Assembly (NCBI GenBank): GCA_945882065.1
Contig: CAMCWI010000005.1
Location: forward strand, 1-43,535
DNA from: Akkermansia muciniphila
GTDB taxonomy: Bacteria > Verrucomicrobiota > Verrucomicrobiia > Limisphaerales > JADLHS01
Direction of reading: 5' to 3'
Length of the DNA: 43,535 bases
In this document: piece after piece, positions 1 to 43,535 of the stretch
Layout of the letters: each line of letters starts with the position of its first letter
Numbering within the stretch: the first letter of the stretch is position 1
Position numbers and translations under genes: made by a program
The notes under the pieces: generated by a model
Told to the model about the DNA's origin: nothing
The model's database searches: none
What the model saw: the letters and a program-made list of their open reading frames with translations, nothing else

Positions 1-695
1 TGCTGCCGGCCTTGAGCAAGGCCAAGAGCAAGGCCCAATCCATCGGCTGCCGCAGCAACCTGAAGCAAATAGGCCTTGGGTTCATGATGTACGCCAATGA
101 TAACAAGAATTATATTCCTGGCTGGGGCTGGCAGTTTCACGATCCCGGATATGCCTTTCCCGCCGACCGGCGCATTCAGGGATCCGAAAAACAGGCGGAC
201 CTGACCACGGGCTTGTTGTGGGACTATGTGGGCAAGTCCGACGGGGTTTTTCGGTGTCCAACCTACACCATGAGGAAACCGTTGCTCAACGGCCAGCCTA
301 ACGGAAGGTTTTGGGGGTTCAACATCACCACGCCACCGCTTTCGTATCCCCTGTGGAGCTACACGATAAACGGCCAGGCCGCGATGTCTATCAATGGCCC
401 CAAGTCTCAGACCTTGGACTTAAAAGCGGACGCGCTCCGTAGCTCAGCATCGGGAACTTTACTGGTCTTTGAACCCGACAACGCGAATTTCGACAACAGC
501 ATGACCCTCTTTCTACCCGACAATCCCGAAAGCACAGACCATCTTGGAACCAAGTTTCACGGGGAGATTGGCAATCTCACCTTCATGGACGGACACGCCG
601 AGGGCATGAGCTGGAGACAATACACGAATGCGGTGACAGGACTGGAGAAGGCCAAGCAGTTCTTCGGCGGAGCCTATGGTTTCTACTGGCCGTGA
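1..695 (+). CDS. Type II secretion-like pseudopilin / H-X9-DG domain protein (5'-truncated by window edge)
   Basis: Frame open from base 3 ([34 protein letters not shown]), typical post-pilin-helix sequence; C-terminal FMDGHAEG (H-X9-DG) motif; annotated TTG start at 12 is probably not the true start. Confidence 0.8.
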   Translation, partial: LPALSKAKSKAQSIGCRSNLKQIGLGFMMYANDNKNYIPGWGWQFHDPGYAFPADRRIQGSEKQADLTTGLLWDYVGKSDGVFRCPTYTMRKPLLNGQPNGRFWGFNITTPPLSYPLWSYTINGQAAMSINGPKSQTLDLKADALRSSASGTLLVFEPDNANFDNSMTLFLPDNPESTDHLGTKFHGEIGNLTFMDGHAEGMSWRQYTNAVTGLEKAKQFFGGAYGFYWP

Positions 696-703
696 GAACG
701 GCT

Positions 704-778
704 CTGGCCGAAGGATTGGACGTAACCATCACCGATCAACATGTCTCCCAGTTGATCACCTACCGGCAGTTGCTATGA
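704..778 (+). pseudogene. Remnant of the 3' end of a GH36-like gene ([24 protein letters not shown])
   Basis: 25-codon in-frame match to the C-terminus of the GH36 gene at 3146-3220 ([24 protein letters not shown]). Confidence 0.85.
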
Positions 779-915
779 AACCAAAACTCACCCCGCAACC
801 GGGCACGACGTTCATCATGGAAAACATCAAGCGTAACAGGTCGCGCCAGGGCTGCCCCGCAACCGCGGCATTCACCCTTATCGAACTGCTCGTCGTGATC
901 GCCATCATTGCCATT
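704..915 (+). repeat. Direct repeat copy 1 (GH36 tail + pseudopilin head)
   Basis: Gap-free match to 3146-3357 (offset 2442), about 26 mismatches in 212 nt by hand. Confidence 0.9.
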
Positions 916-927
916 CATTTGGATTAA
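817..927 (+). pseudogene. Truncated pseudopilin N-terminus ([36 protein letters not shown])
   Basis: Matches first ~33 aa of the intact pseudopilin at 3259 and then stops abruptly after the type IV pilin-like helix. Confidence 0.85.
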
Positions 928-952
928 CTAATTGAAACAAACTTACTTCTTT

Positions 953-3220
953 ATGAAAGCACCGCCAATCAAGTCGGTCAGGATTGTTCCGGGACCGGCG
1001 AACGGTTTGACATTTTTCAGTAGCTTGGCGGTCATGCTCTTTGCGGGAAGCTGTCTCGCCGCAGAGATCACATCATCGTGCAAGGCGGCGAAAGACCTGG
1101 CGATCCCCGATTTGAATACCGCCACGCTATCCCCCTCCCAAGCCGAGTGGCGCGCGGGGTTTGAGCAATGGCTCAAACAAAACCTGTTCAAGTCCGGGGC
1201 GGCCCCGTTTTCGTTTGATTATGATGGCAAATCTTCAAGTGAGTTCCTTTCCAGTTGGAAGTTTGCGGCCACCAAGCGGCGATTGAACCCATCTCAAAAC
1301 CAACACGTTCTGACGTACACCGACCCGAAGTCGGGGCTTGAGGTTCGTTGTGAAGCCATCGTTTTTCAGGACTATCCGGCGGTGGAATGGGTCCTGAAAT
1401 TCAAGAATACCTCCGGCCGCGAAACCCCGATCCTTTCCAACATCCAGGCCCTCGACACCAGTCTGACCGATGAGCGCAACGAATTCACGCTGCATCACGC
1501 GCTCGGAGTCGGCGAAGGCATTGTCGCGCGAAAGGAGGATTTTCGTCCGCTTAGCCGCGTCTTGGCGCCGGATTCCAAACTGCGATTCACGGCCACGAAC
1601 GGGCGATCTTCCTGGGGCGACAGTTTGCCATTCTTCAACGTGGAGTTTCCGCAGAATCGCGGCGTGATTGCCAGCATCGGGTGGACGGGGCAATGGCAGG
1701 CGGATTTCAATCGGGACGCGAAGTCTTTGAATCTACGAGCCGGGATGGAGTTGACGCACCTCAAACTTTACCCCGGTGAAGAAATCCGGAGTCCGAAGAT
1801 CATGTTGCTGTTTTGGCAAGGCCATCGCTATTACGGCCAAAACCTGCTGCGGCGGATGATCCTCGCCCACTACCATCCGCAAAAGGAGGGCCAGCCACTC
1901 GCCATGCCTTTCGCCGCCAGCGCGGCGGCTTTGTACCACGAGGCGTTCAAGGCCACCGAACAGAACCAGCTCGATTACGCCAAACAGTTCGCGCCACTCG
2001 GCGTGGAGTATTTGTGGATGGACGTCGGCTGGTTTGAACAAAGCGTGCCGAACTCCCATCTCGCACCGCCCGATCCGAAGCGTTTTCCCAAGGGGCTCAA
2101 GCCGCTCTCCGAGGACCTCCGAAAACTCAACATGGGACTCCTCGCCTGGTTTGCGCCGGAATTCCAAGGCGGTGGCTCGTGGATGGAAAAAGCCTTTCCG
2201 GAGATGTTTCTCCGCTTGAAGAACCATCCCGCAGGAATAGACCTGCTCAATCTTGGGGATCGGAATGCCTTGCAGTTCCTGCTGGATCACACCTCCGCGA
2301 TGATTGCGAAGGAAGGGATTAAGATCTACCGAATGGACGGTCCCATGGGGGCTGACTGCCCCCGCCCGCAAAAACAACCACTGCAATGGTGGCGCGACTC
2401 AGACGCTCCGGACCGGCAGGGCATGACGGAGATTCGCTACATCGAAGGGCTTTACAAGTTCTGGGACGAATTACTCAAGCGGCATCCCGGCCTGATCATT
2501 GACCTGTGCGGCGGCGGCGCGACGCGCATTGATATCGAAGCGATGTCGCGGTGCCTCTATCTCTGGCGCTCGGATTGGAATCATCCGGGCTTCGAGCCGG
2601 ATGGGGAACAATCCAAGAACTACGGCGCGAATCTTTGGCTGGCGTCCGCTGCGACGGGCAGCGGGTATCCCGAACCTTACTCGTTCCGCAGTTCCATGAA
2701 CAACGGGCTGGTCATCGCCTGGAATCCCTATCAACCCACGATCACCCAGGACTGGCCGCTCGCCTATCCCGTGAAGCAGAAGGAAGGTTACGAACTGAAG
2801 AAAGCGCCGCGCACAACGGTGGACAAGGTGGTGCGCGAAGGCTTCATGGTCACCGAACCGTTCCCGTGGGAAGCTGCCCGGCGGTTGGCGGCGGAATACA
2901 AGCGCATCCGGCATTTGTTCTACGGTGACTTTTACCCGCTCACGCCCTACAGCTCGGCGGCGGAAGATTGGATGGCTTACCAGTGTCACCGTGAGGACCT
3001 CCGTCAAGGGGCGGTGATAGCGTTTCGTCGTTCCCAGTGCATCCGCCAGCAGGCGCGCTTGAAGCTGTGGGGACTCGACGCCCGGTCGCGCTACGAAGTC
3101 CGCATCGAAGACACCGGCAAAACTCTCACCACAACCGGCAAGAAATTGGCCGAAGGATTGGACGTAACCATCACCGATCAACCTGGCTCGCAGTTGATCA
3201 CCTACCGGCAATTGCCATGA
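953..3220 (+). CDS. GH36-like glycoside hydrolase (alpha-galactosidase/melibiase-like), secreted
   Basis: Long ORF with signal peptide-like N-terminus; [25 protein letters not shown] and [10 protein letters not shown] motifs shared with five other paralogs in the window. Confidence 0.85.
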
Positions 3221-3357
3221 AACCAGAACTCACTCTGCAATCAGGTACAATGTTCATTATGGAAAACCTCAAGCGGAACAGGTCGCGCCCCGGCCGCCCC
3301 GCAACCGCGGCATTCACCCTCATCGAACTGCTGGTCGTGATTGCGATCATCGCCATC
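3146..3357 (+). repeat. Direct repeat copy 2 (GH36 tail + pseudopilin head)
   Basis: See 704-915. Confidence 0.9.
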
Positions 3358-4092
3358 CTAGCGGCGATGCTGCTGCCAGCGCTTTCAAAGGCAAAAATAG
3401 CAGCGCAAAGAACGCAGTGCGCCAACAATCTCCGCCAGCTCAATCTCGGCTGGATCATGTATGCGGGCGACAACAACGACCAGATCGTACCTTGTGGGTG
3501 GCTGAGCGATCCCGGCGGTTGGGTGCAGGGCTGGATGGCGCTTGGCGCACCCAACGTGCGCGCCAACACGAACGTGCTGAACCTCATGTTTCCGTTGGGT
3601 AAATTGTATCCCTACCTGAACACCGTCACGGTTTACAAATGTCCGGCGGACCAGAGTACGGCGAATCTGGGTGGCGCAATCCTGGCGCGCGTGAGGAGTT
3701 ATGCCATCAACCAGAAACTGAATTGCCCTCAAAGCTGGATTTACGCGCCCGATACCCAATTTAAGAATTTCCGCAAACTCGCGGAAATCACCAAGCCTAC
3801 CGAGACATTCACCTTCATTGACGAACGCGAGGACAGCATTGACGACGGAGCGTTTGGCGTGGACATGATTGACACCGGGGCATCGGCAAGGTGGGCCAAC
3901 ATTCCTGCGAGCCGTCACAACAACGCCTGCGGCGTTTCCTTCGCGGACGGACACGCCGAGATTCACAAATGGCGCGACCCCATCACCGCCACGCCCGCTG
4001 GACCGACGCAGGTTTCATCGTATCTTCTGTCCCCAAACAGCGTGGATATTGAGTGGTTGCAGCAGCGTAGTACTATTCGCATCGCCCCCTGA
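3259..4092 (+). CDS. Pseudopilin / prepilin-type N-terminal methylation and H-X9-DG domain protein
   Basis: [46 protein letters not shown] prepilin cleavage/methylation signature; [17 protein letters not shown]. Confidence 0.88.
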
Positions 4093-4106
4093 GGAATTCC
4101 TTCAGG
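4088..4106. terminator. Imperfect palindrome between convergent genes, possible bidirectional terminator
   Basis: CCTGAGGAATTCCTTCAGG; contains both stop codons; no long T tract seen. Confidence 0.35.
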
Positions 4107-5484
4107 CTACTACCTGAAAATGTTCGCGCCCGCGGGCAATCGCCTCCGCAACCGAGCGGCATCGGCCACTGAACGTCCGAGCCAGAAGCAGCAGACCCAG
4201 CATCGTGTCTTCCTCCGAAGCCGCTAGGCGATGTGACGATCCCAATCGGTCGCAGATGAAACGACGCAACAAGGCTGATTTCAACGCGACGCCGCCGGAG
4301 AACACCAGCCGCGTCCAGTCCCGGCTTGGCGCGATGCGGGCGGCGCACCGGGCGTAATTGTCCGCCATGCCGGCGAACGCCGCGTGAAAGAGATGGCCCA
4401 CGGTCAGGTTTTCTTCGCGCATGCCTTGGAGGCTGCCATGGTCGCCCATCGCGCTGAAATAAAACGCCGGGTCCACCCGCAGGTCCGTGGTGAGGATCTT
4501 CGCAGCTTCCGCCTGGATATAATCCCACGGGTCCTTCAGCGGTAAACCTTGCGATTCGGCCAGTTCAGTCAGCAGGCGAATCAGGGCATTCAACGCCCGG
4601 CCGCCGGGAATGTGCGTGATGGTCTTGAGGTAGCGTCCATCAAACCAAGGGCGTGTCTGGAAATCACCCGCTTCGTATCCGCGCGCCAGTTGGATGACCG
4701 CCGAGCCGGTGGAAATGTTGACGGACAATTCACCTTCTTGCAGCAGCGCCCCAATCTGCGAGCAATGGTAGTCGCCGACCGGCGCGTGAACCGGAATATC
4801 GCGTTGACCGAACCGAAAGCGGCCAACGACGGCGCCCTGCGCAACGATCTCCGGCCAGCGCACTCCGTTAAGTTCGAACTTTTTGATAACGGGTTGGTGC
4901 CACGTGGACGTCTGGACATTGAGTGCGCCGTGGGCAGCGGCGCGCGTCACATCGGTGGTGGGAGCACAACCGCACAAGTTCGCTACCACAAATCCCGGCA
5001 AGTCCGCCGCCAGGACAGGCTGTGCCGGTAAATTGCCGTTTTGGGCGAGCCAGTGCAGGAAACACAGCGGCACGCCCGGGCGCGGTTCATTCCCGAGGTC
5101 CCGACGTTCCTCGGGCGTGAGACGGTGGTTCACTTCATCGAAATACGTGCCGCCGCCCGCGGGAGATTTCTCCAAGGCGCGTTGGTCTTGCCAACTGATG
5201 AAGTTCGAGACGGCGCGGCCATCGTCGGTGCTGAACACCAGCCCGTGAAGCTGGCTGCAACAGACGATGCCTTCGGCATCCGGCGCGTGACGCAGCAATC
5301 GTTCGAGTAACGCGCGTGTGGCTGTGACGATTTGTGCCGGATCGAATTCGCGAAAAGAAGTTCGGAGTCCGGGGATCGGTTCGGGGAAAGGAGAACGCTC
5401 AACGTGGCGGATGCTCCAGTTGTCAAGTTCCAGCACCGCGCCCTTGATGAAGGTCGTGCCCAAGTCTATGCCGATGCATTTCAC
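4102..5484 (-). CDS. FGGY-family carbohydrate kinase
   Basis: GTG start; VKCIGIDLGTTFIKGAVLELDN (ATPase fold phosphate 1), SWQDQRA, NISTGSAVIQLAR, LVFSGGVALKSALLRR. Confidence 0.85.
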   Translation of the reverse strand: MKCIGIDLGTTFIKGAVLELDNWSIRHVERSPFPEPIPGLRTSFREFDPAQIVTATRALLERLLRHAPDAEGIVCCSQLHGLVFSTDDGRAVSNFISWQDQRALEKSPAGGGTYFDEVNHRLTPEERRDLGNEPRPGVPLCFLHWLAQNGNLPAQPVLAADLPGFVVANLCGCAPTTDVTRAAAHGALNVQTSTWHQPVIKKFELNGVRWPEIVAQGAVVGRFRFGQRDIPVHAPVGDYHCSQIGALLQEGELSVNISTGSAVIQLARGYEAGDFQTRPWFDGRYLKTITHIPGGRALNALIRLLTELAESQGLPLKDPWDYIQAEAAKILTTDLRVDPAFYFSAMGDHGSLQGMREENLTVGHLFHAAFAGMADNYARCAARIAPSRDWTRLVFSGGVALKSALLRRFICDRLGSSHRLAASEEDTMLGLLLLARTFSGRCRSVAEAIARGREHFQVVA

Positions 5485-5615
5485 GATGTTTGGATTGCGG
5501 CTACGGGGTTGAAGATTTTTGGGGACTGCTGGCGACGAACGCCACGATTGTTTGTGATCTGAATTCCCCTCGCCGCAAAAGGAATGTATAGCGAGGAGGC
5601 GGGGCGGCCTGGCTT

Positions 5616-6695
5616 TCAGATCAGGCAGTCCCGCTGACCGGAACGTAGGTGAATAGTCTTGTTTTCGAGATCGTGGACGGCGCGAATGTAACGCACGGTT
5701 CGGCTTTTTGCGCGCATCAAAAGCGAGTGGGTAATCGCCGTCTTGCCCAGCAATTTCACCCCGGGCACCAATGGGCTGTCGGAGATGCCCGTGGCGCAAA
5801 AGATGGCACTATCCCCCGGCACGATTTCTTGCGTGCAATAAACCTTGGTCAATTGCGCATCGGGGAGACCGCCTCCCAGTTTTTGCCGCTCCGTCACGCT
5901 GCGAAACCACATCCGCATTTGGATCTCACCTCCCAGTGCCCGCAAAGCTGTCGCGGCTAAAATGCCTTCCGGTGTTCCGCCAATGCCCACGTAGAGATCT
6001 ACTCCCGAATCAGGCAGTGCCGGCGCAACCGCTGCCGCAATATCTCCGTCGGAAATCATGCGTAGCGTCGCTCCCGCCTCGCGAACCTGATTGACAAAAG
6101 CTTCATTGCGATCACGATCCAAAATCAGGACTACCAAATCCCGCACCCGCTTATCCAATGCACCGCCGACGAAATTCAACGTCTCAGCCAGTGGTCGGTC
6201 AAGCCAGTTTTCTGACGTACTGAATTTTCCCATGGCCTGCGCCACCTGGCGTCCATAGGCCAGTTTGTGGGAGTAATATGAGGGCAGAGCCAGCATGCGC
6301 ATTCCTTCACCCTCAACCGCCTGTGCGGCGCCAATGACCGAAATAGAATTGGCCATGCCGCGGGCGACATTTCGGGTGCCGTCAATGGGGTCAAGCGCAA
6401 TGTCGAAACAAGTTGAGCCTGGCTTCCAGTTGCCCAGTCGCTCGCCCTGGAAAATTCCCGGGGCATCATCCTTTTCACCCTCCCCGCTGACCACCTCGCC
6501 ACAGAGGTTGACTTGATCAAAGGTGCCGCGAATGGCGTCACAAGCGGCAGCATCAGCTTGTTCCTTATCACCGCGCCCGACCCAGTGGATTGCATTCAGG
6601 GCCGCGTTCTCGGTGGCGCGGACAAATTCAAATTCGATGGAACGTTCCGGATCACGTTCGGTGTCAGGAGATTCCGGGATTGATTCTTTATTCAT
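5616..6695 (-). CDS. glpX: Class II fructose-1,6-bisphosphatase (GlpX family)
   Basis: EFVRATENAALNAIHWVGRGDKEQADAAACDAIR, GEGEKDDAP, DPIDGTRNVARG motifs. Confidence 0.9.
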   Translation of the reverse strand: MNKESIPESPDTERDPERSIEFEFVRATENAALNAIHWVGRGDKEQADAAACDAIRGTFDQVNLCGEVVSGEGEKDDAPGIFQGERLGNWKPGSTCFDIALDPIDGTRNVARGMANSISVIGAAQAVEGEGMRMLALPSYYSHKLAYGRQVAQAMGKFSTSENWLDRPLAETLNFVGGALDKRVRDLVVLILDRDRNEAFVNQVREAGATLRMISDGDIAAAVAPALPDSGVDLYVGIGGTPEGILAATALRALGGEIQMRMWFRSVTERQKLGGGLPDAQLTKVYCTQEIVPGDSAIFCATGISDSPLVPGVKLLGKTAITHSLLMRAKSRTVRYIRAVHDLENKTIHLRSGQRDCLI

Positions 6696-7321
6696 GTCAG
6701 GTTGTGGATGTGTCCAAGTATTTCGTGCAGGACTGCGGCTGGCGGATGGTCGGCAACGACGGTGCGAACCAAATCAGGCGGGTAGAAGTTTAACAGGGGT
6801 TGGGACGTCCGTTCAAAAACTTCCAGCCGACGCATGATTACGTCGTCTTTGGCATCGTCCAGCCGGTTCTCTCGCAGGGCTCGGCGACGGAGGCGCTCAA
6901 CAAGCTCTACTGTTTGGTCGCATCGGAGATGAAAGACACCTCTGACTTGGATGATGTCGCTGAGTAACGACGCCTGAGCCAGATTGCGTGGAATGCCATC
7001 CAACAGCAGCATGTCCTTTCCTGGTTGATACGCTGCGCTCTGCACGCAGTTGTCGAGGTAGCTTTGCCAGAGTTTGATTGTGATTTCATCCGGCACCAGC
7101 TCGCCCCGGCTGGAAAAACTGGCGACCATTTGGCCGAGCGGACTGGTGGGAGTGATGGACCGGAACACCTCGCCGCAAGCGCAGTGAAAAAAACCCGGAA
7201 GGGCACCGAGGGCCCGGCCTTGGGTGCCTTTGCCGCAACCGGGCGCACCGAGCAGGATGAAGGCTTCGTGTTTTCTCGCTCTGTTCGGTTGCGTGGCGAA
7301 CATTGACATCGGTTTGTTCAT
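6692..7321 (-). CDS. adk: Adenylate kinase-like nucleoside monophosphate kinase
   Basis: ILLGAPGCGKGTQ P-loop, LLLDGIPRNLAQA; ATGA overlap with downstream glpX. Confidence 0.85.
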   Translation of the reverse strand: MNKPMSMFATQPNRARKHEAFILLGAPGCGKGTQGRALGALPGFFHCACGEVFRSITPTSPLGQMVASFSSRGELVPDEITIKLWQSYLDNCVQSAAYQPGKDMLLLDGIPRNLAQASLLSDIIQVRGVFHLRCDQTVELVERLRRRALRENRLDDAKDDVIMRRLEVFERTSQPLLNFYPPDLVRTVVADHPPAAVLHEILGHIHNLT

Positions 7322-7549
7322 ACTTCTCACGATCAAGGTTTCCGCGCTGATAATACTGGAACGGGAAGGCCATGCTTCTGATATTTGGGGAAAGTGCGAC
7401 GGTTTTCTTGAATCTTTACCGGTCTGAACTCGAACTCCGAAATAGCAAGCCGCCTACAACGGAGATGCGCACCGCCGCAGAGTGAGCTCGTCCTCGGGCG
7501 CAGCGACCTACGCCAACCAAGTCACAGGATGTTTTCAAACGCTCTTCAT

Positions 7550-7587
7550 GCCACGTTACCGTGGCCGAGAACGCACACTCCGTGCGT
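7550..7587. other. Two adjacent short hairpins in intergenic DNA
   Basis: GCCACG-TTAC-CGTGGC (7550-7565) and ACGCAC-ACTCC-GTGCGT (7571-7587), perfect 6-bp stems. Confidence 0.4.
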
Positions 7588-7696
7588 CGCGGTATCCCTC
7601 TTCGGAATTCGGTCAGAGTCAATGGCGGGAAACACCAAACGTAATGAACGACCGCTTGTTGGCAATGCCCGACATGGAACCACTGTCGGCGGCTCT

Positions 7697-10600
7697 CTAA
7701 GGCGAAAGCCGTCGATATTTGACGGTCGTTGCTTCCGGTGGCGTGGCCACTCTTACTACCACCCCGTCATTCATTAGCTGCCGGCCAGTCGCGGTGTTGG
7801 TGGTGGCTAACTCGAAATTGATCACCTGATAGGTCGCTCCCGATTGGAGACCTTGCAGCCGCAGGCCGATGCTCGGCGTGAGATTGCTCGCGCGGCGGAA
7901 AGCTTGGACGATTCCTTCGTTGAGGTCGGCGCGGTGGAACTGCCACGCGATCCAATCAACGTTGTTGGTTGAATAAGGCGTGAGCGGATAGAAATCGCCG
8001 GAGAACAAATGATTCAGCGAGGCAAAATTGGCGAGCTGGTTTTTGAGCGGAGTCCAGAAGGCCGCGCCCGGTGTGTAATAATCGAAAGCGTAAGTGCCCC
8101 AACTCCCCATGCCGCTGCGGAAATCATTGTTGGCGGTGCTGACGCCACCCTGACCGATCATAGGTAGCCAATGCGATAGTGCGTGCGTCATCGCCTGTGC
8201 GCCCACCACTTCCCAGAGATAATCCGTGCGCAGCAGTGGCACGAGACGACGATACATCTCGAAATCGAGCCGTCGCCCGCCGCTGGCGGAATTGTCCATC
8301 AGCAGGCCGGGATGATTTTGCTGGAGCGTGTCGAAGTACTCGTAGAGGCCCATCACGTAGCGAATTTCATTCATGCCTTTGCGATCCGCTGCCTCGCCGG
8401 TTCGCCAATACCAGAGCGGGTGCATGTTGAAATCGTGCCGGTAAATATCAATTCCCCAGTTGGTGATGATCGCGGAGAAGTTGGTCTTGGCCCAGTTCAA
8501 CGCAGTGGGATTGCCGAGGTTCAACATCCGCCAGCCATCGTTTTGTTGGTAGGCATATTCCGGCGGCATGCCGCTCGGAGTGAGCAACCAATCGGCATGA
8601 TTCGTCCGCAGCCAGGTGTTCGGCATCACGCGCTCCGGCTCGAACCAAAGCAGGAAGCGCAGGCCGTTCGTATGCGCACACTGGCTCACCGGCGCGAGGC
8701 CATTCGGGAAACGAGCCGGATCGGGGATGTTGTTGCCCTGACCCGTGGCGAAACCGCCGATTTCCCACCCCGCATCAATCCAGTACGTGTCCACCGGCAG
8801 TTGTTTCTGGATGATGTTGGTGATCGCCTGAATTTGATTCGTCACGGTGACGTTGTTGAAGCCGAGGGTCGCGCCGGATGCGGCGATCGGGAGGTCAATC
8901 GGCAGACCGTTCGGGCGCGGTGAATAATGCTCGAGCAACAGTCGCCGCAATTGTCGCTGCCCCTCCAGCCAATCGCCTTCGTAACTCAGCGTGAGCACCG
9001 CGGGCGTGCGGATGCGCTCGCCAGCGTCGAGGCGCAGATTGAAGTCCTCCATCCCAATGCGCACCGTGAGGTTCGTGCCCGAATCGCGGACGAAGGAGGC
9101 CTTCCATTGCCCGGTCCAGCCCACGGCCACGATCAGTCCACCGCCGCCGGGCTTGGCGATGTTGAAGAAGGGCATCACGCCGTCGGACGATCTTCCGCCC
9201 ACGGGAGCGAAGTTCATGGTGGAGTTTGGCAGTAGCGTTGCCGTGCGCGGCTGGAAGTCCGTGATGATCGCCGTGCTGCCGTCCGCGTAGTGAAGCGTGA
9301 ACTCGCCACTGTTATCGCGGCCCAGCGCAATCTCGCCGGCCCACACGTTCGAAAGAATTTCACTACTGGGAAGTGGAATCGTGGGCCCGACGACTTGGAA
9401 TCCGTTCACGACCGAGGTGCCGCTTTGCTCGCCGGTCGCCGAAACCACCAGTTGCCCGTTGGCATTGGCCTGACTGGTGAAGTGAACGAAGTCACGTCCT
9501 GCGGCGAACGGTGTGCCGGAACCAGCCGTGGCCGTCTTGGTTGCGCTACCGTTCACGCTGAATACGCCACCGGCCGTGCTGCCATCATTGGAAGCGAGCA
9601 AGAAGAGTTCGTAAGTCGCGCCCGCTGTCAATCCGCGCAGGGTCAACGTCGCCGTGCCGCTCGACATCGAAACGTAGTCCTCAAACAAATTATGAACTCC
9701 GTAATTACCCGAGGTCGAGCGGTCCGCGCCACTGAATCCGCTGAATAGCAGGTTGAGGGACGACGCGGCTCCGTTGCCCGCGACGAATCCACTGCTCGGC
9801 GATGGGCTGTTCGGCGACGTGTAGTTGATCAATGTACCGTTCCACAAATTACCGCCCGCCGGCCCGCCGCCGGAGTACGTCGTCGGCGTCGGGTCGAGCA
9901 GCCCCTTGCCGTTCAAGTCTACGGAGATCGTCGTGTTCGTCACGATGTCGTGTTGAACTTGGTCCACGCGCAGGTAGGCCGGCTGCACATTGGGCGAGAT
10001 CCGAATGCAGTCGAAGCCGCTGCTGACATTGCGAAAGCCATAGAAGTTGTTGGAATTGGCGACGCCGACCATCGCCGTCGCAGAACTCACGACCACGCCG
10101 TTCCGCAGCGCCTCGAACAGAGCCGAAGTTGCGCCGCCATCCACCACGAGCGCGAAGGCCGCGTTTGTTTGCGGCCGCGTGAAATAAATCGGCAGCGCCG
10201 GCTGGGTGAATCCTCCGCCAAACGGTTGGTAATTGAGCACCTGGCCGCCGGAGACATTTCCCGAAAGCGCATTGTCCCAGTAAACCGGCGTCGCGGCGTC
10301 GAAGAACAGGCCACGGTCCGAATATTCCGTGATGATCCGTGTCGCCGGATTGCCCGAAGCCGGCACGTTGTAGGCGTGTTCGGAAAACGTCACCGTCGTG
10401 GGTGGGTTGGTCAGGCCAAAATCATTCTGGAAAAACTCCGCCGCGACGGGCGGGTTCTCAAACCACAGCTTCCATTCGCGTGCCGGATAATCGGCGAACT
10501 CGACGGAATCAACCTGGAACTTGAAACCGTCGCCCGGTTTCGTGTAGGTGCGAACCCGCTGGGTGCGATTTGAATCCAAAACCGTCACGACTTCGCCAAC

Positions 10601-11965
10601 CGGCCAGGAATTGGTGATCGAGCTGGCTGAGGTGGTGCCGAAATTGAAGGCAAATCCCGCCGCTGGTGCCGGCGTAGCGGGCAACGGCGCGGTGCGGAAG
10701 TAGGTGGCGGGATTCGTGAGCGGCACGGTGGCGGCGAACTGGCTGGCATTGGAACTGACCCCGTGCGGCGAAACCGCCCACAGCGCAAGATTGCTGCTTT
10801 GCTGAAGTTGTGCCGCGCCCGCCGCGCCCGGCCACGACACTACCGCGTTACTTCCCTGAAGGGCGATGGCGAGCAGCTTCACCGACGGATCATCCAGAAA
10901 CGCTGCCGGCATTGGGGTGATGACTGGAAGCCCACTGGCCTTGATCAACACATAATCAACCTGACAGTCCGAAATGATTCCCGCGCCGAGAATTCCCGCG
11001 CGAAATCCGGCGTAGCCCGAACGAGCGGGAGAAAAATCCCAGCTCACCTGCCAGGTGGTCGGCTCGGGCGTGTCGCCGTCAGCGAGCCAGACTTTCGCGA
11101 ACGCGTCCGGGCCGCTGGCGTTGGGCGATTGTAGCAGGCGCAGCCAGTACCACACGTTCGTTGTCCATGCCGTGTTCAGCGAAGGACCGAACTCCGTGTA
11201 ATCGCTGAGGAATCGGAAGTGGCGTTGTCCCGGCCCACCGTAAGCCCCGGCGTTGTAGAGACTCATATTCAACCCACCGCGCACCGGCAAACTCCAACTG
11301 TTGGCCGGCACGCCGAGGGCGATCCCCGCGAAGGCATCCGCCTGTAAACTCACATTGGCCATCTTGATTCGCGCGAGCACCTCCTGGGTCGAGCCGTTGT
11401 AGGCCGGGTTGACGTAAATTAGATGATTCGGATCGCCGCTCCCTGCGCATAGATTCAGAAAACCGCCGGCCTGAGCGTAAACATCGGGACCAATAGCCAC
11501 CCAATTGGTATCGCGCGTGGGCGCGTTGAAGTCATCCTGAAATCCGCTTGCGGTCGTCCCCATTTCCACTGGTAAAAACGCGGCGAGACTCACGGTGACG
11601 TTCGCGTTGAACAAAGTCTGGTTGAGCGCCAGATTCTGAACACCGTTTACGACCAACGTCGGAGATGGGCCAAGATCAATTGCGCTCGTCGTCAGCACGA
11701 CATTCGAACTCGTCGCCCCCATCTGCGCGCTAAGGACGCTCGCCCGCTCAACGAAATAGTTACCCGCCACCGTTGCAGACGTCGGGCTAACCGCTTCCGA
11801 GAATGTTACTGTCACCTTGGTGTGATCCACCCAACCGCGCCGCACGGCGGTAACCGTCATGGCCTCAGTCGGGAGAAGCGCACCCAACATCGCGAGGCCC
11901 GCAAGCCACCTTGAAAACCACCTGAAAGTTCCTCCCCGGCAGGCATGGTTGGTGATTTTGTGCAT
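7697..11965 (-). CDS. Multidomain secreted GH36-like glycoside hydrolase (1422 aa) with N-terminal Ig/SbsA-like domain and inserted accessory domains
   Basis: [54 protein letters not shown]-terminal WVDHTKVTVTFSEAVSPTSATVAGNYFVE domain. Confidence 0.88.
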   Translation of the reverse strand: MHKITNHACRGGTFRWFSRWLAGLAMLGALLPTEAMTVTAVRRGWVDHTKVTVTFSEAVSPTSATVAGNYFVERASVLSAQMGATSSNVVLTTSAIDLGPSPTLVVNGVQNLALNQTLFNANVTVSLAAFLPVEMGTTASGFQDDFNAPTRDTNWVAIGPDVYAQAGGFLNLCAGSGDPNHLIYVNPAYNGSTQEVLARIKMANVSLQADAFAGIALGVPANSWSLPVRGGLNMSLYNAGAYGGPGQRHFRFLSDYTEFGPSLNTAWTTNVWYWLRLLQSPNASGPDAFAKVWLADGDTPEPTTWQVSWDFSPARSGYAGFRAGILGAGIISDCQVDYVLIKASGLPVITPMPAAFLDDPSVKLLAIALQGSNAVVSWPGAAGAAQLQQSSNLALWAVSPHGVSSNASQFAATVPLTNPATYFRTAPLPATPAPAAGFAFNFGTTSASSITNSWPVGEVVTVLDSNRTQRVRTYTKPGDGFKFQVDSVEFADYPAREWKLWFENPPVAAEFFQNDFGLTNPPTTVTFSEHAYNVPASGNPATRIITEYSDRGLFFDAATPVYWDNALSGNVSGGQVLNYQPFGGGFTQPALPIYFTRPQTNAAFALVVDGGATSALFEALRNGVVVSSATAMVGVANSNNFYGFRNVSSGFDCIRISPNVQPAYLRVDQVQHDIVTNTTISVDLNGKGLLDPTPTTYSGGGPAGGNLWNGTLINYTSPNSPSPSSGFVAGNGAASSLNLLFSGFSGADRSTSGNYGVHNLFEDYVSMSSGTATLTLRGLTAGATYELFLLASNDGSTAGGVFSVNGSATKTATAGSGTPFAAGRDFVHFTSQANANGQLVVSATGEQSGTSVVNGFQVVGPTIPLPSSEILSNVWAGEIALGRDNSGEFTLHYADGSTAIITDFQPRTATLLPNSTMNFAPVGGRSSDGVMPFFNIAKPGGGGLIVAVGWTGQWKASFVRDSGTNLTVRIGMEDFNLRLDAGERIRTPAVLTLSYEGDWLEGQRQLRRLLLEHYSPRPNGLPIDLPIAASGATLGFNNVTVTNQIQAITNIIQKQLPVDTYWIDAGWEIGGFATGQGNNIPDPARFPNGLAPVSQCAHTNGLRFLLWFEPERVMPNTWLRTNHADWLLTPSGMPPEYAYQQNDGWRMLNLGNPTALNWAKTNFSAIITNWGIDIYRHDFNMHPLWYWRTGEAADRKGMNEIRYVMGLYEYFDTLQQNHPGLLMDNSASGGRRLDFEMYRRLVPLLRTDYLWEVVGAQAMTHALSHWLPMIGQGGVSTANNDFRSGMGSWGTYAFDYYTPGAAFWTPLKNQLANFASLNHLFSGDFYPLTPYSTNNVDWIAWQFHRADLNEGIVQAFRRASNLTPSIGLRLQGLQSGATYQVINFELATTNTATGRQLMNDGVVVRVATPPEATTVKYRRLSP

Positions 11966-12217
11966 AAGATGGTAGAAATTCGGACTATGGAAAACTATTA
12001 GGTTGCCACTTCACTCTGGTCAACGGGTTTCGACAAAACTGTCAAGACTTTGCCGAAAACAATAGATTTAAGGGCGATGATTGAAACGAATCGCGCCAGC
12101 TTGGCTTGAAAACCGGCGCGCGCGATCACTTCGGAGTTCACCACGTCCGCCCGGTGGTTCACTGCGAGCGGCGTGGAGAATTCCACGCGCCATCAGAATC
12201 TTGAGGTTGTGATTCAT
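11580..12217 (-). repeat. Direct repeat copy A (Ig/SbsA-like head + intergenic + dehydrogenase tail)
   Basis: Colinear with 14614-15253 at offset 3033-3036 across coding and intergenic sequence. Confidence 0.85.
12060..12217 (-). pseudogene. Frameshifted 3' remnant of D-2-hydroxyacid dehydrogenase
   Basis: MNHNLKILMARGILHAARSEPP | (+1 nt) | ADVVNSEVIARAGFQAKLARF matches MARGILRAARGEPPEDVVNREVLTRPGFQTKLARF of the intact gene at 15103-16191. Confidence 0.85.
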
Positions 12218-12366
12218 GGTTCTATTCGCAATTGATCAATCTGGATGGAGTCCCGAACGTTCGAAAGCACGGGCAGTTCTGTGGCCTTCAGCAGCAGGAC
12301 GGTCTCGTCCCACAGCGGCAGCGACTCGAGCAGCAGGGCGGCGAGGAGGGTGAGGGAACGTTTCAC
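12214..12366 (-). pseudogene. 50-aa micro-ORF: signal peptide-like head with short truncated tail (VKRSLTLLAALLLESLPLWDETVLLLKATELPVLSNVRDSIQIDQLRIEP*)
   Basis: GTG start preceded by AAAGGA; stop overlaps ATG of the dehydrogenase remnant (ATGA); not in supplied ORF track because of length. Confidence 0.45.
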
Positions 12367-12405
12367 AATTTTCCTTTCAGGTGAGGGTATATTTCATGAG
12401 TTGAT

Positions 12406-14508
12406 TCACTTGACGACTTTCAGCACGAGCACTGCGGCGGCGGGTTTCTCGCGCAAGGTGATGTCGAGGCCGCGCATGAGTTCCGCGCCCGTGCGCGTTT
12501 CCTTGCCGCCATCGAGGTTTTCGATTTCGTAGGTCGCGTTGGCATCAAGGCCGCGGAGTTTTACGGTGAGCGTTTCATTCGCGGCTTCGGAACGGCGGAA
12601 GGCCTGGATCACACCGCCGCCGTTTTCCGGCGTGTGAAACTGCCACGCGATCCATTGGTCCGTGGCCCGGTTATAGGGCGTGAGCGGATAGTAGTCGCCC
12701 TCGATCATGTGCGGCGCCACGGTTCGGAATTCGTCGTAGGCTTTCTTGGCCACAGGCAGCGATGCGGCATGCATGCCAAAACCCGGCATGATAAGACTCC
12801 GGTATTCGTAAGGCTCCTGAAAGCGCGAAAGCCCGCCAAAAAACGGCAACCAGAAGGAGAGCCCGTAGGTCTGCCCTTGGAAGCCCTCGAATTTATCGGC
12901 ATCTGTGGTCATTTCATAATCGGAGCGCAGCAGGGGCACGGCGCGGCGCATGGATTCCAAGTCGTTGCGCCTGCCCCCCGAAGCGCACGAGTCGATGAGC
13001 AGTCCCGGCTTGCGCGCCCGCAGGGTATCCCACAGCGCGAGATGGCCCTGAATATAGAAATTCTCAGTCAGGCCGGCCCGCGGCAATCCGATTTCACCCT
13101 TCTCAACCTCGTCGTTCTTGCGCCACACTTCGTAGGGTCCCGGTCCGTTGAAGTCCTCGCGATACCAATCGAGTTTCTGCCGCTCGATTATCGTGGAAAG
13201 ATGGTCTTCGAGCCACGACACGGCCGCGGGATCGCCGAGGTTGAAGTAGGATCCACACTCTGTGCCATGCAACAACCACTTGGGGTGTTCAGTGGCCAAC
13301 ACCGGCCGATCATAGGCCCCGGGCGCGGAGTTGGTGTAGCCAATGCGCTCCGGCTCGAACCAGAGGACTGTCTTCATACCATGCTGCCGAGCCCAGTCTC
13401 CGAAGGGAGCAAAGCCCTTGGGAAATTTCACAGGATCCGGCTCCCAGAAGCCAGTGGTGTTGAGGAAGACTAGTGAAGCCAGTGGTGTTTTGGCGAATGG
13501 CAGGGGCTCGGGTTTGACCCACCAACCGTCGCCTGCATCCATCCAGCAAATGTCGGGCTTGATTCCCGCATCAAGGAGCCTCTGGAGCCGGGGATTTTCC
13601 GATTCGAGGAGCAGTGTCTGCTCATTCCAGAGCGGCCCTTGCCGGCCGCCCTCGGGATGGGGCATGACCTCCTCCCGATACCACCGGCGCCATAGGTTCT
13701 GCGCGATTTCCCAATCCCCACCCTTCCAGAACAGCATAGTCGCCGACGGAAACCGCACCTTCTCGCCGGGCTTGAGCCGGAACTCCGACCTTTCCTGGCC
13801 CGCCTGCCAACGCATACCGCCGTTCTCCGCGCTGAAAGTGGCCGACCAATTCCCGGGCCAGCCCAGGACCAAGATCCGGCCTTCATTGCCGGGGCCGGCC
13901 AAGTTGAAATAAGGCCAACCGTCGCGCCCGTGGGTCGATTTGCCACTGGGTCCCGGACTGAAAATCCGGGTCATGCCCGGCTTGGCTTGCCATTCGTAGG
14001 GGGCAAAGCTATTGGCACTGCAACTGTCGCCCTCGATCCCGTGCAGAGTGAACTCGGAGCCTTCGAAAAAAACGTCCGCCGTCTGCAACCCGCGCAGTTC
14101 GGGGGAGTTCCCTCCTCCGTTGTTTTGAAGAAAAGCCGTCCATTCGACCACCGGCCAGTTCTGGTATGTGATGATTTCCACCCGCAACTCCAGACCTGTT
14201 GCCGGATCGCGACGACGCAAAACCGTGGTCTCCTTGCCGTCGTCGGCACGGTGCTCGGCGGGCAGAGTGCTCCACCCGGCGAGAAAATCGCGGGAAGGCT
14301 TTCCCTCCAGCGAGAAAGAAATCGGCCAACGGGCAGGGTCTGCTGCGTTCCAGAATGATTTCGCCCAAGCTTGGCTGGCTTCAGCATCTGCCGCCGAGGA
14401 TGCCTTGTCATCGGACGGACGCCGCTCAGATTTATTTGTCTGATTGCAACCGGCCAATCCAATGAGCAGCACCAAGAAAGTGGTGGGGAGTGTGAGGGTG
14501 GGTTTCAT
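12406..14508 (-). CDS. GH36-like alpha-galactosidase-type lipoprotein
   Basis: Lipobox-like LLIGLAGC; WMDAGDGWW, VLWFEPERIG, DWYREDFNG, IDSCASGGRRNDLE, GDYYPLTPYN. Confidence 0.9.
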   Translation of the reverse strand: MKPTLTLPTTFLVLLIGLAGCNQTNKSERRPSDDKASSAADAEASQAWAKSFWNAADPARWPISFSLEGKPSRDFLAGWSTLPAEHRADDGKETTVLRRRDPATGLELRVEIITYQNWPVVEWTAFLQNNGGGNSPELRGLQTADVFFEGSEFTLHGIEGDSCSANSFAPYEWQAKPGMTRIFSPGPSGKSTHGRDGWPYFNLAGPGNEGRILVLGWPGNWSATFSAENGGMRWQAGQERSEFRLKPGEKVRFPSATMLFWKGGDWEIAQNLWRRWYREEVMPHPEGGRQGPLWNEQTLLLESENPRLQRLLDAGIKPDICWMDAGDGWWVKPEPLPFAKTPLASLVFLNTTGFWEPDPVKFPKGFAPFGDWARQHGMKTVLWFEPERIGYTNSAPGAYDRPVLATEHPKWLLHGTECGSYFNLGDPAAVSWLEDHLSTIIERQKLDWYREDFNGPGPYEVWRKNDEVEKGEIGLPRAGLTENFYIQGHLALWDTLRARKPGLLIDSCASGGRRNDLESMRRAVPLLRSDYEMTTDADKFEGFQGQTYGLSFWLPFFGGLSRFQEPYEYRSLIMPGFGMHAASLPVAKKAYDEFRTVAPHMIEGDYYPLTPYNRATDQWIAWQFHTPENGGGVIQAFRRSEAANETLTVKLRGLDANATYEIENLDGGKETRTGAELMRGLDITLREKPAAAVLVLKVVK

Positions 14509-14545
14509 AATTTCAGGCGAGGGTGAGGGTGTGTTTCCTGTTCTG

Positions 14546-14932
14546 CTATTTCTGGCGTTTCGGCAGATGCGGCAGCAGCTTGTCGAAGAGGGCTTGCTGC
14601 TCTTTTAGCACCGCGGCGAGACTCACGGTGGCGCTCGCATTGATCAAGGTTTGGCTGAGCGCCAGGTTCTGAACGCCGTTCACCGCCAACGTCGGAGCTG
14701 GGCCAAGATCTATGGAACTCACGGTCAGCACGACGTTGGAGCTGGTCGCACCGAGCTGCGCGCTGAGAACAGTAGCGCGTTCGACGGAATAATATTCCGG
14801 GGCCGTTGCGGACGCGGGGCTGACGACCTCGGAGAATGTCACGGTCACTTTGGAATGATCCACCCAGCTCCGTCGGGCCGAAACGATGTTGAGCGCGTGC
14901 GCCGTGAAGCTTCCGCTGACGATGGTCAGCAT
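14546..14932 (-). pseudogene. Chimeric ORF: Ig/SbsA-like head (paralog of 7697-11965 N-terminus) fused to sulfatase C-terminal tail
   Basis: VDHSKVTVTFSEVVSPASATAPEYYSVERATVLSAQLGATSSNVVLTVSSIDLGPAPTLAVNGVQNLALSQTL matches the 1422-aa protein; LKEQQALFDKLLPHLPKRQK* matches LTEQKDLFDKLLPHLPKRLD* of the sulfatase at 29409. Confidence 0.9.
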
Positions 14933-15253
14933 GATGATCGCGTGTTAGTGAACACCTTCCAAGGGCGTGTTTTTCGATGCACTATAAACATATACATATC
15001 GAGTCCACCAACAAGAGATTGTCCCACCACCAGTAAACCCGCGCCCAAATCAGGTCAACGCGGATGGTGAAAACCATCAAAACTTCACTGAAAAAGGTAG
15101 ATTCAGCGGCTACGATTTGAAGCAAATCGCGCCAGCTTAGTCTGAAAACCGGGGCGCGTGAGCACTTCGCGGTTCACCACGTCTTCCGGTGGCTCGCCGC
15201 GAGCGGCACGGAGAATGCCACGCGCCATCGCCTCACCCACCAAGCGCACCGCG
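14614..15253 (-). repeat. Direct repeat copy B
   Basis: Colinear with 11580-12217 at offset 3033-3036. Confidence 0.85.
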
Positions 15254-16191
15254 CGATAGGTTGTGGGCAACCAGTGAGGGGTGAGCACCACGTTGTCGAG
15301 TCGGGTCAGCGGATCGTTCGCCGCCAGAGGCTCGGGCGAGAAGACATCAAGCCCGGCGCCGGCGATCCTGTGCGTTTCCAGCGCGCGGATCATGGCGTCC
15401 TGTTTTACCAACTCGCCGCGGCCGGTGTTGATGAAATAGGCGGTGCGTTTCATCAGGCTGAACTCCCGCTCGCCGAAAAAGCCGCGCGTGGAATTGTTCA
15501 GCGCGCAGTGAAGGCTCACGTGATCGGATTCACCCAACAAGGTCTCCAAATCCACCAAGGTGACGTTACGGGCGGCGGCTTCGGTGGGCGCGCAGTGACG
15601 CGAGAAAGCCAGTACGCGCATCCCGAAAGGTTCGACGAGGCGGATCAACTCCCACGAAATTCTTCCCAGTCCGATAATTCCCAGCGTCTGCCCCGCCAAA
15701 TCATCGCCGGTAACGCTGGCCTGATTTCGCCAGTCGCCCGACCGCGCCATCCGCTCCTGGGCCGGCAGCCGCTTGGCCAGCGCCAGCATGAGCAACAGCG
15801 CGGCGGACGCGGTGGAATGCGTGAGCGATTCCGGTGCATTGAATACCGCCACGTCATTCTCCGTGCAGGCCGCGAGATCAATTTTGTCGGTGCCGACGCC
15901 GGCGCGGCCAATCACGACCAACCGTTCCGCGCCGTTGGCGAAAGCGGAGCGGCGCACATACGGACGGATAAGCACGATGCCATCCGCTGCCGCGACGTGT
16001 TGCGGCTCCAATTGCATCCGGTAGAGGTGTTCGCCGTAGGCCTCGCCGAGTTTCACCGGCGACTGATCCATGATAAATCCGTAGCGCACGTGCGGCGCGG
16101 TGGCGAGCAAATCTTCACCGTAGTAGCCGGTGGCGACTTTCCCTTCCGCGTTCAGAAAGTCACCGGAGAAAAGGACCTCGAAGTTGTTCAT
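15103..16191 (-). CDS. D-isomer specific 2-hydroxyacid dehydrogenase
   Basis: GQTLGIIGLGRISWELI (NAD-binding), FINTGRGELVKQDAMIRAL, GAGLDVFSPEPL, NVVLTPHWLPTT. Confidence 0.92.
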   Translation of the reverse strand: MNNFEVLFSGDFLNAEGKVATGYYGEDLLATAPHVRYGFIMDQSPVKLGEAYGEHLYRMQLEPQHVAAADGIVLIRPYVRRSAFANGAERLVVIGRAGVGTDKIDLAACTENDVAVFNAPESLTHSTASAALLLMLALAKRLPAQERMARSGDWRNQASVTGDDLAGQTLGIIGLGRISWELIRLVEPFGMRVLAFSRHCAPTEAAARNVTLVDLETLLGESDHVSLHCALNNSTRGFFGEREFSLMKRTAYFINTGRGELVKQDAMIRALETHRIAGAGLDVFSPEPLAANDPLTRLDNVVLTPHWLPTTYRAVRLVGEAMARGILRAARGEPPEDVVNREVLTRPGFQTKLARFASNRSR

Positions 16192-16195
16192 AGGT

Positions 16196-17467
16196 TTACC
16201 AGCGGCGCAGGTCGGCTTCAGTGGTGATCTCAACGCGTGCGTTGGTCTTCGATTTGAAATCATCACGCAGCCGCGTGCCAAGTCCGGGCTTGGCGGGAAG
16301 CGAGAGTTGTCCCTCGGAAATCGGGATGCGATCCGTCACCACGTCGTCATACCAGCCGTCCACATAACCGCGCACGGTTTCCATGATCAGCGCGTTGGGA
16401 ATGTGCAACATGAGATGCGCCGCCGCCCAGAGCGCGACCGGCCCGATCGTGTCATGCGACGTCACGGGAAGGAAATAGGTGTCCGCCAGGGTACAAATCT
16501 TCCGGCCTTCGGTGATCCCGCCGCCCCATGAAAAATCCGGCATGACGATGTCCAAAGCACCTTTCTCCAGCCAGGGACGGAAATTGAACCGGGTGAACAC
16601 CCGCTCGCTTTGGCAGATGGGAATCTTCGTGGCGGATTTCAGGCGCACGTAGGCATCCACGTTGTCCGGCGGCATGATTTCCTCAAGCCAATAGATGTCG
16701 TACGGCTCGAGCGCCTGCGCGATCCGGGTTGCACTCGGCAGGTTCCAGCGGGCGTGGCCTTCGATGGCGATGGACATCTTGCCACCCACCGCGCGGCGAA
16801 TGTCTTCAACAATGGCGACGCCGCGCTTCAAGTCTTCATTGTCTATGGAGTGACCGAGAATGCCCGCCGCCGTCCTCGCTCCCCAGACAACGTAAGGCTC
16901 GCGAAGCTTTGTCGGGCCGGAGAGCGTGGGGCCGAATTGGTCAAATGGCCAAAGCTTCATGGCCTTGATGCCCTGGCGCAGCAAGCTCTCGGCGAGTTCG
17001 CCCGCGCGACCGTCGCACCACGCTTCGAGGTCATCGTATTTGCCCGAGCTTATGCAAGTGTTATAGATCGGCACGCGATCACGGTTGCGGCCACCGAGGA
17101 GATTGTAGATCGGCTGGCCGGTGTGCTGGCCGACGATGTCCCACAAGGCGATGTCCACGGCCGAGATCGCCCGCATCTCCGAGCCCGCGTAACCGCAGAA
17201 ATTGACGAGCGAGAACATGTTGTTCCAGTGGTTCTCGATGTCGAGGGGATCGCGCCCGATCAGCAACGGCGCGAGCACATCGTGGATAACCGCCGCCACG
17301 GCGCGTGGGAGATAATACGTCTCGCCCAAGCCCACCAACCCATCGTCCGTGTGGATTTGCACCCAGAGATTATTCGGCAACGCCTGCCGTGAATGGGGAT
17401 TCTGCTTTCGCCATTCCGCATCGGGCACGGCTTGAAACCAGATCGTTTCGACTTTGGTGATCTTCAT
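16196..17467 (-). CDS. Mandelate racemase / muconate lactonizing enzyme family (enolase superfamily) dehydratase-like protein
   Basis: MKITKVETIWFQ...LVGLGETYY, SAVDIALWDIVGQHTGQPIYNLLGG, DIYWLEEIMPPDN, TSHDTIGPVALWAAAH. Confidence 0.9.
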   Translation of the reverse strand: MKITKVETIWFQAVPDAEWRKQNPHSRQALPNNLWVQIHTDDGLVGLGETYYLPRAVAAVIHDVLAPLLIGRDPLDIENHWNNMFSLVNFCGYAGSEMRAISAVDIALWDIVGQHTGQPIYNLLGGRNRDRVPIYNTCISSGKYDDLEAWCDGRAGELAESLLRQGIKAMKLWPFDQFGPTLSGPTKLREPYVVWGARTAAGILGHSIDNEDLKRGVAIVEDIRRAVGGKMSIAIEGHARWNLPSATRIAQALEPYDIYWLEEIMPPDNVDAYVRLKSATKIPICQSERVFTRFNFRPWLEKGALDIVMPDFSWGGGITEGRKICTLADTYFLPVTSHDTIGPVALWAAAHLMLHIPNALIMETVRGYVDGWYDDVVTDRIPISEGQLSLPAKPGLGTRLRDDFKSKTNARVEITTEADLRRW

Positions 17468-17503
17468 ACGCTTGTTTTTCGCGAGCGGCGGCAGTGACTC
17501 AAC

Positions 17504-19597
17504 TCAATTCAATTTCTTATAGGCAATCACCGCTGCCGATGCCTTCTCATTGAGCGTCACGATCAACCCTTGCTGCATCAGCTCTTTGCCCGTGCGGACT
17601 TCCTTGCCGCCATCAAAATTCTCCACCTCATATCGCACCTTTGGTTCGAGGTCATGCAGCTTGAAGGTCATGGTCTGCTCGCCGCTGTCCGGCCGGCGGA
17701 AGGCCTGCACCACGCCCGAGCCAGCTTCGGGGCGATTGTATTGCCAGGCCAGCCACACGTTGTTCGAGAGGCTATAACTCGTGAGCGGATAGAAGTCGCC
17801 GAGGTAGTTCGGTTGAACGGCTTTGAGTTGCTTGAACAGACGCTCGGCCAGGCGGTAGTTCAGATTCGTCAGTCGCATGTCGTAACAGAGCGTGAGGCTG
17901 GGCGACATGTTGGCGCGGAAGCCGTAAGCCTCGACATCCTTCTGACCGTTCTGGCCAATGGCGGATTGCCCGGTCACGTAGCCGGCGCCGTGGTACGGAA
18001 TCCACGAGGCGTAAGAAAAGTGGTGATTCTGCTGACTGGTCGGCTCAAAAAGAAAATCGGTCCGGATCAAGGGCACCGCCCGGCGCAGTGTTTCGAGATC
18101 GTCGCGGCGGCCGCCCGAGGCGCAGGAATCAATCCGCAAATTCGGATGCCGCTGGCGGAGGCCGTCCCAATAGGCGAGATAGCCTTGGACGTAAAGATTC
18201 TCGGTCATACCCTGACGATCCTCCGTGTCCGCGCCTACCCAGAACGGCAGCGGGTCCATGTTGAAATCCTGCCGGTAAAGATCAATGCCCTGTTCCGTCA
18301 ACGTCCGGTCCACGTGGTTGATCAGCCAGTTGAGCGCTTCGGGATTTCCAAGATTCAACAAACTTCCAGGGCCGCTTCCAAAGCCGCCGCCTTCCGGGGC
18401 TTTGGCCGTCTGTCCTTTTTTTGAGAGCAACCACTCGGGATGGTTCTTCGCGATCCAGGAGTTGGGGTCGCCCACGCGTTCCGGCTCGAACCAAACAATC
18501 GTCTTGATACCCTTGGCGCGCGCGTGGTCGCTGACAGTTCGGAGGCCGTTGGGGAAGCGCGCCGGGTCTGGCACCCAGGTGCCGGTGTTCACCCACTCCC
18601 CATCGCAGGGATACCAGCCGGCATCCATCCACCAATAGTCGAGCTTCATGCCTTCTTCGAGATACCGGTCCACGAACATCTTTTGATTCTCCTCGTTGGC
18701 CTGAGTCATTTCCTTGTACTGATGCGAACTGCACGCCACTATCTGCGTGGGCGGCAATTGGCCATCCGCTGTGCGCGGTAGATTGTGCGCGACCATCCAG
18801 CGGCGCCAGAGATTCTGAGACACCACGATGTCGTTGCCGCGCCAGAAGACCATCGCGATCAGAGGGGAGCGGATTTCCTCGCCGGGTTTCAGGGACAAAT
18901 GCGTGATTTCCTGGCCGGCGGTGATGTGGAGGCCGCGGCTCTCGTCGCGCGTGAACGAACTGGCCCATTGCCCGGGCCAACCGATGGCGATAAAGACGCC
19001 GCCGCCGGGCTGCTGCAAATTGTAGAACGGAAACGCGGCGTTGTTGGGACGCCCGCCGAAGCAAACGAAACGCTTGCTGGTCCGGGGTTGAAGCGCTAGC
19101 TCAAACGGCTCGAAACTGTCCGCCGTACACCAATCACCTTTGGTGCCGTGCAGCACAAATTCGCTATCCTGCTCCCTCTCGAAGGCTACATCCAGTGCCT
19201 GAATGTTTGCCAGAATGGGCGTGGGGGTCGTGCCGGTATTCTTAAAATACACCGTCCACTCGACGGCGGGAAAATCCTGATACTCCACGGCAACGCAGCG
19301 AACCACGAGCTTGGTTTTGGGATCGGTCCAGATCAGCGTCCGCTCCGTCTTGGCTGCGCTTAGTTTGCGGGTGCTGGAAGTAAACTGCCACGAACGGAGC
19401 AAATCAGCCGAACGCGCATTGTCGCAAGTAAACGAGAACGGCAGAGCCGACTTGGCCGAGGTCAGGTGACTCGAAGCCCACTTAGACGCGGCACGGGAAT
19501 CACTCGCGGGCGGCGAAGCCGCGGACAGGGTCACGGGCACAGCCATCAGCAAGGCAAGCCCGACGGCAATCTGAATCAGTTGGAGTTTTAATTTCAT
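17504..19597 (-). CDS. GH36-like alpha-galactosidase-type secreted protein
   Basis: MKLKLQLIQIAVGLALLMAVPVTLSA signal peptide; YWWMDAGWYP, IVWFEPERVG, DLYRQDFNMDP, IDSCASGGRRDDLE, GDFYPLTSYS. Confidence 0.9.
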   Translation of the reverse strand: MKLKLQLIQIAVGLALLMAVPVTLSAASPPASDSRAASKWASSHLTSAKSALPFSFTCDNARSADLLRSWQFTSSTRKLSAAKTERTLIWTDPKTKLVVRCVAVEYQDFPAVEWTVYFKNTGTTPTPILANIQALDVAFEREQDSEFVLHGTKGDWCTADSFEPFELALQPRTSKRFVCFGGRPNNAAFPFYNLQQPGGGVFIAIGWPGQWASSFTRDESRGLHITAGQEITHLSLKPGEEIRSPLIAMVFWRGNDIVVSQNLWRRWMVAHNLPRTADGQLPPTQIVACSSHQYKEMTQANEENQKMFVDRYLEEGMKLDYWWMDAGWYPCDGEWVNTGTWVPDPARFPNGLRTVSDHARAKGIKTIVWFEPERVGDPNSWIAKNHPEWLLSKKGQTAKAPEGGGFGSGPGSLLNLGNPEALNWLINHVDRTLTEQGIDLYRQDFNMDPLPFWVGADTEDRQGMTENLYVQGYLAYWDGLRQRHPNLRIDSCASGGRRDDLETLRRAVPLIRTDFLFEPTSQQNHHFSYASWIPYHGAGYVTGQSAIGQNGQKDVEAYGFRANMSPSLTLCYDMRLTNLNYRLAERLFKQLKAVQPNYLGDFYPLTSYSLSNNVWLAWQYNRPEAGSGVVQAFRRPDSGEQTMTFKLHDLEPKVRYEVENFDGGKEVRTGKELMQQGLIVTLNEKASAAVIAYKKLN

Positions 19598-19843
19598 GGA
19601 TAATCCGTTGGTTGTTGTGATGGTTGCGACGGGAAGATTATAGTGCGGCGCCCGAACCGGGCTTTCTTTTTTGCGCGAAAATTCAATGTTTTTTCGGCGG
19701 CGAGAGCTCGCGGCGTACCGCCGATTGATGATCCGCAAAGCGCCGCCCAAGCTGACGCTCTGCCGCCTGCCCGTTGGCGAAACCGCAGACGGCCAGTCAG
19801 CGTTGGCTCGGTCGTGACTTCGATTTGCCGGGAAGGTAACCAT

Positions 19844-21922
19844 TTATTTCGCGACGCGATAGGATATCACCACTGCGCCCGGTGCCTTCGGAAGCTGAAC
19901 AGTTAGTCCTTCGCTCATCAGTTGCTTGCCGGATGCCTTGGTCGAGCCGGTCACATCAAAGTCCGTAAGTTGGTATTGCGCCGCCGGGTCAAGGCCACGG
20001 AGACGGAAGGTCATCGTCGACGCTTCGGCCTGCGCCCGGCGGAACGCCTGGACCACGCCGTCGCCCTGCTCCGGCCGGTCGAACTGCCAGGCGATCCACT
20101 GGTCCAGCGCCAGACTATAGTCGGTCAGCGGGTAGTAGTCGCCCAGCATCAAGGGGCCGACTTTGCGGCACTCGCGGTACGCTTTTTTCTGCGCTTCGAC
20201 TGTAGCGGAGTCGAGTCCGCCCATTCCAAACAGCGGCATGTAGGAACTCCGATAGGAATACGGATCATAAAAATAGCAGCCGTTTCCGTAAAACGGCAGC
20301 CAAAACGAAAGGCCATACGTATGAGCCTGGGCTGCTTCCACGACTCCCTTCATGTCGGGAAACTGGAAATCGCTGCGGGTCAAAGGCACAGCCCGGCGCA
20401 TGGTTTCGAGGTCGTTGCGACGGCCACCCGACGCGCAGGAATCGATACGCAGGCCCGGGTTGCGCCGCACGATTTCATCCCAGAACTTGAGATGTCCTTG
20501 AACATAGAAATTCTCGAGGATGCCCTGGCGATCCGGAGCATCGTTTTTGCGCCAACCGGGCATGGGGCCTTCACCGTTCATATCTTCGCGATACCAATCG
20601 AGCCGCTGGGATTTGATCATGCCGTCAATGTGGTTGATGAGCCAATCGAGTGCGGCGGGATCGCCCAGGTTAAGAATGCCGCCTTGGGCGTTGCAGGGGA
20701 GAACCCATTCGGGATGGTTGCGTCCGAGCCAAGTTTCCATGCTGCCGACGCGCTCCGGTTCAAACCAGAGGAGGAACTGCATGCCGTGTTGGTGCGCCCA
20801 ATCGCTGAAGGGGCGGAAACCTTTGGGAAACTTCCTGGGATCGATTTCCCAAGTGCCTGTGTTGAGCCATTCCCATTCGCCCTTCCAGGGTTGCATGTCG
20901 CTGGGATACCATGTCTTGCCGCCCGCGCCGGCGTCGCGCCAACAGAGGTCCGGATGAATTCCAGCGTCCAGAAACTTCTGCACTCGCGCGATGTCATCTT
21001 CTCCGCCATCAACCTGGATTTGAGTGATCGCTTCCTGGGTTTTCCCATTCACGCGGGGCATGTTGTGCGCAATGTACCAACGCCGCCAAAGGTTTTGCGA
21101 AGCCACGAGGTCCTTGTTCTCGGTGAAGAGAAATGCGGTCAGCGGGGTGCGGATTTCTTCACCAGGCTTGAGATACAGACGCGTCGAATCCTGCCCCGCG
21201 ACGACCCGCAAGCTGTTGCCTGAATCCCTGATAAAGGAGGCGGCCCACTGTCCCGGCCATCCAACGGCGATGAGTAGCCGTCCCTCGGGCAGGAGTAGGT
21301 TCCAATAGGGCCAACCATCAGGACCAGAGGTTGATTTTCCCAGGTGCTGACTGGGCGTGAACTTCTTGACGGCTCCGGGTCCAAGCGCGACCTGATAGGG
21401 TTGGAAGCTCTCCGCCACGGTCCAGTCTCCTTTAATCCCGTTGAGGACAAAATCACTGGCCTCCTGGTGAAACGACGTGTCCAGACTCTGGATTTTCTCA
21501 AGCATCGGCGTGTTTGCGGTGCCGGTGTTCTTGAGATAGACCGTCCACTCAAGCGCCGCGTAGTCGGAGTAGGTTACCGATACGCACCGGATACTAAGGC
21601 CGGTTTTGGAATCCAGCCAGGTGATTGTGTGTTCGGTGCGAGCGGGGTCGAGCTTTCTCACTTCAGAGGTTTTGGTCCATGTGGAAAGAAGGGCTTGGGA
21701 GTCTTTCCCATCGTAAATGAACGAAAACGGCAGGTCGGCGTTCCGGCCAAACAGATGGGCGTTCGCCCAACGATCCTTTTCGCTTCTTGCCTGGGGGGTG
21801 GCAGGACCGGAGAGATGCGAGCAGCCAGAGATAAAAAGCAGGCCAAGGGCCCAAACGCAAATACTCAGGCAAACCTTGGATCTTATGCCTTTGGTATTTC
21901 CTGCAGCTGGATTGGTTTTCAT
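19844..21922 (-). CDS. GH36-like alpha-galactosidase-type lipoprotein
   Basis: Lipobox-like LLFISGCS; LCWRDAGAGGK, LLWFEPERVG, DWYREDMNGEGP, IDSCASGGRRNDLE, GDYYPLTDYS. Confidence 0.9.
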   Translation of the reverse strand: MKTNPAAGNTKGIRSKVCLSICVWALGLLFISGCSHLSGPATPQARSEKDRWANAHLFGRNADLPFSFIYDGKDSQALLSTWTKTSEVRKLDPARTEHTITWLDSKTGLSIRCVSVTYSDYAALEWTVYLKNTGTANTPMLEKIQSLDTSFHQEASDFVLNGIKGDWTVAESFQPYQVALGPGAVKKFTPSQHLGKSTSGPDGWPYWNLLLPEGRLLIAVGWPGQWAASFIRDSGNSLRVVAGQDSTRLYLKPGEEIRTPLTAFLFTENKDLVASQNLWRRWYIAHNMPRVNGKTQEAITQIQVDGGEDDIARVQKFLDAGIHPDLCWRDAGAGGKTWYPSDMQPWKGEWEWLNTGTWEIDPRKFPKGFRPFSDWAHQHGMQFLLWFEPERVGSMETWLGRNHPEWVLPCNAQGGILNLGDPAALDWLINHIDGMIKSQRLDWYREDMNGEGPMPGWRKNDAPDRQGILENFYVQGHLKFWDEIVRRNPGLRIDSCASGGRRNDLETMRRAVPLTRSDFQFPDMKGVVEAAQAHTYGLSFWLPFYGNGCYFYDPYSYRSSYMPLFGMGGLDSATVEAQKKAYRECRKVGPLMLGDYYPLTDYSLALDQWIAWQFDRPEQGDGVVQAFRRAQAEASTMTFRLRGLDPAAQYQLTDFDVTGSTKASGKQLMSEGLTVQLPKAPGAVVISYRVAK

Positions 21923-21963
21923 AGAGACTGTCATAAGGTGATGATGCATTGTTCTTGGTGAAA

Positions 21964-24303
21964 TCAGTTTCGCGCCTTCTGGTAGGTGATCCAGACCACG
22001 CCCGGTTCTGCTGCCAAATCCAGGGAGACACCTTTGCCCATGAATTCCTTTCCTTTCAAACGGGGTCCTACCGACAAGGGAATGCTCCTTACGTCGGAAA
22101 GAATTGGCAGCTTGCCTACAGACGTGAGATAGGTTGTGAACAGGTTGGTGTCGCAGGTGCCAAAGAATGTGCCCTCGTAAAACGCTTTGGTGGCCGGCGC
22201 CAGTCTTCCCGCATACGCTTTGCATTCATAATCAGCTGAGGACTGCAATGCCCGCGGAGATAGCGCTATATTTTGCGCATCGCCCGCCTTCCTGCGAACG
22301 ACCTGGATGACACCGCGGTTACGATCGGGGAGATCAAACTGACAAGCTGCCCAGGCGCGGTCCATCGAAAGGTCCGTCAGTTCGTAGAACTCACAAGCGC
22401 CGCCCTTTTCGTTCAACAGCAAGCGTCGGTAGGCTGGTTCCAGTCCCGCCCAGGCTTGCATCACCTCAACAAATTCGGCCGGGGGAGTGCCGTTTTTCTG
22501 GAGGAAATTGTCGCGCCAGACATTATTCGTGTCCTGGGAATTGAAAAGCAACGGGCCTCCCTCATTGCGATAGACGACATTGTTCTCGTAGCGGCATCCG
22601 GTGTTATTGCCGTCCAAATAGAGGCCATGACAGGCTTTGGTGTCCAGAATGCCACTTGCGACGGTTCCTCGACCAAAAGCATTCCATTGAGTGTCGTGTA
22701 CCAAGTTGCCACGGATTCGGGTACCATTTCCATAATTGGCGAAAGTAACGTAGAGACCGGCACCATCGACGGTGGTTTTCATGGCGTTATAGACGTGGTT
22801 AAAGTCGATGGAATTATTTTTTGCGAATTTCACCTGGGGATACTGGCTGCCGGCAACGATGATCCCGCAATAGGCGACATCATGCACCAGGTTGTGCGCT
22901 ATAGTCGAATCCTGCGCCAGATAGAGCGAAATTCCCGTAGCCCCGAAGTAGTCCGTCCCGACATGATGGATGTAGTTATTGGCGACGACATAGCTCTTGT
23001 AATCGTCCGCTTTTGGTGGTGGGGAGGCGTAGAGGTATCCCCCGGCGACATTACAGCCGCCGACGCCAATTCCGCCGCCGCCCAGGTCACAGATCTCGTT
23101 TCCTTCAATTCGGTTAAACCCTGTTCCGTCGCGGACGCAGATCGCCATTGCACCGACGTGGGAGATCTCACCCTTCAGGAAATGGCAATTGCGGGCATTT
23201 TCGAATTCCACGGCTGCCTCGATGAAGCGGTGCCCGACTTTGTCTTTGGTGCCAGTAGCGACGTTGCAGCTGAAGAGACCGCTATAGCCCCAGGCTGGCA
23301 GGGGCCAGTCCACGTGCATAACGCGGATACCTTCGAACGTGAGGTTGAGCACAGGCCGTTCTGGCGTGCCGACAACAGCCAGCAAAGTGTTTCTTACCAC
23401 AGTCGCCACCACCTCGACCCGGGCAAGGTCCTCACCAGCCCTGGGCCAGTAGGAAAGAACTCCTGTATGGGTATCCAAATACCACTCGCTGGGCTGGTCC
23501 AACATTTCGAGGGCATTTTCGACATAACAGGGTTTGCCTGTGGTTGGGGCGCTGAGATGCCAGTCATTGCCAAAAACCTTGGGGTTCCACCGGTGCGGCG
23601 GTGCAACGACCAGTTTCTGGGCGTCAACGTCCACACTCTGAAGCCTCTTTCGACCTCCCTCGTTATTGTAATTGCAGATTAATTCTACCTGATCTGGGTT
23701 GCTCCAGGTGACAATGGGGCCATCCACAGTGACGGTAAACGGCTCTTCCTCTGATTCGGTGAGAACAGCGGTGCGGATAAGCCACCAGGGTTTTTGCGCA
23801 TCGATGTTCGGGGTGCGAGCGCGAACGGCGCGCCGGCTATCTATGAATAACTGGCGGAATTGCCAGTCGCCGGATTTTACCTCGGGAATCTCAACCGTCC
23901 AAATGTCGCCAATCCCCTTTTTCCATCCGGTGATTAGCCGACCACCACTGAGGTCGACCCGTTCACCGGGAGCAGCGGCGTAGGTGATGGAATGCTGGGT
24001 CGTGCCGGAGTCCTCGGGCCCGAAAGTCAGCGTCTCCAGCTGACGATAAGTCCCCCCGCTAATCTGGACCCAAATGTTTTCGCTAAGTCCGGCGGCGATT
24101 TTCTGGCGTACTGCGTCGCGGGCACCTGCGAGGGTGGCGAAAGGGGACTTAGCGGTTCCAGGGTTTGTGTCCTTTCCATCGGTGGCTACGCAAAAGTCGG
24201 GCTTTGAGGGAGCAGCCAGGCAAGCAATCGCAGTGACAGAGAGAAAGAACAGACCAAACGAGAGGCCACTTCGCGAAAGGATTTGGAGACTGAACTTATT
24301 CAT
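21964..24303 (-). CDS. Right-handed parallel beta-helix (GH141-like) secreted protein with GH36-like C-terminal domain
   Basis: FCVATDGKDTNPGTAKSPFATLAGARDAVRQ, LTFGPEDSGTTQHSITYAAAPGERVDLSGGRLITGWK; C-terminal DRAWAACQFDLPDRNRGVIQVVRRKAGDAQNIAL resembles GH36 tail in neighbours. Confidence 0.85.
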   Translation of the reverse strand: MNKFSLQILSRSGLSFGLFFLSVTAIACLAAPSKPDFCVATDGKDTNPGTAKSPFATLAGARDAVRQKIAAGLSENIWVQISGGTYRQLETLTFGPEDSGTTQHSITYAAAPGERVDLSGGRLITGWKKGIGDIWTVEIPEVKSGDWQFRQLFIDSRRAVRARTPNIDAQKPWWLIRTAVLTESEEEPFTVTVDGPIVTWSNPDQVELICNYNNEGGRKRLQSVDVDAQKLVVAPPHRWNPKVFGNDWHLSAPTTGKPCYVENALEMLDQPSEWYLDTHTGVLSYWPRAGEDLARVEVVATVVRNTLLAVVGTPERPVLNLTFEGIRVMHVDWPLPAWGYSGLFSCNVATGTKDKVGHRFIEAAVEFENARNCHFLKGEISHVGAMAICVRDGTGFNRIEGNEICDLGGGGIGVGGCNVAGGYLYASPPPKADDYKSYVVANNYIHHVGTDYFGATGISLYLAQDSTIAHNLVHDVAYCGIIVAGSQYPQVKFAKNNSIDFNHVYNAMKTTVDGAGLYVTFANYGNGTRIRGNLVHDTQWNAFGRGTVASGILDTKACHGLYLDGNNTGCRYENNVVYRNEGGPLLFNSQDTNNVWRDNFLQKNGTPPAEFVEVMQAWAGLEPAYRRLLLNEKGGACEFYELTDLSMDRAWAACQFDLPDRNRGVIQVVRRKAGDAQNIALSPRALQSSADYECKAYAGRLAPATKAFYEGTFFGTCDTNLFTTYLTSVGKLPILSDVRSIPLSVGPRLKGKEFMGKGVSLDLAAEPGVVWITYQKARN

Positions 24304-24307
24304 AAAC

Positions 24308-27300
24308 TTACTCCTTCTTACGGTTCTCGGAGGCGAGGTAATTAAGGGTGTTTCGGAGGAGGCGTTCCGCGGCGGGATGCTTACCCATGTTTTCCCGGAG
24401 ATGATACATATTCAGGATCCATCTGCCCTTTCCCCGGTGATAGATGGCGAACCGTGTTCCAGAGTAATATCCGAAACTCGTGGCGATGGCGCCAGCCACG
24501 GTTTCGTCGGGCGTGTCCTGTCCCTGCCAGAGGCGATCGGCCAGGAGTTCACGGTAATAGGCAAAATCCAGGATTCCCCCTGAGGGCAGGCCGGCGAAAA
24601 CGGGATGGGCCTTGGCCCACTCGTCTTTGGCGTAATAGCAACTGGTGTCGAACGGGTTCGCGGCCGTGCCCTTCTCTGCGAGAGGAAGATGAAACGTTGG
24701 GTCGCTCCCAGAGGCAAAAACCTCCGGGTCAAGGAAGAGCACCTGTGCGCCGTTACTGACCTTCTCCATAAGAGCATCCAAAGCGGCTTTGCCGCCCGGT
24801 GGCGGTATTTGGCGGGACGCGACAATCACCCCGTCTGTTGCGCCGGCTTCCGCCGTGAAAGGCCGGCAGGGGATGCCCAGGCTCCAAAGCCGGGCGGACA
24901 GTTCCGTGTCTTCGCCCCAAATCAGGACCGGCTGCTTGACGGCCGGCATTTCGGCCGGATCGGCAACATGGAAGACGATCTCGCTACCGGGCATCTTGCG
25001 TCCATCCACAAACGAGGCCCGCAACCGGTATGAGCCGGAGGGCCAGTCGGCTTTTAGGGTTTCTTGGAAAACGGGGGATGCCAGCGGGGGCTCCGGGCTT
25101 GCGGGCATGGTGAAAGTTGCCTGACGGGTCATCACGACGGAATCGCCGGGGCCCAGAACCTCAATCGTGACCGCGTGCGCGCCTGCCGGCAGGGCATCTT
25201 CGTTGGCAAGCACCGCTTCCAGCTTGATGGCTCTTCCCCGATACAGGTTTCGGGGCTCGGCAAACAGGGACCAGCGAAGCGGTGCGAACCCATCGAGAAG
25301 GGCCTGGCGCATCCCGGGCTTCTCCCGGCGGAAGAGATCGAAGACCCCTTCTCCGGCGTTGGCGGTATCGATGTTCGCGGTCAGCGAATAGCCGACGATA
25401 TGGGGATTCGCCCGCAGCGCATTGATGCCGTCGAGCCGCTGACGCGAGTTGGCCCGTTGGCATTGATAGAAATAGTGGCTTGGCTGATCGAAGGTCGCGG
25501 CCATTTGCCAGCGATCCCAGTCCGTCATGAACCGATTCAGACGATCCTGGAAACCTTTGGCTCCGTCCAGGTGGGCGAAACCGCAAAGGGAATAGAGTTC
25601 CTGCATGCGCACCAGGTCGACCGCACTGGCGATGCCGAATTCGGAAACAAAGACATTTTTTGTCCCGGAGCCGACGGTGCGAAGGAAATCCTGAATCTCC
25701 GCGGTATGCGGCACGCGCGGGTAAATGTGAATGTCCCCCAGCGGCCCGGAGTAGCCCGCGATGGGCAAGGCGGGAGGCTGCGGCCATACTCCGCCCGGCC
25801 CACACAGCGGGGTGATCCGGGAGGCGCCCTCCGCATCGATCCCCAGCAGATGCTGCCATGCCCGGGAACCCGGATTGGCCACCGAACCCACGCCTGGGTC
25901 GCAATCCCAACGGCCACTGCTCAGGAACACCAAACGGTGCATGTCGTTCGAACGGATCAGACCGAGGGCGCCCTTGGCATGCAGGAAGATGGGGTGGTCC
26001 GGAGAAAGATCCCACGGTGATTCGTTCAGCAGTCCCCACGCCACGATGCAGGGATGGTTGCGGTCGCGCCGCACCATGGCGCGCATCTGCCGGTCCCGTC
26101 GCTCCTCGTAGAGACCCGGGGAATAATCCATCAGCCAGCCGCCCCGGGGTTCTTCCATGACCAGGAAGCCGAACTCATCCGCGAAATCCAACTGCCGACG
26201 CAAACCCATGGCTTGGAAAAAACGGATCGCGTTGAATCCCATCGCTTTCATCAGCCGAAGATCGGTGATCGGCCAGTCGGGGTTGAAGGGCACCCGCATC
26301 CCGAAAGGGTCCTGTTGCCCGGTATGGGCCATCCGCAAAAAAATCCGCTTGCCGTTGAGACGGAAATGCCCGTTTTCGACGCGAAAATCGCGAAATCCGG
26401 TGCGCACGGTCTGCTCATCCGCCGCGGAATCCTGCGCCTGCACCCGGGTTTTCAGATGGTAGAGGAATGGATCGTCCAGGTTCCAGAGCCGGGGTTTCTC
26501 AATCTGGAGTTGGCCACGCACCACCGTATCGCCCGGCTCGAGATTTGGGTTCAGCTCGGTCTTCACGCCCGTTGGGTCCACGGAGAAAACCACCGCAGCC
26601 GTGACGGCCCTGGTGCGGCTGTTGTGCAGGGTTGCTTCGATCTCCATCCGTCCGGTAGCCGGGTCGGAGTGCACATACACATCCTTGAGGAACACCCCCG
26701 GACGGATCAGAAGCTCCACCGAATCCAGGATCCCTCCATGGTTGAACGGCACGCCTCCCGGGACCTGCCCTAACAGAATGCCGTCCGTTCCGTCTCCCGC
26801 TCGCGCGGGATGGACCACGCGAACCGCCAGCAGATTGGAGGCTCCCGGGCGGAGCGTTCCGGTGACATCCAGAACAAACGGCACCTCCGTGCCTTCGTTG
26901 CCGCCGACGTGGGATCCGTTCAGCCACACGTCCGCCTTGTAAGAAACGGACCAGAACCGCAGCAGGGCGCGGGCTTCCGGCGATTCGAGTTCCGGGGCCG
27001 AGAACGCCTTCCAATACCACGCCACGCCGTGATAGCCGGGAAAAGCGCCCTGAATGATCCACGGCAACTTGGTCGGCCTGGCCTCCGGCCGTGACGACTC
27101 GAACCACTTTTCTTCCCGCCCGATGTTCGCAGGATCGGTCGCCAGCAACCAGTCGTCGCCATCGAGGGAAAGATCGGCGGGGCCGGCGTTCGCGGTCTCG
27201 CCAGCGCGTGCGATTCCGCATCCCAGGACCAGCAGGAGCGCGACCAACAGCACACGGATGCCGGAGCACCAAAACTGGAGGGCGGCGGGGCTCATGGTGG

Positions 27301-27343
27301 TGCGGTTGCTTTTCATGGGGGGCGTCAGTGCGAGGATGTTCAT
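24308..27343 (-). CDS. GH2-family (beta-galactosidase-like) hydrolase with C-terminal class I glutamine amidotransferase-like (ThuA/GATase-like) domain
   Basis: GVAWYWKAFSAP, KADVWLNGSHVGG, IVAWGLLNESPWD (acid/base NE), VFVSEFGIAS (nucleophile E). Confidence 0.85.
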   Translation of the reverse strand: MNILALTPPMKSNRTTMSPAALQFWCSGIRVLLVALLLVLGCGIARAGETANAGPADLSLDGDDWLLATDPANIGREEKWFESSRPEARPTKLPWIIQGAFPGYHGVAWYWKAFSAPELESPEARALLRFWSVSYKADVWLNGSHVGGNEGTEVPFVLDVTGTLRPGASNLLAVRVVHPARAGDGTDGILLGQVPGGVPFNHGGILDSVELLIRPGVFLKDVYVHSDPATGRMEIEATLHNSRTRAVTAAVVFSVDPTGVKTELNPNLEPGDTVVRGQLQIEKPRLWNLDDPFLYHLKTRVQAQDSAADEQTVRTGFRDFRVENGHFRLNGKRIFLRMAHTGQQDPFGMRVPFNPDWPITDLRLMKAMGFNAIRFFQAMGLRRQLDFADEFGFLVMEEPRGGWLMDYSPGLYEERRDRQMRAMVRRDRNHPCIVAWGLLNESPWDLSPDHPIFLHAKGALGLIRSNDMHRLVFLSSGRWDCDPGVGSVANPGSRAWQHLLGIDAEGASRITPLCGPGGVWPQPPALPIAGYSGPLGDIHIYPRVPHTAEIQDFLRTVGSGTKNVFVSEFGIASAVDLVRMQELYSLCGFAHLDGAKGFQDRLNRFMTDWDRWQMAATFDQPSHYFYQCQRANSRQRLDGINALRANPHIVGYSLTANIDTANAGEGVFDLFRREKPGMRQALLDGFAPLRWSLFAEPRNLYRGRAIKLEAVLANEDALPAGAHAVTIEVLGPGDSVVMTRQATFTMPASPEPPLASPVFQETLKADWPSGSYRLRASFVDGRKMPGSEIVFHVADPAEMPAVKQPVLIWGEDTELSARLWSLGIPCRPFTAEAGATDGVIVASRQIPPPGGKAALDALMEKVSNGAQVLFLDPEVFASGSDPTFHLPLAEKGTAANPFDTSCYYAKDEWAKAHPVFAGLPSGGILDFAYYRELLADRLWQGQDTPDETVAGAIATSFGYYSGTRFAIYHRGKGRWILNMYHLRENMGKHPAAERLLRNTLNYLASENRKKE

Positions 27344-27368
27344 GGTGATACTCTTGGCTCCCGGCGGA

Positions 27369-29402
27369 TCATTTCGTGTAGGTCAGCACGGCGGCACCCG
27401 GCGGTGTGGCGATGACGACGGGCAGGCCGGGGTTCATCAGTTCGCGGCCGGGCAGCGTCTGCGAGCGGCCGGTTTCGAGGTCGGTCACGGTGTAGCGGGC
27501 CTTGGGGTCCAGGCCGCGGAGCTTCACGGTGAGCGTTTCATCGAGAACCTTGGGCCGGCGGAAGGCCTGCACGACGCCGTCGCCCTGTTCCGGGCGGTGG
27601 AACTGCCAGGCGATCCAGGTGTCCGGCGCGAGGCTGTAGGGAGTGAGCGGGTAGTAGTCGCCCTCGAGCATCAGCGGCGCGATCCGGCGGCATTCGGCGT
27701 AGGCTTTCTGCTGGGCCGCGGTGTTCTCCGGGGTCAGCGCGCCCATGCCGAACGACGGCAGATAGAAGCTGCGATACGCGTAGGGTTCATAGAGATAGCA
27801 GCCCGTGCCTTGAAAGGGCAGCCAGGAAGAAAGGCCGTAGGTGTGGCCCTGGTTTCCCTCGACGACGCCCTTCATGTCGGTGAATTGAAAGTCGCTTCGC
27901 AGCAGCGGCACGGCGCGGCGCATGGATTCCAGATCGTTGCGCCGCCCGCCCGAAGCACAGGAATCTATGCGCAATCCGGGATGACGTCGGCGTAGTTCAT
28001 CCCACAAGGCCAGGTGGCCTTGCACGTAGAAGTTCTCGGTGATGCCCTGGCGATTCTCCGCGTCGTTCTTGCGCCACGTCGGCAGCGGTCCTTCGCCGTT
28101 CATGTCTTCGCGATACCAATCGAGTCCCTGCGTCTTGATCATCCTATCGAGGTGATTGACCAGCCAGTTGAAGGCCGCCGGGTTGCCGAGGTTGAGAATC
28201 GAGCCGTGTGACGATCCGGGCAACAACCACGCGGGATGATTTTTCGCCAGCCAGGAATTCGTGTCGCCCACGCGCTCCGGCTCAAACCACAGGAGGAATT
28301 GCATTCCGTTTGAGCGCACCCAATTGCTGAACGGCTTGAAGCCTTGCGGAAACCTGATCTCGTCAACTTCCCAGGTTCCTGAGTTCAGCCAGATCATGCC
28401 GGGTAACGGGTAGGGCAGCGGGTCGGGGCCGACCTTGAACCAGACGCTCTCGCGTGTGCCGCCGGCGTCGCGCCAGCAGATGTCCGGCTTGATGCCCGCA
28501 TCGATAAACGCCTTCACCCTGGTGATGTTGGCGACCGAACCGTCCACTTGAATTTGTCTGACTGCCGGCTGCGTCTGGCCGTGCGTGCGCGCTAGGTTGT
28601 GAGCGATGAACCAGCGCCGCCACAAATTCTGGGCGCGGACGACGTCGTCGCCCTTCCAAAACAAGAGCGCGATGAGCGGCGTGCGGATTTCCTCGCCGGG
28701 CTTGAGCACCAGGCGGGTGCGCTGCTGGCCAGCCGTGACGCGCAAACGTCGCCCGGCATCGCGCTCGAAGGAGCTGGCCCACTGCCCCGGCCAGCCCACT
28801 GCGATGATCACGCCTCCTCCGGGCATCTGGAGGTTGTAATAGGGCCAGCCGTCTGGTCCGTCGCACGATTTGCCGGAATAGTCGGGCGGACTGAACTTCT
28901 TCGTCAGGCCGGGAACGAGTGTGTGGTGATACGGTTCGTAGCTGTCAGCAGTGCAGAAGTCGCCCTTGATGCCATGGAGCACGAACTCACTTTTCGCACT
29001 GCGCTCGAAGGACGTGTCCAGTCCCTGGATGTTTTCCAGAATCGGCGTGTCGTTCGCACCGATGTTCTTGAAATAAACCGTCCACTCCACGACTGGATAA
29101 TCCGCATACTCAGTCCCAACGAGTCGCACCTCGAAACCCGACTTCTCGTCCGTCCATCTGCGCGTGCGCTCGCGCCGCTGGGTATCCAGTTCGCGCGTCG
29201 AATCGGTGCGCTTCCAATCACGCAGCAGCTCGCCCGCTGGCTTTCCACCGAGCACAAAACTGAACGGCGGCTTCGCTTGCTCCATGAAAACGTTGCTTTG
29301 TGCCCACTGCGTCGCCGCAGAGTGTTCCTCCGGGGTTGGAGTCGCGGCGTGAAGCGTGAGCGCGGTGAGCGGTGCGAATAGAAAAGTGAGTCTGCGTATC
29401 AT
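27369..29402 (-). CDS. GH36-like alpha-galactosidase-type secreted protein
   Basis: Signal peptide; ICWRDAGGTRES, LLWFEPERVG, DWYREDMNGEGP, IDSCASGGRRNDLE, GDYYPLTPYS. Confidence 0.9.
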   Translation of the reverse strand: MIRRLTFLFAPLTALTLHAATPTPEEHSAATQWAQSNVFMEQAKPPFSFVLGGKPAGELLRDWKRTDSTRELDTQRRERTRRWTDEKSGFEVRLVGTEYADYPVVEWTVYFKNIGANDTPILENIQGLDTSFERSAKSEFVLHGIKGDFCTADSYEPYHHTLVPGLTKKFSPPDYSGKSCDGPDGWPYYNLQMPGGGVIIAVGWPGQWASSFERDAGRRLRVTAGQQRTRLVLKPGEEIRTPLIALLFWKGDDVVRAQNLWRRWFIAHNLARTHGQTQPAVRQIQVDGSVANITRVKAFIDAGIKPDICWRDAGGTRESVWFKVGPDPLPYPLPGMIWLNSGTWEVDEIRFPQGFKPFSNWVRSNGMQFLLWFEPERVGDTNSWLAKNHPAWLLPGSSHGSILNLGNPAAFNWLVNHLDRMIKTQGLDWYREDMNGEGPLPTWRKNDAENRQGITENFYVQGHLALWDELRRRHPGLRIDSCASGGRRNDLESMRRAVPLLRSDFQFTDMKGVVEGNQGHTYGLSSWLPFQGTGCYLYEPYAYRSFYLPSFGMGALTPENTAAQQKAYAECRRIAPLMLEGDYYPLTPYSLAPDTWIAWQFHRPEQGDGVVQAFRRPKVLDETLTVKLRGLDPKARYTVTDLETGRSQTLPGRELMNPGLPVVIATPPGAAVLTYTK

Positions 29403-29408
29403 GATCGG

Positions 29409-31025
29409 TTAGTCGAGGCGTTTCGGAAGGTGCGGCAGCAACTTGTCGAAGAGGTCTTTCTGCTCTGTCAGCACGGCGGCGTGCTCGGGCTTGGCCGCGA
29501 GGTTTTCGCGTTCGAGCGGGTCAGTCTCGTAATCGTAAAGTTCGATGGACTCGGTTTGACCGGTGATGCGCGGCGTGTCGGTGCTGAGATCGGCGCGACG
29601 CCATTCGATATAGCGGTAGCGTGGCGTGCGCAGTGTCCAGCCCATCACGCCGTCCTTGTTCGCGCCGGGAGACATCTGGCTGATGGCGGCTTCGTGCGGG
29701 ATGACAGATGCATCGCGCATGGCGGACACAAGGCTCACGCCTTGCAGATGCGCGGGTCGCGGCAGACCGGCGAGGTTGCAGAGCGTGGGATAGATGTCCA
29801 AGAACTCCACGGGCGTGGTGATGCGGTTCCCGGACTTTTGGCCCGGAGTCGAGATGATGAGCGGCGCGCGCGTTGCATCCTCGTAGTTGGTCACTTTGCC
29901 CCAATGACCGTGCTCGCCCAGATGCCAGCCATGGTCGCCCCACAGGCAGATGATGGTGTTGTCCGCGATGCCCGTTTCTTCGAGCGTCTTCATCAGCAAA
30001 CCGACCTGTGCGTCGATGTAGGACACGCACGCGGCGTAACCGTGGATCAGTTCGCGCTGCATGGCTTCCTCGATCGGACCGGCTTTGGGCACGCCGTGCC
30101 AGTCACGAAGTTCACCCGAGTTGCTGTAAAACGCGAGGTCGTGCGGGCTGCCCTGCGGGAGCTGCTGAAACGGCGCGAGCGGCAGCGTTGCCCGGTCATA
30201 GAGGTCCCAGTAACGCTTCGGAGCGATGAATGGCAGATGCGGCTTCACGAAGCCGACGGCGAGGAAGAACGGCTGCTTCCCTTTGCCGAACTCGCGAATC
30301 TTTGCGGCAGCAGTGAAAGCCATCGCGCCGTCGTAGTAGCCGTTGTCCGGCACATCCTCGCCTTCGGTCGGCGGCCCCATCACGGGGGCGCTGGGCGAGG
30401 CCGCGAGCGCATCGGAGAGGCGCTTCTTCGTCGCCGGGTTCTGGAACCCGCGCACGCCGAGGCCGCCTGCTGCTTCTTCAAACTTGCGGACATACGGCAC
30501 GGACCACGAAGCCGTGTCATCGCCTTTGTCCACCGTGCGACCATCGAAGACCTTGCCCATGCCGCAGGTGAGCCAGCCGTTAATCTTGAAGTGCTGCGGC
30601 AGCGTGACGATGTCGGGAAAGCGGGTGCGCAGGATGTCCTGCTGCTGCGGCGGATTGAATACTACTCGCGTCGTGTCAGGGCGCAGCCCCGTGAGCACGC
30701 TCATGCGCGATGGCGCGCAGAACGACACCTGGCAATAGCTCGCGGTGAACAGCGTCCCGCGCGAGGCGAGCAGGTCGATGTTCGGCGACCTGATCCACGA
30801 ATAGCCGTAGCAACCCAGCAACGGCTTCAGGTCGTCGATGGCGATGAAGAGGAGGTTGGGTTTCGCGGATGATGGGCGGATTGATCTCAGGTTGGCGTCT
30901 GACCACTTCGCTTTGGCGTCGAATCCCCCGTCGCTTGGCGCAACCGCCAGCAGCGTTGATGTTGCCAAAGTGATTCCTACAACAAGGAGGTAAAGGCGGA
31001 GGCCTGGCAGGTGTGTGGTTTTCAT
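29409..31025 (-). CDS. Sulfatase (S1 family, iduronate-2-sulfatase-like)
   Basis: PNLLFIAIDDLKPLLGCYG; CAPSR formylglycine motif (SFCAPSRMSVLTGLRP); LWGDHGWHLGEHGHWGK. Confidence 0.93.
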   Translation of the reverse strand: MKTTHLPGLRLYLLVVGITLATSTLLAVAPSDGGFDAKAKWSDANLRSIRPSSAKPNLLFIAIDDLKPLLGCYGYSWIRSPNIDLLASRGTLFTASYCQVSFCAPSRMSVLTGLRPDTTRVVFNPPQQQDILRTRFPDIVTLPQHFKINGWLTCGMGKVFDGRTVDKGDDTASWSVPYVRKFEEAAGGLGVRGFQNPATKKRLSDALAASPSAPVMGPPTEGEDVPDNGYYDGAMAFTAAAKIREFGKGKQPFFLAVGFVKPHLPFIAPKRYWDLYDRATLPLAPFQQLPQGSPHDLAFYSNSGELRDWHGVPKAGPIEEAMQRELIHGYAACVSYIDAQVGLLMKTLEETGIADNTIICLWGDHGWHLGEHGHWGKVTNYEDATRAPLIISTPGQKSGNRITTPVEFLDIYPTLCNLAGLPRPAHLQGVSLVSAMRDASVIPHEAAISQMSPGANKDGVMGWTLRTPRYRYIEWRRADLSTDTPRITGQTESIELYDYETDPLERENLAAKPEHAAVLTEQKDLFDKLLPHLPKRLD

Positions 31026-31419
31026 CAGGTCCGGTTCATTTGCGTTTGATCCGCATGTCAATTTGGAACACCAAAGCATTTATCTTAGCCTGCGCTCCGC
31101 CAGTGGCAGCCAGTTTCTCGCTTACTTTCGATGTTTTCCCCCAACCTGGTCAAACGCCTGGATGATGGGCAACTGCAAAATGTCGGCTATTGGCAGTCAC
31201 CCTGAGGTTGCCACGGTAGCAATGGCATTAGCCTTGAAAAATGACGAAAAAACACCAAAAAACATAAGCCAGACTCCCGGCTCAGGCATAGCATCCCGGG
31301 TAAGTTGAGTCCATGCCAAGAGAGATGCAGTGTTGGCACATGGTAATGGAAGTGAATCTTGGCCGTGGTGCCGTGGTGCCGGGATAATTTGGCGCGCACC
31401 ACATGAAGGAACAAAAAAT

Positions 31420-33459
31420 ATGTCAGCAACAGCATTGGAAACCAGTCGCACGACGATTACGAAACAGCAGTGCGGAGGCGACTTGAACCTGTATCGTCGG
31501 ATGCTCCTGATCCGGTTGTGTGAGGAGCGCCTCGCCAAATCGCATCAGCGCGGACTCGTCCATGGGGCCTGTCACACTTACGTGGGGCAGGAAGCCATTG
31601 CCACCGGGGTCTGCGCTCATCTGACTCGCGAGGACATGGTATTCAGCACGCATCGTGGTCACGGCCATGCGCTGGCCAAGGGATTGGAGCCGCAGCAATT
31701 GTTTGCCGAACTTTACGGGCGCGCCACCGGATGCTCGCGCGGCCGCGGCGGCAGCATGCATTTGTTCGCGCCCGAAATTGGAATGATGGGCACAAGCGGC
31801 ATCGTCGGTCCGTGCATCTTGCAGGCGGCTGGTGCGGGTTACAGTTTCAAACTGCTAAAGCAGAAAAACGTCGCGGTCGCTTTCTTCGGCGACGGTGCGG
31901 TCAACAACGGCGCATTCCACGAGGGGCTGAACATGGCCAGCATCTGGAAGTTGCCGGTGCTGTTCGTCTGCGAGAACAATCAGTACGCCACCGAAGTGCC
32001 GTTCGCCTACTCGGCGGGAAACCCGGAAGTCGCCCCGCGCGGTGCTGCGTATGGCATGCCCGCTTTGCAGGTGGACGGGAATGATGTCCTCGCTGTGGCT
32101 GAGGCAGCGGCGGAAGCGACCAAACGCGCGCGCGAGGGCGGCGGGCCCACGTTGATCGAATGCAAGACCTACCGCATCCGGGCTCACGCCGAGGGTATGG
32201 GCGATTTCGGCTACCGAACGCGCGATGAAGTGGATCGCTGGAAATCGCGCTGTCCCGTTGAATCCTTCAAGAGCTATCTTCTGCACAACCAGTTGGCTGA
32301 GCCGGGGGAACTCGATGCCATCGAGAAAGAGACGGCTACGTTGGTCGAAGCGGCGCATCAGTTCGCGGAGAACAGCCCGATGCCATCGAAGGAGTCCGCC
32401 GCTCAACATGTCTATGCCGAAACCAACCCGAAGCTCCTGCCCAAAGCGAGCGGCAACGGAGCGCCGGAAAAGCCGGCATCGGATCGGGTGCTGACTTACA
32501 TGAAGGCCACGCTGGAGGCGTTGACCGAAGAATTCGCCAAAAACCCAAAGCTGTTTGTGCTGGGCGAAGGCATTGGCGTACGGGGAGGAAATTTTGCCAC
32601 CACGAGCGGCCTGTTTGAAAAATACGGCGCGGAACGGTTGTGCGACACGCCCATCTGCGAGCGCGGCTTTGTCGGGTTGGCTTGCGGCGCAGCGATGAGC
32701 GGCACGCGGCCGGTGGTGGACTTCATGTTTGCTGATTTCGTGCTCGACGGGGCCGGCGAGATCATCAACCAGATCGCCAAGATGCAATACATGAGCAGCG
32801 GCCGGCTCAAGATGCCGGTGCTCCTGCGCGGTTGCATCGGCATCGGACATTCGGCGGCAACGCATCATTCGGGCAGTTATTATTCGATGTATGCGCAGTT
32901 TCCCGGGCTGCGGGTCGTCGTGCCTTCCTCTCCGTACGATGCCAAAGGACTGCTCAAGACGGCCTTGAATTGCGATGATCCAGTGCTCTTTCTGGAGCAT
33001 CGTGAATTGATGGGAACGAAAGGCCCGGTGCCGAGCGGAGAGTATTTCATCGAGTTCGGCCAGGCGTCCGTGGTGCGCGAAGGGACGAGCGTTACGGTCG
33101 TCGCGTTGGCTTTGATGGTTCACAAGACGATCAAAGCCTGCGAAGCGTTGGCGAAGGAGGGCATCTCCGTCGAGTTGATTGACCCGCGCACCGTTTCGCC
33201 GCTGGATACGGAAACGATTCTCAAGTCGGTCGCTAAGACTGGCCGCTTGTTGATAGTGGATGAGTCGTTCGGCCCTTGCGGGATCGGCGCGGAAATCGCC
33301 GCGCAACTGGCGGACCGCGGCTTTGATGAATTGGATGCACCCATCCGCCGGCTCAATGGGGTGCATACTCCCACGCCCTACAGCCCGGCCTTGGAATGCG
33401 CGGTGGTGCCGGACGAAGCCGCGATTGTGCAGGCGATCCGCGATCTGGTCAGCGAGTAA
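31420..33459 (+). CDS. 2-oxo acid (pyruvate/acetoin-type) dehydrogenase E1, fused alpha and beta subunits
   Basis: E1alpha: HGACHTYVGQEAIATG, RGRGGSMHLF, GDGAVNNGAFHEGLNMA; E1beta: VLGEGIGVRGGNFATTSGLFEKYG, DPRTVSPLDTETI in one ORF. Confidence 0.93.
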   Translation: MSATALETSRTTITKQQCGGDLNLYRRMLLIRLCEERLAKSHQRGLVHGACHTYVGQEAIATGVCAHLTREDMVFSTHRGHGHALAKGLEPQQLFAELYGRATGCSRGRGGSMHLFAPEIGMMGTSGIVGPCILQAAGAGYSFKLLKQKNVAVAFFGDGAVNNGAFHEGLNMASIWKLPVLFVCENNQYATEVPFAYSAGNPEVAPRGAAYGMPALQVDGNDVLAVAEAAAEATKRAREGGGPTLIECKTYRIRAHAEGMGDFGYRTRDEVDRWKSRCPVESFKSYLLHNQLAEPGELDAIEKETATLVEAAHQFAENSPMPSKESAAQHVYAETNPKLLPKASGNGAPEKPASDRVLTYMKATLEALTEEFAKNPKLFVLGEGIGVRGGNFATTSGLFEKYGAERLCDTPICERGFVGLACGAAMSGTRPVVDFMFADFVLDGAGEIINQIAKMQYMSSGRLKMPVLLRGCIGIGHSAATHHSGSYYSMYAQFPGLRVVVPSSPYDAKGLLKTALNCDDPVLFLEHRELMGTKGPVPSGEYFIEFGQASVVREGTSVTVVALALMVHKTIKACEALAKEGISVELIDPRTVSPLDTETILKSVAKTGRLLIVDESFGPCGIGAEIAAQLADRGFDELDAPIRRLNGVHTPTPYSPALECAVVPDEAAIVQAIRDLVSE

Positions 33460-33475
33460 TTGTTTGAGGAGACAC

Positions 33476-34660
33476 ATGCCTATCGAAATCACAATCCCGC
33501 GTCTGGGCTGGTCCATGGACGAAGGCAACTTTACCGTCTGGATCAAGAAGGAGGGCGAGCTGGTCAAGGCCGGCGAACCGCTCTTCACAATGGAGAGCGA
33601 AAAGGCGGCGCAAGATATTGAAGCGGCCGACAGTGGCATCCTGAAGTTACTCCCGGACGGTCCCCAAGCGGGCGACGTCGTCAAGGTAGGACAGGTCATC
33701 GGGCATTTGCTCGGCGCGGAGGAATCCGCCACCGGTTCGGTTGCTTCGCAGACCACAGCTCCGGCCAGCGTCTCCGTGGCGGAAAAAGCGCCGTCACCCA
33801 GCATTGCACCTATCGCCAAGCGCGAGCAGCCGGCGACTCAAGCGACTGTATCGATCGGTCCAGTCACCCCACGCGCCCGCCGTCGGGCGGCGGAGTTGGG
33901 AGTGGACACCGGTCGCATTCAAGGCAGCGGCAAAGGTGGCCGGATCATCGAGGCCGACGTGCTCAAAAATGAAGCAACTCCGACCGGGGTTTCTGTGATG
34001 CGTCGGGCGATTGCGAGGCAGACGGCAGAGAGCTTTTCCTCGGCCCCGCATTTCTACCTGCGTTGTGAAGTGGACGCCACCGCGCTCATTCGGTTGCGCG
34101 AGGATTTGCTGCCGGAAATCGAGAGCCGTGAAGGCGTCCGGCTCACGCTGACCGACTTAATCCTGCGCGCGCAGGCCATGGCCCTCAAGCAATTCCCCGC
34201 CGCCAATGGCATTTGGTTGAATGACGATATTGTCAAAGTGCCCGGAGGTGACGTGGGCCTGGTGGTTGGGCTGCCGGAGGGGCTGATGATTCCCATCGTG
34301 CGCTCGGCTGCGACGGGCGATCTGGGCAGCCTGGCTAAACAACGCACTTCGCTCGTGGCTGCCGCGCGTGCGGGCAAGCTCTCCTTGGGAGCGTTGCAGG
34401 GCGGCGCGACGTCGCTGTCCAATCTCGGCAACACGCGCGTGGACGAATTCGCCGCCGTGATTGCGCCACCGCAAAGCACCATGCTCGCGGTGGGGCGGGC
34501 CGCGCCACGACCCTATGTATTTGACGGCAGGCTGGCCGTGCGTTCCACGCTGCGACTCTGCCTCTCGGTGGACCATCGCGTCCTTGATGGCGCACCCGCG
34601 GCGGAATTCCTAGGCTTGATTGTTGATCTGCTGGAAACCCCCGGCAAACTGGCTCAGTAA
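33476..34660 (+). CDS. Dihydrolipoamide acyltransferase E2
   Basis: Lipoyl domain (FTMESEKAAQDIEA), subunit-binding domain (VTPRARRRAAELGVD), catalytic DHRVLDGAPAAEFL. Confidence 0.93.
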   Translation: MPIEITIPRLGWSMDEGNFTVWIKKEGELVKAGEPLFTMESEKAAQDIEAADSGILKLLPDGPQAGDVVKVGQVIGHLLGAEESATGSVASQTTAPASVSVAEKAPSPSIAPIAKREQPATQATVSIGPVTPRARRRAAELGVDTGRIQGSGKGGRIIEADVLKNEATPTGVSVMRRAIARQTAESFSSAPHFYLRCEVDATALIRLREDLLPEIESREGVRLTLTDLILRAQAMALKQFPAANGIWLNDDIVKVPGGDVGLVVGLPEGLMIPIVRSAATGDLGSLAKQRTSLVAAARAGKLSLGALQGGATSLSNLGNTRVDEFAAVIAPPQSTMLAVGRAAPRPYVFDGRLAVRSTLRLCLSVDHRVLDGAPAAEFLGLIVDLLETPGKLAQ

Positions 34661-34672
34661 AGATTCTCGCCT

Positions 34673-35635
34673 TTGATGCTATTTTTGCAGACATGCCGGC
34701 TGGCAAAGAAGGGCATTCGCAGGTCCGGTGGCTGCGAATGGGCAGCCATTTTTTTCATGTCCTTTTGCAGTGTTTCAGCGCACAGCCAGCAGACCGTTCA
34801 GCGAACTGAAGATGTCATTTACGGTCGCAAGTTCGGCCTGGCGTTGACGCTGGACGTATTTCAGCCAGCCAACTCCAACCGGTGCGGCATCCTGTTCCTC
34901 GTAAACGGCGGCTGGTTCTCCAGCAAAGCCGCGTCCATGATGGTGACGATCCAGCCCGATTATTACCGGCCGTTTCTGGAGCGCGGCTACACGGTCTTCG
35001 CCGTCGTCACCAGTTCGCAACCCGCGTTTACCATCCCCGACCAGATGGCTGACGTGCAACGCGCGGTCCGCTTCGTGCGACACAACGCCGCGCGATTTGG
35101 AATCCGGCCGGACCGCTTGGGAGTCACGGGCGCGAGTTCGGGAGGGCAACTGACGTTGATGATCGCAACGCAGGGCGGACGCGGCAATCCCGAGGCGAGC
35201 GATCCCGTTGAAAAAGAAAGTAGCGCCGTGCAAGCAGCCGCCTGTTTTTTCCCGCCGACGGATTTCCTGAATTACGGCGGCCCGGGCACCAGCGGCTGCG
35301 GAATCGGTCCCCTGTCGCCGATTCAGGCGGCGTTCGGGGCGCGTGCGAACACCGCCAGCGGTCGCGAGAGTCTCGGGCGGGAAATCTCGCCCATTTACTA
35401 TGTCACCTCCAAACTGCCGCCGACATTGCTCATCCACGGCGATGCCGACCCGGTCGTTCCGTTTCAGCAGGCGGAGAGTTTTGTGCAACGTGCCCGCACG
35501 GCTGGCGCGGGGCAGATCGAACTGATCGTCCGCCCGGGCAAGGGACATGGCTGGGGTGAGTTTTGGAAATCGCCTGAAGACATCACTGCCATCGCGGATT
35601 GGTTTGACCGCTTCCTCAAAGACCGATCCAAATGA
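34673..35635 (+). CDS. Alpha/beta hydrolase (carboxylesterase-like)
   Basis: GVTGASSGGQLTLMIATQ (GxSxG-like), LLIHGDADPVVPFQQAE, KGHGWGEF. Confidence 0.85.
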   Translation: MMLFLQTCRLAKKGIRRSGGCEWAAIFFMSFCSVSAHSQQTVQRTEDVIYGRKFGLALTLDVFQPANSNRCGILFLVNGGWFSSKAASMMVTIQPDYYRPFLERGYTVFAVVTSSQPAFTIPDQMADVQRAVRFVRHNAARFGIRPDRLGVTGASSGGQLTLMIATQGGRGNPEASDPVEKESSAVQAAACFFPPTDFLNYGGPGTSGCGIGPLSPIQAAFGARANTASGRESLGREISPIYYVTSKLPPTLLIHGDADPVVPFQQAESFVQRARTAGAGQIELIVRPGKGHGWGEFWKSPEDITAIADWFDRFLKDRSK

Positions 35636-36960
35636 CTAATCCCGCCCCCATTGATTCCGTTGCGCTGCGCCGCAAGGTGGCGTGGCGCATCGTGCCACTG
35701 GTGATTGTGATCTACTTCATCGCCTATCTCGACCGGGCGAATGTCGGTTTCGCCAAGTTGCGCATGGCGAGCGACCTCAAGTTTTCCGAGGAAGTATTTG
35801 GACTCGGCATCGGCATATTTTTTATCGGCTATTTGATTCTCGAGATTCCGGGCGCTTTGTTGGTCGAGCACTGGAGTGCGCGCAAATGGTTTGCCCGCAT
35901 TCTGATCACCTGGGGGTTCATCTCCGCCGCCACGGCGTTTGTAAAAACCCCGATGCAATTCTACGTCGTACGGTTTCTCCTGGGAGTCGCCGAGGCCGGG
36001 TTCTTTCCGGGCATCATCGTTTACTTCACGCATTGGTTCGCGAGCGGGGATCGCACGCGGGCGCTTTCGGGACTGATCATGGCCGTTCCCTTCAGCCTCG
36101 CGCTGGGAGCGCCGCTCTCGGGACTGCTACTCGATGTGAACTGGTTTGGAATGACCGGTTGGAAATGGCTGTTCATCGTCGAAGGTTTGCCTGCGGTCGT
36201 GCTAGGCGTCGTGACCTTGATGTGGATGACGGACCGGCCGCGTGACGCAAAGTGGCTCACGCAAGCGGAGCGTGATTACCTCGAAGGCGTGCTAGCCGCC
36301 GAAGCGCGGGCGAAAGAAGCGCAAGGCAAGGTGACCATCCGCCAGGCGTTGCGCGAACCAAACATCTGGCTGCTTGCGCTCGGAATATTTGCCGCGAACA
36401 CGGGCGGTTACGCACTCGCGTTCTGGCTGCCGACGACGGTCAAGAGCATCTCGGGCGGCACGGTGCAGGCCACGCTCTATTACAGCGGCCTGTTTTACGC
36501 CTGCGGGTTGATCAGCGTGCTGTGCTCCGGACAATCCTCCGACCGCAGCGGCGATCGGAAATGGCACGCGGTGGCGGGCCTCGCGGCGACGGCGTTGTTC
36601 CTGGTAGGCAGCGCGATTCCGGGTCAACCGTTCGGGCTGGTGATGGCCTGGCTTTGCCTGACCGGTTTCGCGGCCTTCTTCTGGCCATCGCCGTTTTGGG
36701 CGCTGCCCACGCTTACCCTTAGCGCCTCGGCGGCGGCCGTGGCCGTTGGCCTCATCAACATGTGCGCGAACCTAGCCGGTTATCTCGGCAATCATCTGTT
36801 CGGTTGGATGAGATCACGGGGCGTGGGTGACAACGGCTGCCTCTTGTTCTTGGCTGCCTGTTACCTGCTCGGGGCCGCCATTCTCGCCTTTGTGAAAGTT
36901 CGCGCTTCAGCTAACTCGTCTCCCAAATCAAAAACCAACAACGCCAACTCAGGTCCATGA
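35632..36960 (+). CDS. MFS transporter, anion:cation symporter (ACS)-like
   Basis: IVIYFIAYLDRANVGFAKLRM, GAPLSGLLLD, multiple TM segments; ATGA overlaps with both neighbours. Confidence 0.88.
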   Translation: MTNPAPIDSVALRRKVAWRIVPLVIVIYFIAYLDRANVGFAKLRMASDLKFSEEVFGLGIGIFFIGYLILEIPGALLVEHWSARKWFARILITWGFISAATAFVKTPMQFYVVRFLLGVAEAGFFPGIIVYFTHWFASGDRTRALSGLIMAVPFSLALGAPLSGLLLDVNWFGMTGWKWLFIVEGLPAVVLGVVTLMWMTDRPRDAKWLTQAERDYLEGVLAAEARAKEAQGKVTIRQALREPNIWLLALGIFAANTGGYALAFWLPTTVKSISGGTVQATLYYSGLFYACGLISVLCSGQSSDRSGDRKWHAVAGLAATALFLVGSAIPGQPFGLVMAWLCLTGFAAFFWPSPFWALPTLTLSASAAAVAVGLINMCANLAGYLGNHLFGWMRSRGVGDNGCLLFLAACYLLGAAILAFVKVRASANSSPKSKTNNANSGP

Positions 36961-38027
36961 AAACCACTATCCGCAACTGCGGCGCTTGCCTTCGAAGAAC
37001 AATCCTCGGCCTGTTCAGTGTTGTGCTGCTGAGTTCGTCACTCGTCGCCGACGACCTCACCCCACATCCGACGATGGGCGAGTTCTTGCGCTTCGACCCT
37101 GCTGCTGACGCGTTGTTGTCGGCAGACGCCAAGATCGAAGTGCTCACTTCCGGATTGGACTGGAGCGAAGGCCCGGCGTGGATTCCGAAAGCTGCCACGC
37201 AACCCGGTGGCGGCGGTTACGTGGTTTTTTCCGACGTGCCGCGCAATCAGGTGATGAAGTGGAAAGAAGGCGCAGGCTTAAGTGTCTTCCTCAAACCCAG
37301 CGGCTACACCGGGGTGATGGATTACAGCGAAGCAACGGGTAGCAACGGCTTGAACGTGAACTCGCGCGGCGAACTCATCTCCTGCGAACACGGTGATCGG
37401 CGCGTATCGCTGATGGTCCGCGGCGGCGGCAAACGGACTATCGCTGATCATTTTGAGGGCAGGCGTTTCAATAGCCCGAATGACTTGACCGTGGACAAGG
37501 CGGGCAACATTTACTTTACCGATCCGCCTTACGGATTGCCGAATGGACCGGCCGACACGGAGACGCGCGAAATCGCCTGGCACGGTATCTACAAAGTCAC
37601 GCCGTCGGGCAAGGTCACGCTCCTGAGCAAGGAAATGACTTTCCCGAACGGGATCACCCTCAGCCCCGATGAAAAGACGCTCTACGTCGCACAATCGGAC
37701 CCCGAGGCGGCGATCTGGAAAGCCTTTCCCATCCAAGCGGACGGCACCCTCGGAGCGTCGCGAGTGCTGGCCGACGTAACCGCAATGGTCGCCGATCAGC
37801 GCGGGCTGCCCGATGGCCTGAAGACCGATACCACCAGGCACCTCTGGGCCACCGGCCCGGGCGGTGTCCACGTCATGACGCCCGAAGGTAAACTGCTCGC
37901 GCGGATTGACACCAAGATGGCCTGTGGCAATTGCTGCTTCGGCGGCGACGACGACTCGTGGCTCTACATTTGTTCCGACGCATTTCTCGTCCGCGTAAAA
38001 ACCAAGGTCAAAGTCGCCGCATTTTAA
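36957..38027 (+). CDS. SMP-30/gluconolactonase/LRE family protein
   Basis: GLDWSEGPAWIP, FNSPNDLTVDKAGNIYFTDPPYG, FPNGITLSPDEKTLYVAQS. Confidence 0.92.
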   Translation: MKTTIRNCGACLRRTILGLFSVVLLSSSLVADDLTPHPTMGEFLRFDPAADALLSADAKIEVLTSGLDWSEGPAWIPKAATQPGGGGYVVFSDVPRNQVMKWKEGAGLSVFLKPSGYTGVMDYSEATGSNGLNVNSRGELISCEHGDRRVSLMVRGGGKRTIADHFEGRRFNSPNDLTVDKAGNIYFTDPPYGLPNGPADTETREIAWHGIYKVTPSGKVTLLSKEMTFPNGITLSPDEKTLYVAQSDPEAAIWKAFPIQADGTLGASRVLADVTAMVADQRGLPDGLKTDTTRHLWATGPGGVHVMTPEGKLLARIDTKMACGNCCFGGDDDSWLYICSDAFLVRVKTKVKVAAF

Positions 38028-38112
38028 AACCTGCGGGGAAGAATTCACAGGGTTACGCGTGCTAAGCCCGCAGGTCGACAATAGCCCCGCAGAAGCCCCA
38101 GCCCAAAGAAAT

Positions 38113-39498
38113 ATGCCTTTAGCAAACGCTACGCTCGCCCGACTCCGCGAAATCGTCGGCGCGGAAAACGTACTCACGTCCCCGGAGGACCTCATCGCGT
38201 ATTCGTTCGACGGCACGGCGGCGATGCAACAGTTGCCCGGCGCGGTGGTCTTCGCCACCACGACGGAGCAAGTCGCGCAAATTCTCAAGCATGCAAACCG
38301 GACTAAAACACCTGTTGTCACCCGGGGCTCCGGGACAGGCCTAAGCGGCGGCAGCCTACCCATCCCTGGCTGTATCGTGCTTTGTACCGTGAAGATGAAT
38401 CGCATCCTCGAACTGGATCGCGCCAATCTCACCATTCTCGTCGAACCCGGCGTAACAACACTCGCCGTTTCCGATGCAGCAACCGCAGCAGGTTTGTTTT
38501 ACCCGCCGGATCCCGGCTCAATGAAAATCTCCACCATCGGCGGCAACGTGGCGGAAAATTCCGGCGGTTTGCGCGGCTTGAAATACGGCATCACACGCAA
38601 TTACGTCATGGGCCTCGAAGTGGTCCTGCCCGACGGCGAAATCCTCTGGACCGGCAACAAGTGCGTGAAAGATGTCGCCGGTTATTCGTTGCGCGATTTG
38701 TTCATCGGCTCGGAAGGAACGCTCGGCGTCATCACAAAAGTTTTGCTGCGGCTCATCCCCAAACCCGCCGCGAAGAAAACCATGGTCGCGACGTTCGCGC
38801 AAATGGACGCCGCCGCGCAATGCGTCTCGGACATCATCGCCGCGCAAATCATTCCCTGCACGCTGGAGTTCCTCGACCGCACGACGATTCGGTGCGTAGA
38901 GGATTTTGCGAAGGTTGGTCTGCCGCTGGATTGCGAAGCGCTATTGATGATGGAAACTGATGGCCATCCCGCCGCCGTCGCCGAGGAAGCCGCGAAGATG
39001 GAAGAATGCGCCCGCAAGAACGGCGCGATGGAAGTGCGCGTCGCCAAGGACGAAGCCGAAGCGAACAAGCTCGCCACCGCGCGACGTAGCGCTTTCTCCG
39101 CACTCGCCCGACTCGCCCCCACGACGATTCTCGAAGACGCCACCGTGCCGCGCAGCGAATTGGCGAAGATGATCCGCTTCGTCGCCGCCGTCGCCAAGAA
39201 ATACAACCTGCGCGTCGGCACGTTCGGCCATATGGGCGACGGCAATCTGCATCCCACCTTTCTCACCGACGAACGGAACAAAGAGGAGATGCACCGCGTC
39301 GAAGAAGCCTTCAAGGAAATCTTCGATGAAGCCATCCGGCTCGGTGGCACCATCACCGGTGAACACGGCATCGGCATGGCAAAGAAAAGCTTCCTGCCCA
39401 AGTTCGCGGGCGATGCCCAGATGCGCGTGATGCGCGAACTCCGCCGCGCGCTCGATCCGAACGGCATTTTGAATCCCGGAAAGATGTTTGATCGATGA
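38113..39498 (+). CDS. glcD: FAD-linked oxidase, glycolate/lactate oxidase subunit GlcD-like
   Basis: VVTRGSGTGLSGGSLP, GGNVAENSGGLRGLKYG, FGHMGDGNLHPTFL, GEHGIGMAKK. Confidence 0.9.
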   Translation: MPLANATLARLREIVGAENVLTSPEDLIAYSFDGTAAMQQLPGAVVFATTTEQVAQILKHANRTKTPVVTRGSGTGLSGGSLPIPGCIVLCTVKMNRILELDRANLTILVEPGVTTLAVSDAATAAGLFYPPDPGSMKISTIGGNVAENSGGLRGLKYGITRNYVMGLEVVLPDGEILWTGNKCVKDVAGYSLRDLFIGSEGTLGVITKVLLRLIPKPAAKKTMVATFAQMDAAAQCVSDIIAAQIIPCTLEFLDRTTIRCVEDFAKVGLPLDCEALLMMETDGHPAAVAEEAAKMEECARKNGAMEVRVAKDEAEANKLATARRSAFSALARLAPTTILEDATVPRSELAKMIRFVAAVAKKYNLRVGTFGHMGDGNLHPTFLTDERNKEEMHRVEEAFKEIFDEAIRLGGTITGEHGIGMAKKSFLPKFAGDAQMRVMRELRRALDPNGILNPGKMFDR

Positions 39499-40814
39499 GC
39501 GCCGGACATTCGCACCTCAAAGACCTGGATTACTCCGTCGTGCAGCAGTGCATGCACTGCGGGCTGTGCCTGCCAACGTGTCCGACTTACGATGCCACTA
39601 AACTGGAGCGCCACAGCCCGCGCGGACGCATTGCACTCATGCGCGCCATCGCAGATGATCGGCTTACTATCACCAAAACATTCGGCGAAGAAATGTATTT
39701 CTGTCTCGGCTGCCTGGCATGCCAGACAGCTTGCCCAGCGGGGGTGAATTACGCGGAACTGTTTGAACACGCGCGAGCAGAAATCGAGGAGAAGAAGATC
39801 CTCGCGAATCCGAAGCGAAATCTCATTCGCGGCTTCACCGTGAGCTGGCTGTTCATGGATTTGCGGCGGCTTGAATTGCTCGGCAAAGCACTTCGTTTAT
39901 ATCAGCAACTCGGCCTCCAGGCTCTGATTCGTCGCTCAGGAGTGTTGCGGCTTCTGCCAAAGCGATTACAGGAACTGGAAGCGATGACGCCCTCAGTTTG
40001 CGACAAGTTCTCAGCGGAACTCATCGCGCCGATCACCTCAGCCGGCGACACGAAGAAGTATCGCGTTGCGATGCTGACGGGTTGCGCGCAAGACCTGACG
40101 TTCAGCGATGTGAACCGGGACACGGTGGAAGTGCTGGCACAGAACGGCTGCGAAGTCTTCACCCCGGCGGAGCAAAGTTGCTGTGGCTCGTTGCACGCGC
40201 ACAACGGCGAGTGGACGCTCGCGCAACAACTCGCGCGGCGGAACATTGACCAGTTCCCGCCAGAACAATTCGACGCGATTATCACGAACGCGGGCGGCTG
40301 CGGCTCGCATCTGAAGCATTACGCAAAGCTGCTGGTGGATGATCCGGCTTATCTGAAGCGCGCAGAGCTGTGGGACGCGAGGGTGAACGACATTCACGAG
40401 TGGTTGGTGCAAATCACCATCCGAAATCCAGAAGCCGGAATCCGGAATCAGGTGGTCACCTACCACGAATCCTGCCATCTCACACATGGACAGAAGGTGG
40501 TCTCGCAGCCGCGCGAGTTGTTGAAGGCGATTCCGGGACTGTTACTCGTGGAGTTGCCGGAGGCAAATTGGTGCTGCGGCAGCGCCGGCATCTACAATCT
40601 CACCCAGCCGGAAATGGCCGGACAACTCCTTGACCGCAAGATCGCACACATCAAGTCCACCGGTGCGACCACGGTGGCGACGGCAAATCCCGGCTGCCTG
40701 CTGCAACTCATCAATGGCGCAGCGAAGGCAGGCTTGAAACTGCGTGTAGTTCACCCGATGACCTTGCTAGCCGAGGCTTATCATGCTGAAGATCGGGACA
40801 GGCATTCCACATGA
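39495..40814 (+). CDS. glcF: Fe-S subunit GlcF-like (two 4Fe-4S clusters + CCG domains)
   Basis: CMHCGLCLPTCPTY, CLGCLACQTACPAG, ESCHLTHGQ, NWCCGSAGIYN. Confidence 0.9.
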   Translation: MSAGHSHLKDLDYSVVQQCMHCGLCLPTCPTYDATKLERHSPRGRIALMRAIADDRLTITKTFGEEMYFCLGCLACQTACPAGVNYAELFEHARAEIEEKKILANPKRNLIRGFTVSWLFMDLRRLELLGKALRLYQQLGLQALIRRSGVLRLLPKRLQELEAMTPSVCDKFSAELIAPITSAGDTKKYRVAMLTGCAQDLTFSDVNRDTVEVLAQNGCEVFTPAEQSCCGSLHAHNGEWTLAQQLARRNIDQFPPEQFDAIITNAGGCGSHLKHYAKLLVDDPAYLKRAELWDARVNDIHEWLVQITIRNPEAGIRNQVVTYHESCHLTHGQKVVSQPRELLKAIPGLLLVELPEANWCCGSAGIYNLTQPEMAGQLLDRKIAHIKSTGATTVATANPGCLLQLINGAAKAGLKLRVVHPMTLLAEAYHAEDRDRHST

Positions 40815-40846
40815 TGGTCGAGTCTTGCTCGATTTGCTTCAATGGC

Positions 40847-42271
40847 TCACTGACCGCTAACCAATGCGCGGGCAATATTCTTTTTCATGGGAGCCGCATG
40901 GATCGCCTCGCCATGAACGGCATGCCCCGCTTCCGACCATATCTCACTGAATGTGGGGTGGGCATGAATGGTGTTCGCAACCTCCCTGACCTTGAGTTGG
41001 CCCCGAATAGCCACCGCAGCTTCGGCGATCAATTCAGTGGCACTTGGGCCGACCACGGCCGCGCCGAGCAACCGATCGGTGGTGGCGCACGCAATCCACT
41101 TGGCCATCCCTACTGTATTGCCGGCGGCGATTGAGCGCCCAAGGCCGGCGAAGGGAAAGCGGCCAACCTTGACCGGTATGCCGCGTCCTTGCGCTTCGGT
41201 TTCACTCAAACCAACCACACCCACCTCGGGTGAGGTGAAGATCACTCCCGGAACCACAAGTTCATTCGCTTCGCTGGCGTTTCCAAGTGCGTGGCTGGCT
41301 GCGACCAGACCCTGGGAGGTGGCCGCGTGAGCGAGTTGCGCTCGACCATTCACATCTCCGATGGCGTAAATGTTCGGAACCTCCGTCTGACCAAATTCAT
41401 TCACTTGGATGAATCCCCGGGCATCTGGTTGAATGCCGGCTTTCTCCATCGCCAGACCGTGGGTAACGGGCTTGCGGCCAACCGCCACCAACAGCAGTTG
41501 CGCCTGAATTTTCTGGTCGCCACAGAGTGCGGAAACCTCATTCGCTGCGGGCTGAACTTCGCGGAGCGGTTGGCCGGTGAGGATACGAATGCCCAACTGT
41601 GATTCCATGGCGCGGCGGACTTCCTTGCGGACGTCCGCGTCCAACCCGGGCAAGATGTCCGCGAGGAGTTCGACGAGTGTGACCTGCACCCCGAGTTGCG
41701 CCGCCATGCAAGCCAGTTCACAACCAATGTAGCCTCCGCCCACCACCAGCAGACTTTTGGGCAATTGCCGCAACGCCAGAAAGGCGCGGCTCTCCAGTAT
41801 CCGTTCATTCACGGGAAACGCAGCGGGCATGATGGAAGTGGAGCCGGTCGCGAGAATGATTCTGCCGGCGCCAAGTTCCGAAGTCTCTGTCCCGGGCGTA
41901 GCAACAACAATCTGATCCGGGCCTTGAAAAGCGGCCGTGCCCTGGAATACTTTCACGCCGTTTGCCTTGAGCAGACTTCCAATGGCACTCCGCATCCTTG
42001 CAACGGTTTTGTCCTTGTGAGCCGCCAAGGTCTGGAAATCAATCGTCAAGCCGCCCGCGGAGATGCCCATGAATTCAGCCTTGCGAACGGAATGGCAGAG
42101 TTTCGCGGCATCAATGAAGAGCTTCGTGGGTATGCATCCCCAGTTCAGGCACGTTCCACCCAATTCCTCCCGCTCAACCATCGCCACCGAGGCGCCAAGT
42201 TGCGCAGCGCGAATCGCCGCCGGATAACCACCCGGCCCCCCGCCAATCACCACAAGGTCAAAAGTTACCAT
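40847..42271 (-). CDS. lpdA: Dihydrolipoyl dehydrogenase E3
   Basis: VVIGGGPGGYPAAIRAAQLG, GGTCLNWGCIPTK redox motif, AHPTFSEIW C-terminal motif. Confidence 0.93.
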   Translation of the reverse strand: MVTFDLVVIGGGPGGYPAAIRAAQLGASVAMVEREELGGTCLNWGCIPTKLFIDAAKLCHSVRKAEFMGISAGGLTIDFQTLAAHKDKTVARMRSAIGSLLKANGVKVFQGTAAFQGPDQIVVATPGTETSELGAGRIILATGSTSIMPAAFPVNERILESRAFLALRQLPKSLLVVGGGYIGCELACMAAQLGVQVTLVELLADILPGLDADVRKEVRRAMESQLGIRILTGQPLREVQPAANEVSALCGDQKIQAQLLLVAVGRKPVTHGLAMEKAGIQPDARGFIQVNEFGQTEVPNIYAIGDVNGRAQLAHAATSQGLVAASHALGNASEANELVVPGVIFTSPEVGVVGLSETEAQGRGIPVKVGRFPFAGLGRSIAAGNTVGMAKWIACATTDRLLGAAVVGPSATELIAEAAVAIRGQLKVREVANTIHAHPTFSEIWSEAGHAVHGEAIHAAPMKKNIARALVSGQ

Positions 42272-42326
42272 GATTAAGTTCTTTCTGAGTCTGTTTTGAA
42301 CATTCCGAGCCGATTCAAATCTGCTG

Positions 42327-43535
42327 TTACCGAAACCGCCGATCCGACGGGCGAAGCACCGCATCAAGCAACACCAGAGGTTCATCACCAATTTGCGCGA
42401 TGGTCGCCGCCAGCCCGGCAGGAATGCCGAAGTGATCGTGGGCCGTGATTTCGATCTGCTCACCCGCCATCGCCAGCAGACCCCGGCCGCGCACCACCGA
42501 AACCGTACAGAAGCGCTCCGGGTGTAGTTCCATCCCACGCTCTGTGATGCGCGCGATGGAAAGCTCCAACCCGCCCACCCCATCGCGATCGGTCTTTTCC
42601 ACCGGAATGATCGGGTAACGGACGCTGGAGTAACGGTCAATCACTCGGGCGATTTCCTGTTCCAGATGAACCGTACCGTTAAGTTTGTGGCTCAACACTG
42701 GCGCCGTTTCGAGTTGTTCGAGTTCCCGGGGCTGCGGCTCCACGTCCAGAAATACGCCCCAACCGCCGCAGGTCAGTGAACCGAATATGAAAGGTACGTG
42801 GTGTGTCTGACTGCCGATGTTCGTGTAGCCGTGGCGCGTGTTTGGTGGAATCGGCATTGCATAGCCCTCGGTCAACTCCGCCTTGGCCTCCCCCAGAACG
42901 GTGTAGCCGTGCATCGGTGAATAGCCCAGATGGATTTCCACCCCTTCGCGATGCATGTGATATGGCACGTCTGAGCGTTCGCCATCGAGCCACGCCAGAT
43001 TCCAGGAATGATGATCGCCATACACCAGCGGCACGATCGTGATGCCAAGGCTCGGCACCACAAAACTTCCCTGCTCCGGCGCACCGGTGTCGCGCGTCAG
43101 GTGCAGGCTGGTTCCGGCGGTGATCGCTTCCATGTGGCCCACGAAGAGATCGCGAATCCGTCGCAACGCCGGGCTGCGTTCCAGGTCGCAGGCCGTGTCG
43201 AGCGCGTCCACCGAGCGGGCGACGTGTGTGCAATAATGGTGGAAGGTCGAAATGAGCGCCCGCACGTCGTGACCCACGGTGTCCATCGAACGGTTCGAGA
43301 GGTCGGCCAGCAATTCGTCCGCCCGGAGCAGATGCGCGGCGGCCAGGCGGTCGTTGGGGCGTATCTCCTCCAGGGCGCGGCGAGTGGCGTGAAACGCGCC
43401 GATGACCTGCCCGCGAAAAGCGTGACTGTAAAGGCGGGCCAGCGCAATGTCTCGTTCGCTGATGCCCGAGGGCGCGCGACCCCGAACGTGACTGCCGCAG
43501 GTCATGTCCGCGAGCCGCTCGTAGTTTGGGTGCAT
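42327..43535 (-). CDS. Uncharacterised bicupin-like protein (start at or beyond window edge)
   Basis: VPYHMHREGVEIHLGYSPMHGY...PIPPNTRHGY cupin motifs; second beta-rich half ends DHFGIPAGLAATI. Confidence 0.6.
   Translation of the reverse strand: MHPNYERLADMTCGSHVRGRAPSGISERDIALARLYSHAFRGQVIGAFHATRRALEEIRPNDRLAAAHLLRADELLADLSNRSMDTVGHDVRALISTFHHYCTHVARSVDALDTACDLERSPALRRIRDLFVGHMEAITAGTSLHLTRDTGAPEQGSFVVPSLGITIVPLVYGDHHSWNLAWLDGERSDVPYHMHREGVEIHLGYSPMHGYTVLGEAKAELTEGYAMPIPPNTRHGYTNIGSQTHHVPFIFGSLTCGGWGVFLDVEPQPRELEQLETAPVLSHKLNGTVHLEQEIARVIDRYSSVRYPIIPVEKTDRDGVGGLELSIARITERGMELHPERFCTVSVVRGRGLLAMAGEQIEITAHDHFGIPAGLAATIAQIGDEPLVLLDAVLRPSDRRFR

Follow-up and report, generated by a model that had tools for sequence, protein, structure and literature searches.

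Gene order and the repeat blocks

The window, i.e., the whole stretch of 43,535 nucleotides that was analyzed, is a single contig of a 3.86-Mb source genome that is assembled in 348 contigs and listed as 89.7% complete and 2% contaminated. A gene cluster on its minus strand starts with a sulfatase (S, 29409-31079) and runs through GH36_27369, a GH2 gene (24308-27343), a GH141-like gene (21964-24303), GH36_19844, GH36_17504 and a mandelate-racemase-like gene (MLE, 16196-17467) to the dehydrogenase gene D (15103-16191). Past the repeat region, the cluster continues with Ig-GH36 (7697-11965), which is followed by genes for an adenylate kinase, a fructose-bisphosphatase and an FGGY kinase. D is an intact 2-hydroxyacid dehydrogenase with the Pfam domains 2-Hacid_dh and 2-Hacid_dh_C, whose start is most likely at 16191 (MNNFEVLF) rather than at the TTG at 16281. 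Ig-GH36 is also intact (1422 aa), and has a full-length orthologue in the relative G227 and a partial one in the relative G011. Between D and Ig-GH36, on the same strand, lies an intact lipoprotein-type gene, GH36_12406 (12406-14508). The Melibiase and GH36 C-terminal Pfam domains scored above the cut-off in both intact GH36 genes, and the catalytic motifs of GH36 were recognized by eye; the activity is a prediction from the sequence.

The initial annotation described a colinear repeat of ~640 bp (11580-12217 and 14614-15253) around GH36_12406. When the window was compared with itself, two significant direct repeats were detected, both at an offset of 3033-3036 and both on the minus strand. 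Block 1 comprises the 3′ end of D plus 54 bp past its stop codon (copy B, 15047-15229), and a 131-bp dehydrogenase tail (D′) with a +1 frameshift, again with 54 bp past the stop (copy A, 12011-12194); the segments 12015-12194 and 15050-15229 are 77% identical (E 5e-32). Block 2 comprises the Ig domain of the intact Ig-GH36 gene (copy A, 11579-11833) and a second Ig domain (Ig′) that is truncated after ~107 codons (copy B, 14612-14866), with 78.0% identity over 255 bp without gaps (E 3e-54). The z-scores against dinucleotide shuffles were 20 for the dehydrogenase block and 27 for the Ig block, and neither block had a further copy elsewhere in the source genome. The segments 12195-12217 and 15230-15252 aligned at chance level, and the corrected ends of the repeat are 11579-12194 and 14612-15229.

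A single 640-bp repeat was ruled out, as the middle (11834-12014 against 14867-15049) was at chance level by three tests (global z 0.4; local p 0.80; best 40-mer p 0.49). In copy B this stretch (14867-15046, minus strand) consists of intergenic DNA and the start of Ig′, and has no above-chance similarity to 11834-12014. The unlike middles have nearly the same length, 181 bp in copy A and 183 bp in copy B. Either chance or a common ancestry, after which one of the copies was replaced here or lost its similarity, would account for this, and we see no further explanation. Of the colinearity that had been proposed through more than 100 bp of intergenic DNA, what stands is the 54 bp past the dehydrogenase stop (38/54 identical, ungapped), and the remainder is at chance level. 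These 54 bp are shared beyond a stop codon, and their similarity is not a matter of convergence at the protein level. The assignment of the genes to the copies was confirmed throughout: copy A carries an intact Ig-GH36 gene and a frameshifted dehydrogenase stub, copy B carries an intact dehydrogenase and a truncated Ig gene, GH36_12406 stands between them, and hence each copy has kept a different intact gene.

Ig′ and Ig are mutual closest known relatives (72% aa identity; next-best 48-49%). Both domains scored below the 23.6-bit Pfam cut-off of SbsA/Big_5 (PF13205), at 15.1 and 15.8 bits, and the homologous domain of a relative reached 36.2 bits. Just past the dehydrogenase end a hairpin is possible in both copies (12015-12072 and 15050-15108), with differing bases and predicted raw energies of -10.7 and -13.8 kcal/mol.

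Gene remnants between the intact genes

In copy B, a three-way alignment of the intact Ig, the junction and the intact sulfatase located the end of Ig′ at a 7-bp microhomology, CGCCGC(G/C) (14612-14618, minus strand), from which the last 23 codons and the stop of a sulfatase (S′, 14546-14618, minus strand) continue in frame. S′ was identical to the window's own sulfatase (29409-31079) at 57 of 65 positions and to the sulfatase of the relative G133 at 45 of 57, so that by this comparison it is nearer to the former; a search of the relatives for the sulfatase gave two distant matches only. The start of Ig′, as read from the sequence, is without a normal signal-peptide beginning. A separate in-frame joint was observed at the intact sulfatase itself. 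Its promoter and first ~66 codons (30881-31099) lie in a stretch of 90% identity to G011 and closely resemble the beginning of a GH36 gene there (L091); behind this GH36-type head (30881-31079) the body of the sulfatase follows in frame.

GH36_12406 directly follows S′, and GH36_27369 stands in the same relation to the intact sulfatase (pair at 27369-31079, minus strand). In the protein tree it forms a long branch within the GH36_27369 subclade (1.38, vs 0.28 for GH36_27369), and forcing the two genes as sisters cost 0.08 lnL units (AU p 0.51), so that they may be sisters. A placement as copy or sister of GH36_19844 was rejected (AU p 0.0004). Since GH36_12406 groups with GH36_27369, the order S-GH36-D-Ig is the same in both copies. 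The sulfatase tail ahead of it, as in the intact pair, supports the view that the intervening GH36 gene belongs to the duplication pattern.

In copy A, a mini-ORF of 50 codons (12217-12366, minus strand) precedes the dehydrogenase stub. Its head, PLWDETVLLLKATELPVLSNV, gave 15.2 bits against positions 18-44 of a BNR_2-family profile (2000 shuffles reached 2.8 at most). Its tail, IDQLRIEP-stop, fits the C-terminus of the family (IEQLRIE-stop in the homolog L100 of a relative). Head and tail thus match the secreted, sialidase-like BNR_2 (PF13088) proteins of the relatives (L100, L106-L109), whereas the middle, ~340 codons, is gone. Judged by these matches, the mini-ORF is a BNR-like gene from which ~340 codons were removed in frame; the BNR repeats are absent, and it is a remnant rather than a member of the family. 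The source genome contains no intact BNR_2-family copy at E 1e-50, and an initial peptide search of 57 relatives for this remnant matched only the window itself. The leader of the mini-ORF (12340-12398, minus strand) resembles that of GH36_12406 (14482-14540), with 43 of 59 positions identical without gaps and a score of 46 (null maximum 24). Other sources had been considered: as a piece of the GH2, GH141 or GH36 genes of copy 1 (the upstream cluster copy), 12217-12366 gave a best p of 0.02-0.03 with an unconvincing alignment before it proved BNR-like, and for a phage origin of 12195-12410 no match was found.

The stop of the mini-ORF overlaps the ATG of a short peptide, MNHNLKIL (12194-12217, minus strand), which continues in frame with the D′ tail, with the +1 frameshift lying after this head-tail join. 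It resembles the start of D (MNNFEVLF). Beyond the ATG, 12 of 18 nucleotides agree when one codon gap is allowed, and 8 of 1224 other ATG 24-mers equal that. MNHNLKIL is therefore probably the remnant of the stub's own start. The differences between D′ and D are flat over the codon positions (6/5/8; third positions 8/39), whereas those between D and its G011 orthologue are not (5/2/19; third positions 19/39). Because the differences from D are spread evenly, D′ has drifted as non-coding DNA. Its separation from D would be younger than the split from G011, provided that D′ was not refreshed by recombination. A kinase-start remnant behind D, an idea taken from the D-kinase neighborhood of G011, was discarded (alignment p 0.09-0.45).

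Relatives, a second scar and divergence

The order GH36-MLE-D is kept in the relatives G036 and G227. The closest matching DNA among the relatives searched was that of G011, whose assembly is listed at 7% contamination, and it lies on separate contigs. One of them carries GH36_19844-GH36_17504-MLE (80-97% aa identity), and at the locus L022 D stands directly before a kinase. On a third, C522, which ends inside the gene, Ig-GH36 is 93% identical over residues 596-1421 and lies ~200 bp from a second kinase copy, a pilin gene and the GH36 gene g932. The full-length orthologue of G227 (56% over 1442 aa) is located away from D. The neighborhood of D and Ig-GH36 was not found in the relatives examined, and no intact tandem of both copies was detected elsewhere (D searched in 96 and 320 genomes, Ig in 313). 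As for the adenylate kinase and the fructose-bisphosphatase (5616-7336), which in the window sit between Ig-GH36 and the FGGY kinase, they are absent from this place in G011 and lie ahead of GH36-MLE-D in G036; the fructose-bisphosphatase gave no match when five relatives were searched for it.

A second scar was observed at 701-914 (plus strand), between the pilin gene g3 and the GH36 gene g932, where the tail of a GH36 gene and the head of a pilin gene are both incomplete. The segment 705-914 is 88.6% identical to the window's own intact copy (3147-3356), which lies on the other side of g932, but 97.1% identical to positions 16000-16209 of C522 in G011. Here at least, two differing copies stood side by side and were then trimmed.

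The repeat blocks do not share one divergence. For Ig′/Ig, dS was 0.96 and dN 0.11, with differences of 9/10/37 by codon position; the third positions (37/85) differ more than those of D′ (8/39; 0.21; Fisher p 0.016). For the sulfatase-tail pair dS was 0.43, on 23 codons, and for the GH36 pair it was saturated at about 1.8. Among the orthologues of the cluster in the window and G011, dS ranges from 0.22 to 1.35, with 0.58 for Ig-GH36. Within the latter (7702-10181, compared with L127 of G011), third-position divergence, taken over stretches of 50 codons, was seen to vary from 0.04 to 0.44. Such a mosaic most simply suggests recombination tracts. Since the G011 orthologues are mosaics, dS can neither show nor refute a common age of the blocks. 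The dS values that had been suggested as a check on the duplication were thus obtained for the paired copies, but they do not settle the date of the event, and dS was abandoned as a clock. The same caution extends to other duplications of this kind, which should not be dated by dS when the orthologues are mosaics.

Origin of the arrangement

The reading that we favor, with a probability of roughly 0.55, is that a tandem pair of related GH36 clusters was joined at a microhomology and then underwent reciprocal gene loss. The ancestral unit in both copies would have been sulfatase-GH36-...-dehydrogenase-Ig/GH36, and illegitimate (microhomology) recombination would have joined the head of the Ig gene to the sulfatase tail. 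The junction of a unit end to a unit start, as a tandem duplication needs, is present at 14612-14618. Copy 1 would have retained the sulfatase, GH36_27369 and the genes up to the dehydrogenase and the truncated Ig, and copy 2 the sulfatase tail, the fast-changed GH36_12406, the collapsed BNR gene, the dehydrogenase stub and the intact Ig-GH36. Deletions would have removed most of copy 2, in two cases probably in frame and inside a single gene, and recombination among related copies would have left the mosaic. The second scar described above, around the GH36 gene g932, also speaks for this reading. We infer both a single tandem joining event and the order of the deletions. Of the partial segmental duplication proposed by the initial annotation, the derivation of both copies from one dehydrogenase-Ig arrangement is retained, but not a simple copy of ~640 bp, as the middle is dissimilar and the divergences are unequal. 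A single duplication in situ is favored by the gene order and the D′ pattern, and the differences between the copies in gene content and apparent age count against it. S, GH36, D and Ig are common to both, and MLE precedes D in copy 1 and the BNR gene does so in copy 2. Traces of MLE, GH2 and GH141 were looked for in copy 2 and none was found, nor was a BNR trace found in copy 1.

This unlike gene content also fits a reading that we hold to be possible, although clearly less probable, in which two alleles of the cluster, or two paralogous loci, that had diverged beforehand were placed side by side and then trimmed, with no duplication in situ. A related strain could, for example, have supplied the DNA, with homologous or illegitimate integration as the route. 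G011 has two separate loci, D-kinase (L022) and Ig-GH36-kinase (C522), with a kinase-pair dS of 0.62, but with 7% contamination the two loci may come from different organisms. The second scar, nearer to the G011 allele than to the window's own copy, is in line with such a merger, as is the dS of Ig′/Ig, which exceeds that of Ig-GH36 between the window and G011. The flat codon pattern and low divergence of D′ argue against it, and point to a recent copy of D that then decayed rather than to a working allele.

It is unlikely that the two blocks are independent, i.e., that the end of a dehydrogenase gene was copied, that an Ig head was acquired separately, and that they came to lie in the same order by chance. 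The dissimilar middle and the differing apparent ages of the blocks would agree with this, but the near-equal spacing, the mutual closest relationship of Ig′ and Ig and the lack of copies of either block elsewhere in the genome speak against it. An assembly artefact or chimeric contig, which the fragmentation of the source genome might suggest, is very improbable, given that the copies, at 77-78% identity, are too unlike for a misassembled strain variant, and that both contig halves show synteny with relatives (GH36-MLE-D is shared with G036 and G011, and in G011 Ig-GH36 lies near a kinase).

Reciprocal loss after a duplication or a merger is a known process, and the locus is an ordinary case of it, with recombination as well, that is unusually legible. 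The SNAP hypothesis (PMC7055797) describes duplication and then reciprocal gene loss in bacteria, with tens of kb or more between the repeats and with essential genes. As in that hypothesis, a segment would have been duplicated and different genes inactivated in each copy, so that the copies cannot collapse back and gene order changes; here, however, the junction has only 7 bp of microhomology, no essential role is known for the genes, and a part played by selection would be hypothetical. The tandem duplication-random loss model of gene-order change, for which mitochondrial genomes have been the main object of study (PMC3283314 is an example), likewise starts from a tandem copy and proceeds by loss of alternate copies, but the copies in the window are unlike in gene content and apparent age. 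Tandem duplications joined at GC-rich microhomologies of less than 10 bp are also found in bacteria (PMC11111574); those are engineered and recent, whereas the present junction is ancient and decayed. Reciprocal loss after duplication is a proposed driver of bacterial gene-order change, for which fixed, natural and scarred examples are useful, and the locus provides a legible record of the growth and shrinkage of a carbohydrate-degrading cluster in an uncultured bacterium, probably of the Verrucomicrobiota by its gene content, in which tandem microhomology joining, reciprocal loss, signal-peptide exchange and recombination among related copies are recorded.

The joints that are in frame are Ig′::sulfatase tail, the BNR mini-ORF, D′ head::tail and the GH36 head::sulfatase (30881-31079). 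It is doubtful that in-frame fusion, or an in-frame collapse from start to stop, is the preferred way in which cluster genes are lost, perhaps because short frames that are still translated would preserve translational coupling along the operon; the three fusions and the sulfatase head are weak evidence for selection, because one in three would be in frame for each event. In addition, pyruvate dehydrogenase E1 alpha and beta form a single fused ORF of 709 aa in the window (31330-33459), and are two ORFs in G227.

Follow-up and report, generated by a model that had tools for sequence, protein, structure and literature searches.

The 43.5-kb stretch of DNA analyzed here (hereinafter, the window) encodes, at 21964..24303 on the minus strand, a 779-aa GH141-like protein with a GH36C-like tail (P0001, identified from the ORF and its Pfam matches). 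As computation shows, the beta-helix of this protein is followed, right at its native end, by a tail homologous to the GH36 C-terminal beta-sandwich. For this homology, the sequence profiles are decisive, and the structural comparison agrees with them although it is not decisive. The fusion looks like one old event, the product of which has been kept in a small GH141 subfamily.

Domain architecture of the fusion protein

The reading frame of P0001 is the one given in an earlier note on this DNA. An AAGGAG sequence that resembles a ribosome site is located just 5' of the ATG, and the hydrophobic, signal-peptide-like N-terminal stretch of the predicted protein suggests secretion. The catalytic beta-helix together with the GH141 insertion domain occupies approximately residues 31-626 (22426..24213, minus strand), as delineated by Pfam and by homology to BT_1002. 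Residues 132-288 match the GH141_M family (PF21231; 46.5 bits against a cut-off of 27), and the right-handed Beta_helix family (PF13229) is matched with 39.3 bits (cut-off 25.9); no match to the Melibiase TIM barrel (PF02065) was detected in P0001 with Pfam. In sequence searches, residues 36-626 are homologous to BT_1002 (PDB 5mqp; E 4.9e-36), and PDB 9rx2, a “Parallel beta-helix repeat protein”, is matched with E 5.3e-45. The activities reported for GH141 include alpha-L-fucosidase on RG-II, xylanase and, recently, endo-fucanase (PMC10154630, PMC5593877, PMC12786026), and D523 and D564 of BT1002 are reported to be essential by mutagenesis (PMC10154630). The corresponding catalytic Asp pair is conserved in P0001, as shown by computation, and consists of the putative catalytic residues D513 (nt 22765-22767, minus strand) and D564 (nt 22612-22614, minus strand). 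D513 aligns straight to the BT_1002 Asp and D564 is one column off in the HMMER alignment; at both positions, Asp is found in 34/34 rows having a residue (35 GH141-like rows, with 1/35 gapped at each position).

The segment 21964-22410 comprises residues 632-779 and the stop codon, with the tail domain starting at C637 (nt 22395) and covering residues 637-779 (21967..22395, minus strand); the assignment of this domain is based on BLAST, shuffling and hhalign, and on homologs that pass the PF16874 threshold. The fusion boundary is apparent from the comparison with the non-fusion relatives L010, L013 and L029, which stop 1-7 residues past the equivalent of the AGLEPAYRRLL motif, whereas the fusions run on into the tail. 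The tail sequence quoted in the earlier note matches the translation, except that LNEKGGA, located between AGLEPAYRRLL and CEFYEL, was skipped.

Homology of the tail to the GH36 C-terminal domain

The proposal that a beta-helix protein carries a GH36-like C-terminal domain was borne out by three lines of evidence, namely a profile-profile comparison, alignment scores above those of shuffled sequences and Pfam matches in two homologs. For the hhalign comparison, five fusion tails, excluding the one most similar to GH36, were compiled into a profile, which matched a profile of ten GH36 tails across the full domain with a probability of 99.8% and E 4.2e-28. With BLAST, against a database consisting of the five minus-strand GH36 ORFs of the window, the P0001 tail matched all five at E 2e-9 to 2e-5 and 25-38% identity; the bit scores range from 32.3 to 45.1, and 2000 shuffled versions of the tail reached 30.0 at most. 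When the whole genome that contains the window (the source genome) was searched in six frames, these five GH36 tails were the only other matches at E<=1.

The Pfam family Glyco_hydro_36C (PF16874) has no match in the P0001 tail alone, even at E 10, and no GH36C match was found in the full-length protein with either Pfam or NCBIfam. The gathering threshold of this family (27 bits) is passed by the fusion homologs L070 (34.5) and L069 (29.8), whereas L038 (21.3) and L037 (13.2) score below it and the fusion in the genome G662 shows no GH36C match at E<=1e-5 with Pfam. A sequence search of the PDB with a fusion profile (A1) yielded no credible chain for the tail, with a best E of 0.078.

The divergence of the P0001 tail, which escapes the Pfam model, would be compatible with a truncated GH36 gene having been fused by deletion, in which case the tail would be a decayed, functionless remnant. 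This reading appears very unlikely: the tail is retained in six genes, there are invariant positions across five divergent tails, and the P0001 and L037 tails are 46% identical and differ in length only at the extreme end.

Predicted fold and a clade-specific insert

The tail modeled alone, from two sequences and with no GH36 rows, is a beta-sandwich (pLDDT 59, pTM 0.56). The C-termini of the GH36 alpha-galactosidases 8k7v and 8k1a rank first and second in the comparison of this model with known structures, in line with the fold expected in the earlier note, but the Z score is only 6.8 and, for a model with pLDDT 59, ties with those of GH44/GH39/GH51-type sandwiches. By sequence, 8k1a is also related to P0005, one of the GH36 proteins encoded in the window (E 1e-12). 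Foldseek with the tail model retrieved nothing at E <0.001 and no GH36 among the best 50 matches listed; at this model quality (pLDDT 59), the top row was heparanase, followed by GH97 and GH51 sandwiches. The full-length P0001 model, also from two sequences, has a pLDDT of 33.6 and is unusable, and no inference was drawn from it.

The tail is further distinguished by an insert between the strand ending in CKAY and the G-K-E-F-M motif (G-x-E-L/F-M). As judged from the alignments, it comprises about 57 residues in P0001 (approximately residues 694-750; 22054..22224, minus strand), a segment that the otherwise matching quotation in the earlier note elides; in GH36 tails, this region is only ~10-15 residues long. 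Extra residues are present here in all fusion tails but that of L070, and the insert is strongly conserved between P0001 and L037.

Distribution of the fusion

The same fusion, for which a search had been suggested in the earlier note, is also encoded by five genes in four genomes besides the source genome. The total is thus six genes in five genomes, and the architecture is rare. The A1 profile consists of the beta-helix end and the tail; in the sample from the order of the source genome, fusions scored 181-326 bits, as opposed to at most 61 bits for the rest. In this order, fusions are present in 3 of the 320 genomes, namely the source genome, G172 (two genes) and G140, in which the gene is truncated by the contig end. 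The phylum sample contained fusions in 2 of 387 genomes (the source genome and G662, at 114 bits), and the order of G705 in 1 of 68 (G705 itself; further rows scored 50-61 bits). The genome samples overlap, at least in the source genome. The sole relative from a scan of genome contigs, L037, is 63% identical to P0001 over residues 14-778. The MAG containing L037 is labeled Candidatus Hydrogenedentes, yet this protein is nearer to P0001 than are the fusions in the window's own order; this may reflect either a transfer between lineages or mis-binning of the contig.

The collection of ORFs bearing the tail domain was retrieved with queries derived from the fusions and should not be taken as a census; it contains 98 ORFs, including one duplicate. 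Among the 97 distinct ORFs, there are 6 fusions, 88 GH36-like proteins (73 recognized by the GH36 motif and 15 by Melibiase) and 3 fragments that show no catalytic part, and no third clear domain context for the tail. The GH36 motif is absent in 24 of the 98 ORFs, that is, in the 6 fusions and 18 others; according to Pfam, GH36C is present in all 18 of the latter and Melibiase in 15. In a search of the literature on GH141 and GH36C that was far from exhaustive, no description of the fusion was found; the novelty resides in the domain architecture of known families.

History of the fusion

In the tree of 33 GH141-like beta-helices, built without duplicates and without L024, L038 and L146 (truncated or weak rows), a branch with 100/100 support separates the five sufficiently complete fusions from all other sequences. 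In the tree of 97 tails, which is based on 101 columns only, with the bootstrap not settled and the L136:1-1653 fragment omitted, five of the six fusion tails group together (100/98) and L070 is placed beside this group among long branches. Constraining all six fusion tails together is compatible with the data (p 0.389), and the AU test rejects a constraint that unites the P0001 tail with the five GH36 tails of the window (p 0.00077). A single clade of fusion beta-helices combined with tails that are apart from the local GH36 tails suggests one old fusion and not a module that is mobile within the locus. The latter had been the interpretation offered in the earlier note, and it is not supported. 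A recent local exchange, whereby the tail would have been copied from a neighboring GH36 gene, might seem attractive considering the six GH36-like genes in the window and the restriction of the tail's other matches in the source genome to the tails of five of them. Nevertheless, the presence of the fusion in four other genomes, the rejection of the constrained grouping and the low identity to the local tails (see above) all argue against such an exchange, which we consider extremely improbable.

In the genome G092, the gene at L008 349-4098 encodes a 1250-aa GH141-like protein that falls near the fusion group in the beta-helix tree (84/69); its C-terminal part has a weak, sub-cut-off match to GHL10.

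Gene neighborhood

The fusion gene belongs to a minus-strand cluster with the order sulfatase, GH36, GH2, fusion, GH36, GH36, enolase-family dehydratase, 2-hydroxyacid dehydrogenase, GH36 and GH36. The gaps are ~4-41 bases from the sulfatase to the GH36 gene after the fusion, and reach several hundred bases at some points further down. The GH2 gene (P0004; 24308..27343, minus strand; Pfam) is located upstream and ends 4 bases before the fusion gene, and the GH36 gene P0005 lies at 27369..29402 (minus strand; Pfam). The next gene downstream, P0002 (19844..21934, minus strand), contains Melibiase and Glyco_hydro_36C according to Pfam. Although its listed ORF extends back to 22225, translation probably begins at 21934 or 21922, ahead of a lipoprotein-like signal, so that the overlap with the fusion gene would be non-coding. 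Altogether, six GH36-like (Melibiase) genes are present in the window, five on the minus strand between 7697 and 29402 and one on the plus strand (932-3220). Among these, the gene at 7697-11965 (minus strand) encodes a 1422-aa GH36-like protein in which the Melibiase match starts only at residue 1045, with the ~1000 residues before it showing no Pfam match at E<=1.

A homolog of the GH2 neighbor at E<=1e-30 is present in 4 of the 5 fusion genomes (including the source genome), with none in G140; this co-occurrence says little because GH2s are numerous in such genomes. A GH127-type gene adjoins the fusion in two genomes (L037 6703-8460; L136 3264-6050 in G662), and in G662, GH29-, GH43- and GH2-type genes are also found near the fusion. 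Three genes upstream of the G662 fusion, L136 1-1653 encodes a GH36C fragment followed by PKD and laminin-G-like domains. From the gene context, the predicted substrate is a complex glycan of plant or algal origin that contains L-sugars. Contexts that combine GH2, GH36 and sulfatase genes are reported among Verrucomicrobiota loci (PMC8857213).

Possible role of the tail

The scenario that we favor, and that appears fairly probable as a whole, is that P0001 is a secreted GH141 enzyme whose ancestor would have gained the GH36-type sandwich once, long ago, next to the native beta-helix end, and that it works with the gene cluster on a polysaccharide, the sandwich being a non-catalytic cap or stabilizer. 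Judging from the family assignment, the predicted activity is that of an alpha-L-fucosidase or a related enzyme. In GH36, the C-terminal domain packs beside the barrel. By analogy, the role of the tail is most likely that of a non-catalytic cap or stabilizer of the secreted enzyme, and it may pack against the terminal coils of the helix, as a cap or as a stabilizing platform. The insert, which is specific for the fusion clade, probably provides additional contact with the helix or the substrate. The expected target would be a complex polysaccharide of plant or algal type, on which P0001 would act alongside the GH36 and GH2 enzymes and the sulfatase encoded in the minus-strand cluster.

The main alternative, which we regard as tentative, is that the tail serves to bind carbohydrate or to recognize the substrate and thereby holds the polymer, the insert contributing to the binding face. 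The beta-sandwich shape of the predicted tail and the strong conservation of the insert in P0001 and L037 are compatible with this role, and accessory modules of GH141 enzymes can bind, as indicated by the report on Xyn141E, which carries CBM6 (PMC5593877). Conversely, no CBM family was matched by the tail or the whole protein in Pfam. Furthermore, the homologous GH36 domain is attached to a barrel and, to our knowledge, does not act as a binding module. It is rather improbable that the tail and the insert reach over the beta-helix groove and contribute to the substrate site, which would give the fused GH141 subfamily its own specificity.

The retention of a GH36 C-terminal sandwich, usually found on TIM-barrel glycosidases, on an unrelated beta-helix suggests that this domain can act as an independent unit, and the tail could serve to recognize members of a small GH141 subfamily. 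The effect on the understanding of these enzymes is modest, accessory sandwiches being common on glycoside hydrolases.

Comparison with known systems

In its catalytic part, P0001 resembles BT_1002 (5mqp), with which it shares the beta-helix, the GH141 insertion domain and the Asp pair, but the BT_1002 chain ends with the beta-helix (the match extends to residue 620 of 624) and lacks a GH36C-type tail. The same beta-helix catalytic part with the GH141 insertion domain is found in PDB 9rx2. With the GH36C proteins (PF16874; the alpha-galactosidase structures 8k1a, 8k7u and 8k7v), homology extends across the full domain of the P0001 tail; the distinctions are that P0001 has no GH36 barrel, contains an insert of up to ~57 residues and scores below the Pfam cut-off. 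A parallel in overall layout is Xyn141E of Clostridium thermocellum, described as GH141-CBM6-dockerin: its GH141 catalytic part is likewise followed by accessory modules, although these are CBM6 and a dockerin rather than GH36C (PMC5593877).
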